Made by a program: the position numbers and the translations under genes. The notes beneath the pieces are model-generated. The model saw only the letters and a program-made list of their open reading frames with translations. It did no database searches and was not told the DNA's origin. Below are positions 1-64,000 of a stretch of 64,000 nucleotides of DNA, piece after piece. The stretch is from assembly GCF_910596095.1 (NCBI RefSeq), contig NC_056543.1, positions 25,306,542 to 25,370,541 on the forward strand, in the 5' to 3' direction. This DNA is from Thunnus maccoyii. Taxonomy: Eukaryota > Chordata > Actinopteri > Scombriformes > Scombridae. The first letter of the stretch is position 1. Each line of letters begins with the position of its first letter.

Positions 1-210
1 TAACAACTATAGTTACTAGTTGCACCATTATGGTTGCACCATTTAATGGGTCAGGGATAAAATCCAAAAGTATAATATAGTGTTTTAAGTATTTTGGGGC
101 AAGTCCAACTCAAGTCATTTAAGACAAGTTCATATTAAAAGATAATTTCTTTATTATCAACTAATCTCAGTTCACTAATCAGTTCTTGATACAGAGCTTT
201 GCTAGCTAGT

Positions 211-302
211 TGTGCTACATATCACAACCTCTTGACTTTGTACCATGTTGTACATTGTAAAGAACCTTAGTACAAAGTCAAGAGGTTGTGATATGTAGCA
301 CA
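211..302. repeat. Perfect 33-bp inverted repeat (hairpin)
   Basis: Bases 211-243 are the exact reverse complement of 270-302, separated by a 26-base spacer. The similarity continues outward at about 7 of 10 positions (201-210 against 303-312). A perfect arm of this length suggests a foldback element or a recent inverted duplication. A transcribed hairpin is possible, but I recognise no known microRNA in it. Confidence 0.9.
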
Positions 303-524
303 GCAAGCTAGGCATACAGGAACTACTCTCTGGAGACTAAAAACATGATCGCCATTTCTAAACTAAAATGACCATACTGTTCATAATGAAGGAACATGTC
401 ACCTAGTGCAACAGCGTGGCTCACTGGTGTGTTTTTAATAGTTTTTGGACAACAACAGAGGTCGATGGCACACAGGAGAAGATATATCAGGCTTTGGATA
501 CACACACAATACTTGTAAGTAGGA

Positions 525-650
525 TCAACTTCAGTACATTTTCTGGTAATACTTGTCTACTTTTACTTAAGCAACATTTTGAATGAGTTTAGTGTTTTAC
601 ATTGTTGTATTGCTACCTTTAGTACTTGAGTGCGTCTTCCATCACTGAGA
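525..650 (-). repeat. Tail of a dispersed teleost repeat (AAGTAAAAGTAC type)
   Basis: The text runs from a TACTTTTACTTAAG motif to a CTTCCATCACTGA end, as at the end of the dispersed family also present at 37735-38870, 49728-50245 and 52575-53105. Only one end is present and the limits are approximate. Confidence 0.55.
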
Positions 651-1989
651 GCTGGAATACATGTGTGAGCAATTCCTCATTGTCAGTCCATATCCCTCTC
701 ATCCATTCAGACAAATCTCCCCACTAGCTCTTAAGTCTCAAGTTCACCCCTAAACAAGTTGCTCCTGTAACATATCTGCTATGCTGTGCAGAGCAAATAG
801 AACAAGTAGGATTTGAAAGCCCCACAACTCAGGGTCATTAGATTGGAAGCCATGGCCTGGACAGCACCATGTGGATATTGACTCATAGGCTGTCCTCCTA
901 CACCACAGGCCCTCTATGATGTTTCCTCCTATGAAAGGCTCCCTATTGACATGATGAATGGGCTCAGCTTCACGGTGCAGTGCTCGGGGAAATTGAGTCA
1001 CAGCCAGGAGGTCATCAGTCCAAGCCTGGTTTACACATGAACATAATCATCCTAATATATACCCATATGCATCGGTGGGTTAACACGCTAAGAGGCTACT
1101 TAGCTGAGCAAACTTTACTGAAGAATCTATTCACATGTCTCAATGGGTAGGTTGTCTGCCTTGGTGGTTAATTCAACTAAAGGCTTTTCAGAATGGTGAA
1201 GATCCAGATCTCAGTCTCCACCTGAGAACTGAGACTGAGAATTAATCTAATGCATTTTCTCTGTGAAAAGAGTATTTGAATGTGTACCAAACATATTTTT
1301 ACTGCTCATGTTCAGATATTCTATATCAGTTTTCTCTCCCAAGTTCATTCTCGTACATTGGGCAGCTTTAAAAAGTCCTATGAAGGCCCAAAAATGTACT
1401 TTATCCTTTTCAAAAAATGGCATAAGAGGCAAAATATGTAAACGTACTTATAAGGAGGCTTCTGTGTTTTTATAAACAGATTATCAACAGGTAGTGCTTC
1501 AAGAATACACACGTAGTTCATTAGCTTTAGTCTGGTTCCAAACCTCTGAATCACTGTCCACAGCTGTGATATTTTCAGCAATTCAGTAAATAGACAGTGA
1601 AACCAAAGTGCAGTTCAGTTTGTTTATAACTCAACTTCAGCTAATCTCTGACGTAAAATGCTAACACATCCATAAGCAATACTCATGTTTTGTTATGGTT
1701 CTAATTACATAATTAGAATATTTTGTTGCTATGACCTGATGTGCAGCATTTGTTGTTTTTCTGTTTAAAACTTCAGGTATTTTTCATGGTTTGTGCCCTA
1801 ATTTTTTTCTTTCCATCTGTATTGCCACATAAAATGTTAAAATGCAAGAGAAATACAATAAATCAGTCCTTTACTTTCCAGTGGGTTTTCATTTTGTTTG
1901 CACAAGGTGTGCACAACCGGTGTGGATGGGGTCTCCAGTCTCAGCAAAACACTTGTGGTTAGGATTAAGGTCCACACCCAGGAGCAACC

Positions 1990-2046
<57 letters not shown>
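1990..2046. repeat. CA microsatellite
   Basis: This is an AC dinucleotide tract interrupted once by AAAC and followed by a short AT run. His/Thr-rich and Val/Cys-rich open frames across it are artefacts of the repeat. Confidence 0.95.
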
Positions 2047-2053
<7 letters not shown>

Positions 2054-2665
2054 CACATGCATGCACGCTCACATACTTTCACAGCTGCTCTGTGTTTTCA
2101 CATGTGAAGTCATGTTCTGTTGAAGTGGAAAAAAAACAGTAGCGCACATCTACATGGAGGACACAACCCTGAAAAGAACAATGAAGTGAGGGTGAGAAAG
2201 AGGGCGGTAGAAAGTGACAGCATGAGACAGAGGATCAAGGATATGAGGAAAAAAGAACAAGGCAACTCCTCCTTGATCCACTCGGTGTCTGACTTGTATT
2301 AACCTCTGCACGTTTCTCAGCCAAATAGTTTTTATGTTCCAGTTCTGCTGAGCTCCACTAAATGATGACATATGAGAATCGTTAGGTTATTTCAGTCCCA
2401 TGAAAGCAACGCCCTTTTATTTCTAATCCAGGTCCTCTCTTTCATGTGCTTCCAAGCTGAAAACGTTGTGGGTGGATGTGGTCAAGGAGTCTGCTTCAGA
2501 AGCATGTTGGTACCAATTAAAGATACCACTTAAAGGACGCTTCTTGATCTCTTTAATCAGCTTTTCAAATATATATTTTTGTGTATAATATTTTGGTCTG
2601 CAGTTTTGGTCACCTGTTCATACAGCTACAGATGTCTGCTTATAGCCTGTAAATAACATTGTGTC

Positions 2666-2671
2666 AATAAA
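2666..2671 (+). terminator. Possible poly(A) signal of an upstream transcript
   Basis: AATAAA occurs here after an AT-rich stretch that reads like a vertebrate 3' UTR end (TGTAAATAACATTG just upstream). No coding exon is recognised upstream inside the window, so a gene ending here is only a possibility. Confidence 0.3.
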
Positions 2672-2891
2672 ATATTCCATCTAATATTCTCAGTGTGTCT
2701 GTTATTGCAGTTGCTTAAAGGGTTGAAATGTGGGAGTCAAGGAACGCAGCAATCATCTTTTAAAGGATCCCTCCTATGAAAATGCACATTTGTGTGTGTG
2801 CACTCATGTGTCATGTAAATGTGTGTAACATGTGACAGGTTTCCCTCCCACTGAACTGTCAGCGGGCTGATAAAACAGACAGAGAGTTCAA

Positions 2892-2917
2892 AGGTCACGG
2901 GCCAAGGTCAAAGGTCA
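2892..2917 (+). promoter_or_regulatory. AGGTCA half-site cluster with a perfect DR1
   Basis: Three AGGTCA half-sites lie at 2892-2897, 2905-2910 and 2912-2917. The last two are separated by one A, giving AGGTCAAAGGTCA, a perfect direct repeat with spacing 1. DR1 is the known binding architecture of RXR heterodimers with PPAR, of HNF4 and of COUP-TF. It lies about 3.8 kb upstream of the ccdc80 start codon. Function is inferred only. Confidence 0.5.
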
Positions 2918-5900
2918 TTGTGTTTATGAATGCAGCCCTAGACTGGACATACTGCGTCAACAAAAATTCATTAGGGTCAGGATGTCACTGTGGAGTGAGA
3001 CAGTGTTTCCCAAACAACGTCTCGTATTTCCACCAGGTTGGTCTGTAGCAGAGTGGATGTGCAAGATTTGTGAATATCAAACAGTGATGAGCAGATTTTC
3101 TTCTCAGCTTGAAGTGATGGTTGATATCTTGAGCCGAAACCTGAAAAATACGCTATACTTCACATGTGTCTGCAACTGTGTCACGTTAATGACAAATAGA
3201 CATTCTTTCATTTGAAAGTGGGCCACATGGAAACTGGAAGTGTGGCCACATCCTCTGATTCTTGACCACCTTAAAATTATCAGTGTAGCAGCCTGCCATT
3301 CATCCACACACCGCTGTTTTATGGGGCACATGAGAATTATCAGGATCTTTTCAGCCCTAAATCTCAGAGAGACTGTCAGTCCAGTTTTAGATGTGTTACA
3401 CTCACCAAAAAAGTCTTTGAACAGAACATGTGAGGCCCAGATGGCTGTGAACTTTGTGTGGGATGTCAGACTTTGTGAAGAGTTTGATTTGAACAGGAGA
3501 AGGGTGGTGCAGGAAAGCCAAAATGTTCTTTCTAAAGCAAAGTTTACAGAAGAAGACTCAGTACTGAGCTGCGCCCTGCTTCCATCATACAAATTAATAC
3601 CATACAGTTTGTACTGTATACACATTTTCATAGTCTACTATTTTTGAATTTAGTACATGAAGTTAATTTACTTTAACAATTTTTGAATTTTTGTGTATGT
3701 TTTCCAAGATCCTCCTGGAGCTGTCTCGCCACCATTTGCAACATTATTGTTGCATTATTATTCAGAATTTCTTCCAGCTGTAAGTAGCTCTACCATTTCC
3801 ATTTTGCATTTTGGGACAATAGTGTTCACCAAATATACTTAAGTTTGTCACTTTTCCAGTGTGAAACATTGTCAAAACCTGTTAGAGTATGTTTCTGTAA
3901 CAGTGTCAGACATTTAATGACAAACAGACATTATTTGCGGATGAAAAATGAAGATATAGAGATGTACAGTAGGTGCACCTTTCATGACCTGTTACCTGTT
4001 AAGAAATCATGTCATCAACCTCAGAAAATGAATAAACACCTATCATTTATCAGATCTGCTGGATGCTGAATGTTGGATGTTGGGGTCAGTGGGTCAGTAT
4101 CTGTCGCACATGTGAACACCACATGCAACATATGTTTTAAAAGAGAAATCTAAAACCACTATGGCTGGCACATCTGCTCACCTCATGTTCAATGTAGTGA
4201 ATTTGTGCTTGCATATAAATGTGAAAGAATTACTGTATATAACTTAACTTTACTGGTCTGTCTGAGTTTAATACAGGTCTGTAATAACCAACTATCCAGA
4301 TGGAAGTAAAATACATGGTTCAGCTGGCAGTCCTGAGAACGACTTGCGTTCCGGCATATTCAGAGTGGACAGTCTGTGTAGTGGGCAGAAGAATACAGTA
4401 ATTTAGCATATAGAGAATATAATTACGGAGTAAAACCGTGAAGATTTCTGTCGACTAGAATAGGACACCGGCAGAAATCAGTGCTCTGTGTACTGCTGGC
4501 AGCACAATGAGGTACCAGAGTGACAGATTGAATATAGCCAAGGTCAAGCCGCCAATGCCAGAACACAACCTCTGTCTTATTGTTGTCTCTTAACCCAAAT
4601 AAATTGATATCACATGAGCAATCACTCTCTGTCCTGCAGCTGTTCATATCTGCTGACATCAGGAGGAACACAGGATGCTTGAGGCACATCATCCAAAAAA
4701 ATATCAGTATTCAGTGGTAGTTTCACTGTCTGGGGGAACCTGCATGTAACTCTGATACCAACTGAGTAGTGTCTATTGTTTTCTAGACACGGCTTGGTAG
4801 CTTGTAGTGTTTGTTGACTTCCAACGTGTTGCTATAAATACACAACTTACATCCTCTTGTTCCTGTTGGAGATGAGAGGGCAAAAAAAGCATATGTGGTC
4901 AGTTGGTGATTGTTTTGTTCATGAAATGTATTTGGGTTGAGGCAGTCTAACTGGAAGATGATGGTTCTGATTCACTGCTGAGAGCCGTCTATGAGACTTT
5001 TGATCATCATTTTTTAGCATCATTTTGCCAAAGGTTGAGCAGAACTGTCTATTATTTCCAGCTGCTTCAGACCAGTATTGCACCTCAACACTGACAAATG
5101 TGAGCTGTAACGCTTTGGGAGAAAAGAAGAGAAGAATAAATACAGGTGATGAAACTGTTATATAAAAGTATGCCATATGGTCATTGCATTACATAATATA
5201 TTTAGCACAGGCAGAGATAGGAGGAAAACTTTGTTCATTTAGATATATAACAGTTTAACTGCAGTAGCTGTGGCATATACTGTATAGTATTTTGCATTTG
5301 CAGTGAGAGTGGATGTGGTCTGGCGGTTTACTTTCTTTACTTAGGCCCTAATTACAAACTAAACTGGGGAACTTTCTCAGAGGAAACGGAGAACGTCTGA
5401 TTTGGGCTAAAAAAGCCACCATAAAAGAGCAAAGATAGTCATTACAATGATTTTATTTTGGCCATAAGCATGTAAAGACTACATTCATTTTTTTCTCATA
5501 TAAACAGTTAGGGAAACAGTAAATGGATGGTCAGCCTCTGAGTTTAAATATACAACAGCACTGTATTTCCCTCTAAATGATCTGTTTTGTTACAGTTTCT
5601 GTGCACTACAATAAGCGGCTGCAGCTTTCAGGAGGTAGAGGGGAAAATATGGTCCACTTGGAGCATATCAAAGGCATGGGACGCGGGGCGTTTCTCTGTT
5701 GGCTTTAAAGGAGGAACTTGACACTGAGTCTGATTATGGTCATTTCTCTTCCCGGTAATCTGGCCAGCAGGGGGGCAAAATGTTTAACTTTTCTGACATA
5801 TTTTGAGATTTACCGTATTATAAAGAGTTACCAGTTTACTTTTAGTCAGCTAAAATGTTTGCGCTTCAGTGAAACTTAAAACCATCTGAGCGCAGGGACA

Positions 5901-6708
5901 GAAAGTTTGGCACAAAGGCATTTTGAAAGGGGTGTTGCAAGCTGAACTGGCAACCGACAGTCCCAGGGCAGGTCCTGCCATTGCGTCGCCAAGAGTCCGG
6001 AGGCTGAGGTTTGTGTGGACATTTCTGGGAAAGCCTCCACGGCTCCGTTTTGCCAAGGAGAACCTGGGAAGAAGCACGCTTTTTTCCTGCACAGACTCAG
6101 CGCAGGTTTCCAGTGCAGCTCAGAGTCAGCCTGCTCACATTTCTTGCATTTTGTCGGAGGTTCCTCCTTCGTGCACCCAGACGATCTCCTTACAGTGTGT
6201 TGGAAATAAAAACCGCCCGAGGATTAATTTGATAGGTTAATAAGTTAATAGAGTGAAAGCGTAAGAGTGTATTTTGGAGATGTGACGTGGTCCAAAACTT
6301 TTCGCCGAAAGACTTCATTCATTTTGTCCGGTGATTGAGGATTTATTTCAGAATTTTGGATGTTTGTATAACAGAGATGCTATATACTCCTAATCTTCCT
6401 GGGATTATACTTGAAAACGGAAGTGGTCCGAGATGAAATTCTGGGTATAACTGTTTACGCACGACTAATTCTTCTCTTATTCGCAAAAACAGAGCAGTGA
6501 GGTGGTTTTCGTCAGCAGAGAGCATGCTCTGAAACATCACTGGCAGACTATTATGTGCCGATCCTGTACCTACCCTTGTCTTCATCTGGAATTAATTGAT
6601 TAACAACCTCAAATGCTCTAAAGACGCGTAAGGATCACGGGTCCACCACTGGATCTTTTTCTTTCCCTCGGTGAGTGTTTAGCCTACTTTATCTGACATC
6701 TCGCCAAA

Positions 6709-9700
6709 ATGTGGAGGGCTTTTCTACTTAGTTTAGCTCTGATTTATCTGCTGACCTGCACAGGCGACGCCGACAAACAGACTTACCTCAGGCGTCTGCA
6801 ATTGCACCGATTAGGAAGGAGAACTGGGCGTTCTCAGCTGGGCGCAACGGACAAGGAGCGCCTCGCCGGGCGTGTGCGCCCTGGATTTGGTTCGGCAATC
6901 TCGGTGCACAGTTACAAAAGGGGGGAAGATGTTCAGGCTGATGAGGGTACCCCAGTTGCAGGGACTAAGCAGGGCAGGAGAACAGGAGGTATGGGTCTGG
7001 TGATAAGGAGAGGGGCGGCTAGGCAGATTGGCCTGCCCCGTCAGTCGGGCATGCTGCAGGATGAAGGCACTCCAGGAGCGAGAGCCAGGATTGCCCGGAT
7101 GCCCGGCGGCGCCGGGTCACCTAATCTGCTGGCGAGTTTTGCAGGGAAGAACCGGGTCCTTGTGATCTCGGCACCTCACGAGTCAGAAGGCTACTACCGA
7201 ATGATGATGTCTCTACTGAAACCAGATGTGTACTGCGAGCTCGCTGAGCGACACGTCCACCAGATTGTCATGTTTCACCAGGAGGGCGAGATGGGGGGCA
7301 AGGTGAGGAGGATCACCACAGAGGGCAAGGTGATGGAGGAGCCGCTGGACACCGCACTGATCCCCAGACTCATGAGCTTCCTCAAACTTGAGAAAGGTAA
7401 GTTTTACTTCCTGCAGGTGATAGCACTGACACTTGTCACACAGACACATCTGTAGCCAGCCAGTCACACACCTCTCACTGGGCTCCTCATTCTGATGTAA
7501 ATATTACAGAATACCTTACACTGTTCATATATTATCTGGTCAATGATGTGTTGACCTGCAGGCAAGTTTGGGATGGTGCTGCTGAAGAAGACCCTACAGG
7601 TGGAAGAGAGGTACCCCTACCCTGTGAGGCTGGAGGCCATGTATGAGGTGATTGACCAGTCGCCTATGAGGAGGCTGGAGAAGCTTCGCCAGAAAGGCTT
7701 CGTCCAGAAGTGCAAAGGAGCAGGTGTGGAGGGCCAGGTGGAGGAGGGCACACTCACAGGTGAGAGGGAACTAATTGCCATTTAAGAGACTGTCTTACAG
7801 TTTCTTAATACAAATGACCAAACAAAGTTCTGTCTGACCTCTAGTGGTATACAGCCATGCAGATCATAGAGAAATATTTGTGTAAAACTTCTGGCGTCAC
7901 CCCCAGTGCAATGGAGGTGAACGTAATTTTGTTTGGTATTTCCAAAGCAATAAATAATCACATTTTTAAAAATTCAACAACAAATTTCTTTTCAGAAACA
8001 GTAATTTCCCCCCATTATTCAGCATAAACTGCAGAACATGCTGTAAATTCCAATGAAAGTTCCAATGAAAACTGTTGGCAGCGTGTTTTGTGTGTCATCC
8101 AGAGTTCAGATCTCTGGAGAGAGAGGTTGATGTTGAAAATTTTTATATGAACTTTTTTTAAATACTTTCAGCTCCACAAACAAAATCTCTTTCACCTCCA
8201 TTGTTTTAGAATGGAGGCAGAAATCTCAGAAACAGATATTGAACGACCTTAAATTATCGGTATGGCTAGACATCAGAATTTGGGTGAAGTGACCCTTTAA
8301 AGTTTTGGTCAGAAGCCTTACAAATGCAAAAAAATAAGAGATTTTATCAGTAGGTATTATGTATTATTAAAGTCAACATTGATTAAGCATGTAAATGCTT
8401 CAAAAAATAAAACATTCAGTGGTTGGATAGTGGTTCTCACACTATATAATGCTCAAAAATATAAAGGTCAGACTTTATTAGACTAACATAATGTTGTTGT
8501 AACAATCCATTGTCTCAAGGTAACTGCTCACAAAATCAGAAGGTTGTGGAAGTAAACTTTTTGCCAACATGTGTGCTCTTTCTATGTGTGTGTATATTTG
8601 GACAGTAGACACACCAGTAGAAAGGAAACCATGGAAGAAGATCCCAAGAAAGCCCGGACACACCTCAACAACCACAGCTGCCACAACCACCACAACAACA
8701 ACTACACGACCTACCACAACTACAACTCGGTCCACAACGACTACCACAACAACCAGAGCGACAACAACCACAACCAAAGCGACAACAACAACAACTACCA
8801 AGCCCACTACAAGAAGAACCACCACTACTACCACAAAACGACCAACTACCACCACCCAGGCACCAACCAGGGCCCACACCACAGCCCTGTGGCTGCCGGC
8901 CCCTAGAACCACTGCTGATCCTTACTACTACAACCGCAGAGAGAGGGAGAGGTACCCAGCCAAAACCACCCCGGCTGGAGATAACCACACTGACAAGGAC
9001 AACAGAGATCCACACAGCCGCAAGCAGGCCGGGCTGGTACCTGCCACACGGAGGATCAAACCCACCAAGAGGAAGAATGGAGGAGAGAAGGTGAGCTGGT
9101 GGAATTTAGCTAAAATGTTACACATATTGATTGAGTGTATGATTGAGTTTACTGTGTTTGGTTTGTGTCAAATAGAGTGTGTTTGCTGGCTATGTTAAAT
9201 GAATTACTGTTGCCATTATTTCCTGTGTAGTAGAGGATTTTTTTTTGCCAGGAAAGAATCTTTTCTGAATCTTAAAATTGGGAAAAAACCTAATGTTTGA
9301 ATGATGTGAGCATCCTATATCTAATCATTGTCATGTCATATGAATAATGAAAATAAAAATAGATTAACATAACAGTTACCAACTATCCCATCTGTGCAGG
9401 TGTTGACTAATGAGTACGAAGACAAGTATGAGCCCAGCAAGCCAACAGTCAGTGACCCTGAGGAGGCGGAAATCTTCACTGACGTCAGTCCCACCAAGAG
9501 GGTCAAGGGCAAGCATGACAAGCATGACAAAAAGAAGAAAAAGAATGACAAGGCAAGCAAGAAAGCAGAGAGGAGAGGAGGAAAGGCTGGGAAGGAGGGG
9601 AAGAACGGGTTGAAGAAAAATGGAAAGAAGCTATCAAAGTACGCTGAGAAAGATGACTACCCGAAGCCCACTAAAAAGCCAACGCCCCCTCCAAAGGGAT

Positions 9701-12700
9701 CGCTGGCCTCCTTCCTGGAGTACTTTGAGAACAGAAGGCGGCTGCTGGTGAGAGCATGACATAACACTCACAGTTCATAAGAGGCTCACCCCGTCTCTCA
9801 CCTAGCATATCTCATGTTTCAGGCTTCAGCTAGAGGGAATATTACTGCTAAAATAGCCTTATTAAATTGCAACCAACTCCCAGTCCAGCTCCCAGTGCAC
9901 ACATCTTCCAGTTTCCTCTCAACCATTTGTAATTGTTGCACCACTGATAGAAGTAACACTAAGTAAGGCTAACAATTATTGTCATTATCTTTTAATATGC
10001 TTGTTATTCTCTTAATTATTCAGTTATTTCTTTTGTTTTATAAAATGTCAGAAAATTGTAAAAATGTTCAATAGAATTTACTGAAGCACAAGGTTACACC
10101 TTCAAATTACTTGTTTTGTCCAGTGAACTCTTTAAAATCCAAACATATTCAGTTTACTATCACGTAAGACAGAGAAAAGCAAATTTTCTCAGTGAAGATT
10201 CATCATTTAAGTTCTAAATAGAAGTTATTATCGCCACCTGCAGACCTCTCTTTTTGTACTGTCATATCATGAAATTATCTTTTCACAATAGGAGACATAA
10301 AGTAGACCAATACCAGACCAGTAAGCTAGCTAATTAAGAGCAGAGATCCAACAGAATGTCTGGTAAAACCATTTTACACTCACAATTGTAAATACGTAAA
10401 TGTTAACACTGCCTATATTTGACTGGCTTGAAATGAGGGTTTTGGACAATCCAGCATAACCGAATAGTTGGAGATGTGGAGCAAGAGGAGGTGAACCGCA
10501 GTGTATTTCAAAATCAAAGAGAGGGATTTTGTTTTCCAAAACAGAGGACTGGAAAGTTACTTTTAAAAGCCAGAAATGTCAACATCTGGATAAGTAATCC
10601 ATTGTTGATTGATATTTACTGGTCAACAGCTCAGTAAACCCCTCTGTGCAATGGGATGTCAAATCATCCAGTTGTTCAGCTGCTGTAAAATCACACTGAA
10701 GCGCTGTTCAATATGAGTGGTCATAAAGTATGGAGCAACTATCCTCCAGCTTTCTGACAGGCTGCACAGCTGTGTGCTAACAGACTGTGTGTCTCTGTTT
10801 TGCAGCCAGTATAGATTCTTATCACAGCAGTGCTGTGGGCAGGCTGGGAAAATATGCCCCATCCTCCGCCTGTAGGTTAATGTAAACACCACCTCTGCAG
10901 CGCACTGTGTATGCATGTATGTGTGCGGTTGTGTGTGTCTCACTGCGTATAACTTTCCTCCCCTCCTCCAGCTGATTACGTCCCCCAGTGAGGAGAACAG
11001 TATGTATGTTCAGCAGAGGGATGAGTACCTGGAGTCTGTGTGTGAAATGGCCATCAGGAAAGTCTCCATCATCACCATTTTTGGCTCCCTGATCAACTCC
11101 ACCATGAAAATTGACCACTACCAGCTGGGTAAGTAGCTCCCATAGACAGTGCCAGCACATGATGTCACTTCTCCTTACATTCAATTGGCATTAACTCAAA
11201 TAGGCTGTGCAGGAGATGATTAGTCATTCTCTTAACTCTTCCTACACATGATTGGGCAAATGCATCACTCACTGGTACTTGCAGTTGCTGAGTCATGCAC
11301 CAACTTTGAATAGTTTTTTCATCTCAGTGGATGTTCACCAGACTTGTAGGGAACGTGTAGATGAAGACATGTACTGTAGTTTGGCTTTGCTTTACCTTGC
11401 TCTCCTTCTCTCAGCCTGTAAAAATCTTACATATTATAATGTGAAACCCTCCAACAGTATTAAAATGTGTTAATATAACAACTGACCGATCATAAAATAG
11501 TAGAGTGACCAAGTATTGGAACCGTCACTGCCATACAGTAGTTATAACAAATCAGACTTTAGTTGGGACTTAAATGAATATCCAGATAGCTTTTAGGAGC
11601 TCCTACATTTGGTAAAGACATTTGTTTTTTGTCTTTAAAAACGTTACTCCTTCTTAGTTTTTATCTTAACTTTATTCTCTTCTCTTCTCTCCTCTCTCAA
11701 AATTGACAGTGTAATGTGTTATGTCATCTTCCTACAATGTAAAATATTCAATTCAGTTCCTGTAATTCAGTGAAAGCAATCTGCCTTATTTCGAAATATC
11801 ATGATGTTTTCCTTGAAAAATGCTTCAAATAAGTGTAACTGTAATATTCTCAGCCTGATACCAGATTTTCTTTGTTTTTGGAAAAATATGATTTTATGGA
11901 CATTTTTGCAGTGTTGCTCACCCAAATTTCATTCTCCCCTAATTTTTGCTACATGATGTATCACTATTGGTTTTCTAACTAAGTTCTGGGAAAAATGTAA
12001 TACGAGTGTTCACAATATGCAGAAGGAGGCCAAGAGAGGTGTCTCCTGCCACGTCTGCTGTCCTGTCCTTGTTTGACCGTCGTTGCACGATGTCAAACTC
12101 AATGGTTTCAGCAGCAATCTCTGCTCTAAGTATAACATTCTGAATGTTCTGCACACTGACTGCCAAAGCCACAGTATAGTGTAGTGCTCTGTGCAGGTGA
12201 TACTAAACTTTTGATTCTCTCAATCTTGGCCTCTGTGGTCGGAATTTATTTAGCATGTAATCCTGTGGTGTTTGCAGTCTTACCCTTACAGTATTTTTAT
12301 ATTACTCAAATAACTTTTTATATCATCATACTGTTTTTAGTGATGAGATAGGAGTGTATCAGTCTTCCTATGAGATGAGCTCAGCAGCTGTTAAAGAACT
12401 GGAAACATAATGTTCACACAAACACACACACATCAGGGAAAGGGAGGAAGAGAACTGCTGTCAGAATACATACCTGCCTTGTGTATCATCCTAAATGAGG
12501 GGGCACAGTATGTCTACCTCCCCTGGAGCTGATGTGTAAGCTGGAGACAGTGAATTCATCACACACACACACCACACACACACACATAGAGCTCAGTGAA
12601 ATTATGACAGCTTTTGAAAAACTCCCTTTTATTAAACTACTTACAGCTTGTTCAAAAGGAACAAAACCACTGCGGTCTTTATGACATATGCTGTGTCACT

Positions 12701-12952
12701 GGTGCTTGGCAACCCCCCTCATATTTTGAGACATTTTATAGCTGTCTCAAACCCGAGGCTTTGGTTAATGTGTGTTAACGTCAGGATATGCAAAACCATT
12801 TTGTAAAATTTTATGAGTCTGTCACTACTCATGACAATGAGGTTTTATCCAGACGGAATTTTGGAAAAAGTTCTGAGGCGACGTCACCCGCCCCCACCCG
12901 CGACAGGACGCTGACACTTTTGTTCCACTCACCGGCCAGAGGGTCGGTGTGT

Positions 12953-12983
<31 letters not shown>

Positions 12984-15900
12984 AGCACATATTGTATACA
13001 AACAACTGGTTCTTTGAGCGTTGCCTCTCCCTCAGTTTAGGGTGACCTCATAGTGTTTGAGTTTTAAGTTGATTGGTCGGTCAAAAGAATGCGTGTGGAA
13101 CTTATTTGAGTTTGTTTGTTATATATCTGAGTCTGCTGTCTCCAACACGTGCTGGGCTTTTCCTGATTTGATTGCTCATACACATCAGTCAGCACAGAGT
13201 CGATGAAAGAACCACCAAAAAACACTGTCCTGTGGTCTGTGTGCGTGTTTGTGTGTGTGTTGTGCACACATGCACAGAGGGAGTGGTGATTAAAGGCTTT
13301 TGCTTTGGCCTGTATAAATGCCAGCTACAGTAAATTTCTAAGGCATCCGACCCAGCCAGATCTCAGGGAATAAAAGCTGCTCTTTGTCGAGTTTGCCCCT
13401 GATTCACTCTGCGTGTTTCCATTCTGCGCTTCACTGCAGGGTCTAGTTCAGTGTCTTGTCAGACACATTTTTCAAAGGAACATTGTTTTGAGCTCAGCAA
13501 TGGAAACACATTTACTCCTAATGTTTCAGAGCCGAACACTCACATTGTGTTTGTGTTATCATAGTTTATTTGATAGGAAAGCGTATCACAATGTACATCA
13601 ATTGTCAAAAACGTAAAGAAGTCTGACAGTTATACAACAGTCTAACAGTTATGTAAGAGGTTTTATTTGTCCCATGTTACAGTTTATAGTCTCACAAACA
13701 ATGAGTGTTGGCAGATTTACATTTTTCATTTAAATTTCTTTGGTGCAAAATGTCAGAGCAAAATCTGACAGAGAGCTGCCAGAAGTTTTTATATCTCATA
13801 TGGCCCTATGTTTTAGTTTAACATTTTTCTGTTTTGTTAGATTTTTTTGCTATTAAATAAAGGCAAATATGCCTTTATTTAATAGACAGACAGGAAATGA
13901 GGGGAGAGAGTGATGGATATTACATGCAACAGGTCCCCGGCTGGAATACAACCAAGGACATTGCAGTTTTGTGGTATTCACCTTAACCATTCAGCTGTCA
14001 GGATTTCCAGGCTTCACTGGTTTTTACTGAATATGCTGCGTAGTGCAGGTCTTTTTTCCCACAAGAAATGTTCAAAGAAGTGTGAAGTAACATGTAAAAT
14101 GTCTCACAGTATATAACCACTGTCTGTTCCTTTCTCTAGAGAATGATAAGCCTATGAAAGGTCTTCGTCAGGAGGACCTGGTGAACCAGGATCTGATCAC
14201 AGAGCTGAGGAAAGAGTTTAGCATGACGCATGATGACTTCTACATGGTCCTCACAGACACCGACATGAGAGTCAAGGTAAGGACTCGCATTTCTGGAACA
14301 ATTAACAGCCCAACAAAACTTGTCCAATTGTTTGCCTGAAACCACTGATGCATCCTTTGCAACCTTCAATGTACGCTGGTCAGATGTTTAAAGAAGCATT
14401 CATGTAACCCTCATCGATTCATAAGGTCATGTGACCATGTCATATTCACAAAGTATTTGCACTCAGATGACCATCAGTCACTGGGAAATATATCACTTGA
14501 ACTAGATCAATGAAATGGCACTGCAGGGTGTAAATTTTGGAAGTCATGTATAAACTGTTGTTTAGGTTTCATGGATATAGTTATCACTGACTGTTTAGCT
14601 GTAACAGATGTGTTGATGTGACAACTCGTACTGTAAACTCCGATATCATGGGTGTTCCTCTGGTGTTTCCTTTTTGTCAGCTGTTTCTAAGGCAACTTTG
14701 TGGTGATAAATTTGAAAATGTTATGACTTGATGAGGTAGTTTTGGTCACCGTGAAACCAGACCAATCTTATTTGGGGAGGAGGTGCATGTTCAGCTTGGC
14801 CTTCAGGTCCTCTTAAAGACCCACTTTCATGGTGCACAATCTGAACATTTTAATCTCACTTTCCCTTTAAGGTTGAAATACTTTTTTGTGTCGTGCTGCT
14901 TAATTCGGTTCACTCATATGAAATTTTTTACGCATCCTGTTGGTCTTCACGTTCCATTTAAAGGTTCACCACCACCCATCTGCCCAACATTTTCACCTTC
15001 CCTTACTCTTTGAAGGTAGTCGTTGCCACTGGCCTGTCCTCATACTGCTGACATGCTGCCTTCACTAAAACACTGTTTTAATTCACACAACATGACGTTT
15101 GCCCAACAGCTGTGTGTGTATGTATGTGTGTGTACGTGCCAGGGTAAATCGCCAGGTTGTTCTTGGACAGATTCATCAAAGAGGCTAGTGTTCACCCCTC
15201 TGCTGACAGAGGCAGAGACAGGGAAGTCTGTGAGCGTCCGAGGATGTGGGTGTGACTATGAGACAGAACGCAGCGGAGGGAGGTGTGAAAGAGTTTGGAC
15301 GAGCTGTGCAGCAGATTCAGTGTACCCTGAGGAAGGTGTGAGAGTGTGTATGTGGCTGGGATATATTTTACTGCATGTGTTAGATGTTCATACTGAGATT
15401 GCTTAACATTTCGTAAATTAAATACGATACTGTGTTATGTTTAACCAACGTGCCCTGTATGTGCTCCTTCCCAGAAGTTATTATCAAGAACGCTAGAGAT
15501 GTGGCACACCACATCTACAAACATGTTCCCAAATATCACTTTACTGGAAACAGTTTCATCACTGTTGCAATGAATTTCTATTTTCATATCCTCTGTGTCA
15601 GTTGTCTCCGCAGTCATTATGATATATTCATTCTGTGGTTTCACCACATTGCAAATCAACCTTTGGGGATCGTATGACTGGTTCTTGTTGGGTTTTTTTG
15701 TCAGCAATCCTATGAGGTTCCCATTGCAATGAAGGCTGTATTCGACTACATCGACACTTTCTCCTCCCGCATCCGAGAAATGGAGCAGCAGAAGAGAGAT
15801 GGCGTCGAGTGTAAGAAAGAAGACAAGCCCAGATCGTTGGAGAACTTCCTCTCCAGGTAGGGTTGTTTCTAAAAAGTTTCAAATACATGGTGAGAAGTAT

Positions 15901-18900
15901 GTGGATGCTCAAATTTTACACCTATGGGTATTAATATGCTGCTATAACAGCCTCTACTCTTCTGGGAGGTTTTTCCACCTGACTTTGGAAACTGGCTGCA
16001 GCTGCTCCCGTTCAGCCACAAGAAAATTTGTGGGGTTGGACACTGATGTTAACCAATAAGATGTGGCTTGCAGTCAGTGTCCACATACTTTTGATTATAT
16101 AGTGTATCTTTGAACATGCATAGCAAACAATTATAATGTCTTAGTTAAGTGTTTTTCAGGGGAAATATTGGGTGGTCCCATCAGGCTGTTTCCTCTTTCA
16201 TCAAACATCTGCTCCTTTGCTCAATAATCAGTGGACCGCAATTCACAGCGTTTATAAGCAGCATATGTCAGATTGTGGCAGCCCTTTTGTGTGTGTCCAA
16301 CAGATATTAAAAGTAACATAAACCCCTGCCATTCCTCAAGGCTGAATCACTGCAGTCACATATTTTCCCGTGATGTCTAAACCAGACAGGCTGTCTTTTG
16401 TTGCCATGGAGATCTAGATTCCAGCTCCGGATCACAGTGCAGAGATCTGGCAGGTTTTTGACCATAATTTGGGGTTGTCACCCTCTGGCAGTAATAGTAT
16501 TGGAATATGTTAGTGTACAAGTACAAACTCCTTGTCTTAGTACCAAGCTTTCACTGTTGCACCAAAGTGCCACTTAAATCCAGGCTGAAATTTTCTGTGA
16601 TTGTAGGTTCCGCTGGAGACGTCGCCTGTTCATCATCTCCGCCCCCAGCGACGAGGAGTGGGCCTATCAGCAGCAGCTCTACGCCCTGACCAGCCAGGCC
16701 TGCAACCTAGGTGAGTCACCTGAAATAAACCTTCAGTCACTTTCTAACCAGTCTGTGAGTGGCAAATTAACCTGAGGTCAGAAAAGTGACTTTAAAGATC
16801 AGTTCACCAAATTAACAGCAACAACAACAACAAAAAAGACAACTCTTTTTCACATTTACATTTCTTTAGCCATATAGTGAGTGTCAGTTGCAGAGGTTTT
16901 GAGACAATTCCAATGCAGTGGAGGTGCATTAAACCTGCAATAACTGATTTTTTTTGGCAATTTGGGGGCAGCGGAAAACAGCTGTGAACCATGAACCACA
17001 ATGTTCGCATCTGGCCCCATTACTCGCTGCTGTGACCAAAAATGACGCTATGAGAGTGGTGAGACTGAACCAAAACAATAAAGATGTGAGCCAGAAAGCC
17101 AAAACGATGATTTAAATGGGACCTATTATGTTCATTTCCAGCTCTATATTTTTATCCTGGGACTAGAGTAGATTCACAGTTCAAAAAACTCCTTATTTGT
17201 CTTATACTCACCCTTTATGCAGCCCCTCAGTTCAGCGTCTGTCTCTAAAAGGCAGTCTTAGCTCCTGTCTCTTTAAGGCCCCCCTCCCAGTGATCCCACT
17301 TTGTTCGGATTGGCCAACTTTCCAGAACTTGCTGAGGGAAAGCCCTATCAGAGTTGCCTTAAGTTACCGCCAATGAAAACTCAACATTTCTGTCTTTCTC
17401 TGCTTTATATTAAAAGCTTTTAAATTACTAAATAACGGGAGACTTTTATTGTGAAGAATTTATAGGAAATTAAATGTGTTCATCATTGAATTAGCAGAGC
17501 TTCATTAGCAGTGCTAATGTCGACTCAACAAGCTCTGGAGATATTTGGAGCTCTTTGTTCAGCAGATCAGTTACAAATAATGCAGGGAGGAATAGTACAA
17601 GCAGAAACAGCCGTAGCGATGATGATGTTTGATGAGGAGCTGCAGACGACCAGCACACCTCCAACAGCTAAACAATTTATTTGTCACTTTTACTTTGCCA
17701 CGTAGTGTAATGGAAAAAGACACAGTGTGCCAACTCAACCCGAGTCATGGCTTGGCGTGACTACCCCCAAAACAATGGAAAAATGCCACAACGTTAGTGG
17801 AGCGGAGCAATGAACTCCAGCACTAACACTGCAGCACTTGTGGGAGCTCTGCCTGGAGCAGATGACCATATAAATAAATCCGCCATGAGCTGACATCAGC
17901 TTGTCTTGAAAATAGAAAAAAATGTTTGAAACCTAGTATTCAGAGTAGTCTGAAGCCTGAGCTTTTTGCTCACATGGATTACTTTTACATACATTTACTT
18001 CATTATTTGACACATTTTCCACATTTAACATTAACATCTGACATTGTACCATTATATATATGACAGAAAATATGGAAGATCATAATAGGTCCCCTTTAAA
18101 AGATGTGACAAAGCTCAGCAGAGATGAGGAAGAATTGAGTGATAATTCTCTGTTGGTTTATCAGTACAGACCAGCCCCCTTGCACATGAACGTAGTCATG
18201 TGATCCATTGTTAATATAAAAATATTGATCATAGCCACTGTGGAGCTCAAAGCATAGAATGATTAGATTTGAAAAACTCAACAGAACTAGACTTCACTGT
18301 GGACCATTTTCTTTTTGTTCCTTTGTTAAAATAGTTCCCAGGCAAAGACAGCCCTCCACACTGTAGTTTATAGGTAAAACTGAATAATGGGAGCATCATT
18401 CAATACTATAAATGGCATTACAATACAATATTTTTGAGCACCACAAATGAAATTGCAATCTCCTGCATTGTATTGGAATGATCTACAAATAAAGTGAAAC
18501 CATATACATGGCTATATACCACCAAAGCCATTTTTATAAATATGTTTTTGTGTCATTTAAAGTGGAAATCTCGAAGATCTCCGTTTCATTCTCTTTGGTG
18601 GCACCGTACAGTGTTAAGTGGTAATTGCAGGTGTGTTTTTTTACCTCACACGACCTCACTCCCAGGAATCCAAACAGTGTCGCTGTGTGACGTCACGCTA
18701 CAATTGAATAGCGAGTCTGTTGCGTTAGGTCCGCCTACCCTCTCTAGCGAATCAACCACTGGGGGATGGAAAACGTGTCACTTACTGCACTATTTGTGAT
18801 TTGAATGCTTGGCGGGGAAGTCGTCACCGACACCCGGTTCGTAATAATCATAATACTGCAAATGCAAGAGCTTTCATCAGTGAGCCATATGGTCAATAGA

Positions 18901-19658
18901 TAGTGACTTAACAGACATGTATTTAAATGAAAATCTTTGAGATTATAACTATAAAAGTGCCTTTAATATGTGGGGCCTTTTTGCTGATATGTGGTCATTT
19001 TATCAGTGTGGCCAGTTGTACGAGGACTTTTCCTTTGGATTTTCTGCTTCTCTTTTCTGTCCTCTCTGTGTGTGCTCAGCCAGAGTGGCTCTGTCTGCTC
19101 ATGCTGACTACCCTCTCTGTGCTCCAAACAATTTCCTGTTGCTGCAGCCAGGAACAAACAAACAACAACAACAAAAAGCTTCTCTTCCCAGAAAAGACCT
19201 ACCTGAAGGAGCAAGCATAAAATCCTTCATTAAGTGACCACAGATTGAATCCTCTTCGTGTTATATTATTTCAGATTAGTAGAATGGATGTTAAGTTGTA
19301 TGAAAACGTCTCAAATACAGTACAGCAGTAGTTCAATCCACATATTAAACTATACTATATGCTACAGTTACATTAGATGCGTATTATGGGTGATTAGAAC
19401 TGAACAAAATCTAATCTTTCCTCTGTCTTTCCAGTCATTTTTCTATGTACTTTTCAACTAAATACTTTCATGGTGACCTTAAATGTACCCAAGCATGTGT
19501 CCTGACACTGCCGGCCAAAGTATTAGTCAGACTACCTCTGAATATATTAATCACATGAAGAAGTTGATTACAAGCGATGTGTCTGTTTGCTGCATCCTTC
19601 CAGATATTATCAGCACATGTCTATGTTTGTGCATACTGTATGTGTGTGTGTGTATGCG

Positions 19659-19739
<81 letters not shown>

Positions 19740-22700
19740 AGGGATCCCAGATGACAAAACTGGCAAAGAGCTGTTCTCTTCTGTCTGGAGCTAACAAGCC
19801 CCTTTTTGCATCACTGACAACAGTCTTTTTGGCCTGCCAGTTAGTCAACTTTTCCACAGTTACTTAAATATTATTTCTGTATATCTCAAAAAGAGACGTT
19901 TATCTAAACTTAACAAATCTCAACAACCTGATGTGTCTGACATATTTATGTAAGATAAATGTAAACTCACAATGAACTCCCTTTCTCAGTAAAACCAAAT
20001 AAACGCTGTCATCAGGAGACACTCCTCTACTTGAACCTGATGTTCCAGTCTTGTTTCTATTAATTCAAGATTTCTTAATATTTCTCCTTAGTTCTTTTCC
20101 TAGAGCTTCTTTCTCATAATGCTTACTATAGTCAGGAATGTAGATGAATATGTTACATTTATGACTTTGACTCTTGTACTGACTACCATTCAAGAAGAAA
20201 TGACTACACATTCAACTAGATTTAAGATTTTACTTGGTGCCAAATGTTGAGCCTAAATTATATATTGTTTATATGCTGAGCATTTCAACTTATTCTACTG
20301 CTGCACTCAATAGTCACGCTGAGTAAGACTGTTGGCTTAATGCTAACATCTAACAGTTCCACTTTCCAATGGAAAATTCAAAGAGGAAGCCGTAACTAAA
20401 GGGTTTATAAATGGTTAGGGGAACTTTGAGGTTGCAAAGTTGTAAAACAAAATCCTTTTGACTTTTGTCTGTGTTTACCCTCCTCTTAGCTAACCTGCTT
20501 TGTCTGTTTAGTTCAATCTTTACTTTTTCTTTACTGAACTTAACCTTCATGGGTTTCTCATGTCCTTTAGTAATGATATTTTCTCTATTACTTTATTACA
20601 AACCACCAAATTTGCATTTGATGTCAGTACATCAATAATTCTCTTTAAAGAGTAACTTAACACCAAGCTGCTGTTGCACTGATCTCTCTGGTTGAAACTT
20701 TTAAGCCTGACTACGCCCCACCACACCCAGCATCAAAGCATGCTTTGTTGCCCCTGTAACCACACCCAGCAGTGATGTCACAGGGTCCCGCAGTACACCT
20801 TTATATCAGTGCAGCAAGATGACAAGATAAACCACAGGAGATCAGAAAAAACAAGATTTTTAGGGGGTGTCAACATACTCTTTACTAAAACTACTGTCGT
20901 CTTACCTTAAAAAAATCAATGAAATCTGGAATTGTAATAGTTATATTATTGAAAGGCACCTCATACTCTGTGGCTTTGTTCTTAAAAGTACTGTAAGTGG
21001 TCAAATAGTCTTCTGAATTAAAGACTGAGTTAAAAAGATGAATCAGGTTTGGCAGGAAGAGGAAAAAACACCAAAAGTATCTTTTCAACCAGGGAACCAC
21101 AAACATGTTCTTATTAATGGCTCCTTACTGATCTATAAAGCTTTAAGAAGTTATTAATCAACCATTAACAAAGCTATCTGTTACAGCTCACACAGTAAAT
21201 GTACAATAATATAATGTCTGTTTATTCATATGAGTGAGTCAGGTGACTGGGGAAAAATCACGTCTTGCTTATCAGCAGTTCCAGACCAAGTCTGTGAGGA
21301 TTTTTCTCCCCTTCATGTGTTGCTCTTGGCTGGATTGGCACTCAGGGTTGTTCCCTCCCTCCCTGTCCCAGAAAAAGGCCTGTCCTGCTGACTGGGCTGA
21401 AGGCCTGAGAGGTTTGATCCTGGTATCCAGTACTTGGCTCTCACCAAGTAAAGCCAGCATTCTCCTATGTTTAATGTGGGTTTCCTCGCTTCAGAGGAAA
21501 CAGCTTTTTGGCTGAACTCACAGGACCACCCCGTTCTCCCTTTATCTAGAAACCACTGCTTGAGATGGCTCCAATGATAAACAGCCACAGTGAAATCAGT
21601 CAGCAGAAGGACTGATGGATAAGAAACAGTTGGTCAGCATGTTGCAAACACAGCAATGTTCCTTGAGTTGTGACTTTTACTGGTATCTTTCTAAGATATT
21701 TGCTTTTCTCTGATCTGTGTTGTCAATGTGGTTTCTGTTGCCATGGTGAAATAGGTCTGAGGCACATCGCCATTCTGAAGTTGGTCGGCACGGAGCCGAC
21801 GGATATGGGCGGAGTGTTGGAACTCTATCCTATCAATGGTAAGAACTTTCTTATATAAAGTAATGTATATGTTTTTCAGGCATGTCTATGGCAAACACAC
21901 ACTGACACACACCTAATAGTCCTTGTCTAGTTGCTAAGACCATACCTACAGTTTACCAGTTTTCCTCAAGCAAAATCTTACCCCAGATCTCCCCTGCTTA
22001 CCCAAAACCAGAATCCTAATCGATCCAGAAATCCCCCTGCACAGGCCAGTGTTTCTGTGTCCCTGTTCTCATCATTGTTCCACCATATGGTAAAGAGAAT
22101 CTGAGCTCAAAGGTCTGCTTACTATTCCACCATGTCCCCATAGGAACCTCAAAGATTTGTTACTAACAGGGACAGTCTCCATACAATTTTACAGCTGCGT
22201 AACCATGCGTGCTGCTGTGACAGGGGACTCTTTATCAGACTTTACTTAGGAAAAAATAAACAGGAGTTATGCAAGACTGTAAAAACTAGAGCTGTTTCCA
22301 GGGGGCTTAAGTTGTTTAGGTTTCTGCTTTTGGCATTTGAGCTCAGCATGTGGAGGTACAGTAAATGTCAAATGATTCTACAAAGAAAAACATGTGCATT
22401 TTTTCTGCTGTAGAAGTTCTGTCTTAAATACTTCATTCCTAACTTGAATATCTGCACCATCCAGGAACTGCTACAGTGGAGCGTGAAGGACTGTCAGCCA
22501 CCCTGGTGAAAGACATGAGGAACTACTTCCAGGTCAGCCCAGAGTACTTCTCCATGCTGCTGGTCGGGAAGGACGGCAACGTTAAGTCCTGGTACCCTTC
22601 ACCCATGTGGTCCATGGCTATCATCTACGACCTGGTAGACTCTATGCAGCTACGCAGACAGGAGATGGCCATCCAGCAGTCACTTGGCATGCGCTGCCCT

Positions 22701-22787
22701 GAAGATGAGTACGGTGGCTATGGCTACCATCAGCACGGTTACGAACACGGTTACCAGGATGGCTATCACCAAGGCTATGGCTACTAA
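6709..22787 (+). CDS. ccdc80: Coiled-coil domain-containing protein 80 (CCDC80/URB/DRO1)
   Basis: Exons: 6709-7396, 7562-7759, 8606-9090, 9400-9747, 10972-11128, 14140-14276, 15705-15856, 16607-16710, 21755-21838, 22465-22787. All junctions are GT-AG and phases join to 891 residues (human about 950). The product is a secreted, matrix-associated protein linked in mammals to cell adhesion, adipocyte differentiation and growth suppression. A signal peptide covers residues 1 to about 19. Three copies of the CCDC80-type (P-DUDES) domain lie at about 138-292, 560-715 and 717-860, each opening with an arginine/leucine-rich strand (for example RRRLFIISAP). Between copies 1 and 2 are a threonine-rich linker (about 296-400) and a lysine-rich segment (about 475-545). 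The tail is rich in Tyr, Gly and His (HGYQDGYHQGYGY). The ATG at 6709 begins the signal peptide. Domain 3 through LRRQEMAIQQSLGMRCPEDEY is nearly identical to mammalian CCDC80, so the identification is firm. TAA is followed at once by TAG. Confidence 0.96.
7868..8302. repeat. Dispersed repeat in ccdc80 intron 2
   Basis: The segment contains the stretches CCCCAGTGCAATGGAGGTGA and GGAGGCAGAAATCTCAGAAA and ends in GGGTGAAGTGACCCTTTAA, an ending I recognise from short non-autonomous elements scattered through teleost genomes. The left limit is approximate. Confidence 0.5.
8683..8868 (+). repeat. ccdc80: ACN-triplet tract coding the Thr-rich linker of ccdc80
   Basis: In exon 3 the reading frame becomes a run of ACA/ACC/ACG/ACT codons broken by Arg, Ala, Lys and Pro. 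It encodes a Thr-rich, probably O-glycosylated and disordered linker. Human CCDC80 has a Thr/Pro-rich stretch at the same place, but the exact repeat differs. The long valine-rich frame on the other strand is its shadow. Confidence 0.85.
9970..10200 (+). repeat. Fragment of the GCTGCAACTAACGATTA-type repeat
   Basis: Ccdc80 intron 4 carries GTCAGAAAATTG, ACTTGTTTTGTCC and CCAAACATATTCAGTTTACTATC in order, the internal text of a very common teleost repeat that is also seen at 27690-28262 and 38289-38600. The ends are eroded. Confidence 0.6.
12560..12983. repeat. CA/GT microsatellites in ccdc80 intron 5
   Basis: A short CA tract lies at about 12560-12587 and a GT tract at 12947-12983. Between them, at about 12876-12905, is a GC-rich patch with ACGTCA and CCGCCCCCACCCGCG, resembling a CRE next to Sp/KLF boxes. 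The rest of this 3-kb intron shows nothing I can name up to 13849. Confidence 0.7.
13850..13995 (-). repeat. Hairpin plus SINE-like dispersed repeat
   Basis: Bases 13850-13865 and 13870-13885 are perfect 16-bp inverted repeats around a 4-base loop. They are followed by GACAGGAAATGAGGGGAGAG and text resembling the common teleost repeat whose minus strand carries a tRNA-like GGTTCGAATCC box, here decayed. It lies just upstream of ccdc80 exon 6. Confidence 0.6.
16790..17015 (+). repeat. Dispersed repeat in ccdc80 intron 8
   Basis: It begins with TTTAAAGATCAGTTCACCAAATT-like text and continues with CATTTCTTTAGCCATATAGTG and AATGCAGTGGAGGTG motifs, typical of short non-autonomous teleost elements. 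It ends about 100 bp before the larger element at 17111. Confidence 0.5.
17111..18100. mobile_element. Non-autonomous DNA transposon with 20-bp terminal inverted repeats
   Basis: The left end TTTAAATGGGACCTATTATG (17111-17130) matches the reverse complement of 18081-18100 at 19 of 20 positions. The 990-bp element carries no transposase frame. The TTTAAA at both ends is itself palindromic, so a TTAA or TTTAAA target duplication is possible but cannot be separated from the repeat. Internal text (GCCTGTCTCTTTAAGGCCCC-like) matches a dispersed teleost family. It lies inside ccdc80 intron 8. Confidence 0.85.
18560..18860. repeat. Possible dispersed repeat, GC-richer patch in ccdc80 intron 8
   Basis: The stretch is richer in CpG than its surroundings and includes a complete TGACGTCA site near 18688. 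It resembles repeat text seen in other fish introns, but I cannot define its ends. A second patch of this kind, CACACCCAGC-rich, lies at about 20640-20840. Confidence 0.35.
19641..19736. repeat. Long TG microsatellite
   Basis: An uninterrupted TG run covers 19663-19736 (37 units), preceded by an imperfect run from 19641. It lies in ccdc80 intron 8. Open frames of Cys/Val or His/Thr here are artefacts. Confidence 0.97.
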
Positions 22788-23399
22788 TAGGTTTATGGGT
22801 GTGTGCTAATCATGATTGCACAACCTAACTCCTCCATCTGCCTTGCAGCTGGTGCTTGGCGCTATCGGTCCTCTTCCTTTGACCCATAACCTTTTTTCAT
22901 CTTTTCTACCCATCCTCCAACAGGCAGTTGGCTCAGATGAAGTGAGGTTCTTGAATGTTTTGTAGCACTTAGTGGAAGCCTCAAAACTGTTGCTTTCACC
23001 TATCCAGTTCTTAAATATATAGAATAGTATGCTGCAAGTAACGGTCATTTGCAAGAGGCTTTAATCAGAGCTGGTTAGTCAGTAAATGTGTAGAGGAGCC
23101 TGGAGGTTCAGGGATCTGTTGTGTACTTAGTTTTTGTTTTGTTTTTTGCAGTTCCAACTTCAAACAAAGTGTGTTTTGCACATCATAGTATCTGTCTCCT
23201 TCACTTGCCTTCCAGGTCATCTTCATGTTATCAGCACAGACCTTTTTATTTTGTAGATAATGGGCTAAAATAAGACATATATGTATTTATTGGACATCTG
23301 TTGCATTTCAGGTACAGTTATCGATTATTTTATGAAAAGCTGTCACATTATTGCTCTTTTGTAAAGTTTCTTATTTATACTCTATTGTGCTATATGACA

Positions 23400-23405
23400 A
23401 ATAAA
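23400..23405 (+). terminator. ccdc80: Poly(A) signal of ccdc80
   Basis: AATAAA lies about 610 bases after the ccdc80 stop codon, in an AT-rich 3' UTR with no other strong signal between. The mRNA end is inferred to be near 23420. Confidence 0.7.
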
Positions 23406-23425
23406 CATTTGTTTAATACCAGTAT

Positions 23426-24035
23426 TGGTCTTCGAATTGCTTTCAATACTCACAAGCAGAGTTTCAGTGTAAACTTTCCCAGTGTAAGAATTATTTGAGC
23501 TACGTCGCCTCCTAGTGGCCTAACAAGATGATAACTGGAAATACTTTTCTCGACAGTATATTTCAGTGGCCATTTTATAATCAAGACCACTCTTTTGTGT
23601 ATCACTAAAAATATGGGTTGTACTAGAGTACAAATAAAAAATAATTGGTTTTGGCTTTTAACCTCCTCAACCTCATCCACCCGTCAGCAGGTCCATTTTT
23701 ATAAGCAAATGTGCAGCCAAGCATTGCTGAAATCCACTGAACTTGAATTTGACTCCAGGATTTCCAAATACAGCTTAAGTGTGCATAAAATGATGCGAAT
23801 GAAATCTAGAAATTTTCATTTGATATGATGATGATGAAGCTACCTTTGCATATTAATATTTTCCCAACATCATTACTGTGCCTTCCATCCCCATCCTTTG
23901 TCCCCACACATCCGTAGTCCATTTATTCCCTCACATTTCCACCTCATCTCCTACTGCTATTGTTTCATGTGATCTTTAAAAATCATTTAAATAACTAACT
24001 TTCATGTGAACAAAATTAAGCCAGTTTACTTGCAG
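23426..24035. other. Intergenic gap between convergent ccdc80 and slc35a5
   Basis: About 610 bp lie between the inferred poly(A) sites of two genes transcribed towards each other. I see no coding or structural element in it. Confidence 0.6.
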
Positions 24036-24041
24036 TTTATT
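24036..24041 (-). terminator. slc35a5: Poly(A) signal of slc35a5 (minus strand)
   Basis: TTTATT on the plus strand is AATAAA on the minus strand, about 940 bases beyond the slc35a5 stop codon. It is the best placed signal, though other AT-rich hexamers lie between. Confidence 0.5.
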
Positions 24042-24980
24042 TCAGAGCAACTTTAGCATTCATACATGTTAAAATTTTATGGCACAAAAGACAATCTTTT
24101 TTATAGAACGAAGAAGACAAATACTGTAAATTTCATTGTATTTCACAGTTGTAATGCCATAATGACAAAAAATATACAGTATATATATTCAAGGCCAAGT
24201 AAGAGAATCAAGAGCCAGTTTGTTGTGCTTTCAGACTGACATTAAAGTGGTCTTTTATGTCAATGCTTATGATTCTGGTTCAGGTGTAAGAAAAAAAACT
24301 CTTGTGCACTATAATGAAGCAAACAGTTGTGTGTGTAAACTTCTGGTAACGTAGAGTTCCATGGTAATTTATGAAGGTATAGTTGGTGGATTTGTCCTGT
24401 ACTGTGTTGCTTAAGTTGTCCAAATTGTTTAAATATGGTCTCAAAGATGATCACAGAGTTGAATCAACATTTCTTTTACACAGTACCAACAACAATTAAA
24501 ATACTGTATTGCCTGATACAACCGTAAAATTGGCTGAAATGTGGCTGCTGGTCATTAATCTTATCCAATTACCTTCCAACAGTCAAATAGCTGCACATGT
24601 AACAAAAATCATTAGAGGAAATAAACAATCCCTAACAGAAGCCCTTAATGATCCCAAACGGCAAATACCGTGACACAATAATTTCCCTGCACATGACAGA
24701 ACTCGTACACAGACAGGCACATTTCAAAATATACACAAAAGCCTTAGTTGTTTTTTTCAGTCATGAGGAAAGTGCAAACATATGTCTGACAGAGCTCATC
24801 ACACATCCCGTCAACATTATCAGTCACTGTTTTCTTACTGACGGTCATTCAAATAAATGCTTTAACAGAACGTGTGTGTGTAGACAGTCCTGCATCCAGG
24901 AGCACAAGTCTAGTGAGCAGCTTAATATGAAGCGGCAGTGCAGAAGAAAATCTGTCTTGTAGCAGAACCGTAAGTCATCA

Positions 24981-27900
24981 CTACAAAGACTCTTCCTCGG
25001 AATCACTGTCTGTGTTGGGCTTTGTCAGGAGCTCCAGCTCTTCCCCATCCTGCAACACAAAACACATGAAGAGCAAATCAGAATGAAATGTAGAAGTGGT
25101 GGAATCCAGTAGACAAAGCAGACACTGAGGTGCTTCTCACAATAATATTTAGTATTATCACCAACATCAACTTTCTAAATTGTTGTCAGATAGTGAAGAG
25201 GACAATGTAATGGGGAAATACCTTGCATATTAGAGCAGCAGCTGCTTAACAGTGACATGTTTTTGTTAGTGCTCTACCAAAGACACAAAGATCTGAAATC
25301 TGGTATTGTTGTATGCCACAAAGTCCTGCTAACTCCACAATAGTGTCTTCATAAATCCCCCATAGACATCCATTCAGTCTAATAGCTTCCTCTTTCAAAA
25401 TCCAATAGACTACATTGACCAAATGAAATTACATGAGGTAAGGCCGCAGCGTGCGCCTGAATGCTGTTTTCATAGCAGGGAATCAGGTTTCTGTCTCCAT
25501 TGAAGAAATTACATTACAGAGAAATGAGAGCCAAGTTTCCTACAGAGAACTTGGTATGTGTGTGGGAGGACAGGAAGGGGCTTTACATGGGGTTAGCCGA
25601 GTGACGCAGTGTTGGAAAAGGAGTGTGTGGGCTTGTGTTTGCGACTAGTGAAGATTTGGTGGTTTTTGTGGTTTGCTCCCTACCCCTCTGGACCTCTCGA
25701 ACACCTCTCCGTTGATGACCCGCAGTTTTTCCTGCTGAAGGCTGTATTCCAGGTCCTTGGGCCGGCTGGCGTTGTAGATAAAGATGGCCAGCAGGACCAT
25801 GGGAGCCTGGAGGAAGAAGTCCAGCGACGGGTGGAAGTCGAAGAGGAAAAGGGAGAGGGCGGTAACCAAAACAGTGGTGATCTGGCCCGTCAGCACATGG
25901 AACATGTTATCTCTGAATTTCAAGATGAAGGCCACAGATAAACCGAGAGAAGCTATGGAGAGAGATAGAAGAAAGAGTGTAAGTTCTTCAAATGCACGCT
26001 GCAGATATTATTATGAAGAAAAAGACTGTCCTCACTATATAAACAAAACACATACTGTAAGCACATTTTAATACCTTTCAATCCTTTCAATTAGTTTTTA
26101 CAAGAACTGTGGCCAAGATATAAACTAAGCAGGACTTTTTACAGTTGGAAAATAAACTTATCACTAAGGAAGCCAAAGTACATGATGCTGAAACTCTTTC
26201 TGAATTACCATTTTTAATTTTAAAAAGTCTCTGTACACTTGAATATACGACAGGTGCAGCGGAGGAAAGCACAACTCGCATAAAAATGAGAAAGACTCCC
26301 ACACACTGCCTCGCTTACTGCTGGAATATTGCATGCCAATTCTGCATTAAATCTTACAAATCTTCTTCAGTACTTATCCCCTTAATTTACATGTTGTCAT
26401 TTTCTATCTGTGATCTTTGAATTGTCTGGGGCAATATGGATGTTGCTATAATATTTTATGTGGGATAATATTATAAGATTTATGATTGATTGGAATTTCT
26501 GCCTTTGTGTTTTTCTATTCATTTCATTTTCTACTTTTCTAGTCTTTGCTACAGTAAGTGTCCCTCACTTACTAGCCTGGATGGTAATGTTTGCCATGCT
26601 TTGCTCATCAATTTGATTTATTTCTGTGGTCGTCTGATTGGATGATCAAGGCAGCTTCTACGTGTATATATGAAAGTGATTCTTACACATATACCTGATG
26701 AAGGTCAGACACACCAAAGAGTTGAAAGCTAATAAATATTCCAGCAGTAAGCAAAACAGTGTGCAGGAGTTTTCCTCACTTTTATTATTAGTTTTGTCAT
26801 GTTTGAGGTGATTTTTTTGTTTGGCTGACATACATACATGCTGATATCATTATATATATCTATATATCTACTAGCCTATATATCATTGTTATATCATAGG
26901 GAAAAATCTTGTGCAGGAAGTTGGGGTGGAAAGACATCAAAACTAAAACTTCCAACAGTCCACGTTGGTTTTTTTGTAAATATGTAGGTGATCATTCCAT
27001 ACCCAAAACCTTGATCATGATCCTTCCCTAACCTTCACTGAGTGGTTTCAGATGCTCAGGCTGAACCACAAGGGGATCAGGTAAGAAAACACTCAAATCA
27101 GTTCTTTTAGAAAACATTAGGAACTGCTATTACTCACCAGTGGCCAGCACCAGACCCAGGGAGTAGATGTTATGTCCGTGGAGGAGGCCACAGTGGATGG
27201 TGAGGCCTCGTGCCTCGCTTCCAAGCCCAAGGGTCAGACTATTAAATATCACACCAAAGGCATACCTACAACACCATGCAGCAAAGGAACCCAGATTAGA
27301 AGGGGAGACTCAAATTCATGCCTCGTCTGCCTTATTATTGATGTGATGAGTGAGCAGCTTCTCACAATTTACTGTTCTGGATGAAGATGCTCTCAGTGAG
27401 TTGGTCTCCTTCTTTGAGGATCTTCTCATTGTAGATGTTTGCCATGGCGGATATGAAACACTGGAGGAGGAGCAGGATGTGACCCACACCCAGAGATTTA
27501 AGCTTCTCTACTACCCTGTTCCTCCAGGCCTGACCGGGCAGGGACGACACCCATGATTCACTGGCACTGAGGAGGGAACAAACATACAGTATGAACAAAA
27601 GTAAATAGAACATATCTGTCTGATAATAAATGAACAACTGTTTTCGAAAGGCTATACTTTATGTAATGTGTGGCCCTTATCCTTATCACCTCAAGTAAGG
27701 ATTGCAACTTCAGCAGAATGTCGATGCTTGGTCAGATGCATGTTGACATCCAACCAACAGTCCAAAATCCAAAGATATTCAATTTGCTATCAAATGTGAC
27801 AAAGAAAAGCAGAAACTCTTCACATTTAAAAAGCTGGAATCAGTATATCCATGGCTTTTTGTTTTAAAAGTGATTTGAACAGTTAATCAATTATCAAAAT

Positions 27901-30162
27901 ATTTGCAGATTAATTTTCTACTCATCAGTTAATCAACTGGAGCTGCAACGATTAGTCGATTAAACGATTAGTCGATCAACAGAAAATGAATCAGCAACTA
28001 TTTTGATGAGCGATTATTCATTTAGGTAGTTTTTAAAGCAAACGTATTACTTTGCAAATTTGCTGCTCTTCATGTCTTACATCAAAGTAAATTGAACATC
28101 TTTGGGATTTGGACTGTTGGTCAGACAAAACAACACATTTGATGAGGTCACCTTTGGCTCTAGGAAATTGTGATGGGCAGTTTTCACAATTTTTTGATGT
28201 TTTACAGACCAATCGATTCATCTTTCGATTGATCAATAGTGAAAATAAACGTTAGTTGCAGTTCAATAATCAATTAAGCCTTTCACGTCTAAAACAATGT
28301 CCTCCTCTGCTACACAATCCTGAAGCTGACACATATAATTAAGCTGCATTTGTTTCCAAAGCAGAACCAGAAAACAGGCTGTGAAACGCACAAGACTCAC
28401 TGCAGCCTGGAGAGTCACTGAATTCTGAGTATTAATTAACAACTGTATTAAACGCTGATATATAGACTGTAGATACTTTGTCCTGTGTGGTTAAGGAATC
28501 TTCACCAATTTCTATTAATTCATCACCTATTAAAGTGTTCCTGCATTCATCATCATGTTACCTGCTGTTCCTCATCTGCTCCAGGAGCTGTGTGTAGAGT
28601 AGGCAGGAGTTGGAGGGGGTGGAGAGGGGGTTAGAGTGGAGACCTGGCACAGCTATGGAGTTTTGGCTGCCCCCTGATCCTGTCGTCAAGGAAACGATGG
28701 ACAGGAAGAGGATGACTAACGCTGCCCACTGAACCCAAGACAAGCGCCTCCTGAAGGATGAGGGAAGAAACACAAATCAAAATTTTATCTGTGGTTGAAA
28801 TGATAATCTCAAGGTTTCCAAAGGCACCAATATGCTGAATTCCATGTTTTATGTGTATTAAATGATGCAGAATGTCATATTTGAACTGGAAATGGTGCAC
28901 CGATAATAAGTACTTTACTCAACATTAGTGTGATTTAGCTGTAGTGAAGCACCTAAATAAGTGCATACAATGTCCTACAGTGTAGACAATTTTAACTTTG
29001 AAGCTACTGAAGGGAAAAATGTTGCTAAAATGTCAAACTTGTGATCTAAACAGTAAACAAAAAGCAAATGGTGATGGAAAAGCAACAGCATAGACACAGG
29101 AAATAAGATAAATGGTATCAACAGATGCACAGCCATCACCTCTCATCTACAATCAGGGTCATGAAAACATACACGCTATCCTTTTGAAGAACAGAACATT
29201 ACAGAGTTGTTGATTGAGTCGCTTACTTCAGAACAATTCTGAAGAGTACAGCCGTGGTCAGGATGACAAAGTTGGAGAAGAGCACTGCCATGGCCTGCGG
29301 ACAAGAGAGAAGACAGAGGGCTTAGAGATCAAACAGCAGAGTGATAGCAGAACATAATGACTGCATCAAACACACAGTCTTTGGGCAGTACACTTTGTAA
29401 AAGCTGGTAAAATGACATTGATGGGGGTTGAATAATTAGAAATCATGCACCAAAAGTTCCCCCAGACATGCCAAGTTAACACACAACATATATTCCTCTG
29501 ATAGTGGTCATACGACATAAGTAAGTCTTAACTAACAGGCTGCAGGTAGGTCATCACATAGAAGATGATGAGGTTGTCGACAAAGTAGAGGAAAGCAGGG
29601 ACAGCCCACTTCAGGGAACTGAGCAGGGAGGAGGTGGAGGAACAGCCCAGGTCTCTGCATGATCGTCCCTCTGAAGAAACAAACAGAAAGAGCGAATAAA
29701 CATACATAACCATCACACAAGCAAACACAATGAGACAGCCAGCTGTGACTTTAGTGTTTACCTCGGACTATGACCCTGACTGACATAACCAGACAGAAGA
29801 GCAGTTTGAGCGCCTCAGCAAGTAGGTTGACAGATGCAGGGAGGAAGTCATACTTGTTCTCTGCAAATTGGCAGCAAACAAAGAGACACAGTCAACAAGA
29901 TGATTGGTTCAGTGGAACACATTAAAACCACATAATATGATTTTAAAATGTGCAATGCTTGAAGAGGAGTTTGTCAAATCTTGTTATCTGTCTGTTGAAA
30001 ACATAAAAAGTAGTATCTGTTGCATTGTTATTCACCAGCATTGGCAGAGAATTTGAGCAGCAGGATACGACTGGTCCCCAAAGTTACAAAGCCCAGGCCC
30101 AGGGCCAGAGTGTAGGCCGATGAGCGGGAGCACAGCCTAGGGCAGGAATGGCAGCACACCAT
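24981..30162 (-). CDS. slc35a5: Solute carrier family 35 member A5 (nucleotide-sugar transporter family)
   Basis: Minus-strand exons in transcription order: 30162-30036, 29860-29762, 29670-29537, 29294-29227, 28750-28562, 27566-27366, 27265-27138, 25952-25684, 25049-24981. Phases join to 427 residues (human 424). It is a multi-pass membrane protein of the SLC35A family, predicted to sit in Golgi or ER membranes; its substrate is not settled. Hydrophobic spans include residues near 15-36, the segment ending [18 protein letters not shown], the segment after RRLSWVQW, and the C-terminal group from [20 protein letters not shown]. Family hallmarks are [40 protein letters not shown] and [14 protein letters not shown]. 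The tail [22 protein letters not shown] keeps the acidic end of the mammalian protein. The start codon lies in a short second exon whose acceptor (minus strand, after TTCCAGCAG) is at 30193, so the first exon is non-coding. Confidence 0.95.
26291..26775. mobile_element. Element with about 40-bp terminal inverted repeats in slc35a5 intron
   Basis: Bases 26291-26330 match the reverse complement of 26735-26774 at about 33 of 40 positions, with an identical inner 18 bases (AATATTCCAGCAGTAAGC). The interior includes CCTGATGAAGGTCAGACAC, recognisable from dispersed teleost repeats. No protein is encoded. It lies in the intron between the exons at 27138-27265 and 25684-25952. Confidence 0.7.
27690..27946 (+). 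repeat. 3' part of the GCTGCAACTAACGATTA-type repeat
   Basis: The text CCAACCAACAGTCCAAAATCC, AAAGATATTCAATTTGCTATC and the following AAAAGCTGGAATCAG stretch, ending in ATTAATTTTCT-like motifs, follows the internal order of this common repeat. It abuts an opposite-orientation copy starting at 27947. Confidence 0.65.
27947..28262 (-). repeat. Full-length GCTGCAACTAACGATTA-type element
   Basis: It starts with GCTGCAACGATTAGTCGATT and ends with AAACGTTAGTTGCAG, so both ends carry the inverted GCTGCAAC terminus. Length is about 316 bp and it has no coding content. It lies in an slc35a5 intron back to back with a partial copy. Confidence 0.75.
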
Positions 30163-31084
30163 GGCTGCGACTGGAAGTGGATGCGGTCAAACCTGCTGGA
30201 ACAAATTACAAACACAGAAACACACACACACACAGCCTGTTGGAACAATAGTGGTGGTATTGGGCTGGTGCTCAGTATCCAAGGTAACCCGAGTTTTGTT
30301 TTCAGTGATAGCAAGTGAAACAGTGAAATCAATTCCTGTCTACTTTACGATACTGAGATTCCCCTCAAAATCTGCAATCAATCTTGTGAACAAGCAACTG
30401 TAAGTAAAGAAAATATACTGTAAAATGAGGCAAACATGGGGCTTTGAAAACAACAGTGCATGTTCACGTGGCTACAAAATAACTTGGATTACGCTGTATG
30501 AGCAGAAATGTGATGGACATTTTATAACTAGATTATCATTGCTGACTGAACTCGTCCTCTTTTTCCACTGATAAAAGCTCATCAGGATCAATCAATATCT
30601 TAAAATAGTCCTAGTCATGAGGTTTGTTACTCCCTTAAGATCTGATCATGGTATATTAACAGGTCATTCACGAAGCCTTGTTTATTCGGCCTCATACTTG
30701 GAAACCCCATTGCTATCATCACACACACAGATGTAAACATTGAAAACATTTAAAGCTTCCAGAGACTGACAGTTCTTCTCTTTCCATAGAGAAAAGCCAC
30801 GAATTACTTCAACTCTTCACAACATCTCACAACCAACTCAGACTGTTGTTCTGTCCTGGACTAGTATGATATACAAAATGTGAATTAACGTTAATGAATC
30901 AAACGAGCACCGAAGTCCATTAGCTCCGAGCTAGCATCACCTGCATGACCACAAACGTCATGTTTCTGCAGATAAACACCCCGAATAAAAGCAACACGTG
31001 TTCTTTTAAATATTCGGACATATATTTCTAAAGGCGTGGCCAGAAAAAAAGATTTGAAAAGTAATTAATATTAATGACACTTAC

Positions 31085-31330
31085 TTGTTATTCTCCTATG
31101 CTCCAAAACATAAGTGAACCATCGTATTGACTCAACCAACCCTTCCTGGTTATCTGCGCATGCGTACTGGCACAGGTGCCGTACGTCATCTTGTACGCAC
31201 TGTCTGCGGGTCCGTCCTGACTGTGTTCTTGTACATTGTCCTGACATGTCATGAAGCTGCAGACTGTATGTGAAGAAACACTTTCGTTTCTAATTTCAGC
31301 AACAGAAGGAGGAAATGGCGCTAACAACAG
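31085..31330 (-). promoter_or_regulatory. slc35a5: Promoter and non-coding exon 1 of slc35a5 (inferred)
   Basis: On the minus strand a consensus donor GTAAGT begins at 31084, so an exon ends at 31085 and can splice to the acceptor at 30193. The region is CpG-richer than its surroundings and holds TGCGCATGCGTA (31155-31166), one base from the NRF1 palindrome, and AAATGGCG (31313-31320), a YY1-type site. Such TATA-less promoters are typical of housekeeping genes. The upper limit and start site are inferred. Confidence 0.55.
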
Positions 31331-31487
31331 AGGGGTTTTTCTTTTAACTTTGGCTGATAGATTAACTGTGTTTAGTCACATAGTGTTTTAGTGGTGAATT
31401 GGCCAAATCTGTGGTGCCTCTGAAGTGCAAAACGCAACAACATTGGATAAAATCTTATTTACAGCACTTTGGTCAACTGTGGTTCTT

Positions 31488-31532
31488 TTTAAATGTGCTT
31501 TATAAATAAATTTGATTTGATTTGATTTGAAA
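31488..31532 (+). repeat. LINE/SINE-type 3' tail with TTTGA repeats
   Basis: GTGCTTTATAAATAAATTTG followed by repeats of the ATTTG/TTTGA unit is the usual 3' end of several fish LINE and SINE families. Only the tail can be recognised. Confidence 0.6.
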
Positions 31533-31732
31533 ACATATGAACTAAACACCAAACACAACATTATAGGCTAGAGAAAAATTAATGATATTTCATAAAACAT
31601 AGCAGCACTTAAAGCTGCACTAATCAAAAATTTCAATATAGGCTCTTAAATGAAATGTGAAAGGTTTCACTCATCGTGACAAACTCACATAGAATCATCA
31701 CCCATCTCCTCAGTTCCCCAGTTCAGACAGTT

Positions 31733-31766
31733 TTTTTGTTTGTTTGTTTGTTTGTTTGTTTGTTTT
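31733..31766. repeat. TTTG tetranucleotide repeat
   Basis: An uninterrupted run of TTTG units. Confidence 0.95.
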
Positions 31767-32572
31767 CAGGTAATTTTTTGGCTTTACAGCCCAGAACTTT
31801 ACTTTTCTGGTTCTCTGTCTTCGCTCTTATCAGCTTCATTTTCAGCTGCAGCTGGTTTTCAGTGGAAAAAAGTAAGTGGAGTCCTAAACATAGCTTAAAG
31901 GAGAGTGAATGTTATGACAAGTTACATTCGTCATTTGGGCAGAAACAAGACTCAAAATGATCTCATTTGTTCCATGCCTGCTCAATGTGTGAATAGGCAG
32001 CTGTTTGCTATCACATTCATGTTTACAGATTTCTCCACTGCCTTCAAGTGGCCAACGAATCAGTTAATGTAACTTTATAAATACAGATTTTTTAGGTAGG
32101 TGGATAACACAGTTGTGTTTCCTGAAATGTCATGGTATTCTCTGTAATGTTTCTGACAAGTGTTTATGTTTTATGAAATGTTGGTATGTTTTTATGTTTG
32201 TTTAACATCTCTGGACTGCCATACTAATACAGGTATGTGGGCATACGAGTGAAAATCAGAAGTTTAATATCAGAGAAATTACAGTATCTTTGTTCTTGTT
32301 TTTAAAATAATAATGAATTATTATGTCTGTTACTCCTGAATATGTCACAATCTGCTCCTTAGTCCATCTCTGCGGCCACACTCTCTTCCCCAGCGCTCTG
32401 TTTTACTTCGCCCTGGTCATGGGCTTTCCCCCAACTCCCCGGACCTGCCATTCTCAAGCTGTCCACCAGATGCCCTCGGACTTTCCCTCTTTTCCCAAAT
32501 CTGCACACTTGTTTCCACTCAGTAACTGTCTGCATCTGCTGCCCATTCCTTCATCAGCTCCTCAGTTATACT

Positions 32573-32631
32573 GGTCTCAGACATAGACTGTATATAAAGA
32601 TTATTTATATACAATCTATGGTCTCAGACAT
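32573..32631. mobile_element. Miniature palindromic element with flanking direct repeat
   Basis: Arms 32582-32598 (CATAGACTGTATATAAA) and 32604-32620 pair at 16 of 17 positions around a 5-base loop. The direct repeat GGTCTCAGACAT occurs at 32573-32584 and 32620-32631, overlapping the arm ends by a few bases, which fits a target-site duplication of about 8-9 bp. The arm start CATAGACTGTA matches the ends of the larger element at 44944-45640. Confidence 0.75.
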
Positions 32632-32639
32632 TCATTCCC

Positions 32640-32930
32640 TGTCAGTTTGTTGGAGCTGTTTCATAGGACACTTGCATTCTAGCCATCCTGATCCTGTCTG
32701 TTCTTGATCCTGTGCTTTACCTGTTCCTGCCATTACTGTAGTTTCAACCTTTTTGCCTGTTTGTTATCAGCCTGCCTGCCTAGCCCCTTTGTACTGGTTA
32801 ACCTGTTTTGGACTGCTTCATGTAAGCCTGTGTTGTTTTGAGTTTTTCATTAAATGATCTTCTCATTTCACCTGCCTGTCTCAACAGTCTGCACTTGGGT
32901 TCACCTGCTCCATCCCACACGTAACAGAAT
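32640..32930 (+). repeat. Possible 3' end of a retroelement
   Basis: A pyrimidine-rich stretch with TGCCTGCCTGCCTAGCCCC, CATTAAATGATCTTCTC, CTGCACTTGGGTTCACCTG and a final CACACGTAACAG resembles the 3' region of teleost retroelements. No reverse transcriptase frame is present. Assignment is from pattern memory only. Confidence 0.4.
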
Positions 32931-33916
32931 AAGCATGAAACGCAAGGCAGAATGGGTCAAGTCAATTTATCTATTGATTGCTGTTGCTTTCGTTCTCTCT
33001 GCTACTTTCTCCTTCTTCTCCACTAAACTGTAATTCAGAGAGAAACACATTGATTTGACAGCCGTAGTTATTAGTTACATTGATACCATGCTACAAACTA
33101 CCCTGTATTATGTGAAAGTAGTTAAAATCGGCTTCACATAAACAACAGCTACAACATTGAAAAAGCATGTTAATCCATCAATCAAAAAATACATTTATAT
33201 AATACAAATAAAGGGCTGAGGAAATTATATATACAAACTGGTGCAGTGCTTTAAAAACAAAATACATTTTGGTATTTCAGTGGTAACAGGGAAGATGTCT
33301 ACCAGTCAGGAGTCCTTCTGCTGCATGTTGGGTAAGCTGCAGGTGAGATAGGTCTGACAGCTGACTCCTACATAAAGGGAACTGCAATAACAGAGACGAG
33401 AAGTGATAAACTATGTACTATGGACTCCAAATTCTTGAAGGAAAGGTATGCTTAAATGTTGCAATTGTTGCAAGGTTAAAAGTGGTTGTTTTGGGCAAGT
33501 GCTGTCATTATAATTATCATCATGAAAAAGATCTATCTCCATACAATTTAACTTGCACCAGTTTGATAGGTGCTCACGAATGACATTCACGTAGATAACC
33601 TAAATGTTTACATCACATTTAAAAATTTGTATATTCCACAAGTATGAATAAACCAAGTTTAGGATGGGTGTTGCCTCCTCCTATTTCACAAACAGTAATG
33701 TTTTTCTCTTTAATTATGACATGTTTTATGAGATAATTATTCTGGGACATTTTGAGGTTAAAAAAAAAAGTCATCCCCACTATGCTTTTTCAGACATGAT
33801 GGGAATAAGCACACCCCTAGGGGTGACTCACAGCAAAACACATGACGCTTCAATTACAAAGGGGAAAAAAATATGCCAAAACACAGTTCATTGCCCTGGG
33901 ACATAATGTTTAAACG

Positions 33917-33949
33917 CGTGTGTGTGCGTGTGTGTGTGTGTGTGTGTGT
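33917..33949. repeat. GT microsatellite upstream of f5
   Basis: A GT run lies about 100 bp before the f5 start codon. It is followed at 33955-33965 by AGATAAAGTA, which could serve as a TATA or GATA element, though the f5 transcription start cannot be fixed. Apart from the repeats listed, I see nothing coding in 31331-34045. Confidence 0.8.
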
Positions 33950-34045
33950 CAGCGACAGATAAAGTACAGAGCAGACTTCTGTGTCAGATCACAGCTTCTT
34001 GCCTTGTAGAATAGACCGGTTTCACCTGGTGGATCAAACCCAGAT

Positions 34046-37000
34046 ATGGGGCTTTGCGTCTGGGCTGGAGCTCAGAGTCTCCTGCTCATCCTGGTTCTTC
34101 TGACTGCCCGCCATGTCAAAGCAGATGAGCCTCAACCGAGGGAGAGACACTATTACATCGCTGCTGTCGAGATAGACTGGAACTACTCTGGCAATGACAT
34201 ACAAAGGTAGGATACTGGTTGGAGTATTTATGATATTAAAGGACAAGAATTAGATAGTGTTAAATAATATCTTTCAACTCATTATTGGTTTATTAGTTAT
34301 TTTTTGGCAGTTCTGGAATAATTGACAATTTTACTGTTTTGTGTCACATTTTTCTCTCTTTATTTTTGTTACATTTTGTCATGTAAAATTCTTGTCTAAC
34401 ATTCTGATATTGAAGTTGTTTGTACCTTGTAAAAACAGTCCAGTCTGTTCTGGTTTTATTTCTCTGGCAGCCTGTTCGTCATCCTATGATAATATCAATA
34501 TTGCCATGACACACACACACACTCAGACACACACTGGATACTCACAGTAGTTGCGTCATATGAGAAAACTTGTGTCTTCATATCTTTAAGTCCATATCTT
34601 TTTGATATGAAGTTCTGTCTGTAGGGCATGGTGTCTTCCTGTGCGCTGATTCATGTTTTGTGTTTTTCCGCCATCCCTCAGGCCTGGTCCCACCTATAAG
34701 AAAGTGGTCTTTCGGGAGTATGAGAAAGGCTTCAGACAGGCTAAGACTCATCCCTCCTGGTTAGGTAAATGTTGCATACAGTTTACATCAACACACAGTC
34801 TGTCTGGCTCTGATTAAGAAACACATTTGCTAAATCCAGTTCAGTACCCACCCAGATATAGAAACCTACCTTTTGGAAGGAATTGAACTGTTGTTTCTGA
34901 GTAGGTTTCCTGAAAGGGATTATGTAATTTGGTGCTAATAACAGGAAAAATGTAGGTGTGTTCAACTGATACACATAGGAAGTGCCTGCTGAATTATAAA
35001 TAAATAAAACTGATTAAGTAACTACACAGAATATACAGACATATAAATTAAAGGAAAAACTTGAATAAAAGAGAAGAAAAATAATCAATAAAAATGCTTT
35101 CAATCAGGGCAGCAGCACTCTCCAACATCATCAAAACACCAGATGAGGGAATATCTTTTGGATGAGTGGTGTTATGCTACGGAATATTGAAGCAAGGAGA
35201 GAATGTGCATTTAAAGCTTTTATTTAGATTGTATGTTGGTTATAACGGTTACCTGTTTTGACCTCACAGGACTTTCATCAGGAAACGGATGCACTTAACC
35301 GCTGCATTCTTTTTGTATTTACTTTAGGTAGATAACTGTAAACAACTGTAAAACTTGAAAAACTCTCTCACATGTTATAACTACAGTTTTGCTCCCTGTT
35401 CAAATTCAAATAAGATTTATTGGCACGTCAGATCAGTATCCTATATTGCCAAAGAAGTACAGAAAATTATTATCATTGAAAGATGATTAGCAATGCAAAT
35501 ATCAACAATCATATCAAATACAATATAATAAAAGGCACTGAATATCAACATCATGGTGTCAGGTACTCTGCCACCATGTACTCTCTGTTTACGGTTAAAT
35601 AGAATTCTAATTTACTTTGTGATTTTGTGGTTTTATTCCAATATTTTACATAATTTTCTTTTTGTTTTGAGATGATTTGATTGGCCCAAATTATTTAATG
35701 TCTATCCTGAAACCATGGTGTGTGTGTGGGCAGAGCTTCAAGACCAGCTGGCAGAGGGGACTCTTACCTTTGTCCAACTTTTGGCACTGAAGGGCTTTGT
35801 ACTGTTAGGATTGGGGGTTGCTAGATTGGAGATGTTTATAAAATTTGATGGCTTGCTTTTGAATTTTAATTATTAAAGGGTATTGGCCAAGTTCTGCCCT
35901 GCATGCATTATCGGCTGTCTGTCTGTGAACTCTACAATTCTGCATGCAGGGCTTCCAGCGGATGTTTTTCCCATTTTGGAGGGTCTTGACTGGTTAATGG
36001 ACCCCATACTTCACCACCATATAATGTTATTTGGTCTATTACTTTTGAGTCAGGTCGTAATAGGAATGTCAGTCAAATTTTTTCTTTCAATGACGTAAAA
36101 CTGTTTCATTCTTACAAACTCTAATAAATCCACAGGTACTTCTGTACTATACTGTCTACCTCTGTTATATATTAATTTCTTTCTAGGAAGGTATTAGGAA
36201 ATAAATTACAACACCAGAAAGGCTAAATGTCATGTTTACTGCATTGGTGTACATTACACTATACTGTATGTGCTAATGGTGAAATTATATATCCTGGTCA
36301 ATGACAGTCAGTGAATCAACTAAAATAACACAGAAAGACAGTTTATGTTACTTCTCCCATGATGATGATGTACCAACACACAACAGTGCTATATATTCCA
36401 CACAAGCCTTTCTTTCTCTGCAGGTCTACTCGGACCCACGCTGAGGGCTGAGCAGGGGGAGACGATTGTCGTCACTTTCAGAAACATGGCGAACGGACCG
36501 TATAGCATCCACCCACATGGGATCGCTTACGGGAAACAGTCAGAGGGTGGGTTCCTGTTAATCCAGCTGCAGATGAATCTGACAGCTGTTGCAAACCTGA
36601 AGACACCAGTAACACAGTCTGTCTGTTAGGGTCACAGCTGGCAGTCATGATGTTACTCATTCTAATAATTACACAAGATTGGCCGACAAAACAAACAACT
36701 CTGTTTGTTTTTTTCTAAAATATTAACTAGGACAGGCAGATTATCAAACTAGACGGTACTAAAGTCCAACAGGAAGCATTGCTAAACCTTAGGAAATCAC
36801 TGTCTGTGTTCCTCTATATATAAAGAAGTAACAAATTGAGGAAATTGAGATTAAGCACTCCTTAATTTGCACTAAATTCGTAAGTCAGAGTGCAGAGGAA
36901 TTGGAAAATTAAAGAACAGCTTGCAGGAAACTCTTCATTACATCTTCATTATTTTGGGGACTTCAGAGGAATGTCATCACTCAGACCGCTACACAGCAAC

Positions 37001-40000
37001 AATATTTAATTAATTTAACCAAATTGTTGCTTTAACCATTCTTTATTCATCCATAATGCAATTATGTACAGTATGTACTGTATGTGAGACAATTTTTTTC
37101 CTATTCAAAGTAATTTCCTTTTTTTTCAGGAGCCAACTACTTCGACAACACATCGCAGAAAGAGAAAGAGGATGATGTTGTGCAGCCTAACAGTGAACAT
37201 GTTTACTACTGGGAGGTGACAGAAGATGTATCTCCACAGCCTGATGACCCGAATTGCCTCACCTACACCTATGTCTCCCACCAAAATGTGGTTGAGGACT
37301 ACAACTCAGGCCTCATCGGTACTTTGCTCATCTGCAAGGATGGTAAGCGGTAAAATCTGCCTGTGTTTCCAGTTTTGCTTGTAACGTGTTGATGGGGAAA
37401 AGCACAAAATATCACTTGCTGCTGCTCTGAAATTAACTGGTCATTACTTTTGATTGCTCTCTCTGTCTCTCTCTCTTTGCAGGCACTCTGGATGAGTCAG
37501 GGAAGCAGGCTGACTTCCACCAGGAGTTAGTGTTCCTCTTTGGGGTTTTTGACGAAAAAGAGAGCAAATATACACCAAAGGACCATGACATAGAGAACCA
37601 TGTAAAGTACACCATTAACGGATACACAAAGGGATCACTACCTGGTTAGTCAATCATTTTGTCACTCAATGTGAGTCAGACAATCAGCCAATCAGCCAGT
37701 CAGTTGATCAGATACCCTCAGATGTTTTGAAAAATAAGCTCTTACATTTACTCAAGTGTGTACAGAAGTATAATTTTTAGGTTCTTATACATTACTTAAC
37801 TATTTCCATTTTCTGCAATTTTTACTCGGCTGTATTTCAGAGAGAAATATTGTTGTTTATACTACATTAATATGACAGTTGTATTTAATAAGTGCTTTGC
37901 AGATAAAGAGTTTACATATAAATATATAAAACATGAGATGATAAAAATTTGATGGATTCCTACAGATTAAACTAACCAAAAGAGTAGAGTTGTTAAATTT
38001 CCTATAGCATTATCTGGACCTTATTTTATGGCAGTGGAAAGATAATGAATATTTTTGGTTTTCTGTTGATTGACAAATCAATTAATGTACTAATCATTTA
38101 AGCCCTAATTAAAACAGTATATTAGGGCATCTCAGACTTAGTTCTGGTTAATAGGTTAACCACTGTTCTATGTAAAGTTGCAAGTAACCATGGCAACAAC
38201 GCTGATGCTTCACACTACCACTGGATAAACTGACTACAAACACACTTTAAACAAACACACAAAATGGACGATGACTGAGGTTCAGCCCAGTTTATTTTTG
38301 ATTGGAAAATATATGGCTGAAATGAACAAATATTTTTAAATAATCTCTTGAATTTACTTTGATTAATCATTTAATCTGTAAATTGTCAGAAAATAGAGAA
38401 AAAGCCCAACGTGACATTTTCAAATAGCTTGTTGTCAGATGGACAGTATAAATCTCAAAGATATTACATTTAAAATTATATAACCCAAAAAGCAGAAAAA
38501 ACACACTTTTTTGACTTGCAGCCAGCAAATGTTTGGCATTTTCAAAAAAGCAAAATTCACAAATTACTTTTCTGTTGATTGAGTAACTTATCAACTAATT
38601 GTGTCAGTGCAAGGGAAGTGCACACTTATTGAAGTGTCCTGATGTGAGAAATAACAGCAATCTTTGCCTCCAACTTGTCCATTATGTTCTGGGTTTGAGG
38701 ACACCTCATTATAGCTTAATGTTTCAACAATTTAACAGGGCCATTCTTCATAATAAGATCTTACTATTGATACTTTATATAATGACAGTACTTCCATACT
38801 TTTACTTTGGAACACAAGACTTCTACTAATGGAGCATTTTCCCGTTGTGGTATGCTACTTTCAATTATATAAATGATATGGTTACATCATCACTGTTATA
38901 CACATATATGGTGAGTGGTACACTCCATGGTGTATACAGTACAGTCAGTTCTGCATACACAAAACAATGCAAATGTAAAATACTCAAGGTGCCCAACAGT
39001 GTGGTCTTTTCTTTACAGATGTCAGTGTGTGTGCTCATTCCTCTGTGAGCCTGCATCTAGTGGGTATGAGCTCAGAGCCTGAGGTGTTCTCAGTGCATAT
39101 GAATGGGCAGGTGCTGCAGCAGATGGGGCATAAAATTTCATCAGTGGGTCTGATCAGTGGTTCCTCCACCACTGCCAGCATGGTAGCTCTCCACGCAGGC
39201 CGCTGGCTGTTGTCCTCACACATCACCAAGCACATAGAAGGTAAGTGTGTCTCTACTCATTGAGATTAATTATATCCACCATCCACCATACACAGATAGT
39301 TTTTACCAACATAGCTAAATTTACAAGAAAAAAAATGTCTTTCCACCTTTTCAGCTGGCATGCATGGCTTCGTGGATGTGAAGAAGTGTGATGCCTTCAC
39401 AGCACCCCGGCGAACGATGACGATTGCGCAACAACGTGAAAGCAGGGTGTGGACATACTACATAGCTGCTCAGGAAATTCTTTGGGACTATGCACCCAAC
39501 ACGCATGAACACATAGACGAGTAAGCAAAATTTACAGAAACATTTTTAGCAGTGTTTAAAAACACCAGTGCCACACAGCTTGAAGTGCAGTGTTGAGGCT
39601 GTGTGGTGCCAGTGTTTTAAATGGTCTTGTTTGTTTATGGGAGTTATATACCAATGTCTCAAAATGAATATGAATTGCATTAACGCTTTTAAATAAAACC
39701 TCTGATCTTTTTGTGTAGGGACTACAAGCTCCTTTACCTGAAACAGTCATCAAGACGCATAGGTGGGAAGTACAAGAAAGCAGTGTACAGACTGTACAAA
39801 AACGAGTCATTCACTGAATTGTCAGAGACTAAGCAAAGGAGACATGAGCTTGGTATCTTGGGTCCAGTGATCAGAGCGCAAATCAGAGATGTTATCAAGG
39901 TAAGACCATATTCACATCAAATCATATTATATAGCACCTTGTGAGCAAAATTGTTATTCAAAGTTCTTCACGTAACACAATCTATTGGTTATAGAAACAC

Positions 40001-43000
40001 AAGAACAAAGAAAGCAGAATACAGTAAGAGAAAAAGCCAAAAAGCTTTGCTCTGTAAATGTTAAGCTAAAAGAGTTTGTCTTAAGGTTCGTTTTAAAACT
40101 GTGGATCGATTCTGCTGACCGACAAGACTACAGACTCTAAAAGCTTGTTCGTTGTAGGTATTGTTGCTAGCTAATGTATACTGGGTGAACATTGTTTCCC
40201 TTTTCATACATAGTTCCCCAATTTTAGAGCAATCCTGCGGGACAATGATCCTAAACATATGACAAAGTCAACCAGAGGTCTTTATGACCAAATAGTGAAA
40301 TATTTTTGACTTGAAACGTCAGACACCAGATCTCAATCCAACTGAACACGTGTGTTCCTTGCTAAAGAACAAGACTGAAAGTTAAAAGTGTCTGACTTAA
40401 TTTAAGTTTGTGCATTCATTATTACATTTTTGGATTTCTATTTATAAAAATGACTAGAGTTCCTACTGTGTTCATTTGCTGCAGATACAAACACAATTAA
40501 ATTAAAGCTGTCAGCACTTTGTGTCAGTTTTACTTCAAATCAATGACTGTGATTGTGTCACTATAACACTTTCACACTGGACTGTAGGTTTTGTACAATC
40601 ATTTAACATTGTTTAGACACTGTGTGCCCTCACCAACCTGCCCTTTCATAGGTTGTTTTTAAGAACATGGCCTCCAGGCCCTACAGCATCTATCCACATG
40701 GAATGACAATAGAAAAGTCAGAGGAGGGGGCCAGCTACCCAGCAGGAGGTACTGTGTCTCTCTTCACAAACAAATTGAACACTTTGAAGGTGGTGGACTG
40801 CCCACTCTGGTTTTATTATATAAAATAACTACAATAAAATAAATGAAGAATTTCTCAATGTGGTTGCCAGGCAATCAATCCCATAGTGTTAAACCAGGTG
40901 AGACATACACGTATGTGTGGAGAGTGGTTGAGGAGGATGAGCCTTTGGATGGGGATTCCCGATGTCTCACGCGAATGTATCACAGTGCAGTGGACACAGC
41001 GCGTGACATCGCCTCAGGACTGATTGGACCAATCCTCATCTGCAAGAGTCAGTCTCTCAATGTCAGGAATGTGCAGGTAAAAGATTCTACATCATTTTCT
41101 TTAGTTAATAAGACACATTTTCAGAATGAATAATGCAGAGTGAGTTGGTTACATACATTGTTAAATAGCTACTTGAGAGAATTTGGAGAAAAAGGAAAAA
41201 AAATGGTGAATTTAATGTTTGTAGCAAAATTGTTTTTTCCTTTCTTTTTGTGGCTTGAAGTTAATGTGAGGAACATTCTAAAATATATTTTGTTGCATCT
41301 TATAGATTAACATTTAGTGTTATAATAGATTTTTTTTTTGAGTATGTGTTACTGAAAGATTTCTTGTATTTTTTTATGGTCGACCTGTAATGGTTGTGTA
41401 ACACTATGTGAGATGACCAAAATGTTGAAACAATACAATACAATAAAAGAAAATAAAAGTTAACCAACTACTGTAATGACATTTATTTTGTATTACATTT
41501 GTACAATTTGATACTTTCCTACTGTTTTTCTTAGTCTTAGTTAAATTTTAACAATCAAAAACATTGTAAATTTATGTTGTAGATTTAAAACTGAATGCAG
41601 ATCTCTGTTCGTTTCTACAGCTGAAAGCAGACAAGGAGCAGCATGCCATGTTTGCTGTGTTCGATGAAAACAAGAGCTGGTACCTGGATGACAACATTCG
41701 GCAGTTTTGTGATCAATCCAAAATCAACAAGGCAGACCCTGACTTTTACAAGTACAATGTCATGCACAGTAAGTTGCACAAATTGAATTGAGGCTGATAA
41801 AAACACCTCTTCCTAAAATATATAATATCTTCAATCTATTATATGTTCATAATATTAATTAATTGCCTGCATGACTGCCTCTCAGATGAAATGACTACTA
41901 TTCATGTAAATGTCCTAACAGCAATAAACGGTTATGCGTTTGAGAGTGGCCCGCGCCTGGGCTTCTGCAATGGTGAGGTTGCAACATGGCATGTGTCCAG
42001 CATTGGAGCACAGGACTACATCCAGACATCTACATTCTATGGCCACACATTTGACCTGAATGGGCGGACAGAAGACTTTCTCAGCCTCTACCCCATGACT
42101 GGAGAGACCATCACAATGTACATGGACAACATTGGTCAGTCAGGGCTGACAATACCTTTTTTATGTCATAATGTTTATTGTATATCCATATATTCAATTT
42201 GTAGGGTGACTATCAATAGGTAATACCAAAATCTCAAACTTTTGCAAATGAGAAAGTGATAGCTGCTTAGTTTCCAAGAGTCTTTTTGATTTTTGTGTCT
42301 CTCTTGAAACAGGTGTCTGGCTCCTGGCTTCCCTGAATTCCCACGAGACGACCAAAGGAATGCGCTTAAAGTTTCAGGATGTTGAGTGCTTTCGTGACTA
42401 TGAATATGAGTACAGTGACTATGAAAGATCAAGCTCAGCAGTACACAAAGAATTCACTGTGTGGGATGCTCCAAGCTTGGATGATATCAAGAAGGAAGAG
42501 GAGAAGCCGGCACCCATGATAACAGCAGCGGTGGCGGATCATGACACGTATGCGTATGCAGACGAATTAGGTCTCAGGACTCTGAAGAACCAGTCTAGCA
42601 GCTCAGGTGTGGAGCTGCTGGACCTGTCTTTCCTGGACTATGATTTTGTTGATGAGCTTGACGGAGATACGAATATCACCCTTAATTTCACCAAGAATAC
42701 AACATCATTCTTTGACAATTCTTTTGTGTCTAAATTAGAGAACACAACCAATTATAGCCCTGATGTATTACTAAAGAATAACAATATAACTGTTGTTTCA
42801 AATCTTGATAATGTCAAAGCATCTGAGACAGAGAACACCACACTTCACAATGATAAGGCACCATTAATGGTTGGAAATGTATCCACAGAGACGACCAATC
42901 TTAATGTAACATTACCAGGAAATTTAACTTCCATCTTGGGTGGTGATAACCAGACTTCGGTGGGCACGAACTCAGTGGAAGAATTTGAGGAGAGACTCAA

Positions 43001-46000
43001 CAGAGGAGATGTGTTCTCCTACTCTGTACCTCTATCACCCTCCAGCACTGACAATCTCAACAATACAACAGAGGAATATGTCGCTTCTCTGTCAAGCAGT
43101 ACAAAAAAGGAAGATGTGAATGACACAGCAGCAAACCATCTTAACATGTCAGCAGATGGAAAAAAACAATCAATGAAGATTCCAATGGCTGAAGAGGTGA
43201 ACATCAGCAGCTTAGACAGAAGCAATTCGACAGGTAACACAACCAGTGTCAATGACACACTGATCACCACAACAGAGGTGAACTATGGACATCAAATGAA
43301 TTCCTCTGAAATTGTGAATTCCAGCCTTGAAAATGTGACACATATTTTGCATAAAACTGTGCACTCACAAAATGTCCCAATGAATATATCCAAATCAAGT
43401 TCTGAGAGTTGGGAGAATGTCACTGCTCTTCTTGACCGCATATCCTCTGAAGAAAGTTTCTCCAATGAGACTATGGTTTCAGGTAACCTGTCGCTCTCCG
43501 GTCATCCAGTTAACGAAAGCAGCTCTGAGGAGCTAAGTGCCTCAGACAGCAGTGAAGAAGTGTTTATCTACCTTAAAGAAAACAATACAGAGGTGATTAA
43601 AACCACCTCCCTCAAAAAACAGGGCCACAACTGGACTTATGAGATAACTCACCAAACGGTACCGATGGAGATCCCTGACCACATCTTAAAGTACTTAGGG
43701 AAGGAGGCCCCAGCGCCTGAAGGACCTAAGGTTAGGAAGGTGAACCAACGACACAGGCCCCAGAAGGGCCAAGGCATGAAAACAAGGAAGAGGAAGGAAT
43801 ACAAGCCTCAGGCCAGGAGTGGTTTACCATTCTCTCCTCGTGGATTAAATCCAGGCATGACCCCACGTGGGACACGACCCAATTCACCGCAACCTGTCAC
43901 TGATGAGGAGGAGCTCATTAACATGCCCGTGGTCATCGGTGTGCCCCGGCCTGATTTCAGTGACTATGAGCTGTATGTTCCTGGCGCTGAGCCAGATCAT
44001 CTAGATGTGGATGAGCAACATGTGAGAGCAAATGAATATGAGTATGTGAGCTACAAAGACCCCTACAGCAGTCATGAAGACATCAAGAATCTCAGTCTGG
44101 ATGACACCACCAAATACTACTTGGACTTCCACTCAGGCCCCGATGTCAAGATTTACTTTATCTCTGCAGAGGAGGTTGAGTGGGACTACGCTGGCTACGG
44201 ACAGAGGTAAGCTCAGAGATAGCAGTAAGATAAGCTTGTATGACATGACATGATGTAACTATTCAGAATAACTGGAAAATTGTCTAGCAAGCGCACATCC
44301 GAACATATGCAAAGCTGAAAGTAGGTCCTCTGCTGTCACCAAAGGAGGCAAGACAAGTCAGAACCAAACAGCAGAAAAACCAAGTTCACCAAGGCGGTTT
44401 TCCGAAGTTACATGGATGGTCACTTCAGAACACCTGATATCCGAGGTGAGATGGATGAGCATCTAGGCATCCTGGGGCCTGTCATCAAGGCAGAAGTTGG
44501 GCAAACCATCATGGTAAGACTGCCAGCACCTGTTAAAAGCCATAATCTGTCTTGCTCTTCTGGAATTTTACCTTTTCTGATCTGTGCTCATTTTTAGATG
44601 TTTTACATGAATTGTAGCATTTACATCTACAGTCTGATTGTTGCCTTATATAAACAACACATTACAGTAATAGTGTGAAAAGCATTATTGGTGAGCTTTA
44701 AAGGTGAAGGCTGATATTCACATGTCTCTATAGTAAATATAAGATTACAGCCAGCAATGAGTTAGCTTAGCTTAGTACAAAGGCTGGAAACAGGGGAAAA
44801 CATCTAGCCTGGATCTGTCCAGAAGTAACAAAATCTGTCTACCAGCTCCTCTAAAGCTCACTAATTAACATTTTACATTTGGGTTGTTTAATCTGTACAT
44901 AAATAAAAGTGAGCTAACCAGCTGGAAGTGATTCAAATCAAATCATAGACTGTAAAAAATAATGGATGTAGCCACCTTGACATCACCATTGGTTTGGACT
45001 ATGGTGGACTGTTTTGAAGCCTCGAGTTTACATCATGGATGTATTATAAGAGCTAGATAATGGACCGAAAATGGCGCCCATTCAGTTCAATAAGAATTGC
45101 TTGGCTGGTGCATACACCAAAAAAAGTTTATAGCTTCCAGGTTTGCTTCCGCATTGTGTGGCCCACTGAATATGTGCAGTAGTGTTTCCCCCACTGGCCC
45201 CTCCCGCGAGTTCCCGCTCGGCCCATAGACTTTACATTGTGATGATGTCACAGATTTTAGATCTCTTTTCTCATCACCATAATAGAAAGAGTCATGATTG
45301 ACCTTGTTTGCAGTTAGAAATGTCCTGTCAACAGTTTTACAGATGTCTCTTTTACAATGGTGGTCTATGGGGAAAATGGTTTTTGGGCCACAGGGGGATT
45401 TTTCACTGCAATACGAGAATGAGCCACTAGGAAAAATTGGCTGCAAGGCTGAGCAGTGTAGCTCTACCCAGCTCTTATCATGGATGTGTGCTTATAATAC
45501 ATCCATGGTTTGCATTTTGACTGTTGCCATATTGGATTTTTGGAGCCAGAAGTGACCATATTTGGATGAGAGGGTGGAGCTGACCCTAACACTAACTGCT
45601 AATTGCTAGCTTGGTTAGCACAGTGCATTTACAGTCTATGGTTAACTGTGATAATGCTAGTTTTCACTGCAAAAAACATGTATAAAACCATTAAAACAAA
45701 ATGTACTTACCCGAAAAACTTAACATCCGATTCCTTAGAGGGTCTTTTAGTATAACCAAATGCTTTTTAGGCAAAATTTTCAAATCAAAATTTTACAATT
45801 AACTTTCATGAACCAAAAACACACTCTAATAGCCACGCTCTAACATCCATATCCTGCTTTATCATCTATTTTACTCTAAATGGGATAAATGCATAATTTA
45901 CAAAATGAACATCACACTGTACTGAAGAAGACTTGAAACTAGCAATTGAGACTATAAACTCATTAGGAAACTGTTTACTGAGGTAAATAATCAAGTGAGA

Positions 46001-49000
46001 AGTAGTCATTTTCTCATGGACTTCCATATAATCAGACTTCTTTTTGGAGCCAGTGGTGTTGCTCACTGCTGGCCATTGGAGAGAATGCAGGTTTAAGTTA
46101 CTTCTACATTGGCTTCATTTTTCAGAAACGGAACTACAAGCTTGCTTCAAATTTACTGTCTTCTCATCTAACTCTTGACAAGAAAACGAATAAGCATATT
46201 TCCTAAATTGTCAAACTATTCCTTTAAAGCCACATAACCACAGAAAATCTCTTTCTATCTTGTAGGTGGTGTTCAGGAACAATGCCAACCGTCCGTACTC
46301 CTTACATCCAAATGGGGTTTCCTATACCAAGCTGACAGAAGGTCTGTCCTATGAGGATGACTCCAAGCATTGGTACAAATATGACAATGAGATTCAACCT
46401 AATACCACCTTCACATATATCTGGAAGGTCCATTCAGTGGTTGGGCCAATGTCAGATGAGTCTGACTGTCGGACCTGGGCCTACTATTCAGGTGTTAATC
46501 CCGTGAGTACTTTGTAAATGTGAAATTAGTTAAATTTAAGAAAATTATGAACTAAATATAATTTAGTATGACAGGTATTGTAGAAATGCTATTTATGAAT
46601 GTAAATTAAAGCCGCTTGATGTAGACTTGAATTTCTGACTGTGGTGCCCCAACGTTTGAGCATCAAAAAGACACAGTGGGACACAGATGTATGGATTGAA
46701 AAAAAACACACAGACGGCACTCATTTTCTCCATGTTTCTTATGCCATAATAATAATAATTTGAAAGATGCTTTTACACATATAATCGATCAAATTCTGTT
46801 AAATCAATTAACATGAACTATTTAGTTGGAGTGAGCAACACAGGATGTATTCACATTTTTAAGAACTAATATTGAACCTAGAATCTACTGTCTTAGGAAA
46901 GGGATATCCACTCAGGCTTGATTGGTCCTTTACTGGTGTGTCGAGAGGGCACTTTGGACAAGGAGTTGCCTGACACGAGAGAGTTCACACTGCTTTTCAT
47001 GACCTTTGATGAGTCGCAGAGCTGGTACTACGAGACGAACCGTGAGATGATCCAGAGGAAAAGCAGATGGAGAGTTTCGAACTCCAACTTAAAGGAGAAC
47101 CTCAAGTTCCATTGTAATGCATCACACACCTTAATCTATTCTGGTTAAAGTGATCCTCCATCCAAAATCTTCTATTGAATATGATACGGAAGAATTATAT
47201 AAAATGCTAATTTAAATAAATCCATTGTTGGTAATATCACATTGTTGCAAAGATGTTTCTGTAGAATTCAATCAGTTGTAATATCTTTTTCTCCATGAAT
47301 TCAAGACTTATTCAGTTACAGAACAAAAAGTCACTTGAAATGCTGATAAAGATGTCTTTTTGTCTGATGTTTCCACAGCCATCAATGGCATTATACATAA
47401 CCTAAAGGGCCTGAGGATGTACACTAAACAACTTGTGTCCTGGCACCTGATCAACATGGGTTCTCCCAGAGACTTTCAGAGTGTCCACTTCCACGGACAG
47501 ACGTTCCTCCACAAGAAGTCCACCAGCTACAGACATGCCGTCTATCCACTGCTGCCTGGTAAGCAACATAATGTCTGTTAAATACGTCCAGAACAACATC
47601 TTGGAGATTTAGAGATACTAACTGTATCCAATGCCAACAACTTAATGGAGCAAGTATTTCTTACTGTACCAAATTGCTTTTGCAGGAAGCTTTGCTACTC
47701 TTGAGATGTATCCGTCCAAGCCTGGGCTGTGGCAGCTGGAGACAGAAGTTGGTTTCAACCAACAGAAGGGCATGCAGACCCTCTTCCTGGTTGTAGATGA
47801 TGGTACAAACTAGTTGAAAAAACAGATTGCACCATTTAGAGAACGACTTTGTAACTATACTGACATGCTGTTATGTTGTGTTTTCATACTGAGACATTGC
47901 TTGTATGTGTTCTTCAAGAGTGCTACCGCCCACTGGGTCTACAATCAGGCAGTGTGAAAGACGACCAGATCACAGCAATCAACACTAGAGGTAGCCATAC
48001 CTCCTCCTGTGTGCATCCATCTGTTTTGGCAACAGATACACTGTGGTCCTACTGCAATCACAATGACTTGTGAAATTATTGCATCATATTTGCAGTAAAG
48101 CTCTATAAACAAAGATGTCACCAGAATAATGACAGTTTTTCCATCTTTGAAGGATTCTGGGAGCCCCACCTTGCCAGATTGCACAGTCAAGGTAAATACA
48201 ACGCATGGAGCACAGAGCAGAACGACAGTTGGATTCAGGTATGTGCAAGAGGTGTGATAAGTGTGTGTATGTGTGTGTGTACATGTGCATTTCCTTTTTA
48301 TGAGAATGCAATCTGCTACCTGTGGAATCCCCCCGGTACAGGTGGACTTTCAGCGGCCAGTTGTGATCAGTCAGGTGGCCACCCAGGGAGCCAAGCAGCT
48401 ATTCTATTCCCAGTATGTGGTCAATTACCATATCTCCTACAGCAACGACCGCCGGAAATGGATCTTCTACAAGGGCAACAGCAGGCACCCCAGGAAGGTA
48501 CGGGAAATTTGATCACTTAAAGAGACAATGCAAACAGCTACAATCTAATTTAGAGGCGTTCGCTCACCTCTTTATTTCTCTCTGTCTGCATCCCTTGCTG
48601 TTTCACCAGGTGTTTGATGGGAACCAGGAAGCCTATGAGACAAGGAGAAACACCTTCTTTCCTCCTGTGATTGCACGGTTTATTAGGCTCCACCCACTCA
48701 ACTGGTACAGTGCGGCCACAGTCCGCATGGAGTTCTACGGCTGTGAGCTCGATGGTAAGACGTTACATGTGTGGATATGTACAAGACAGAATGTAAGTCA
48801 AAGAAAGCTGGAGACTGGAGTTCCTGTAAATGTTACATTTCTAATCTCCTGCCTCAGGTTGCTCAGTGCCTCTGGGGATGGAGGGCAGACTGATAGAAGA
48901 CAAACGCATCACTGCCAGCTCCACAGCCACCAGCTGGTATTCGGGACCCTGGAAACCCTCCCTTGCACGCCTCAATAAACAAGGCACTATCAACGCATGG

Positions 49001-49635
49001 CAAGCTAAGGTACTTATACTGACTGATTGATATCACAGGTGAAAATTAATCCATTCAAATGTAAATAAGAGAAAATAAGAGTAAATAAATAAAATTTTAA
49101 GATAAATAACAATTTAAAATAAAGCACCCTAATTCCTTTAGTAGTTCATATAAATGCGTACAAACCAGTTATTTCTCTCACTCTGCTCTCTTTTCTGCAG
49201 TATAATGACATGAACCAGTGGCTTCAGGTGGAGTTGCCCCAAATAAAAAAGATCACAGGTATCGTAACACAGGGAGCCAAGTCTCTGGGGAGAGAGATGT
49301 ATGTCATCTCCTACACTCTGGAGTACAGCAATGATGGGACACACTGGAACAAGTACACAGATGATGAGTGCATTGAATCCAAGGTAAATATTTTCATGTA
49401 CCAGTGACCTCTGAAGTGGAATTTCTTTGACAGTAGTTGAGAAGTGATTCTAAACTATTTCCTTCACTCTTTCTCTCATCAAATCTAGACATTCATTGGG
49501 AATACAGACAACAACGAGCATGTGAAGAACTACATCTACCCTCCCATTTTCTCTCGTTTCATCCGAATCATCCCTAAAAGCTGGATGGGCTCCATCACCA
49601 TGAGAATAGAGCTACTAGGCTGTGACTTTGAGTGA
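34046..49635 (+). CDS. f5: Coagulation factor V
   Basis: Twenty-five coding exons, the same number as human F5, join to about 1909 residues (human 2224). Factor V is a secreted plasma procofactor; thrombin converts it to factor Va, which binds factor Xa on phospholipid to form prothrombinase, and activated protein C inactivates it. A signal peptide spans residues 1 to about 26. Domain order is A1-A2-B-A3-C1-C2, and exon coordinates are given in the entries per domain. Factor V rather than VIII is indicated by the long run [20 protein letters not shown], by [21 protein letters not shown] at the C terminus, and by the basic and acidic B-domain elements. The start ATG at 34046 opens a clear signal peptide; the stop is TGA at 49633-49635. 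The protein is shorter than human because the B domain is shorter. Confidence 0.97.
35400..36180. repeat. Dispersed repeats in f5 intron 2
   Basis: AAATTCAAATAAGATTTATTGGCA at the start of this stretch is typical of a teleost LINE or SINE end on the minus strand. The text following, with two TTCTGCCCTGCATGC-like motifs in inverted orientation (about 35893 and 35941), looks like a second unclassified element. Limits are approximate. Confidence 0.4.
37735..38870 (-). repeat. Repeat mosaic in f5 intron 5
   Basis: Pieces of the AAGTAAAAGTAC-type repeat (about 37735-37880 and 38740-38870, minus orientation) flank a copy of the GCTGCAACTAACGATTA-type repeat (about 38289-38600, with GTCAGAAAATAGAGAAAAAG). 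The order suggests the second family inserted into the first. Confidence 0.55.
39355..42134 (+). other. f5: f5 exons 7-12: A1-A2 linker and A2 domain
   Basis: Coding exons: 39355-39520, 39719-39899, 40652-40748, 40871-41076, 41621-41768, 41922-42134. They encode residues 322-658. The linker after Cys333 carries Arg340 and Arg341; A2 starts near [17 protein letters not shown] (about 353). Arg535 in SLNVRNVQ is the position of human Arg506, the activated-protein-C site changed in factor V Leiden; its neighbour on the C-terminal side is Asn here and Gly in human. The run [14 protein letters not shown] is identical to human. Confidence 0.93.
40238..40349 (+). pseudogene. Tc1-like transposase remnant in f5 intron 8
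   Basis: Bases 40238-40258 read RDNDPKH and continue [11 protein letters not shown], as in the Tc1 transposase motif around its second catalytic Asp. About 70 bases on, in another frame, 40326-40349 read PDLNPTEH, the motif before the last catalytic residue. A stop codon and frameshift lie between, so it is a dead fragment. No terminal repeats are visible. Confidence 0.85.
42313..44206 (+). other. f5: f5 exon 13: end of A2, whole B domain, start of A3
   Basis: This 1894-base exon encodes residues 659-1290, matching the giant B-domain exon of F5 and F8. The A2 end has an acidic, Tyr-rich tail ([10 protein letters not shown]). Arg747 in ELGLR/TLKN aligns with human thrombin site Arg709. The B domain (about 748-1262) holds about 30 Asn-X-Ser/Thr sequons but none of the human nine-residue repeats. 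A basic segment at about 1131-1171 ([11 protein letters not shown], then FSPR with Arg1168 matching human Arg1018) precedes an acidic Tyr-rich segment at about 1206-1244 ([13 protein letters not shown]). At the human Arg1545 position the fish reads KYYLDF, with Asp1263. A3 starts at [14 protein letters not shown]. Confidence 0.93.
44696..46230. repeat. Composite repeat in f5 intron 14
   Basis: The left part begins CTTTAAAGGTGAAGG and contains GAGTTAGCTTAGCTTAGTAC and GGCTGGAAACAGGGG. The right part ends GTCAAACTATTCCTTTAAAG. Both belong to one common teleost repeat whose ends read CTTTAAAGGAATAG, in opposite orientations. Another element is inserted between (44944-45640). The remaining text up to 46230 includes AGTTAGATGAGAAGA on the minus strand, as expected for this family. 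Confidence 0.65.
44944..45640. mobile_element. 697-bp element with CATAGACTGTAAA terminal inverted repeats
   Basis: CATAGACTGTAAA at 44944-44956 is the exact reverse complement of 45628-45640. Internal text such as AATGGATGTAGCCACCTTGA and TTGAAGCCTCGAGTTTACAT is known from many teleost genomes. No transposase frame is present; open frames inside it are fortuitous. It sits inside the composite repeat of f5 intron 14. Confidence 0.85.
47919..48754 (+). other. f5: f5 exons 19-22: C1 discoidin domain
   Basis: Coding exons: 47919-47990, 48153-48238, 48342-48497, 48610-48754. They encode residues about 1597-1749, from [11 protein letters not shown] to [11 protein letters not shown], one F5/8 type C (discoidin) domain. 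Such domains bind phosphatidylserine membranes. The loop that carries Tyr-Leu in human C1 (GAKHYLKS) reads GAKQLFYS here, keeping a hydrophobic pair. Confidence 0.92.
48858..49635 (+). other. f5: f5 exons 23-25: C2 discoidin domain and stop
   Basis: Coding exons: 48858-49009, 49201-49383, 49489-49635. They encode residues about 1750-1909, from [20 protein letters not shown] to IELLGCDFE. The human Trp-Trp pair of the membrane-binding spike (KKSWWGDYW) reads ATSWYSGPW here, so one Trp is kept and the other is Tyr. Confidence 0.93.
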
Positions 49636-49683
49636 TACAAACACACATACAAACCAGGGCAGGTACACACACACATATACCAA

Positions 49684-49689
49684 AATAAA
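49684..49689 (+). terminator. f5: Poly(A) signal of f5
   Basis: AATAAA lies 49 bases after the f5 stop codon, giving a very short 3' UTR. Another AATAAA at 50170-50175 lies inside a dispersed repeat and is a less natural choice. Confidence 0.5.
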
Positions 49690-49727
49690 ACCAACAGTGG
49701 TGGTATTGAATTAAAAGTAGCAATACC

Positions 49728-50245
49728 ACAGCCTATAAATACTCCTTTACAAGTAATATTACTTAAGTAAATGCATAAAAGTATTAGTTTCAAAATTTAC
49801 TTTAAGTATTAAAAGTAAAAGTACTCATTATGCAAAATATCCCCACTCAGTGTTATATTTATTATATATAATGTATTCAGATATACAGTGCCTGTAAAAA
49901 AGTATTCACCACTCACTGGGAATTTGTCATGTTTTGTTGTCTTTAACATGGAATCAAACAGGATTTAATGCAAATTTTTTGACACTGATCAACAGAAAAA
50001 AGACCCTTTAATGTCAATGTGAAAACAGATCTCTACTAAGTGATCTACATTAATTACAAATATAAAAACATAATCTGTTTTTCATGTGAAATATTGATCT
50101 GAAAAGTAACTAGTATTAAATTAATGTAGTGGACTGGAAGTATCAAGTCATGTAAAATGGAAATACTGAAATAAAGTAAAAGTTCCTCAAAACTACTTAA
50201 GTACAGTACTTGAGTAAATGTACTTAGTTACATTCCACCAATGCA
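49728..50245 (+). repeat. AAGTAAAAGTAC-type repeat, interrupted
   Basis: It contains AAGTAAAAGTACTCATTATG near 49815, GAAATACTGAAATAAAGTA near 50160, and ends with CTTAGTTACATTCCACCAATG. A second element beginning TACAGTGCCTGTAAAAAAGT (about 49884-50075) interrupts it and resembles ends of Tc1-like or MITE elements. Confidence 0.7.
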
Positions 50246-51686
50246 AATAAACACACATGCAAACTTAAAAACACATGTAATCTACACACAGACATATGTA
50301 CATGTGATCAGGTACAGAGGATAATGCATTGAAATCACAGCCTTTATGTGCAGACAAAAAACAAAACAAAGACATACATATGTATGTAAGGCCATTTGTT
50401 AAAGTCATCATGCAGATGATTCCTGCCACTGGGATATTTGGATTTGCAACCAATATGAATGCAAAAAAAGTAATGTGGCCTTTTACAAATTTATACATTG
50501 TAAGGTGTTGTTATTATAAGCATAAATCCCTATAAACTGATGATGAAATGAGTTAATAAGTTCAGTAGGTATGAGTAATAGTCTTCATACATTAGGTGTA
50601 TGTGTTTTTGAAATAGCAGTAGTAGCATTTTCTAAGCTGATATGATGCATCATTTGTCCATCAAAAATTAATATAAATGAAAATGTAAATATGTAAGTAG
50701 AGATCATGTAATTTATTTGTTAATAAATATTATTACTATTCTTGCTATTCAGTGTCCAGCTCAGTGATGTATGAGTACATAAATGAAAGGATGCAAATAG
50801 AGAGCTTTGGTATCCAGAGTGTGAGTATGTGAACACCGATATCTTCTCATGGTGTCTTGAGGGTGTCACTTTTAGCACCTCTGCTGAGGCCAGGCCGTCG
50901 TTAAGTAGCACCCAAGGGCCTCCAGAGTCAACAGACACGTGCAGCTGCAAACACATGGCATGTTTGTCCATTTGCTGATCATGTTAAACTGGGCGCTGGA
51001 GGTGTGAAAGTCTCAGCATGGCGGTCCTACATACTACTGATCTGTGAAGACAAATTAACTTACAGATAGCTTTATCGGACAACTGGCTGTCTGAGAGGTT
51101 GGGAGTACTGATGAGAACCAGCTGTTTGACTGTGGCAATACTCCACATAATAATACTAATGTGACACTTTAATTTTTGGAGATTCCCTTGTTGAAGAAGT
51201 TTAATATGAGAATTTTACTAAGAGATCATCCATATAAATATGAAGGCAATTTAGCTGCTCATCAGACCAGAAATTCTTTACAAAATCTTGCTTCATGTTA
51301 AAAAAAATAAGTGACACCAAGCCTCTACAGCTGCGAGCATCATAGCAAGTAATGTAATGTAACCAATAATGCCATTATTATAACTTACAACTTAAATCAT
51401 TGCTATTATACACAAGACCTACTAAGGTAAGGTTACTAGGTCTTGAAGCTTAATAATTAAACAAAAGACAGACTATACAAAAGCTAAATTTACAGAAAGT
51501 CTGGTGAGGTAAAGTTCTCAGTGGCTTGTACAGTATTTGCAGAGTGGGAGTGGGGTTTTTAGACTTGTTAAGGATGTAGTAAGAGTACACTGAGAGTACA
51601 ACAAGTACCTGATTGGGGGGTTAAAAATATATGCTACAAAGAATTCCTGACAGTTGAAAAATCTTTTTGCCAAACTTGCACATGAA
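50246..51686. other. Intergenic, nothing recognised
   Basis: AT-rich sequence between f5 and the foldback element at 51687. I see no convincing exon, RNA gene or repeat with defined ends. Confidence 0.5.
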
Positions 51687-51903
51687 GACAAAAGACAAAG
51701 TCTCAAACTCAAGGTCCTCTTACTGTTCCAGACCTTTCAATTGTATCACACAGGCTTCATCAGCAGATGAAGTTTTATCAGTTGTCGGGGAACTGTAGAG
51801 GTTCAAACTTTCAGTTAACTTCATCTGCTGATGAAGACTGTGTGATACAGTGAAAGCTCTGAGACAAGTGAATGACTGTAACTTGAGTTGAGACTGTTTT
51901 GTC
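51687..51903. mobile_element. 217-bp foldback element
   Basis: Bases 51742-51774 match the reverse complement of 51817-51849 at 32 of 33 positions. Pairing continues outward with gaps to the ends, where GACAAAAGACAAAGTCTC faces GAGACTGTTTTGTC. The whole segment can therefore fold into one long hairpin with a loop of about 42 bases. No coding content. Confidence 0.8.
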
Positions 51904-52574
51904 AACTTCTGTTTCCAAGGTCAAGAATTAACAAGAGTTAAAAGAATAGCAAAGCTTAGCTGTTTGTTATGCAGAAAGGTTTTTTAAAAGAGAGCAATAG
52001 TGTGACTGATTCAAAATCAGATGCAGTTGTCATGATGCACCACCAGGTGTCGCTCCATGTTCACTTTGGCTGAAGATCAGGCCTAGACGAAATATTTTCA
52101 TACCAGATTTTGTCTGATAGACCTCCACCTGATAAGATCACTAGATATCATGTGGTACAAAACCAGGTGATCAAGACATCCAGTGTGACATAAGTCTAAA
52201 AAGATTCTTTTTAAATCTTTAAAACAAACTTCAAGCATAATCCCATATTCAAACAGTCATGGATATTCAGAGAACTCTATTTTTTGACAAAAAGTTCACA
52301 ACTTGATGATAGAAGCCTCTTAGTGAATAATATCAGATTGAATTCTCATTCCTGTGCTCTTTCCTATTTACAGTATACAGTATGTGTGCTCTCTTCAAAT
52401 TAAATAATATTAAATTATTCCTCATTCTGCTGACAGTTTCACAGCCCTGTGGTGGTTCTCTGAGCCCTCTGTGCGCAACCCTCATAGAAAAACACACAAC
52501 TGATGTATGTACACCAGACGTATCCCTCATTCACTAAGGCTGGCCCATGTTATCCATACTACAAATGTTATATA

Positions 52575-53105
52575 TCATGGTGGATGAAATTTTCAAACTG
52601 TTTACTTAAGTAATTTAACAATGTAAAAATACTCCATTAGAAGTACAGAAAAAGAAAAGAAGTATTACCAGTAAAATATACTTAAAGTATCATAAGTAAA
52701 AGCATTCATTATAAAGGCAGAATGGCTTCTGTTAGTGTTATGTATTATGTTATTATCAACATGTTAGCAGCATGTTGATGTTGTATATACCCAAGCTGCA
52801 GCTTAATTTCTATTAAACATACTGTTGGGTAAATTTGTAACAATGTTTTGGATTTTATTGGCTGATCATCCACTTTGCATGTGAAGAATATTAATGTGTA
52901 AAGTAACTAATAGGACTACAGGCTGCTGAGTAAATACTGTGGAGTAAAAAGTACAATATTTAGCTCTGAAATGTAGTGAAGTATACTGTATAGCATAAAA
53001 TGGTTGTAGTACTACTCCGATATATCATAAATATAATAGTAAAAGTACTTGAGTACAGTACTTGAGTAGATGCTGGCAACTTAGTTACTTTCCATACATA
53101 TTGTA
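52575..53105 (+). repeat. AAGTAAAAGTAC-type repeat
   Basis: The order of motifs is ACTTAAGTAATTTAACAATG, AGTAAAAGCATTCATTATAA, GTTAGCAGCATGTTGATGTTG, TACTGTTGGGTAAATTTGTAAC, GGAGTAAAAAGTACAATATT and TACTTGAGTAGATGC. This is a nearly complete copy of the family seen at 49728-50245. Confidence 0.75.
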
Positions 53106-53376
53106 GCTATAAATGACTTTCAGTTAAAGTTTCTATCATTGAGACAATCAAATAAAGAAACTGATAGGCTCTTCCTGATATTAATTACAGTTTGGCCTCG
53201 TTCTGTCATGATCTGCCCGGTGACAAAATATGAAAAGCACTGGGTCATGATTATAAATATCTTTGGATTACACCCCTCTGCCTGGCAAGTGACACATAAG
53301 TTGTTTACAAACATACTTTTATGAGGGAGACGTCAGGGGTGTGCAACTTCAACCGGGAAAAGCTTTATTGGTCACT

Positions 53377-53381
<5 letters not shown>

Positions 53382-53424
<43 letters not shown>
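53382..53424. repeat. CA microsatellite in the rgcc promoter region
   Basis: A CA run ends about 215 bp before the rgcc start codon. About 50 bp further on, near 53475, GGTTAAAAGGCGGC resembles a TATA box with GC-rich flank and could set the rgcc start near 53505. That assignment is inferred. Confidence 0.8.
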
Positions 53425-53427
<3 letters not shown>

Positions 53428-53639
53428 GCCCTCTCCTCCCTTGCCTCTCTCGTCACCGCCCCCACAGCAGGGCTGGTTAAAAGGCGGCAGTCCTCGGGCT
53501 GGAGGGATGAGTGCAAGACCTGCAGCAGTTCAGCATACAGGAGGACAGAGTGGGACTTTACACTGAGGGACATATTTATATATAACAGACTTTTCAGGAC
53601 AGTAGCTTCTGGATAATCTCTAACCCGATTACTGGAATC

Positions 53640-56600
53640 ATGAAGTCTCCAAAACTCGCACCTCAAGGTAAATGTGAGATGTTTTTCCATCATGTCTTAT
53701 TTGTTTGTTTGTAGGCTGTTTATGGTTTATCACTATAGGTTCATATTCCCATCACATTTCGATAGGGACACTACAATAAAATTATATTCAAATTCTAATA
53801 GGAACTATTACAGTGACTTTATTATGACCCTGTACTTCATGTTTGTGTGTTTGTTTGTTTTTCCTGCAGCGAAGTTCACCAAAGAGGAGGACCTGAACGA
53901 CGTGCTGTGCGAGTTCGACGCGGTGATCGAAGACTTCACGTCCCCGGTAGAGAAGCGGCACTTCAGGTACGACGAGCACCTGCAGACCATGAAGAGGAGG
54001 AGCTGCGCCAGCGTCAGCGACAGCGGCATCAGCGACTCAGAGAGTAAGTTAGGACTTAGTTGGAGATTAATTATTAACTGTATATTCAGCAGCTTTGGGG
54101 AGCTCTGTCCTGTAGGTTTGCTATATGATGATTTACAAATGTGACAACCAAAATATTGGCAACTTTTCTCTTTGGACTATTTACAACTTGTTATAATCTA
54201 TATCTTGATAAAATAATGTGGACCACATAGTCACTACAATTATATCATATAAATCAGACAGTAGCGCAATAAAAGGTCCTCAATTTGTGAAAACCTTGAA
54301 CTGACACCTGAGACTCCAGAATGGAGATCAGGCACTATGGTAATTAAATACAGTAGTTATTTTTTTTCTCCGCAACTATACTTCTCAGTCATCTCTAACT
54401 GATGATGATCTGCCCACTTTACTTTAAGGAAAAGTCCTAAGTAGTCAGTCATATCAGTGCCCTTTTTATCAGGAACTTGTTAACTTTGCTTCAGTTGTGA
54501 TAGTCTGTTTCCCACATTAGTCTTGCCTCTTGTTTAGTATCTTATCATCTGCAATCAAGAGGGCAGCTGGAGTGACTGGCACACATGCTTGTACGCTCAC
54601 ACGCACAATTACACATGATGAGAGAGATAAAGAGAGAGACAGAGAAATTTTTAATCATGGTGCAGAGGCTCTGAGGTTAGATTAAGCTACTGCTGCATAT
54701 TTTGGCACACCTGCCCCCATATTGTGGCTTCTCCTCTCAAGTTTTACTGCCATTCATTACTATATTACTCTACCATACAGTGCTATAGAGGTCTGCTTCC
54801 CCAGCTGCGGAGCTGGCCTGAGGCTGGCTCTCACCCAAATGGGATAGCCTCATATAGCTGACATTTAGGGAAAAGTATGCTTCAGGTCCCCATGAGCTAA
54901 GATAGTTTCCCAAACACATGTCAGTGGGTTGGGACTTCCATGGGAAGATGTGCTAATGTCTTTATAGTCTTGGGTTTTCTGGAAAGGCTGTCTGTGAAAC
55001 CATTTAAGAGCAGAAAGAGGATGTCCAATTAACAAGACCTCCCTGCTGCATGCATGATAGATTCCAGAGAAAGATTATCAGGCGCTAGTGCTTTCTAAAA
55101 TTTCATGTTTTTTTTTTCTTTGTGATCAAAGTTTGGTAATTGCATAATAACTGAGGCTCCAGTTGTTTTGTCAGCATATCTTCAATTTGACCAGTTCAGC
55201 TGGAATTTTTGTAATTATTACCACATCACCACTAAGGGTCTTGCAGCAAGCACCCCCAGTGATGAAAACAGCAGGAAGGTGTTTGACCTGTGTCTGCGGT
55301 ACTGAGCTTGTTGATTTGCTGACGGGATCAGATTCCTGCATGAGCTCTGTCCTCTCCATGGCAGTCTAATGAAGAGGGACCTGTCCCACGCAGGGACGAC
55401 CCATTGTGTTGCAGCCTGATGGATGGATGGACTGTTGAAGGCACAGATAAATGACGGAAACTGTGCAGAGTCTGAGAGATGCACCCTACGGAGCGTGCGT
55501 GTGTGAGTGAGGGAGAGTTACATTTTGGAGAGCAGAAAAAGAAAGCTGAGAGAAATGAGGAGGTTTCATGTCCAAATCAAATGCTGCAAATGTGTGCCTG
55601 GGTGCTCCCCGTTGTGTGTGGCGTCTCCTATCTCACGCTGTGTGTTCAGTGCTGAGTGGTGGGAGTTGTACGGGTCAGAGAGGGGGGAGTAAATAAGTGG
55701 TTGACATCTGAGACGCTGTTAAGGGCCGCTGGAGCTCTACAGAGTGGAGTGAAATAGATGTAAGTGCTGCACAATATTCCTTTTCTCACACGTACTCACT
55801 GCATACTCAGATATCATTATCAGGAAGATTGACATTTCCACCAAGCTGGTTAAGTATGTCAATGACAAAAAACGCTGCTTTTAACAAATTAAGGCAGACA
55901 GACAAGTCAAATACTATCTTGTAGTACTGGAAATCTCTTTCTTCTTTACATTTCTTTACCAGACAAACAAATGGCACATGGGAGGCAGAAACATTACCCC
56001 TGCACTTGTATCAGGCTTTAAACACATTGGAGGTAAATCTTGTTTAAGAGTTGACTCCAGAGACATCTCTGCCCAGGCCAACCTGTTATACTGCTGTGAC
56101 TAGCTGCCACAATGGAGGTTTAGCAGCTTAGTTATGGTTACATGTGGTATTTTTTGCTCTTGAGTCGTCCGGTGAAGCAAAGCAGAAGCTGCTGGAAATG
56201 CAGACAAGGTGTCAGCGTTGGAGTTGGAGTATAGTTTTTAACTCCAGAAACTTATGCTGTGAGCGTGACATGTGTTTGTGTGTATACAAATGTCAGTTTG
56301 TGCAAATACAAGCACATGCATGTGTGTGACAGCCCATAGTGGAAGGGTATCATTAGAGGAGAATGCAGTGATTACAAGCTGAAGTCGTTCCACTGACAGA
56401 TCAAAAATGGGCATTTTCTGTGTGTTTGTGTGAGTACACTGAAAAGGGAACATTTATTTAATCTAATTTGTCTGTCTCTCTTTTTCCATCAGGTGCAGAG
56501 TCGCTCAACAGAAACAGCTTCAGCTTCAGCGATGAGAGGCTGAACTCCCCTACCACCACCTCACCTCCTCTTATGTCACCAAAACGTGAGTTGAAATTGT

Positions 56601-57750
56601 GACTTTTCATAATGAAAAAAAAAAAGAAAAGAAAATCCAGCTTTGACTTACTTTGGCACATGGCTAGGCTGCAGACAGATTAATAAAGTATAAATCACAT
56701 AGTGAAAGAAAAGAACAACCTTCCTATTTGTTGTTTTATAATCTGTGATTAAATATCTCTGTCTCCCTTGCAGCCAAACTCGGCGACACTAAAGAACTGG
56801 AGGACTTCATCGCCGACCTTGACAGGACATTAGAGAGTAAGTGCTAATGCAACCTGGCTGTCAGAACCCCTGATGAATTAGCCTGTGCACTGGCGCCTCT
56901 TGCTACTCTGGATTAACAGGAGCATTTGTTCCTTATGTCAGTAATGCTAATGACCACTCCTAAAATGACACAGGAGTCACTCCCCCTATAGGTTTCTAAG
57001 AAACAGTGATGTGTCAGGACTATGAAGGAGGCATGTTGCATGGACCATAAGGGCCTCTGGTGTTACACTGGAGAAAAAGGCATCGTGTCCATTTACATCT
57101 GTTTTGAAGAAAAGTGCTGCCACATAGCACTGTGCACAAGGTTTTCTATTTCATCCCATCCCTTTCTCCCCTTATCCCTTTTTCATGTAAATATAGCACA
57201 ACACATACACAGAGCTGTGTGTATGTACATGCATGAAGCTGTAATCCGAGAAGGCAAGAAGGTGTAGTGTAGTCTCTTATGGAACGTCACTGGTATAAAT
57301 GGCTAACCTCTTCGTTACTACAGGGCTTGTGAGTGTTTGAACTTGCATCAGAGTATTAGGAATGTGTGCTGTTGCAAACCTGGGCTGGAATTCCAACTGT
57401 AAATGTCAGGAGTGGAATGAAACAGAAGTGGGAGTTGAAATGCTCTCCGTATTTTTGTGTTTTTTTTTTCCTCCACCTCCCTGCTCTGTTCTGTGTCTCA
57501 GCCGCTGAATGTCCGTCTTTCATAGCTCGCCGGCGTCCAGTAGCTCTGTAAAGCTGGAACATTCAATCAGTCAGTCGGGCAGTCAGCCAGCCCCCCTGTT
57601 AGCCCTGGAGAATGGCGTGTTTATTAGGGCCACCAGTATTTACGATGACCAGCCCGTAAAACCGAACGTCCGCTGAGAATAGAGCGGGCGACCAAGGAGC
57701 CAAGGAGTCCTGTTCTAATCAGGTCTGTCTGTCTGTTCTTAGGCATGTGA
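53640..57750 (+). CDS. rgcc: Regulator of cell cycle (RGCC/RGC-32)
   Basis: Exons: 53640-53667, 53870-54043, 56493-56585, 56774-56836, 57743-57750. Phases join to 121 residues (human 137). RGCC is a small cytoplasmic and nuclear protein that in mammals binds CDK1, is induced by complement and p53, and modulates cell-cycle entry. Hallmarks in order are [18 protein letters not shown] (about 15-32), [46 protein letters not shown] and [16 protein letters not shown]. The end is TLESM, human TLASM. The N terminus lacks the human Ala-rich stretch, which explains the shorter length. The human CDK1-type site TPQK is represented by SPK (Ser96). The last coding exon supplies only eight bases (the end of a Ser codon, Met, stop). 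Intron 2 is about 2.4 kb and I see no named element in it. Confidence 0.94.
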
Positions 57751-58387
57751 CACGGAGGATCACAGTCATCTTGGAGTGTAGCCATGACAGAGGGAGGGAG
57801 TGGATGCCTGGACCCCCCTTGAGCAGCCAACACGCACCTGCTCCCACACTGAAACTTCTCCACCCCCCACCCCCCCAACAGGATACAGCTGGATGGCCCA
57901 GCAACTGCCAAGTGGCTCCACCTCGGCAACAGGTCTAGCCAGCGCTCTGCTAAAGTTAACCCAGCAGTGCTCAACTAACTCCAGACCACTTGGCTACTGG
58001 GCTGTAAGGAGTGCAAGAAGGATCAAAATTAGCATTGTAGGGAAAACAAGGACATGAATACTAAGCAGCCGTGAGGTATTGGACTCTAAAACATTGAACA
58101 TATGCCATACAGAGTTACTGGAACATTTATTGTCAGAGCCACAAATCACCCCCACCACACACACCAGGTCACACTCCCTCATCCAAAAACCTGAGCTGAA
58201 AGAGTATTTAAAATGGCTTTTTATAATAGAAATATATTTGTAATTTTATAGAGCTTCTTATTGTAAATTTATTAGTCGTTTTTGTGAAATATATTTTTGT
58301 ATCTCATGTAAATAATAATTGTTTCAAATTTTATTTGCCTTGATATTAAACGGACAGTCAGATTAAGGTTTGACACTCGTTGACTGG

Positions 58388-58393
58388 AATAAA
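58388..58393 (+). terminator. rgcc: Poly(A) signal of rgcc
   Basis: AATAAA lies about 640 bases after the rgcc stop codon, downstream of an AT-rich stretch (58200-58350) typical of a 3' UTR. It is the first clear canonical signal. Confidence 0.6.
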
Positions 58394-58739
58394 GTTGGTG
58401 ACGTGCTTAATACGAATGTGAACTTAATCCACTCTGGGAAAAAAACTGGAAAGCAATATATGTATTTAATACAGCTAATGCCTGCCAGAGGTAATATTAA
58501 AGTGAAATATTGTTCTTTTAGTAAGACATGCCTCCTCTCTTTATTGTTGATGTGAATTTTCTGCTTCTCTTGGCTTCAGTGAAGTTTTTTCTGTAATGTA
58601 ACAGATCTGAATTTAATGTGCATGTGTGTTTCTCTCTCTCTCTAATCATCACAGCGTGCTTTTGTACTATACATTCAGCTATTTACATTACAGAATAATT
58701 TAAAAATAATGCATTAGCCCTTTTTCAGTGTGTGTCGTG

Positions 58740-59250
58740 CAGTCCTTAAAGGATCGGTTCACAGCTTTTCAAGTCTGTGTTAAAACATAAATCAGATGCC
58801 CAAGTGAACATTGAAACAGGTTTTTCTTGCTGTAATCATTCCTCCTGTTCATACTGACCATTAGAAGATCCCCTCCAAATGTAATTATAATGCAAGTGAT
58901 GAAAAAAAAAATCCACAGTCCTCGTTTGGGAAAAAATATATTTAAAGTTTAGCTGAAGATAATCTGAGACCTCAGCTGTCTGAGTTAGTCACATAAAGTT
59001 ACAGTCTTTTAGTAAAACAAACCCTCTTTGTGTCTTGACAGATTGTGTTTTCCTGTTCAGCTGCAGTGAAAGGATTGCAACAAAAAGAGGAAATTTGGCA
59101 ATTTACACAGTGACCTTGAAAGATATTGATTTGATTCGACTTCAAATACACTTTTAAATACATGTGGATTTTGGTACCCATCACTTAGATTGAAAACCCA
59201 TTTCGAAGGGATCTCTTAATGGGGTTAAAATCACATCAGACAAGTATGTA
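58740..59250 (+). repeat. Dispersed teleost repeat
   Basis: It begins AAAGGATCGGTTCACAGCTTTTC-like and contains GCCCAAGTGAACATTGAAAC, TTCTTGCTGTAATCATTCC, CATACTGACCATTAGAAGAT and ACAGTCTTTTAGTAAAAC in the order known from a frequent teleost family. No coding content. Confidence 0.65.
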
Positions 59251-62200
59251 TTGATTTCTTTAAGAGGCCATGGAGCACAGTAGGTGCAGAGCTGCTGAGT
59301 GGCTGAATTGCAGCAGTAACAGCGGGAATCTTTGATTGACAGCTACTGTGGCGCCTCACCATCTCAGCACTTTATTAGCCCACCATCACTGCTTCCCCGT
59401 CAGTCCCTATTTCAATGACTTTCTGATCTCTAACACTCCGTCCCTTTTCTCAGAAAGACTTCCCAAAACAGACCGTATGCAATATCATAAGAAGAAGTGG
59501 GATGTTAACTTCCTCCCAAGAATGTAAACTCATACGTGCAACAACAGACACACACACACACACACACACTGAAATAGATATTACAAGTCTCTTACCCTCT
59601 GTGCTCATTAATCAGTCAGTCAACAAAGCAGGGACTTATGTAACTTCTGTAGCAACAGGGTCTATTTCCAGAGGTGGAGGGACACAGGAGGGTTTGACCC
59701 CTCCCTGGCCCAGCAGCAGGTGTGGCTGAAGTAATCTTATGTCAGAGGCACCCCTCCGTCTGCTGACCACCAGGGGCCAAAGGTCACTAAGTATGAGGAG
59801 ATTTACGCTTCTATACTGGCTCCATAGTGGCAGCGCAGCAGGTGCAGACAGACCAGGGACCACAATTAAATTAGTTCAGTTCAAGTATTTGTTCTTTAAT
59901 GTGGTTCTATGTCCGCTCTTATGTAAAGGAAGATATTATGCCCCTCCTTTCCTTCAGCCACTTACTGCATCTGTGCCTTTGATTTCATTTCACACAAGTC
60001 TTGATGTTTTGAAGTGTTCAAATGAGCCCACGAGCTGAGAATCCCTCACAGCTGTGTACGGCGGCTGCTCACAGTCTGTGGACGTGGCCAGCCCACTATC
60101 AGTGCATACCAGTCTGTGTTAATCTGATGGCAGGAAGTTGGCATGAATATACCCGTCTCCACGTTGTTTCTTCAGCACAGTTGGCAGAGGGGAGCTGTGG
60201 GCATTATGCCATAGCGTGTCCACGTATCTGCGCTGTTCTGGACGATGGTGCAATGTTTGGAGGGTTCCTGCTCGAAGCCGGGCAGCTGGCACTGATCTGA
60301 GAGAGCATGTTGACACAATACATGATCCTCTGAGGGCACGGTGGGAGTTGTTCTTTTTTTCTAAAACAACCTTCCCGCTTGGCAGCAGTGGGCATCTTTT
60401 TGGCAGCATGGGTCAGTCCCGTAGAAGTGTTGGCCTTGGCAGCAGACTGTCTGTATATGTGCAGGGCTGGAAGTGTGGGAAAGTCAGGAAGACTCAGGAA
60501 AGGAGAGCAGGACGAAATGAAGGGATGGAGATGCAGGAAAACAGTAAGGAGAAGGGACTGGAAGCATTTAAAGATAGAAAGGTGAATGAAGAAAAGGGTG
60601 GACATGTGGAGAAACTGACAGAGAAAGACAAACACATTAAATCCTGCAACCATGTGTCCATCTATACATCACAGTGGATTCCTATGGGAGGCCCCTCAAG
60701 ACTGCCGAAGCGGTCGTGCTATGAATAGGCTGGGCAGAGACACACAGATGTGTGTGTCCACATCATAAAGAGACAGAAATACACAGAGCCAAATATCAGG
60801 TTCAGCTTTCCACTGGGTCTTCACATCACTGGTGTCCAGATGTCCCTGCTGGCGCCGCGTGAGGAGAGGGGAACTTCAACGTGTGTGTGTTCATGTTGAT
60901 CTCTCTGATGCTATTTTGTTTGCACATTATCAGTAACCGCGTACCGGGACATATAGAGTGGTGTGTGCGTGGGTAGATGCATTTGTAAGTGAGCATGTGT
61001 GTGCCTGTTTGTCATGTTTAAATGTGAGTATGGACAGGTTCATGTGTGTGTGCATCTGTGTCCTTGCCTTTCTGTTCACCTTGTTGTTTGAACTATTGCC
61101 TTACAGAGGGAAGGTCAGAAGTTTGTTGCAACTCTGTCTGTGTGGCCTTTGCTTGTTCTTCTCATGTTCATGAGGCTTTTCTTCAGGTGTTGTGATTTCC
61201 TCGAATAGTCCAAAGATAGGAAAGTCAAGTAAAGTGGAGATTTTAATTTGCTCTCGTGTGCCTTTAATGCAAGAAATGTGAAGCATTGCTGTGAAGTGGT
61301 AGAAGTAGCAAAGCATGACAAACTAACAAATATTAAATGATGATGAGAGATGGTCTAACATTATATAAAGTTCAATTTCTGAGTAGTAACCACAATGTAA
61401 AGCAACTTATTAATAACAAACAAATGCACACAAACAGCAGACTGCACTGAGGACCCCTGAAGTCTTTCCCTGGCAATGAAAAGCTTTCACCATTATGAGA
61501 GAATCCAGACTCGCTGACATCAGGAGTGACAGGCTGTCATGGATGTCATTATAATACTGCCTCTCCCTGACATCATGCACTCCCTTTAATTGCACATCCA
61601 TTATGATCTCCGTCATCACTATCACACTGACCTATCTATGACCTGACAGACAGCATTTGTGACTTCTCCAAAGTGATTCAGTATTGAAGCAGCAGCAGTG
61701 TCTTGATCTATGTTGAAAGCATTAGACGATGAATGCTTGTGTAATAAGGACACAGCTCATTTGAATGGTAAATTTTGCCTCATCTCCACCTTGGAAATTA
61801 GGTCACACTCTTCTTAGCAGGCAGATGTTTCAGACACACATGCAGTCCAGTGACTATGGCCACTGGGAAGTCTGAACAATATGTGGGTGTGTTGGAGCTG
61901 ACAGAGCAGTGAATTTACTGTTGTGGACCCTCATGCAGCTGAATAGCAAACTCAGTAGCAGGTGCTAGATGGCTTTCTAAAGACTCATTCCTTCATGGAA
62001 CAAGAAACTGTGAAGTGACTTCTGGGCTTGTTTGGTCACCAAGAAACAATGTCACAGTGTGTGTATCCTGAAAAAAAGGATTAACTTTTCAAAACTGGAC
62101 AAAACACAACACAAAGTGTTATGACAACAGAAGTAAGTCTGACAGTTATGTAATAGATTTAATCATTGGGTAATTTGAAGTCCTGTCCCTGTTCCTTTGT

Positions 62201-62320
62201 TGCACAAGCATTTTTAGCTCAGTGGGTACTAACATTTTTTCATCTATCTTTGTGAAATACTGAAATATAATCCTGGAGTTCTTTGTCCTTATTCTAGGAT
62301 AAATGAGTATCTCATACTGG
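59251..62320. other. Intergenic, no gene recognised
   Basis: A short CA tract lies at about 59547-59569. The longest open frame (60216-60728) has composition and neighbours unlike a protein and no splice support. I see no RNA gene or defined element here. Confidence 0.5.
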
Positions 62321-62335
62321 GGAGAGAAATTTGGG

Positions 62336-62470
62336 TGGCAGTAACCCAAGTGGTCGAGTGGATCAGCCATAAATTGTAGGGTTGTTGGCTTGATCCCTAG
62401 CTCCACTTGTTGAAATGTGCTTAAACAAGACACCAAATTGACACCCAAATTGCTGCTGATGTGTATAGTT
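62336..62470 (+). repeat. tRNA-derived SINE-like unit
   Basis: The head carries an A-box-like AAGTGGTCGAGTGGATC and a B-box-like GTTGGCTTGATCCCTAGCTC, then AAATGTGCTTAAACAAGACACC and CCCAAATTGCTGCTGATG, the order of a common teleost tRNA-derived SINE. It is too diverged to be a functional tRNA. Confidence 0.7.
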
Positions 62471-62703
62471 ATATAGTATAGTAAGTTATTGTGTCATACA
62501 CATACAAGTGGCCAGCCTACATGGACTTACAAGACACCAAAGACAAGACACCACAGTTGCAGTAGTGAAACATTTGTCAAACAGACACGAAAAGAAACTT
62601 CTTACATTACATTGCAAACAAAGAACTTTGTTTTCTGTACCAATGTCCACAAATGAAATCAGCCACAAACTCCTGAAACACAGCTAATGTTTCTCATAAT
62701 CAT

Positions 62704-62930
62704 TCATCCAGACTCATCAGAGATGGATGACATTTTACTAAATAGCGTAGCCCTTAAATCCTCATATAATGACCAATAAAACATATAATGGACTTCGTCT
62801 TCAGTCTCACCTAAATCACACAGCAAACAGAGCATTTTCTCTTCAGGGAGAACAGTAAACCTGCCTGTTTCTGTAGATGATGGTAATGCACCTGAACATA
62901 CTGTAACTGTGCACACAGAGATCTTTGACT
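62704..62930 (-). pseudogene. Non-LTR retrotransposon ORF2 C-terminal remnant
   Basis: The minus strand reads ETGRFTVLPEEKMLCLLC followed by DLGETEDEVHYMFYWSLYEDLR. This follows the C-x2-C then acidic, HxxxxC-type zinc motif found after the reverse transcriptase of many non-LTR retrotransposons. The last Cys of the usual FxCPLY is Trp here, and upstream text is frameshifted, so it is a decayed fragment. No reverse transcriptase core is visible. Confidence 0.75.
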
Positions 62931-63029
62931 TGTTGAGGATTCTGCTTCACATGAGGCTACACACTCTTTTTCATATACATAGTGGAAAATCAAGGTGTAC
63001 ACAATCTTTGGATAGAAATCTCTCAAATT

Positions 63030-64000
63030 AATGTAACTTCATAATTTTAACCCCCCCAAAAAATAACCACTATTATTTTCAGAACCGATCTGTAGTTTTT
63101 AAATGCTAACAAATGATAACTTTTTTGTCATTGACAAAACAATAGGACACTCTAATGCTACTATCCTTTGCAGTGGTTGATACCTGTTTAGCTTAAAATA
63201 CAGTCAAACAACTCAGTGTCATATTTCAACTTTTCAGAAAGACTGAGGAGCAAACCCCTCCATGAGAAGACACATTTCAGTGCCAGAAGAGTGACCTCAG
63301 CTCTTTACAGCTGAGGGTTTTCATGGATTGAGTTGGACACTGCAACAATCGCAAATAATTTAAGCAAAGCCTGGTTATATCTACTAACTAAATTACTGGC
63401 ACATACCGTACATAGTTGTTATCTTGCTCTTCAATGCAGTTTTTCCACGTGGCTGTAGCAAAGCATGACAGGTGGGGCATGAGATGAGGTGGTGATATCA
63501 CTAGGCTCTGGGCCTGCTGAATTCTCAGCCAACATTTAGGCACAGCTGTTTCCCTTGGCCAGTCTTAACTCAGCCTGCACTTCCTCTGAGCTTGGCTGAG
63601 TCAAATTGGAGAGGTTTGACAAAGTGAAAACTGGGACACTGGCGTTGTAGTACAAGTTTCTGTCAACATTTTTTGGCATTTCTGCTTTGTTGGACAGTTG
63701 ACAGTAGAAAGCGAAACATCTGGAGGATACAGTACATTGTGTTGTATTATTTGTGTGTCATATAAATATTTGACCACAGATAACAAAGAAAAGACAGTTT
63801 AAAATGTGGAACTACTCTATTTGCATTAGGAGTAGTCTGATCATGTACAGTGTAAAGTCACTGTTAGCTTTCACAGATCCAAAGCAGATAGTCTTATTGC
63901 TCATGAATCATGCTGGAGGTCTACGTGGCGAGTAGAGTGACCAGTTCTCAGACAGACTCTGACTCATAGTGTCCGGCCCATTAGCATGAAGTGAGCATGA
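63030..64000. other. 3' end of window, nothing recognised
   Basis: AT-rich sequence with no convincing exon, RNA gene or repeat with definable ends. Confidence 0.45.

Follow-up and report, generated by a model that had tools for sequence, protein, structure and literature searches.

The f5 gene and its surroundings

The stretch of DNA analysed, hereafter the window, comprises 64,000 nucleotides (C11:25306542-25370541) of a genome that was searched in its 782 Mb and 54 contigs. It contains the complete gene of coagulation factor V (FV), f5, whose 25 coding exons, bounded by AG acceptors and GT donors, are joined in one reading frame with a single terminal stop and encode a protein of 1909 aa. 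Exon 13 (AG...GT), which finishes with two bases of a split Arg codon, carries the region discussed below, and its end gave a single match when searched across the genome. The features of the gene are the following, with the basis of each assignment in brackets.

34046..49635, forward strand: f5 (25 spliced exons in frame and homology)
42313..44206, forward strand: f5 exon 13, with the end of A2, the B domain and the first A3 residues (phmmer and splicing)
42567..42578, forward strand: LGLR747/TLKN, counterpart of the human Arg709 thrombin site (aligned over human LGIR)
43728..43817, forward strand: basic segment, probable counterpart of the basic region (13 of its 30 residues are K or R; composition and position)
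43830..43841, forward strand: FSPR1168/GLNP, probable counterpart of the human Arg1018 thrombin site (position and likeness to the human motif LSPR)
43857..43868, forward strand: MTPR1177/GTRP, extra thrombin-like site (spliced sequence)
43962..44111, forward strand: acidic region 2 (AR2), counterpart of human 1493-1537 (phmmer alignment)
44025..44027, forward strand: Arg1230 (EQHVR/ANEY), the last Arg before A3, within AR2 (spliced sequence)
44124..44126, forward strand: Asp1263, a GAC codon in the column of human Arg1545 (phmmer, splicing and codon check)
44148..44150, forward strand: Lys1271, the sole Lys or Arg from Asp1263 to A3 (spliced sequence)
44154..44189, forward strand: start of A3 (phmmer and splicing)

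The domain order is A1-A2-B-A3-C1-C2, as deduced from Pfam for A1 and the C domains, from PDB searches for A2 and A3, and from the order of the spliced exons. Pfam, in a search that left out A2 and A3, assigned parts of A1 to the multicopper oxidases and the end of the protein to F5/8 type C domains; it recognised nothing in exon 13. Compared with PDB chains extending from A1 to C2, the A3 query scored 700.6-713.6 bits against FV and 626.4-636.4 against factor VIII (FVIII), and the A2 query 707.5-713.5 and 617.1-634.7 bits, respectively, all being whole-sequence scores. The encoded protein is closer to FV than to FVIII and is a member of the factor V family.

Elsewhere in the window, the open frames at 6697-9756, where tandem repeats at 8668-8855 produce a Thr-rich stretch, and at 22443-22784 resemble genes of the ccdc80 type. 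Open frames at 25648-27658 on the reverse strand resemble slc35a5, which would make f5 a neighbour of slc35a5 and ccdc80. The open frame at 53644-54141 resembles rgcc. No Rfam family matched the whole window at the gathering score.

The B domain and the light-chain junction

The B domain, as delimited here, has 517 residues, against 836 for human 710-1545. Two of the elements expected of an FV in this region are recognised by alignment, namely the thrombin site LGLR747/T, which lies over human LGIR, and AR2, which aligns with its human counterpart. The equivalence of the basic segment and of the Arg1168 site that it precedes with the human basic region and the Arg1018 site is drawn from position and composition, since a PDB search with the 95 residues spanning both found no match at E values up to 10; FSPR1168/G resembles LSPR, the motif of human Arg1018. 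The preliminary description, whose residue numbers 747, 1168, 1230 and 1263 are all correct in the spliced protein, had stated that both upstream thrombin sites keep their Arg. This is borne out by alignment for Arg747; for Arg1168 it is probable from its position. A second thrombin-like site, MTPR1177/GTRP, is found nine residues past the Arg1018 counterpart.

The third element, the thrombin site that corresponds to human Arg1545, is absent. In phmmer alignments with PDB chains of human FV, the human WYLR lies over the fish YYLD, the human residue being numbered 1545 by counting from position 1480 of the 7kve chain, and the alignment together with the spliced gene confirms the Asp (Asp1263, codon GAC) that had been described in place of the Arg. 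The elapid FV homologue 4bxs aligns ungapped with the fish junction across 30 columns, with identity in 13, and the Arg of its YLR motif falls on Asp1263. The claimed length difference of one residue up to A3 is found against human FV but not against the elapid protein. Counted by eye, the scissile Arg is separated from the YYI/YFI of A3 by 8 residues in human FV, human FVIII and the FVIII of this fish; this spacing points to Phe1264 in fish FV and the elapid one, of 9 residues, to Asp1263, so that no placement of the gap rescues the site, both residues being non-basic. From residue 1231 to A3, fish FV is devoid of Arg, which agrees with the earlier identification of Arg1230, inside AR2, as the last Arg before A3, and where the other proteins have several Arg and Lys residues after the cut, fish FV has a single Lys (1271). 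The fish protein remains a homologue of FV, whereas the claim that it is activated by three cuts, as in mammals, fails.

The FVIII gene of the same genome provides a control. The A3 search detected A-domain loci on C11 (f5), C7, C8 and C13, of which the C8 locus (about 18962-18976 kb) is f8: its A3 piece scored 443.4-468.6 bits against FVIII (five sequences from A1 to C2) and 433.9-437.3 bits against FV (three such sequences). The A1-A2 linker of the fish FVIII keeps QVQAR/SNR and its A2-B junction reads INPR/SSR, which we take, by position, to be the equivalents of Arg372 and Arg740. Its light-chain junction, homologous to that of FV at the B/A3 boundary, is VDPR/SRGTRYRNYYIAAEE. Against human FV the match begins with the light-chain Arg, at FV position 1545; against full-length FVIII (12jp) it begins two residues before this Arg, at 1687, and runs ungapped from there, which places the Arg at position 1689 of human FVIII. 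Unlike FV, the FVIII of this fish thus has Arg at all three thrombin sites, which confines the loss to factor V. An Arg occupies the light-chain position in human FV, elapid FV and human FVIII and therefore looks ancestral; with two FV outgroups and FVIII as a basis, and one fish sampled, the parsimonious reading is that the lineage leading to this FV lost it. The end of exon 13 found no relatives among viral contigs, and among genome contigs it gave 38 pattern matches, 4 of them encoding relatives and none a fish sequence. These four all lie on bacterial MAG contigs, match only 19-24 residues at the start of A3 and are useless for the junction.

An artefact of sequence, assembly or annotation, or an alternative splice giving back the Arg, would explain the Asp otherwise, and the observation does come from one assembly alone. 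The codon GAC, however, is 2 changes away from the Arg codon CGC and 3 from each of the remaining five, the homology around the junction is in one frame on both sides, and the gene is intact over its 25 exons. A frame shift restoring the Arg is rejected, as the other two frames have no homology. The exon 13/14 junction is ordinary. Within exon 13, no AGGTRAG donor was found; a looser consensus gives 2 weak donor-like sites (43232 and 43481) and a simple consensus 3 acceptor-like sites (43045, 43509 and 44169), which offer some room for an internal splice. Only 44169 lies near the junction and its use would delete the first A3 residues; as far as they were read, none of these sites puts an Arg ahead of an intact A3. 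Since at least two substitutions separate GAC from any Arg codon and exons 13 and 14 are joined in the ordinary way, a base error and mis-splicing are both unlikely, and we regard an artefact as very improbable. For this genome, the thrombin P1 arginine is shown to be genuinely absent at the light-chain junction, in a factor-V-specific manner.

Proposed activation of an FV devoid of the light-chain arginine

In human FV, according to PMC7948760, cleavage at 709 and 1018 suffices to expose AR2 to TFPI-alpha and gives the cofactor-like FVAR2, and cleavage at 1545 releases AR2 and ends the binding of TFPI-alpha; it is through the Arg1545 cut that human FVa escapes both AR2 and TFPI-alpha. The same source gives for an FV-short protein carrying Gln at both 709 and 1545 a specific activity of 324 units/nmol, compared with 325 for FVa, which falls to 58 in the presence of the TFPI-alpha tail fragment (PMC7948760). 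This FVa-like activity of the Gln709/Gln1545 protein indicates that the 1545 cut is unnecessary once the basic region is gone.

For the fish protein, the preliminary description had left three options: activation at another site, by another protease, or with the acidic segment kept on the light chain. Four Arg residues lie from 1177 to A3 (1177, 1180, 1204 and 1230), and since 1180 and 1204 each precede Pro, 1177 and 1230 are left. The light-chain cut might have moved to Arg1230 (EQHVR/ANEY), where thrombin or factor Xa would split AR2, end the autoinhibition and produce a light chain extended at its N-terminus. The site has Val at P2, Ala at P1' and acidic surroundings; it also has Glu at P3', which is unfavourable, it failed a simple sequence filter, and the AR2 stretch in which it lies faces a gap in the alignment with human FV. 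Its weak motif is nevertheless not dismissible, because human Arg1545 is itself described as a poor minimal site rescued by an acidic upstream region (PMC4482499). On balance we consider a displacement to Arg1230 rather unlikely. We judge it less plausible still that another, hypothetical protease cuts at Lys1271, two residues ahead of the A3 start, or at Lys1259, just before the P1 column, although either cut would make the light chain almost as long as the human one. Both thrombin and factor Xa have a strong preference for Arg.

The sequence instead favours the third of these options, the acidic segment kept on the light chain, because the two upstream Arg sites persist together with AR2, and the stretch from AR2 to A3 is free of Arg. 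The model that we propose combines a genuine, FV-specific loss of the Arg with an activation in two cuts, and we hold it, as a whole, to be evenly balanced. The cleavage by thrombin of Arg747 and of Arg1168 (or Arg1177) would activate fish FV and release the segment that contains the basic stretch, and AR2 would remain on the A3-C1-C2 chain as its N-terminal part. Activation would end in an FVAR2-like cofactor, working in prothrombinase, which a basic ligand, either a tail like that of TFPI-alpha or the fragment set free, could still switch off. Against this two-cut model, the basic stretch and Arg1168 are without a PDB match, Arg1230 or a Lys could be cut, the scan described below found no third Kunitz exon or basic tail of TFPI-1, the expected regulator, and the fragment, once released, might bind AR2 again and reduce the activity, a possibility raised in PMC7948760.

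More tentatively, the fully activated FV of this fish, and perhaps of a wider fish group, could be the FVAR2 form itself, with AR2 as a permanent part; prothrombinase could then be switched off at any stage by a basic ligand, the third cut, by which human FVa becomes immune to TFPI-alpha, having been lost. The domain order, AR2 and the Arg at both upstream thrombin positions (that of 1018 by position and motif) are common to human and fish FV, which differ in the column of Arg1545, occupied by Asp in the fish. FVAR2 and the Gln1545 FV-short have AR2 on the light chain and the basic region gone, as expected in the fish; the human forms are transient or engineered, whereas the fish form would be germ-line encoded (PMC7948760). 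The elapid venom FV homologue (4bxs) shares with fish FV the spacing from the P1 column to A3 but keeps the Arg at the site, and its B domain is described as very short and without a basic region (PMC2994417).

The in vivo relevance of the control of FVAR2 forms by TFPI-alpha is described as still to be established (PMC7948760). A vertebrate FV without Arg at 1545 would be a natural mutant for this question. Fish, and zebrafish above all, serve as clotting models, for which it matters whether fish share the mammalian activation route. The part of the literature that was searched contained no statement on Arg1545 in fish; the loss may already be known elsewhere.

TFPI and other Kunitz loci

A Kunitz family search of the genome gave 51 matches, of which 30 were made into loci. 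Two TFPI-1-like exons, K1 and K2, lie at C11:7577835 and C11:7587923 (L042 and L043). A crude scan of C11 up to 7626000 revealed nothing convincing as a third TFPI-1 Kunitz exon or a basic tail. A search with the flounder peptide for the TFPI-1 basic tail gave no match, an empty answer that carries no weight. Flounder TFPI-1 ends in a basic tail (PMC7905887), and the failure to find one in this genome may reflect either the limits of the scan or a true absence. On C15 there is a tfpi2-like gene whose basic tail matches flounder TP26 at 11 of 18 residues. Three further Kunitz exons, at C10:1609365, 1686528 and 1766509 (L033-L035), have an identical printed translation and a spacing of about 80 kb, and are perhaps the product of a recent segmental duplication.
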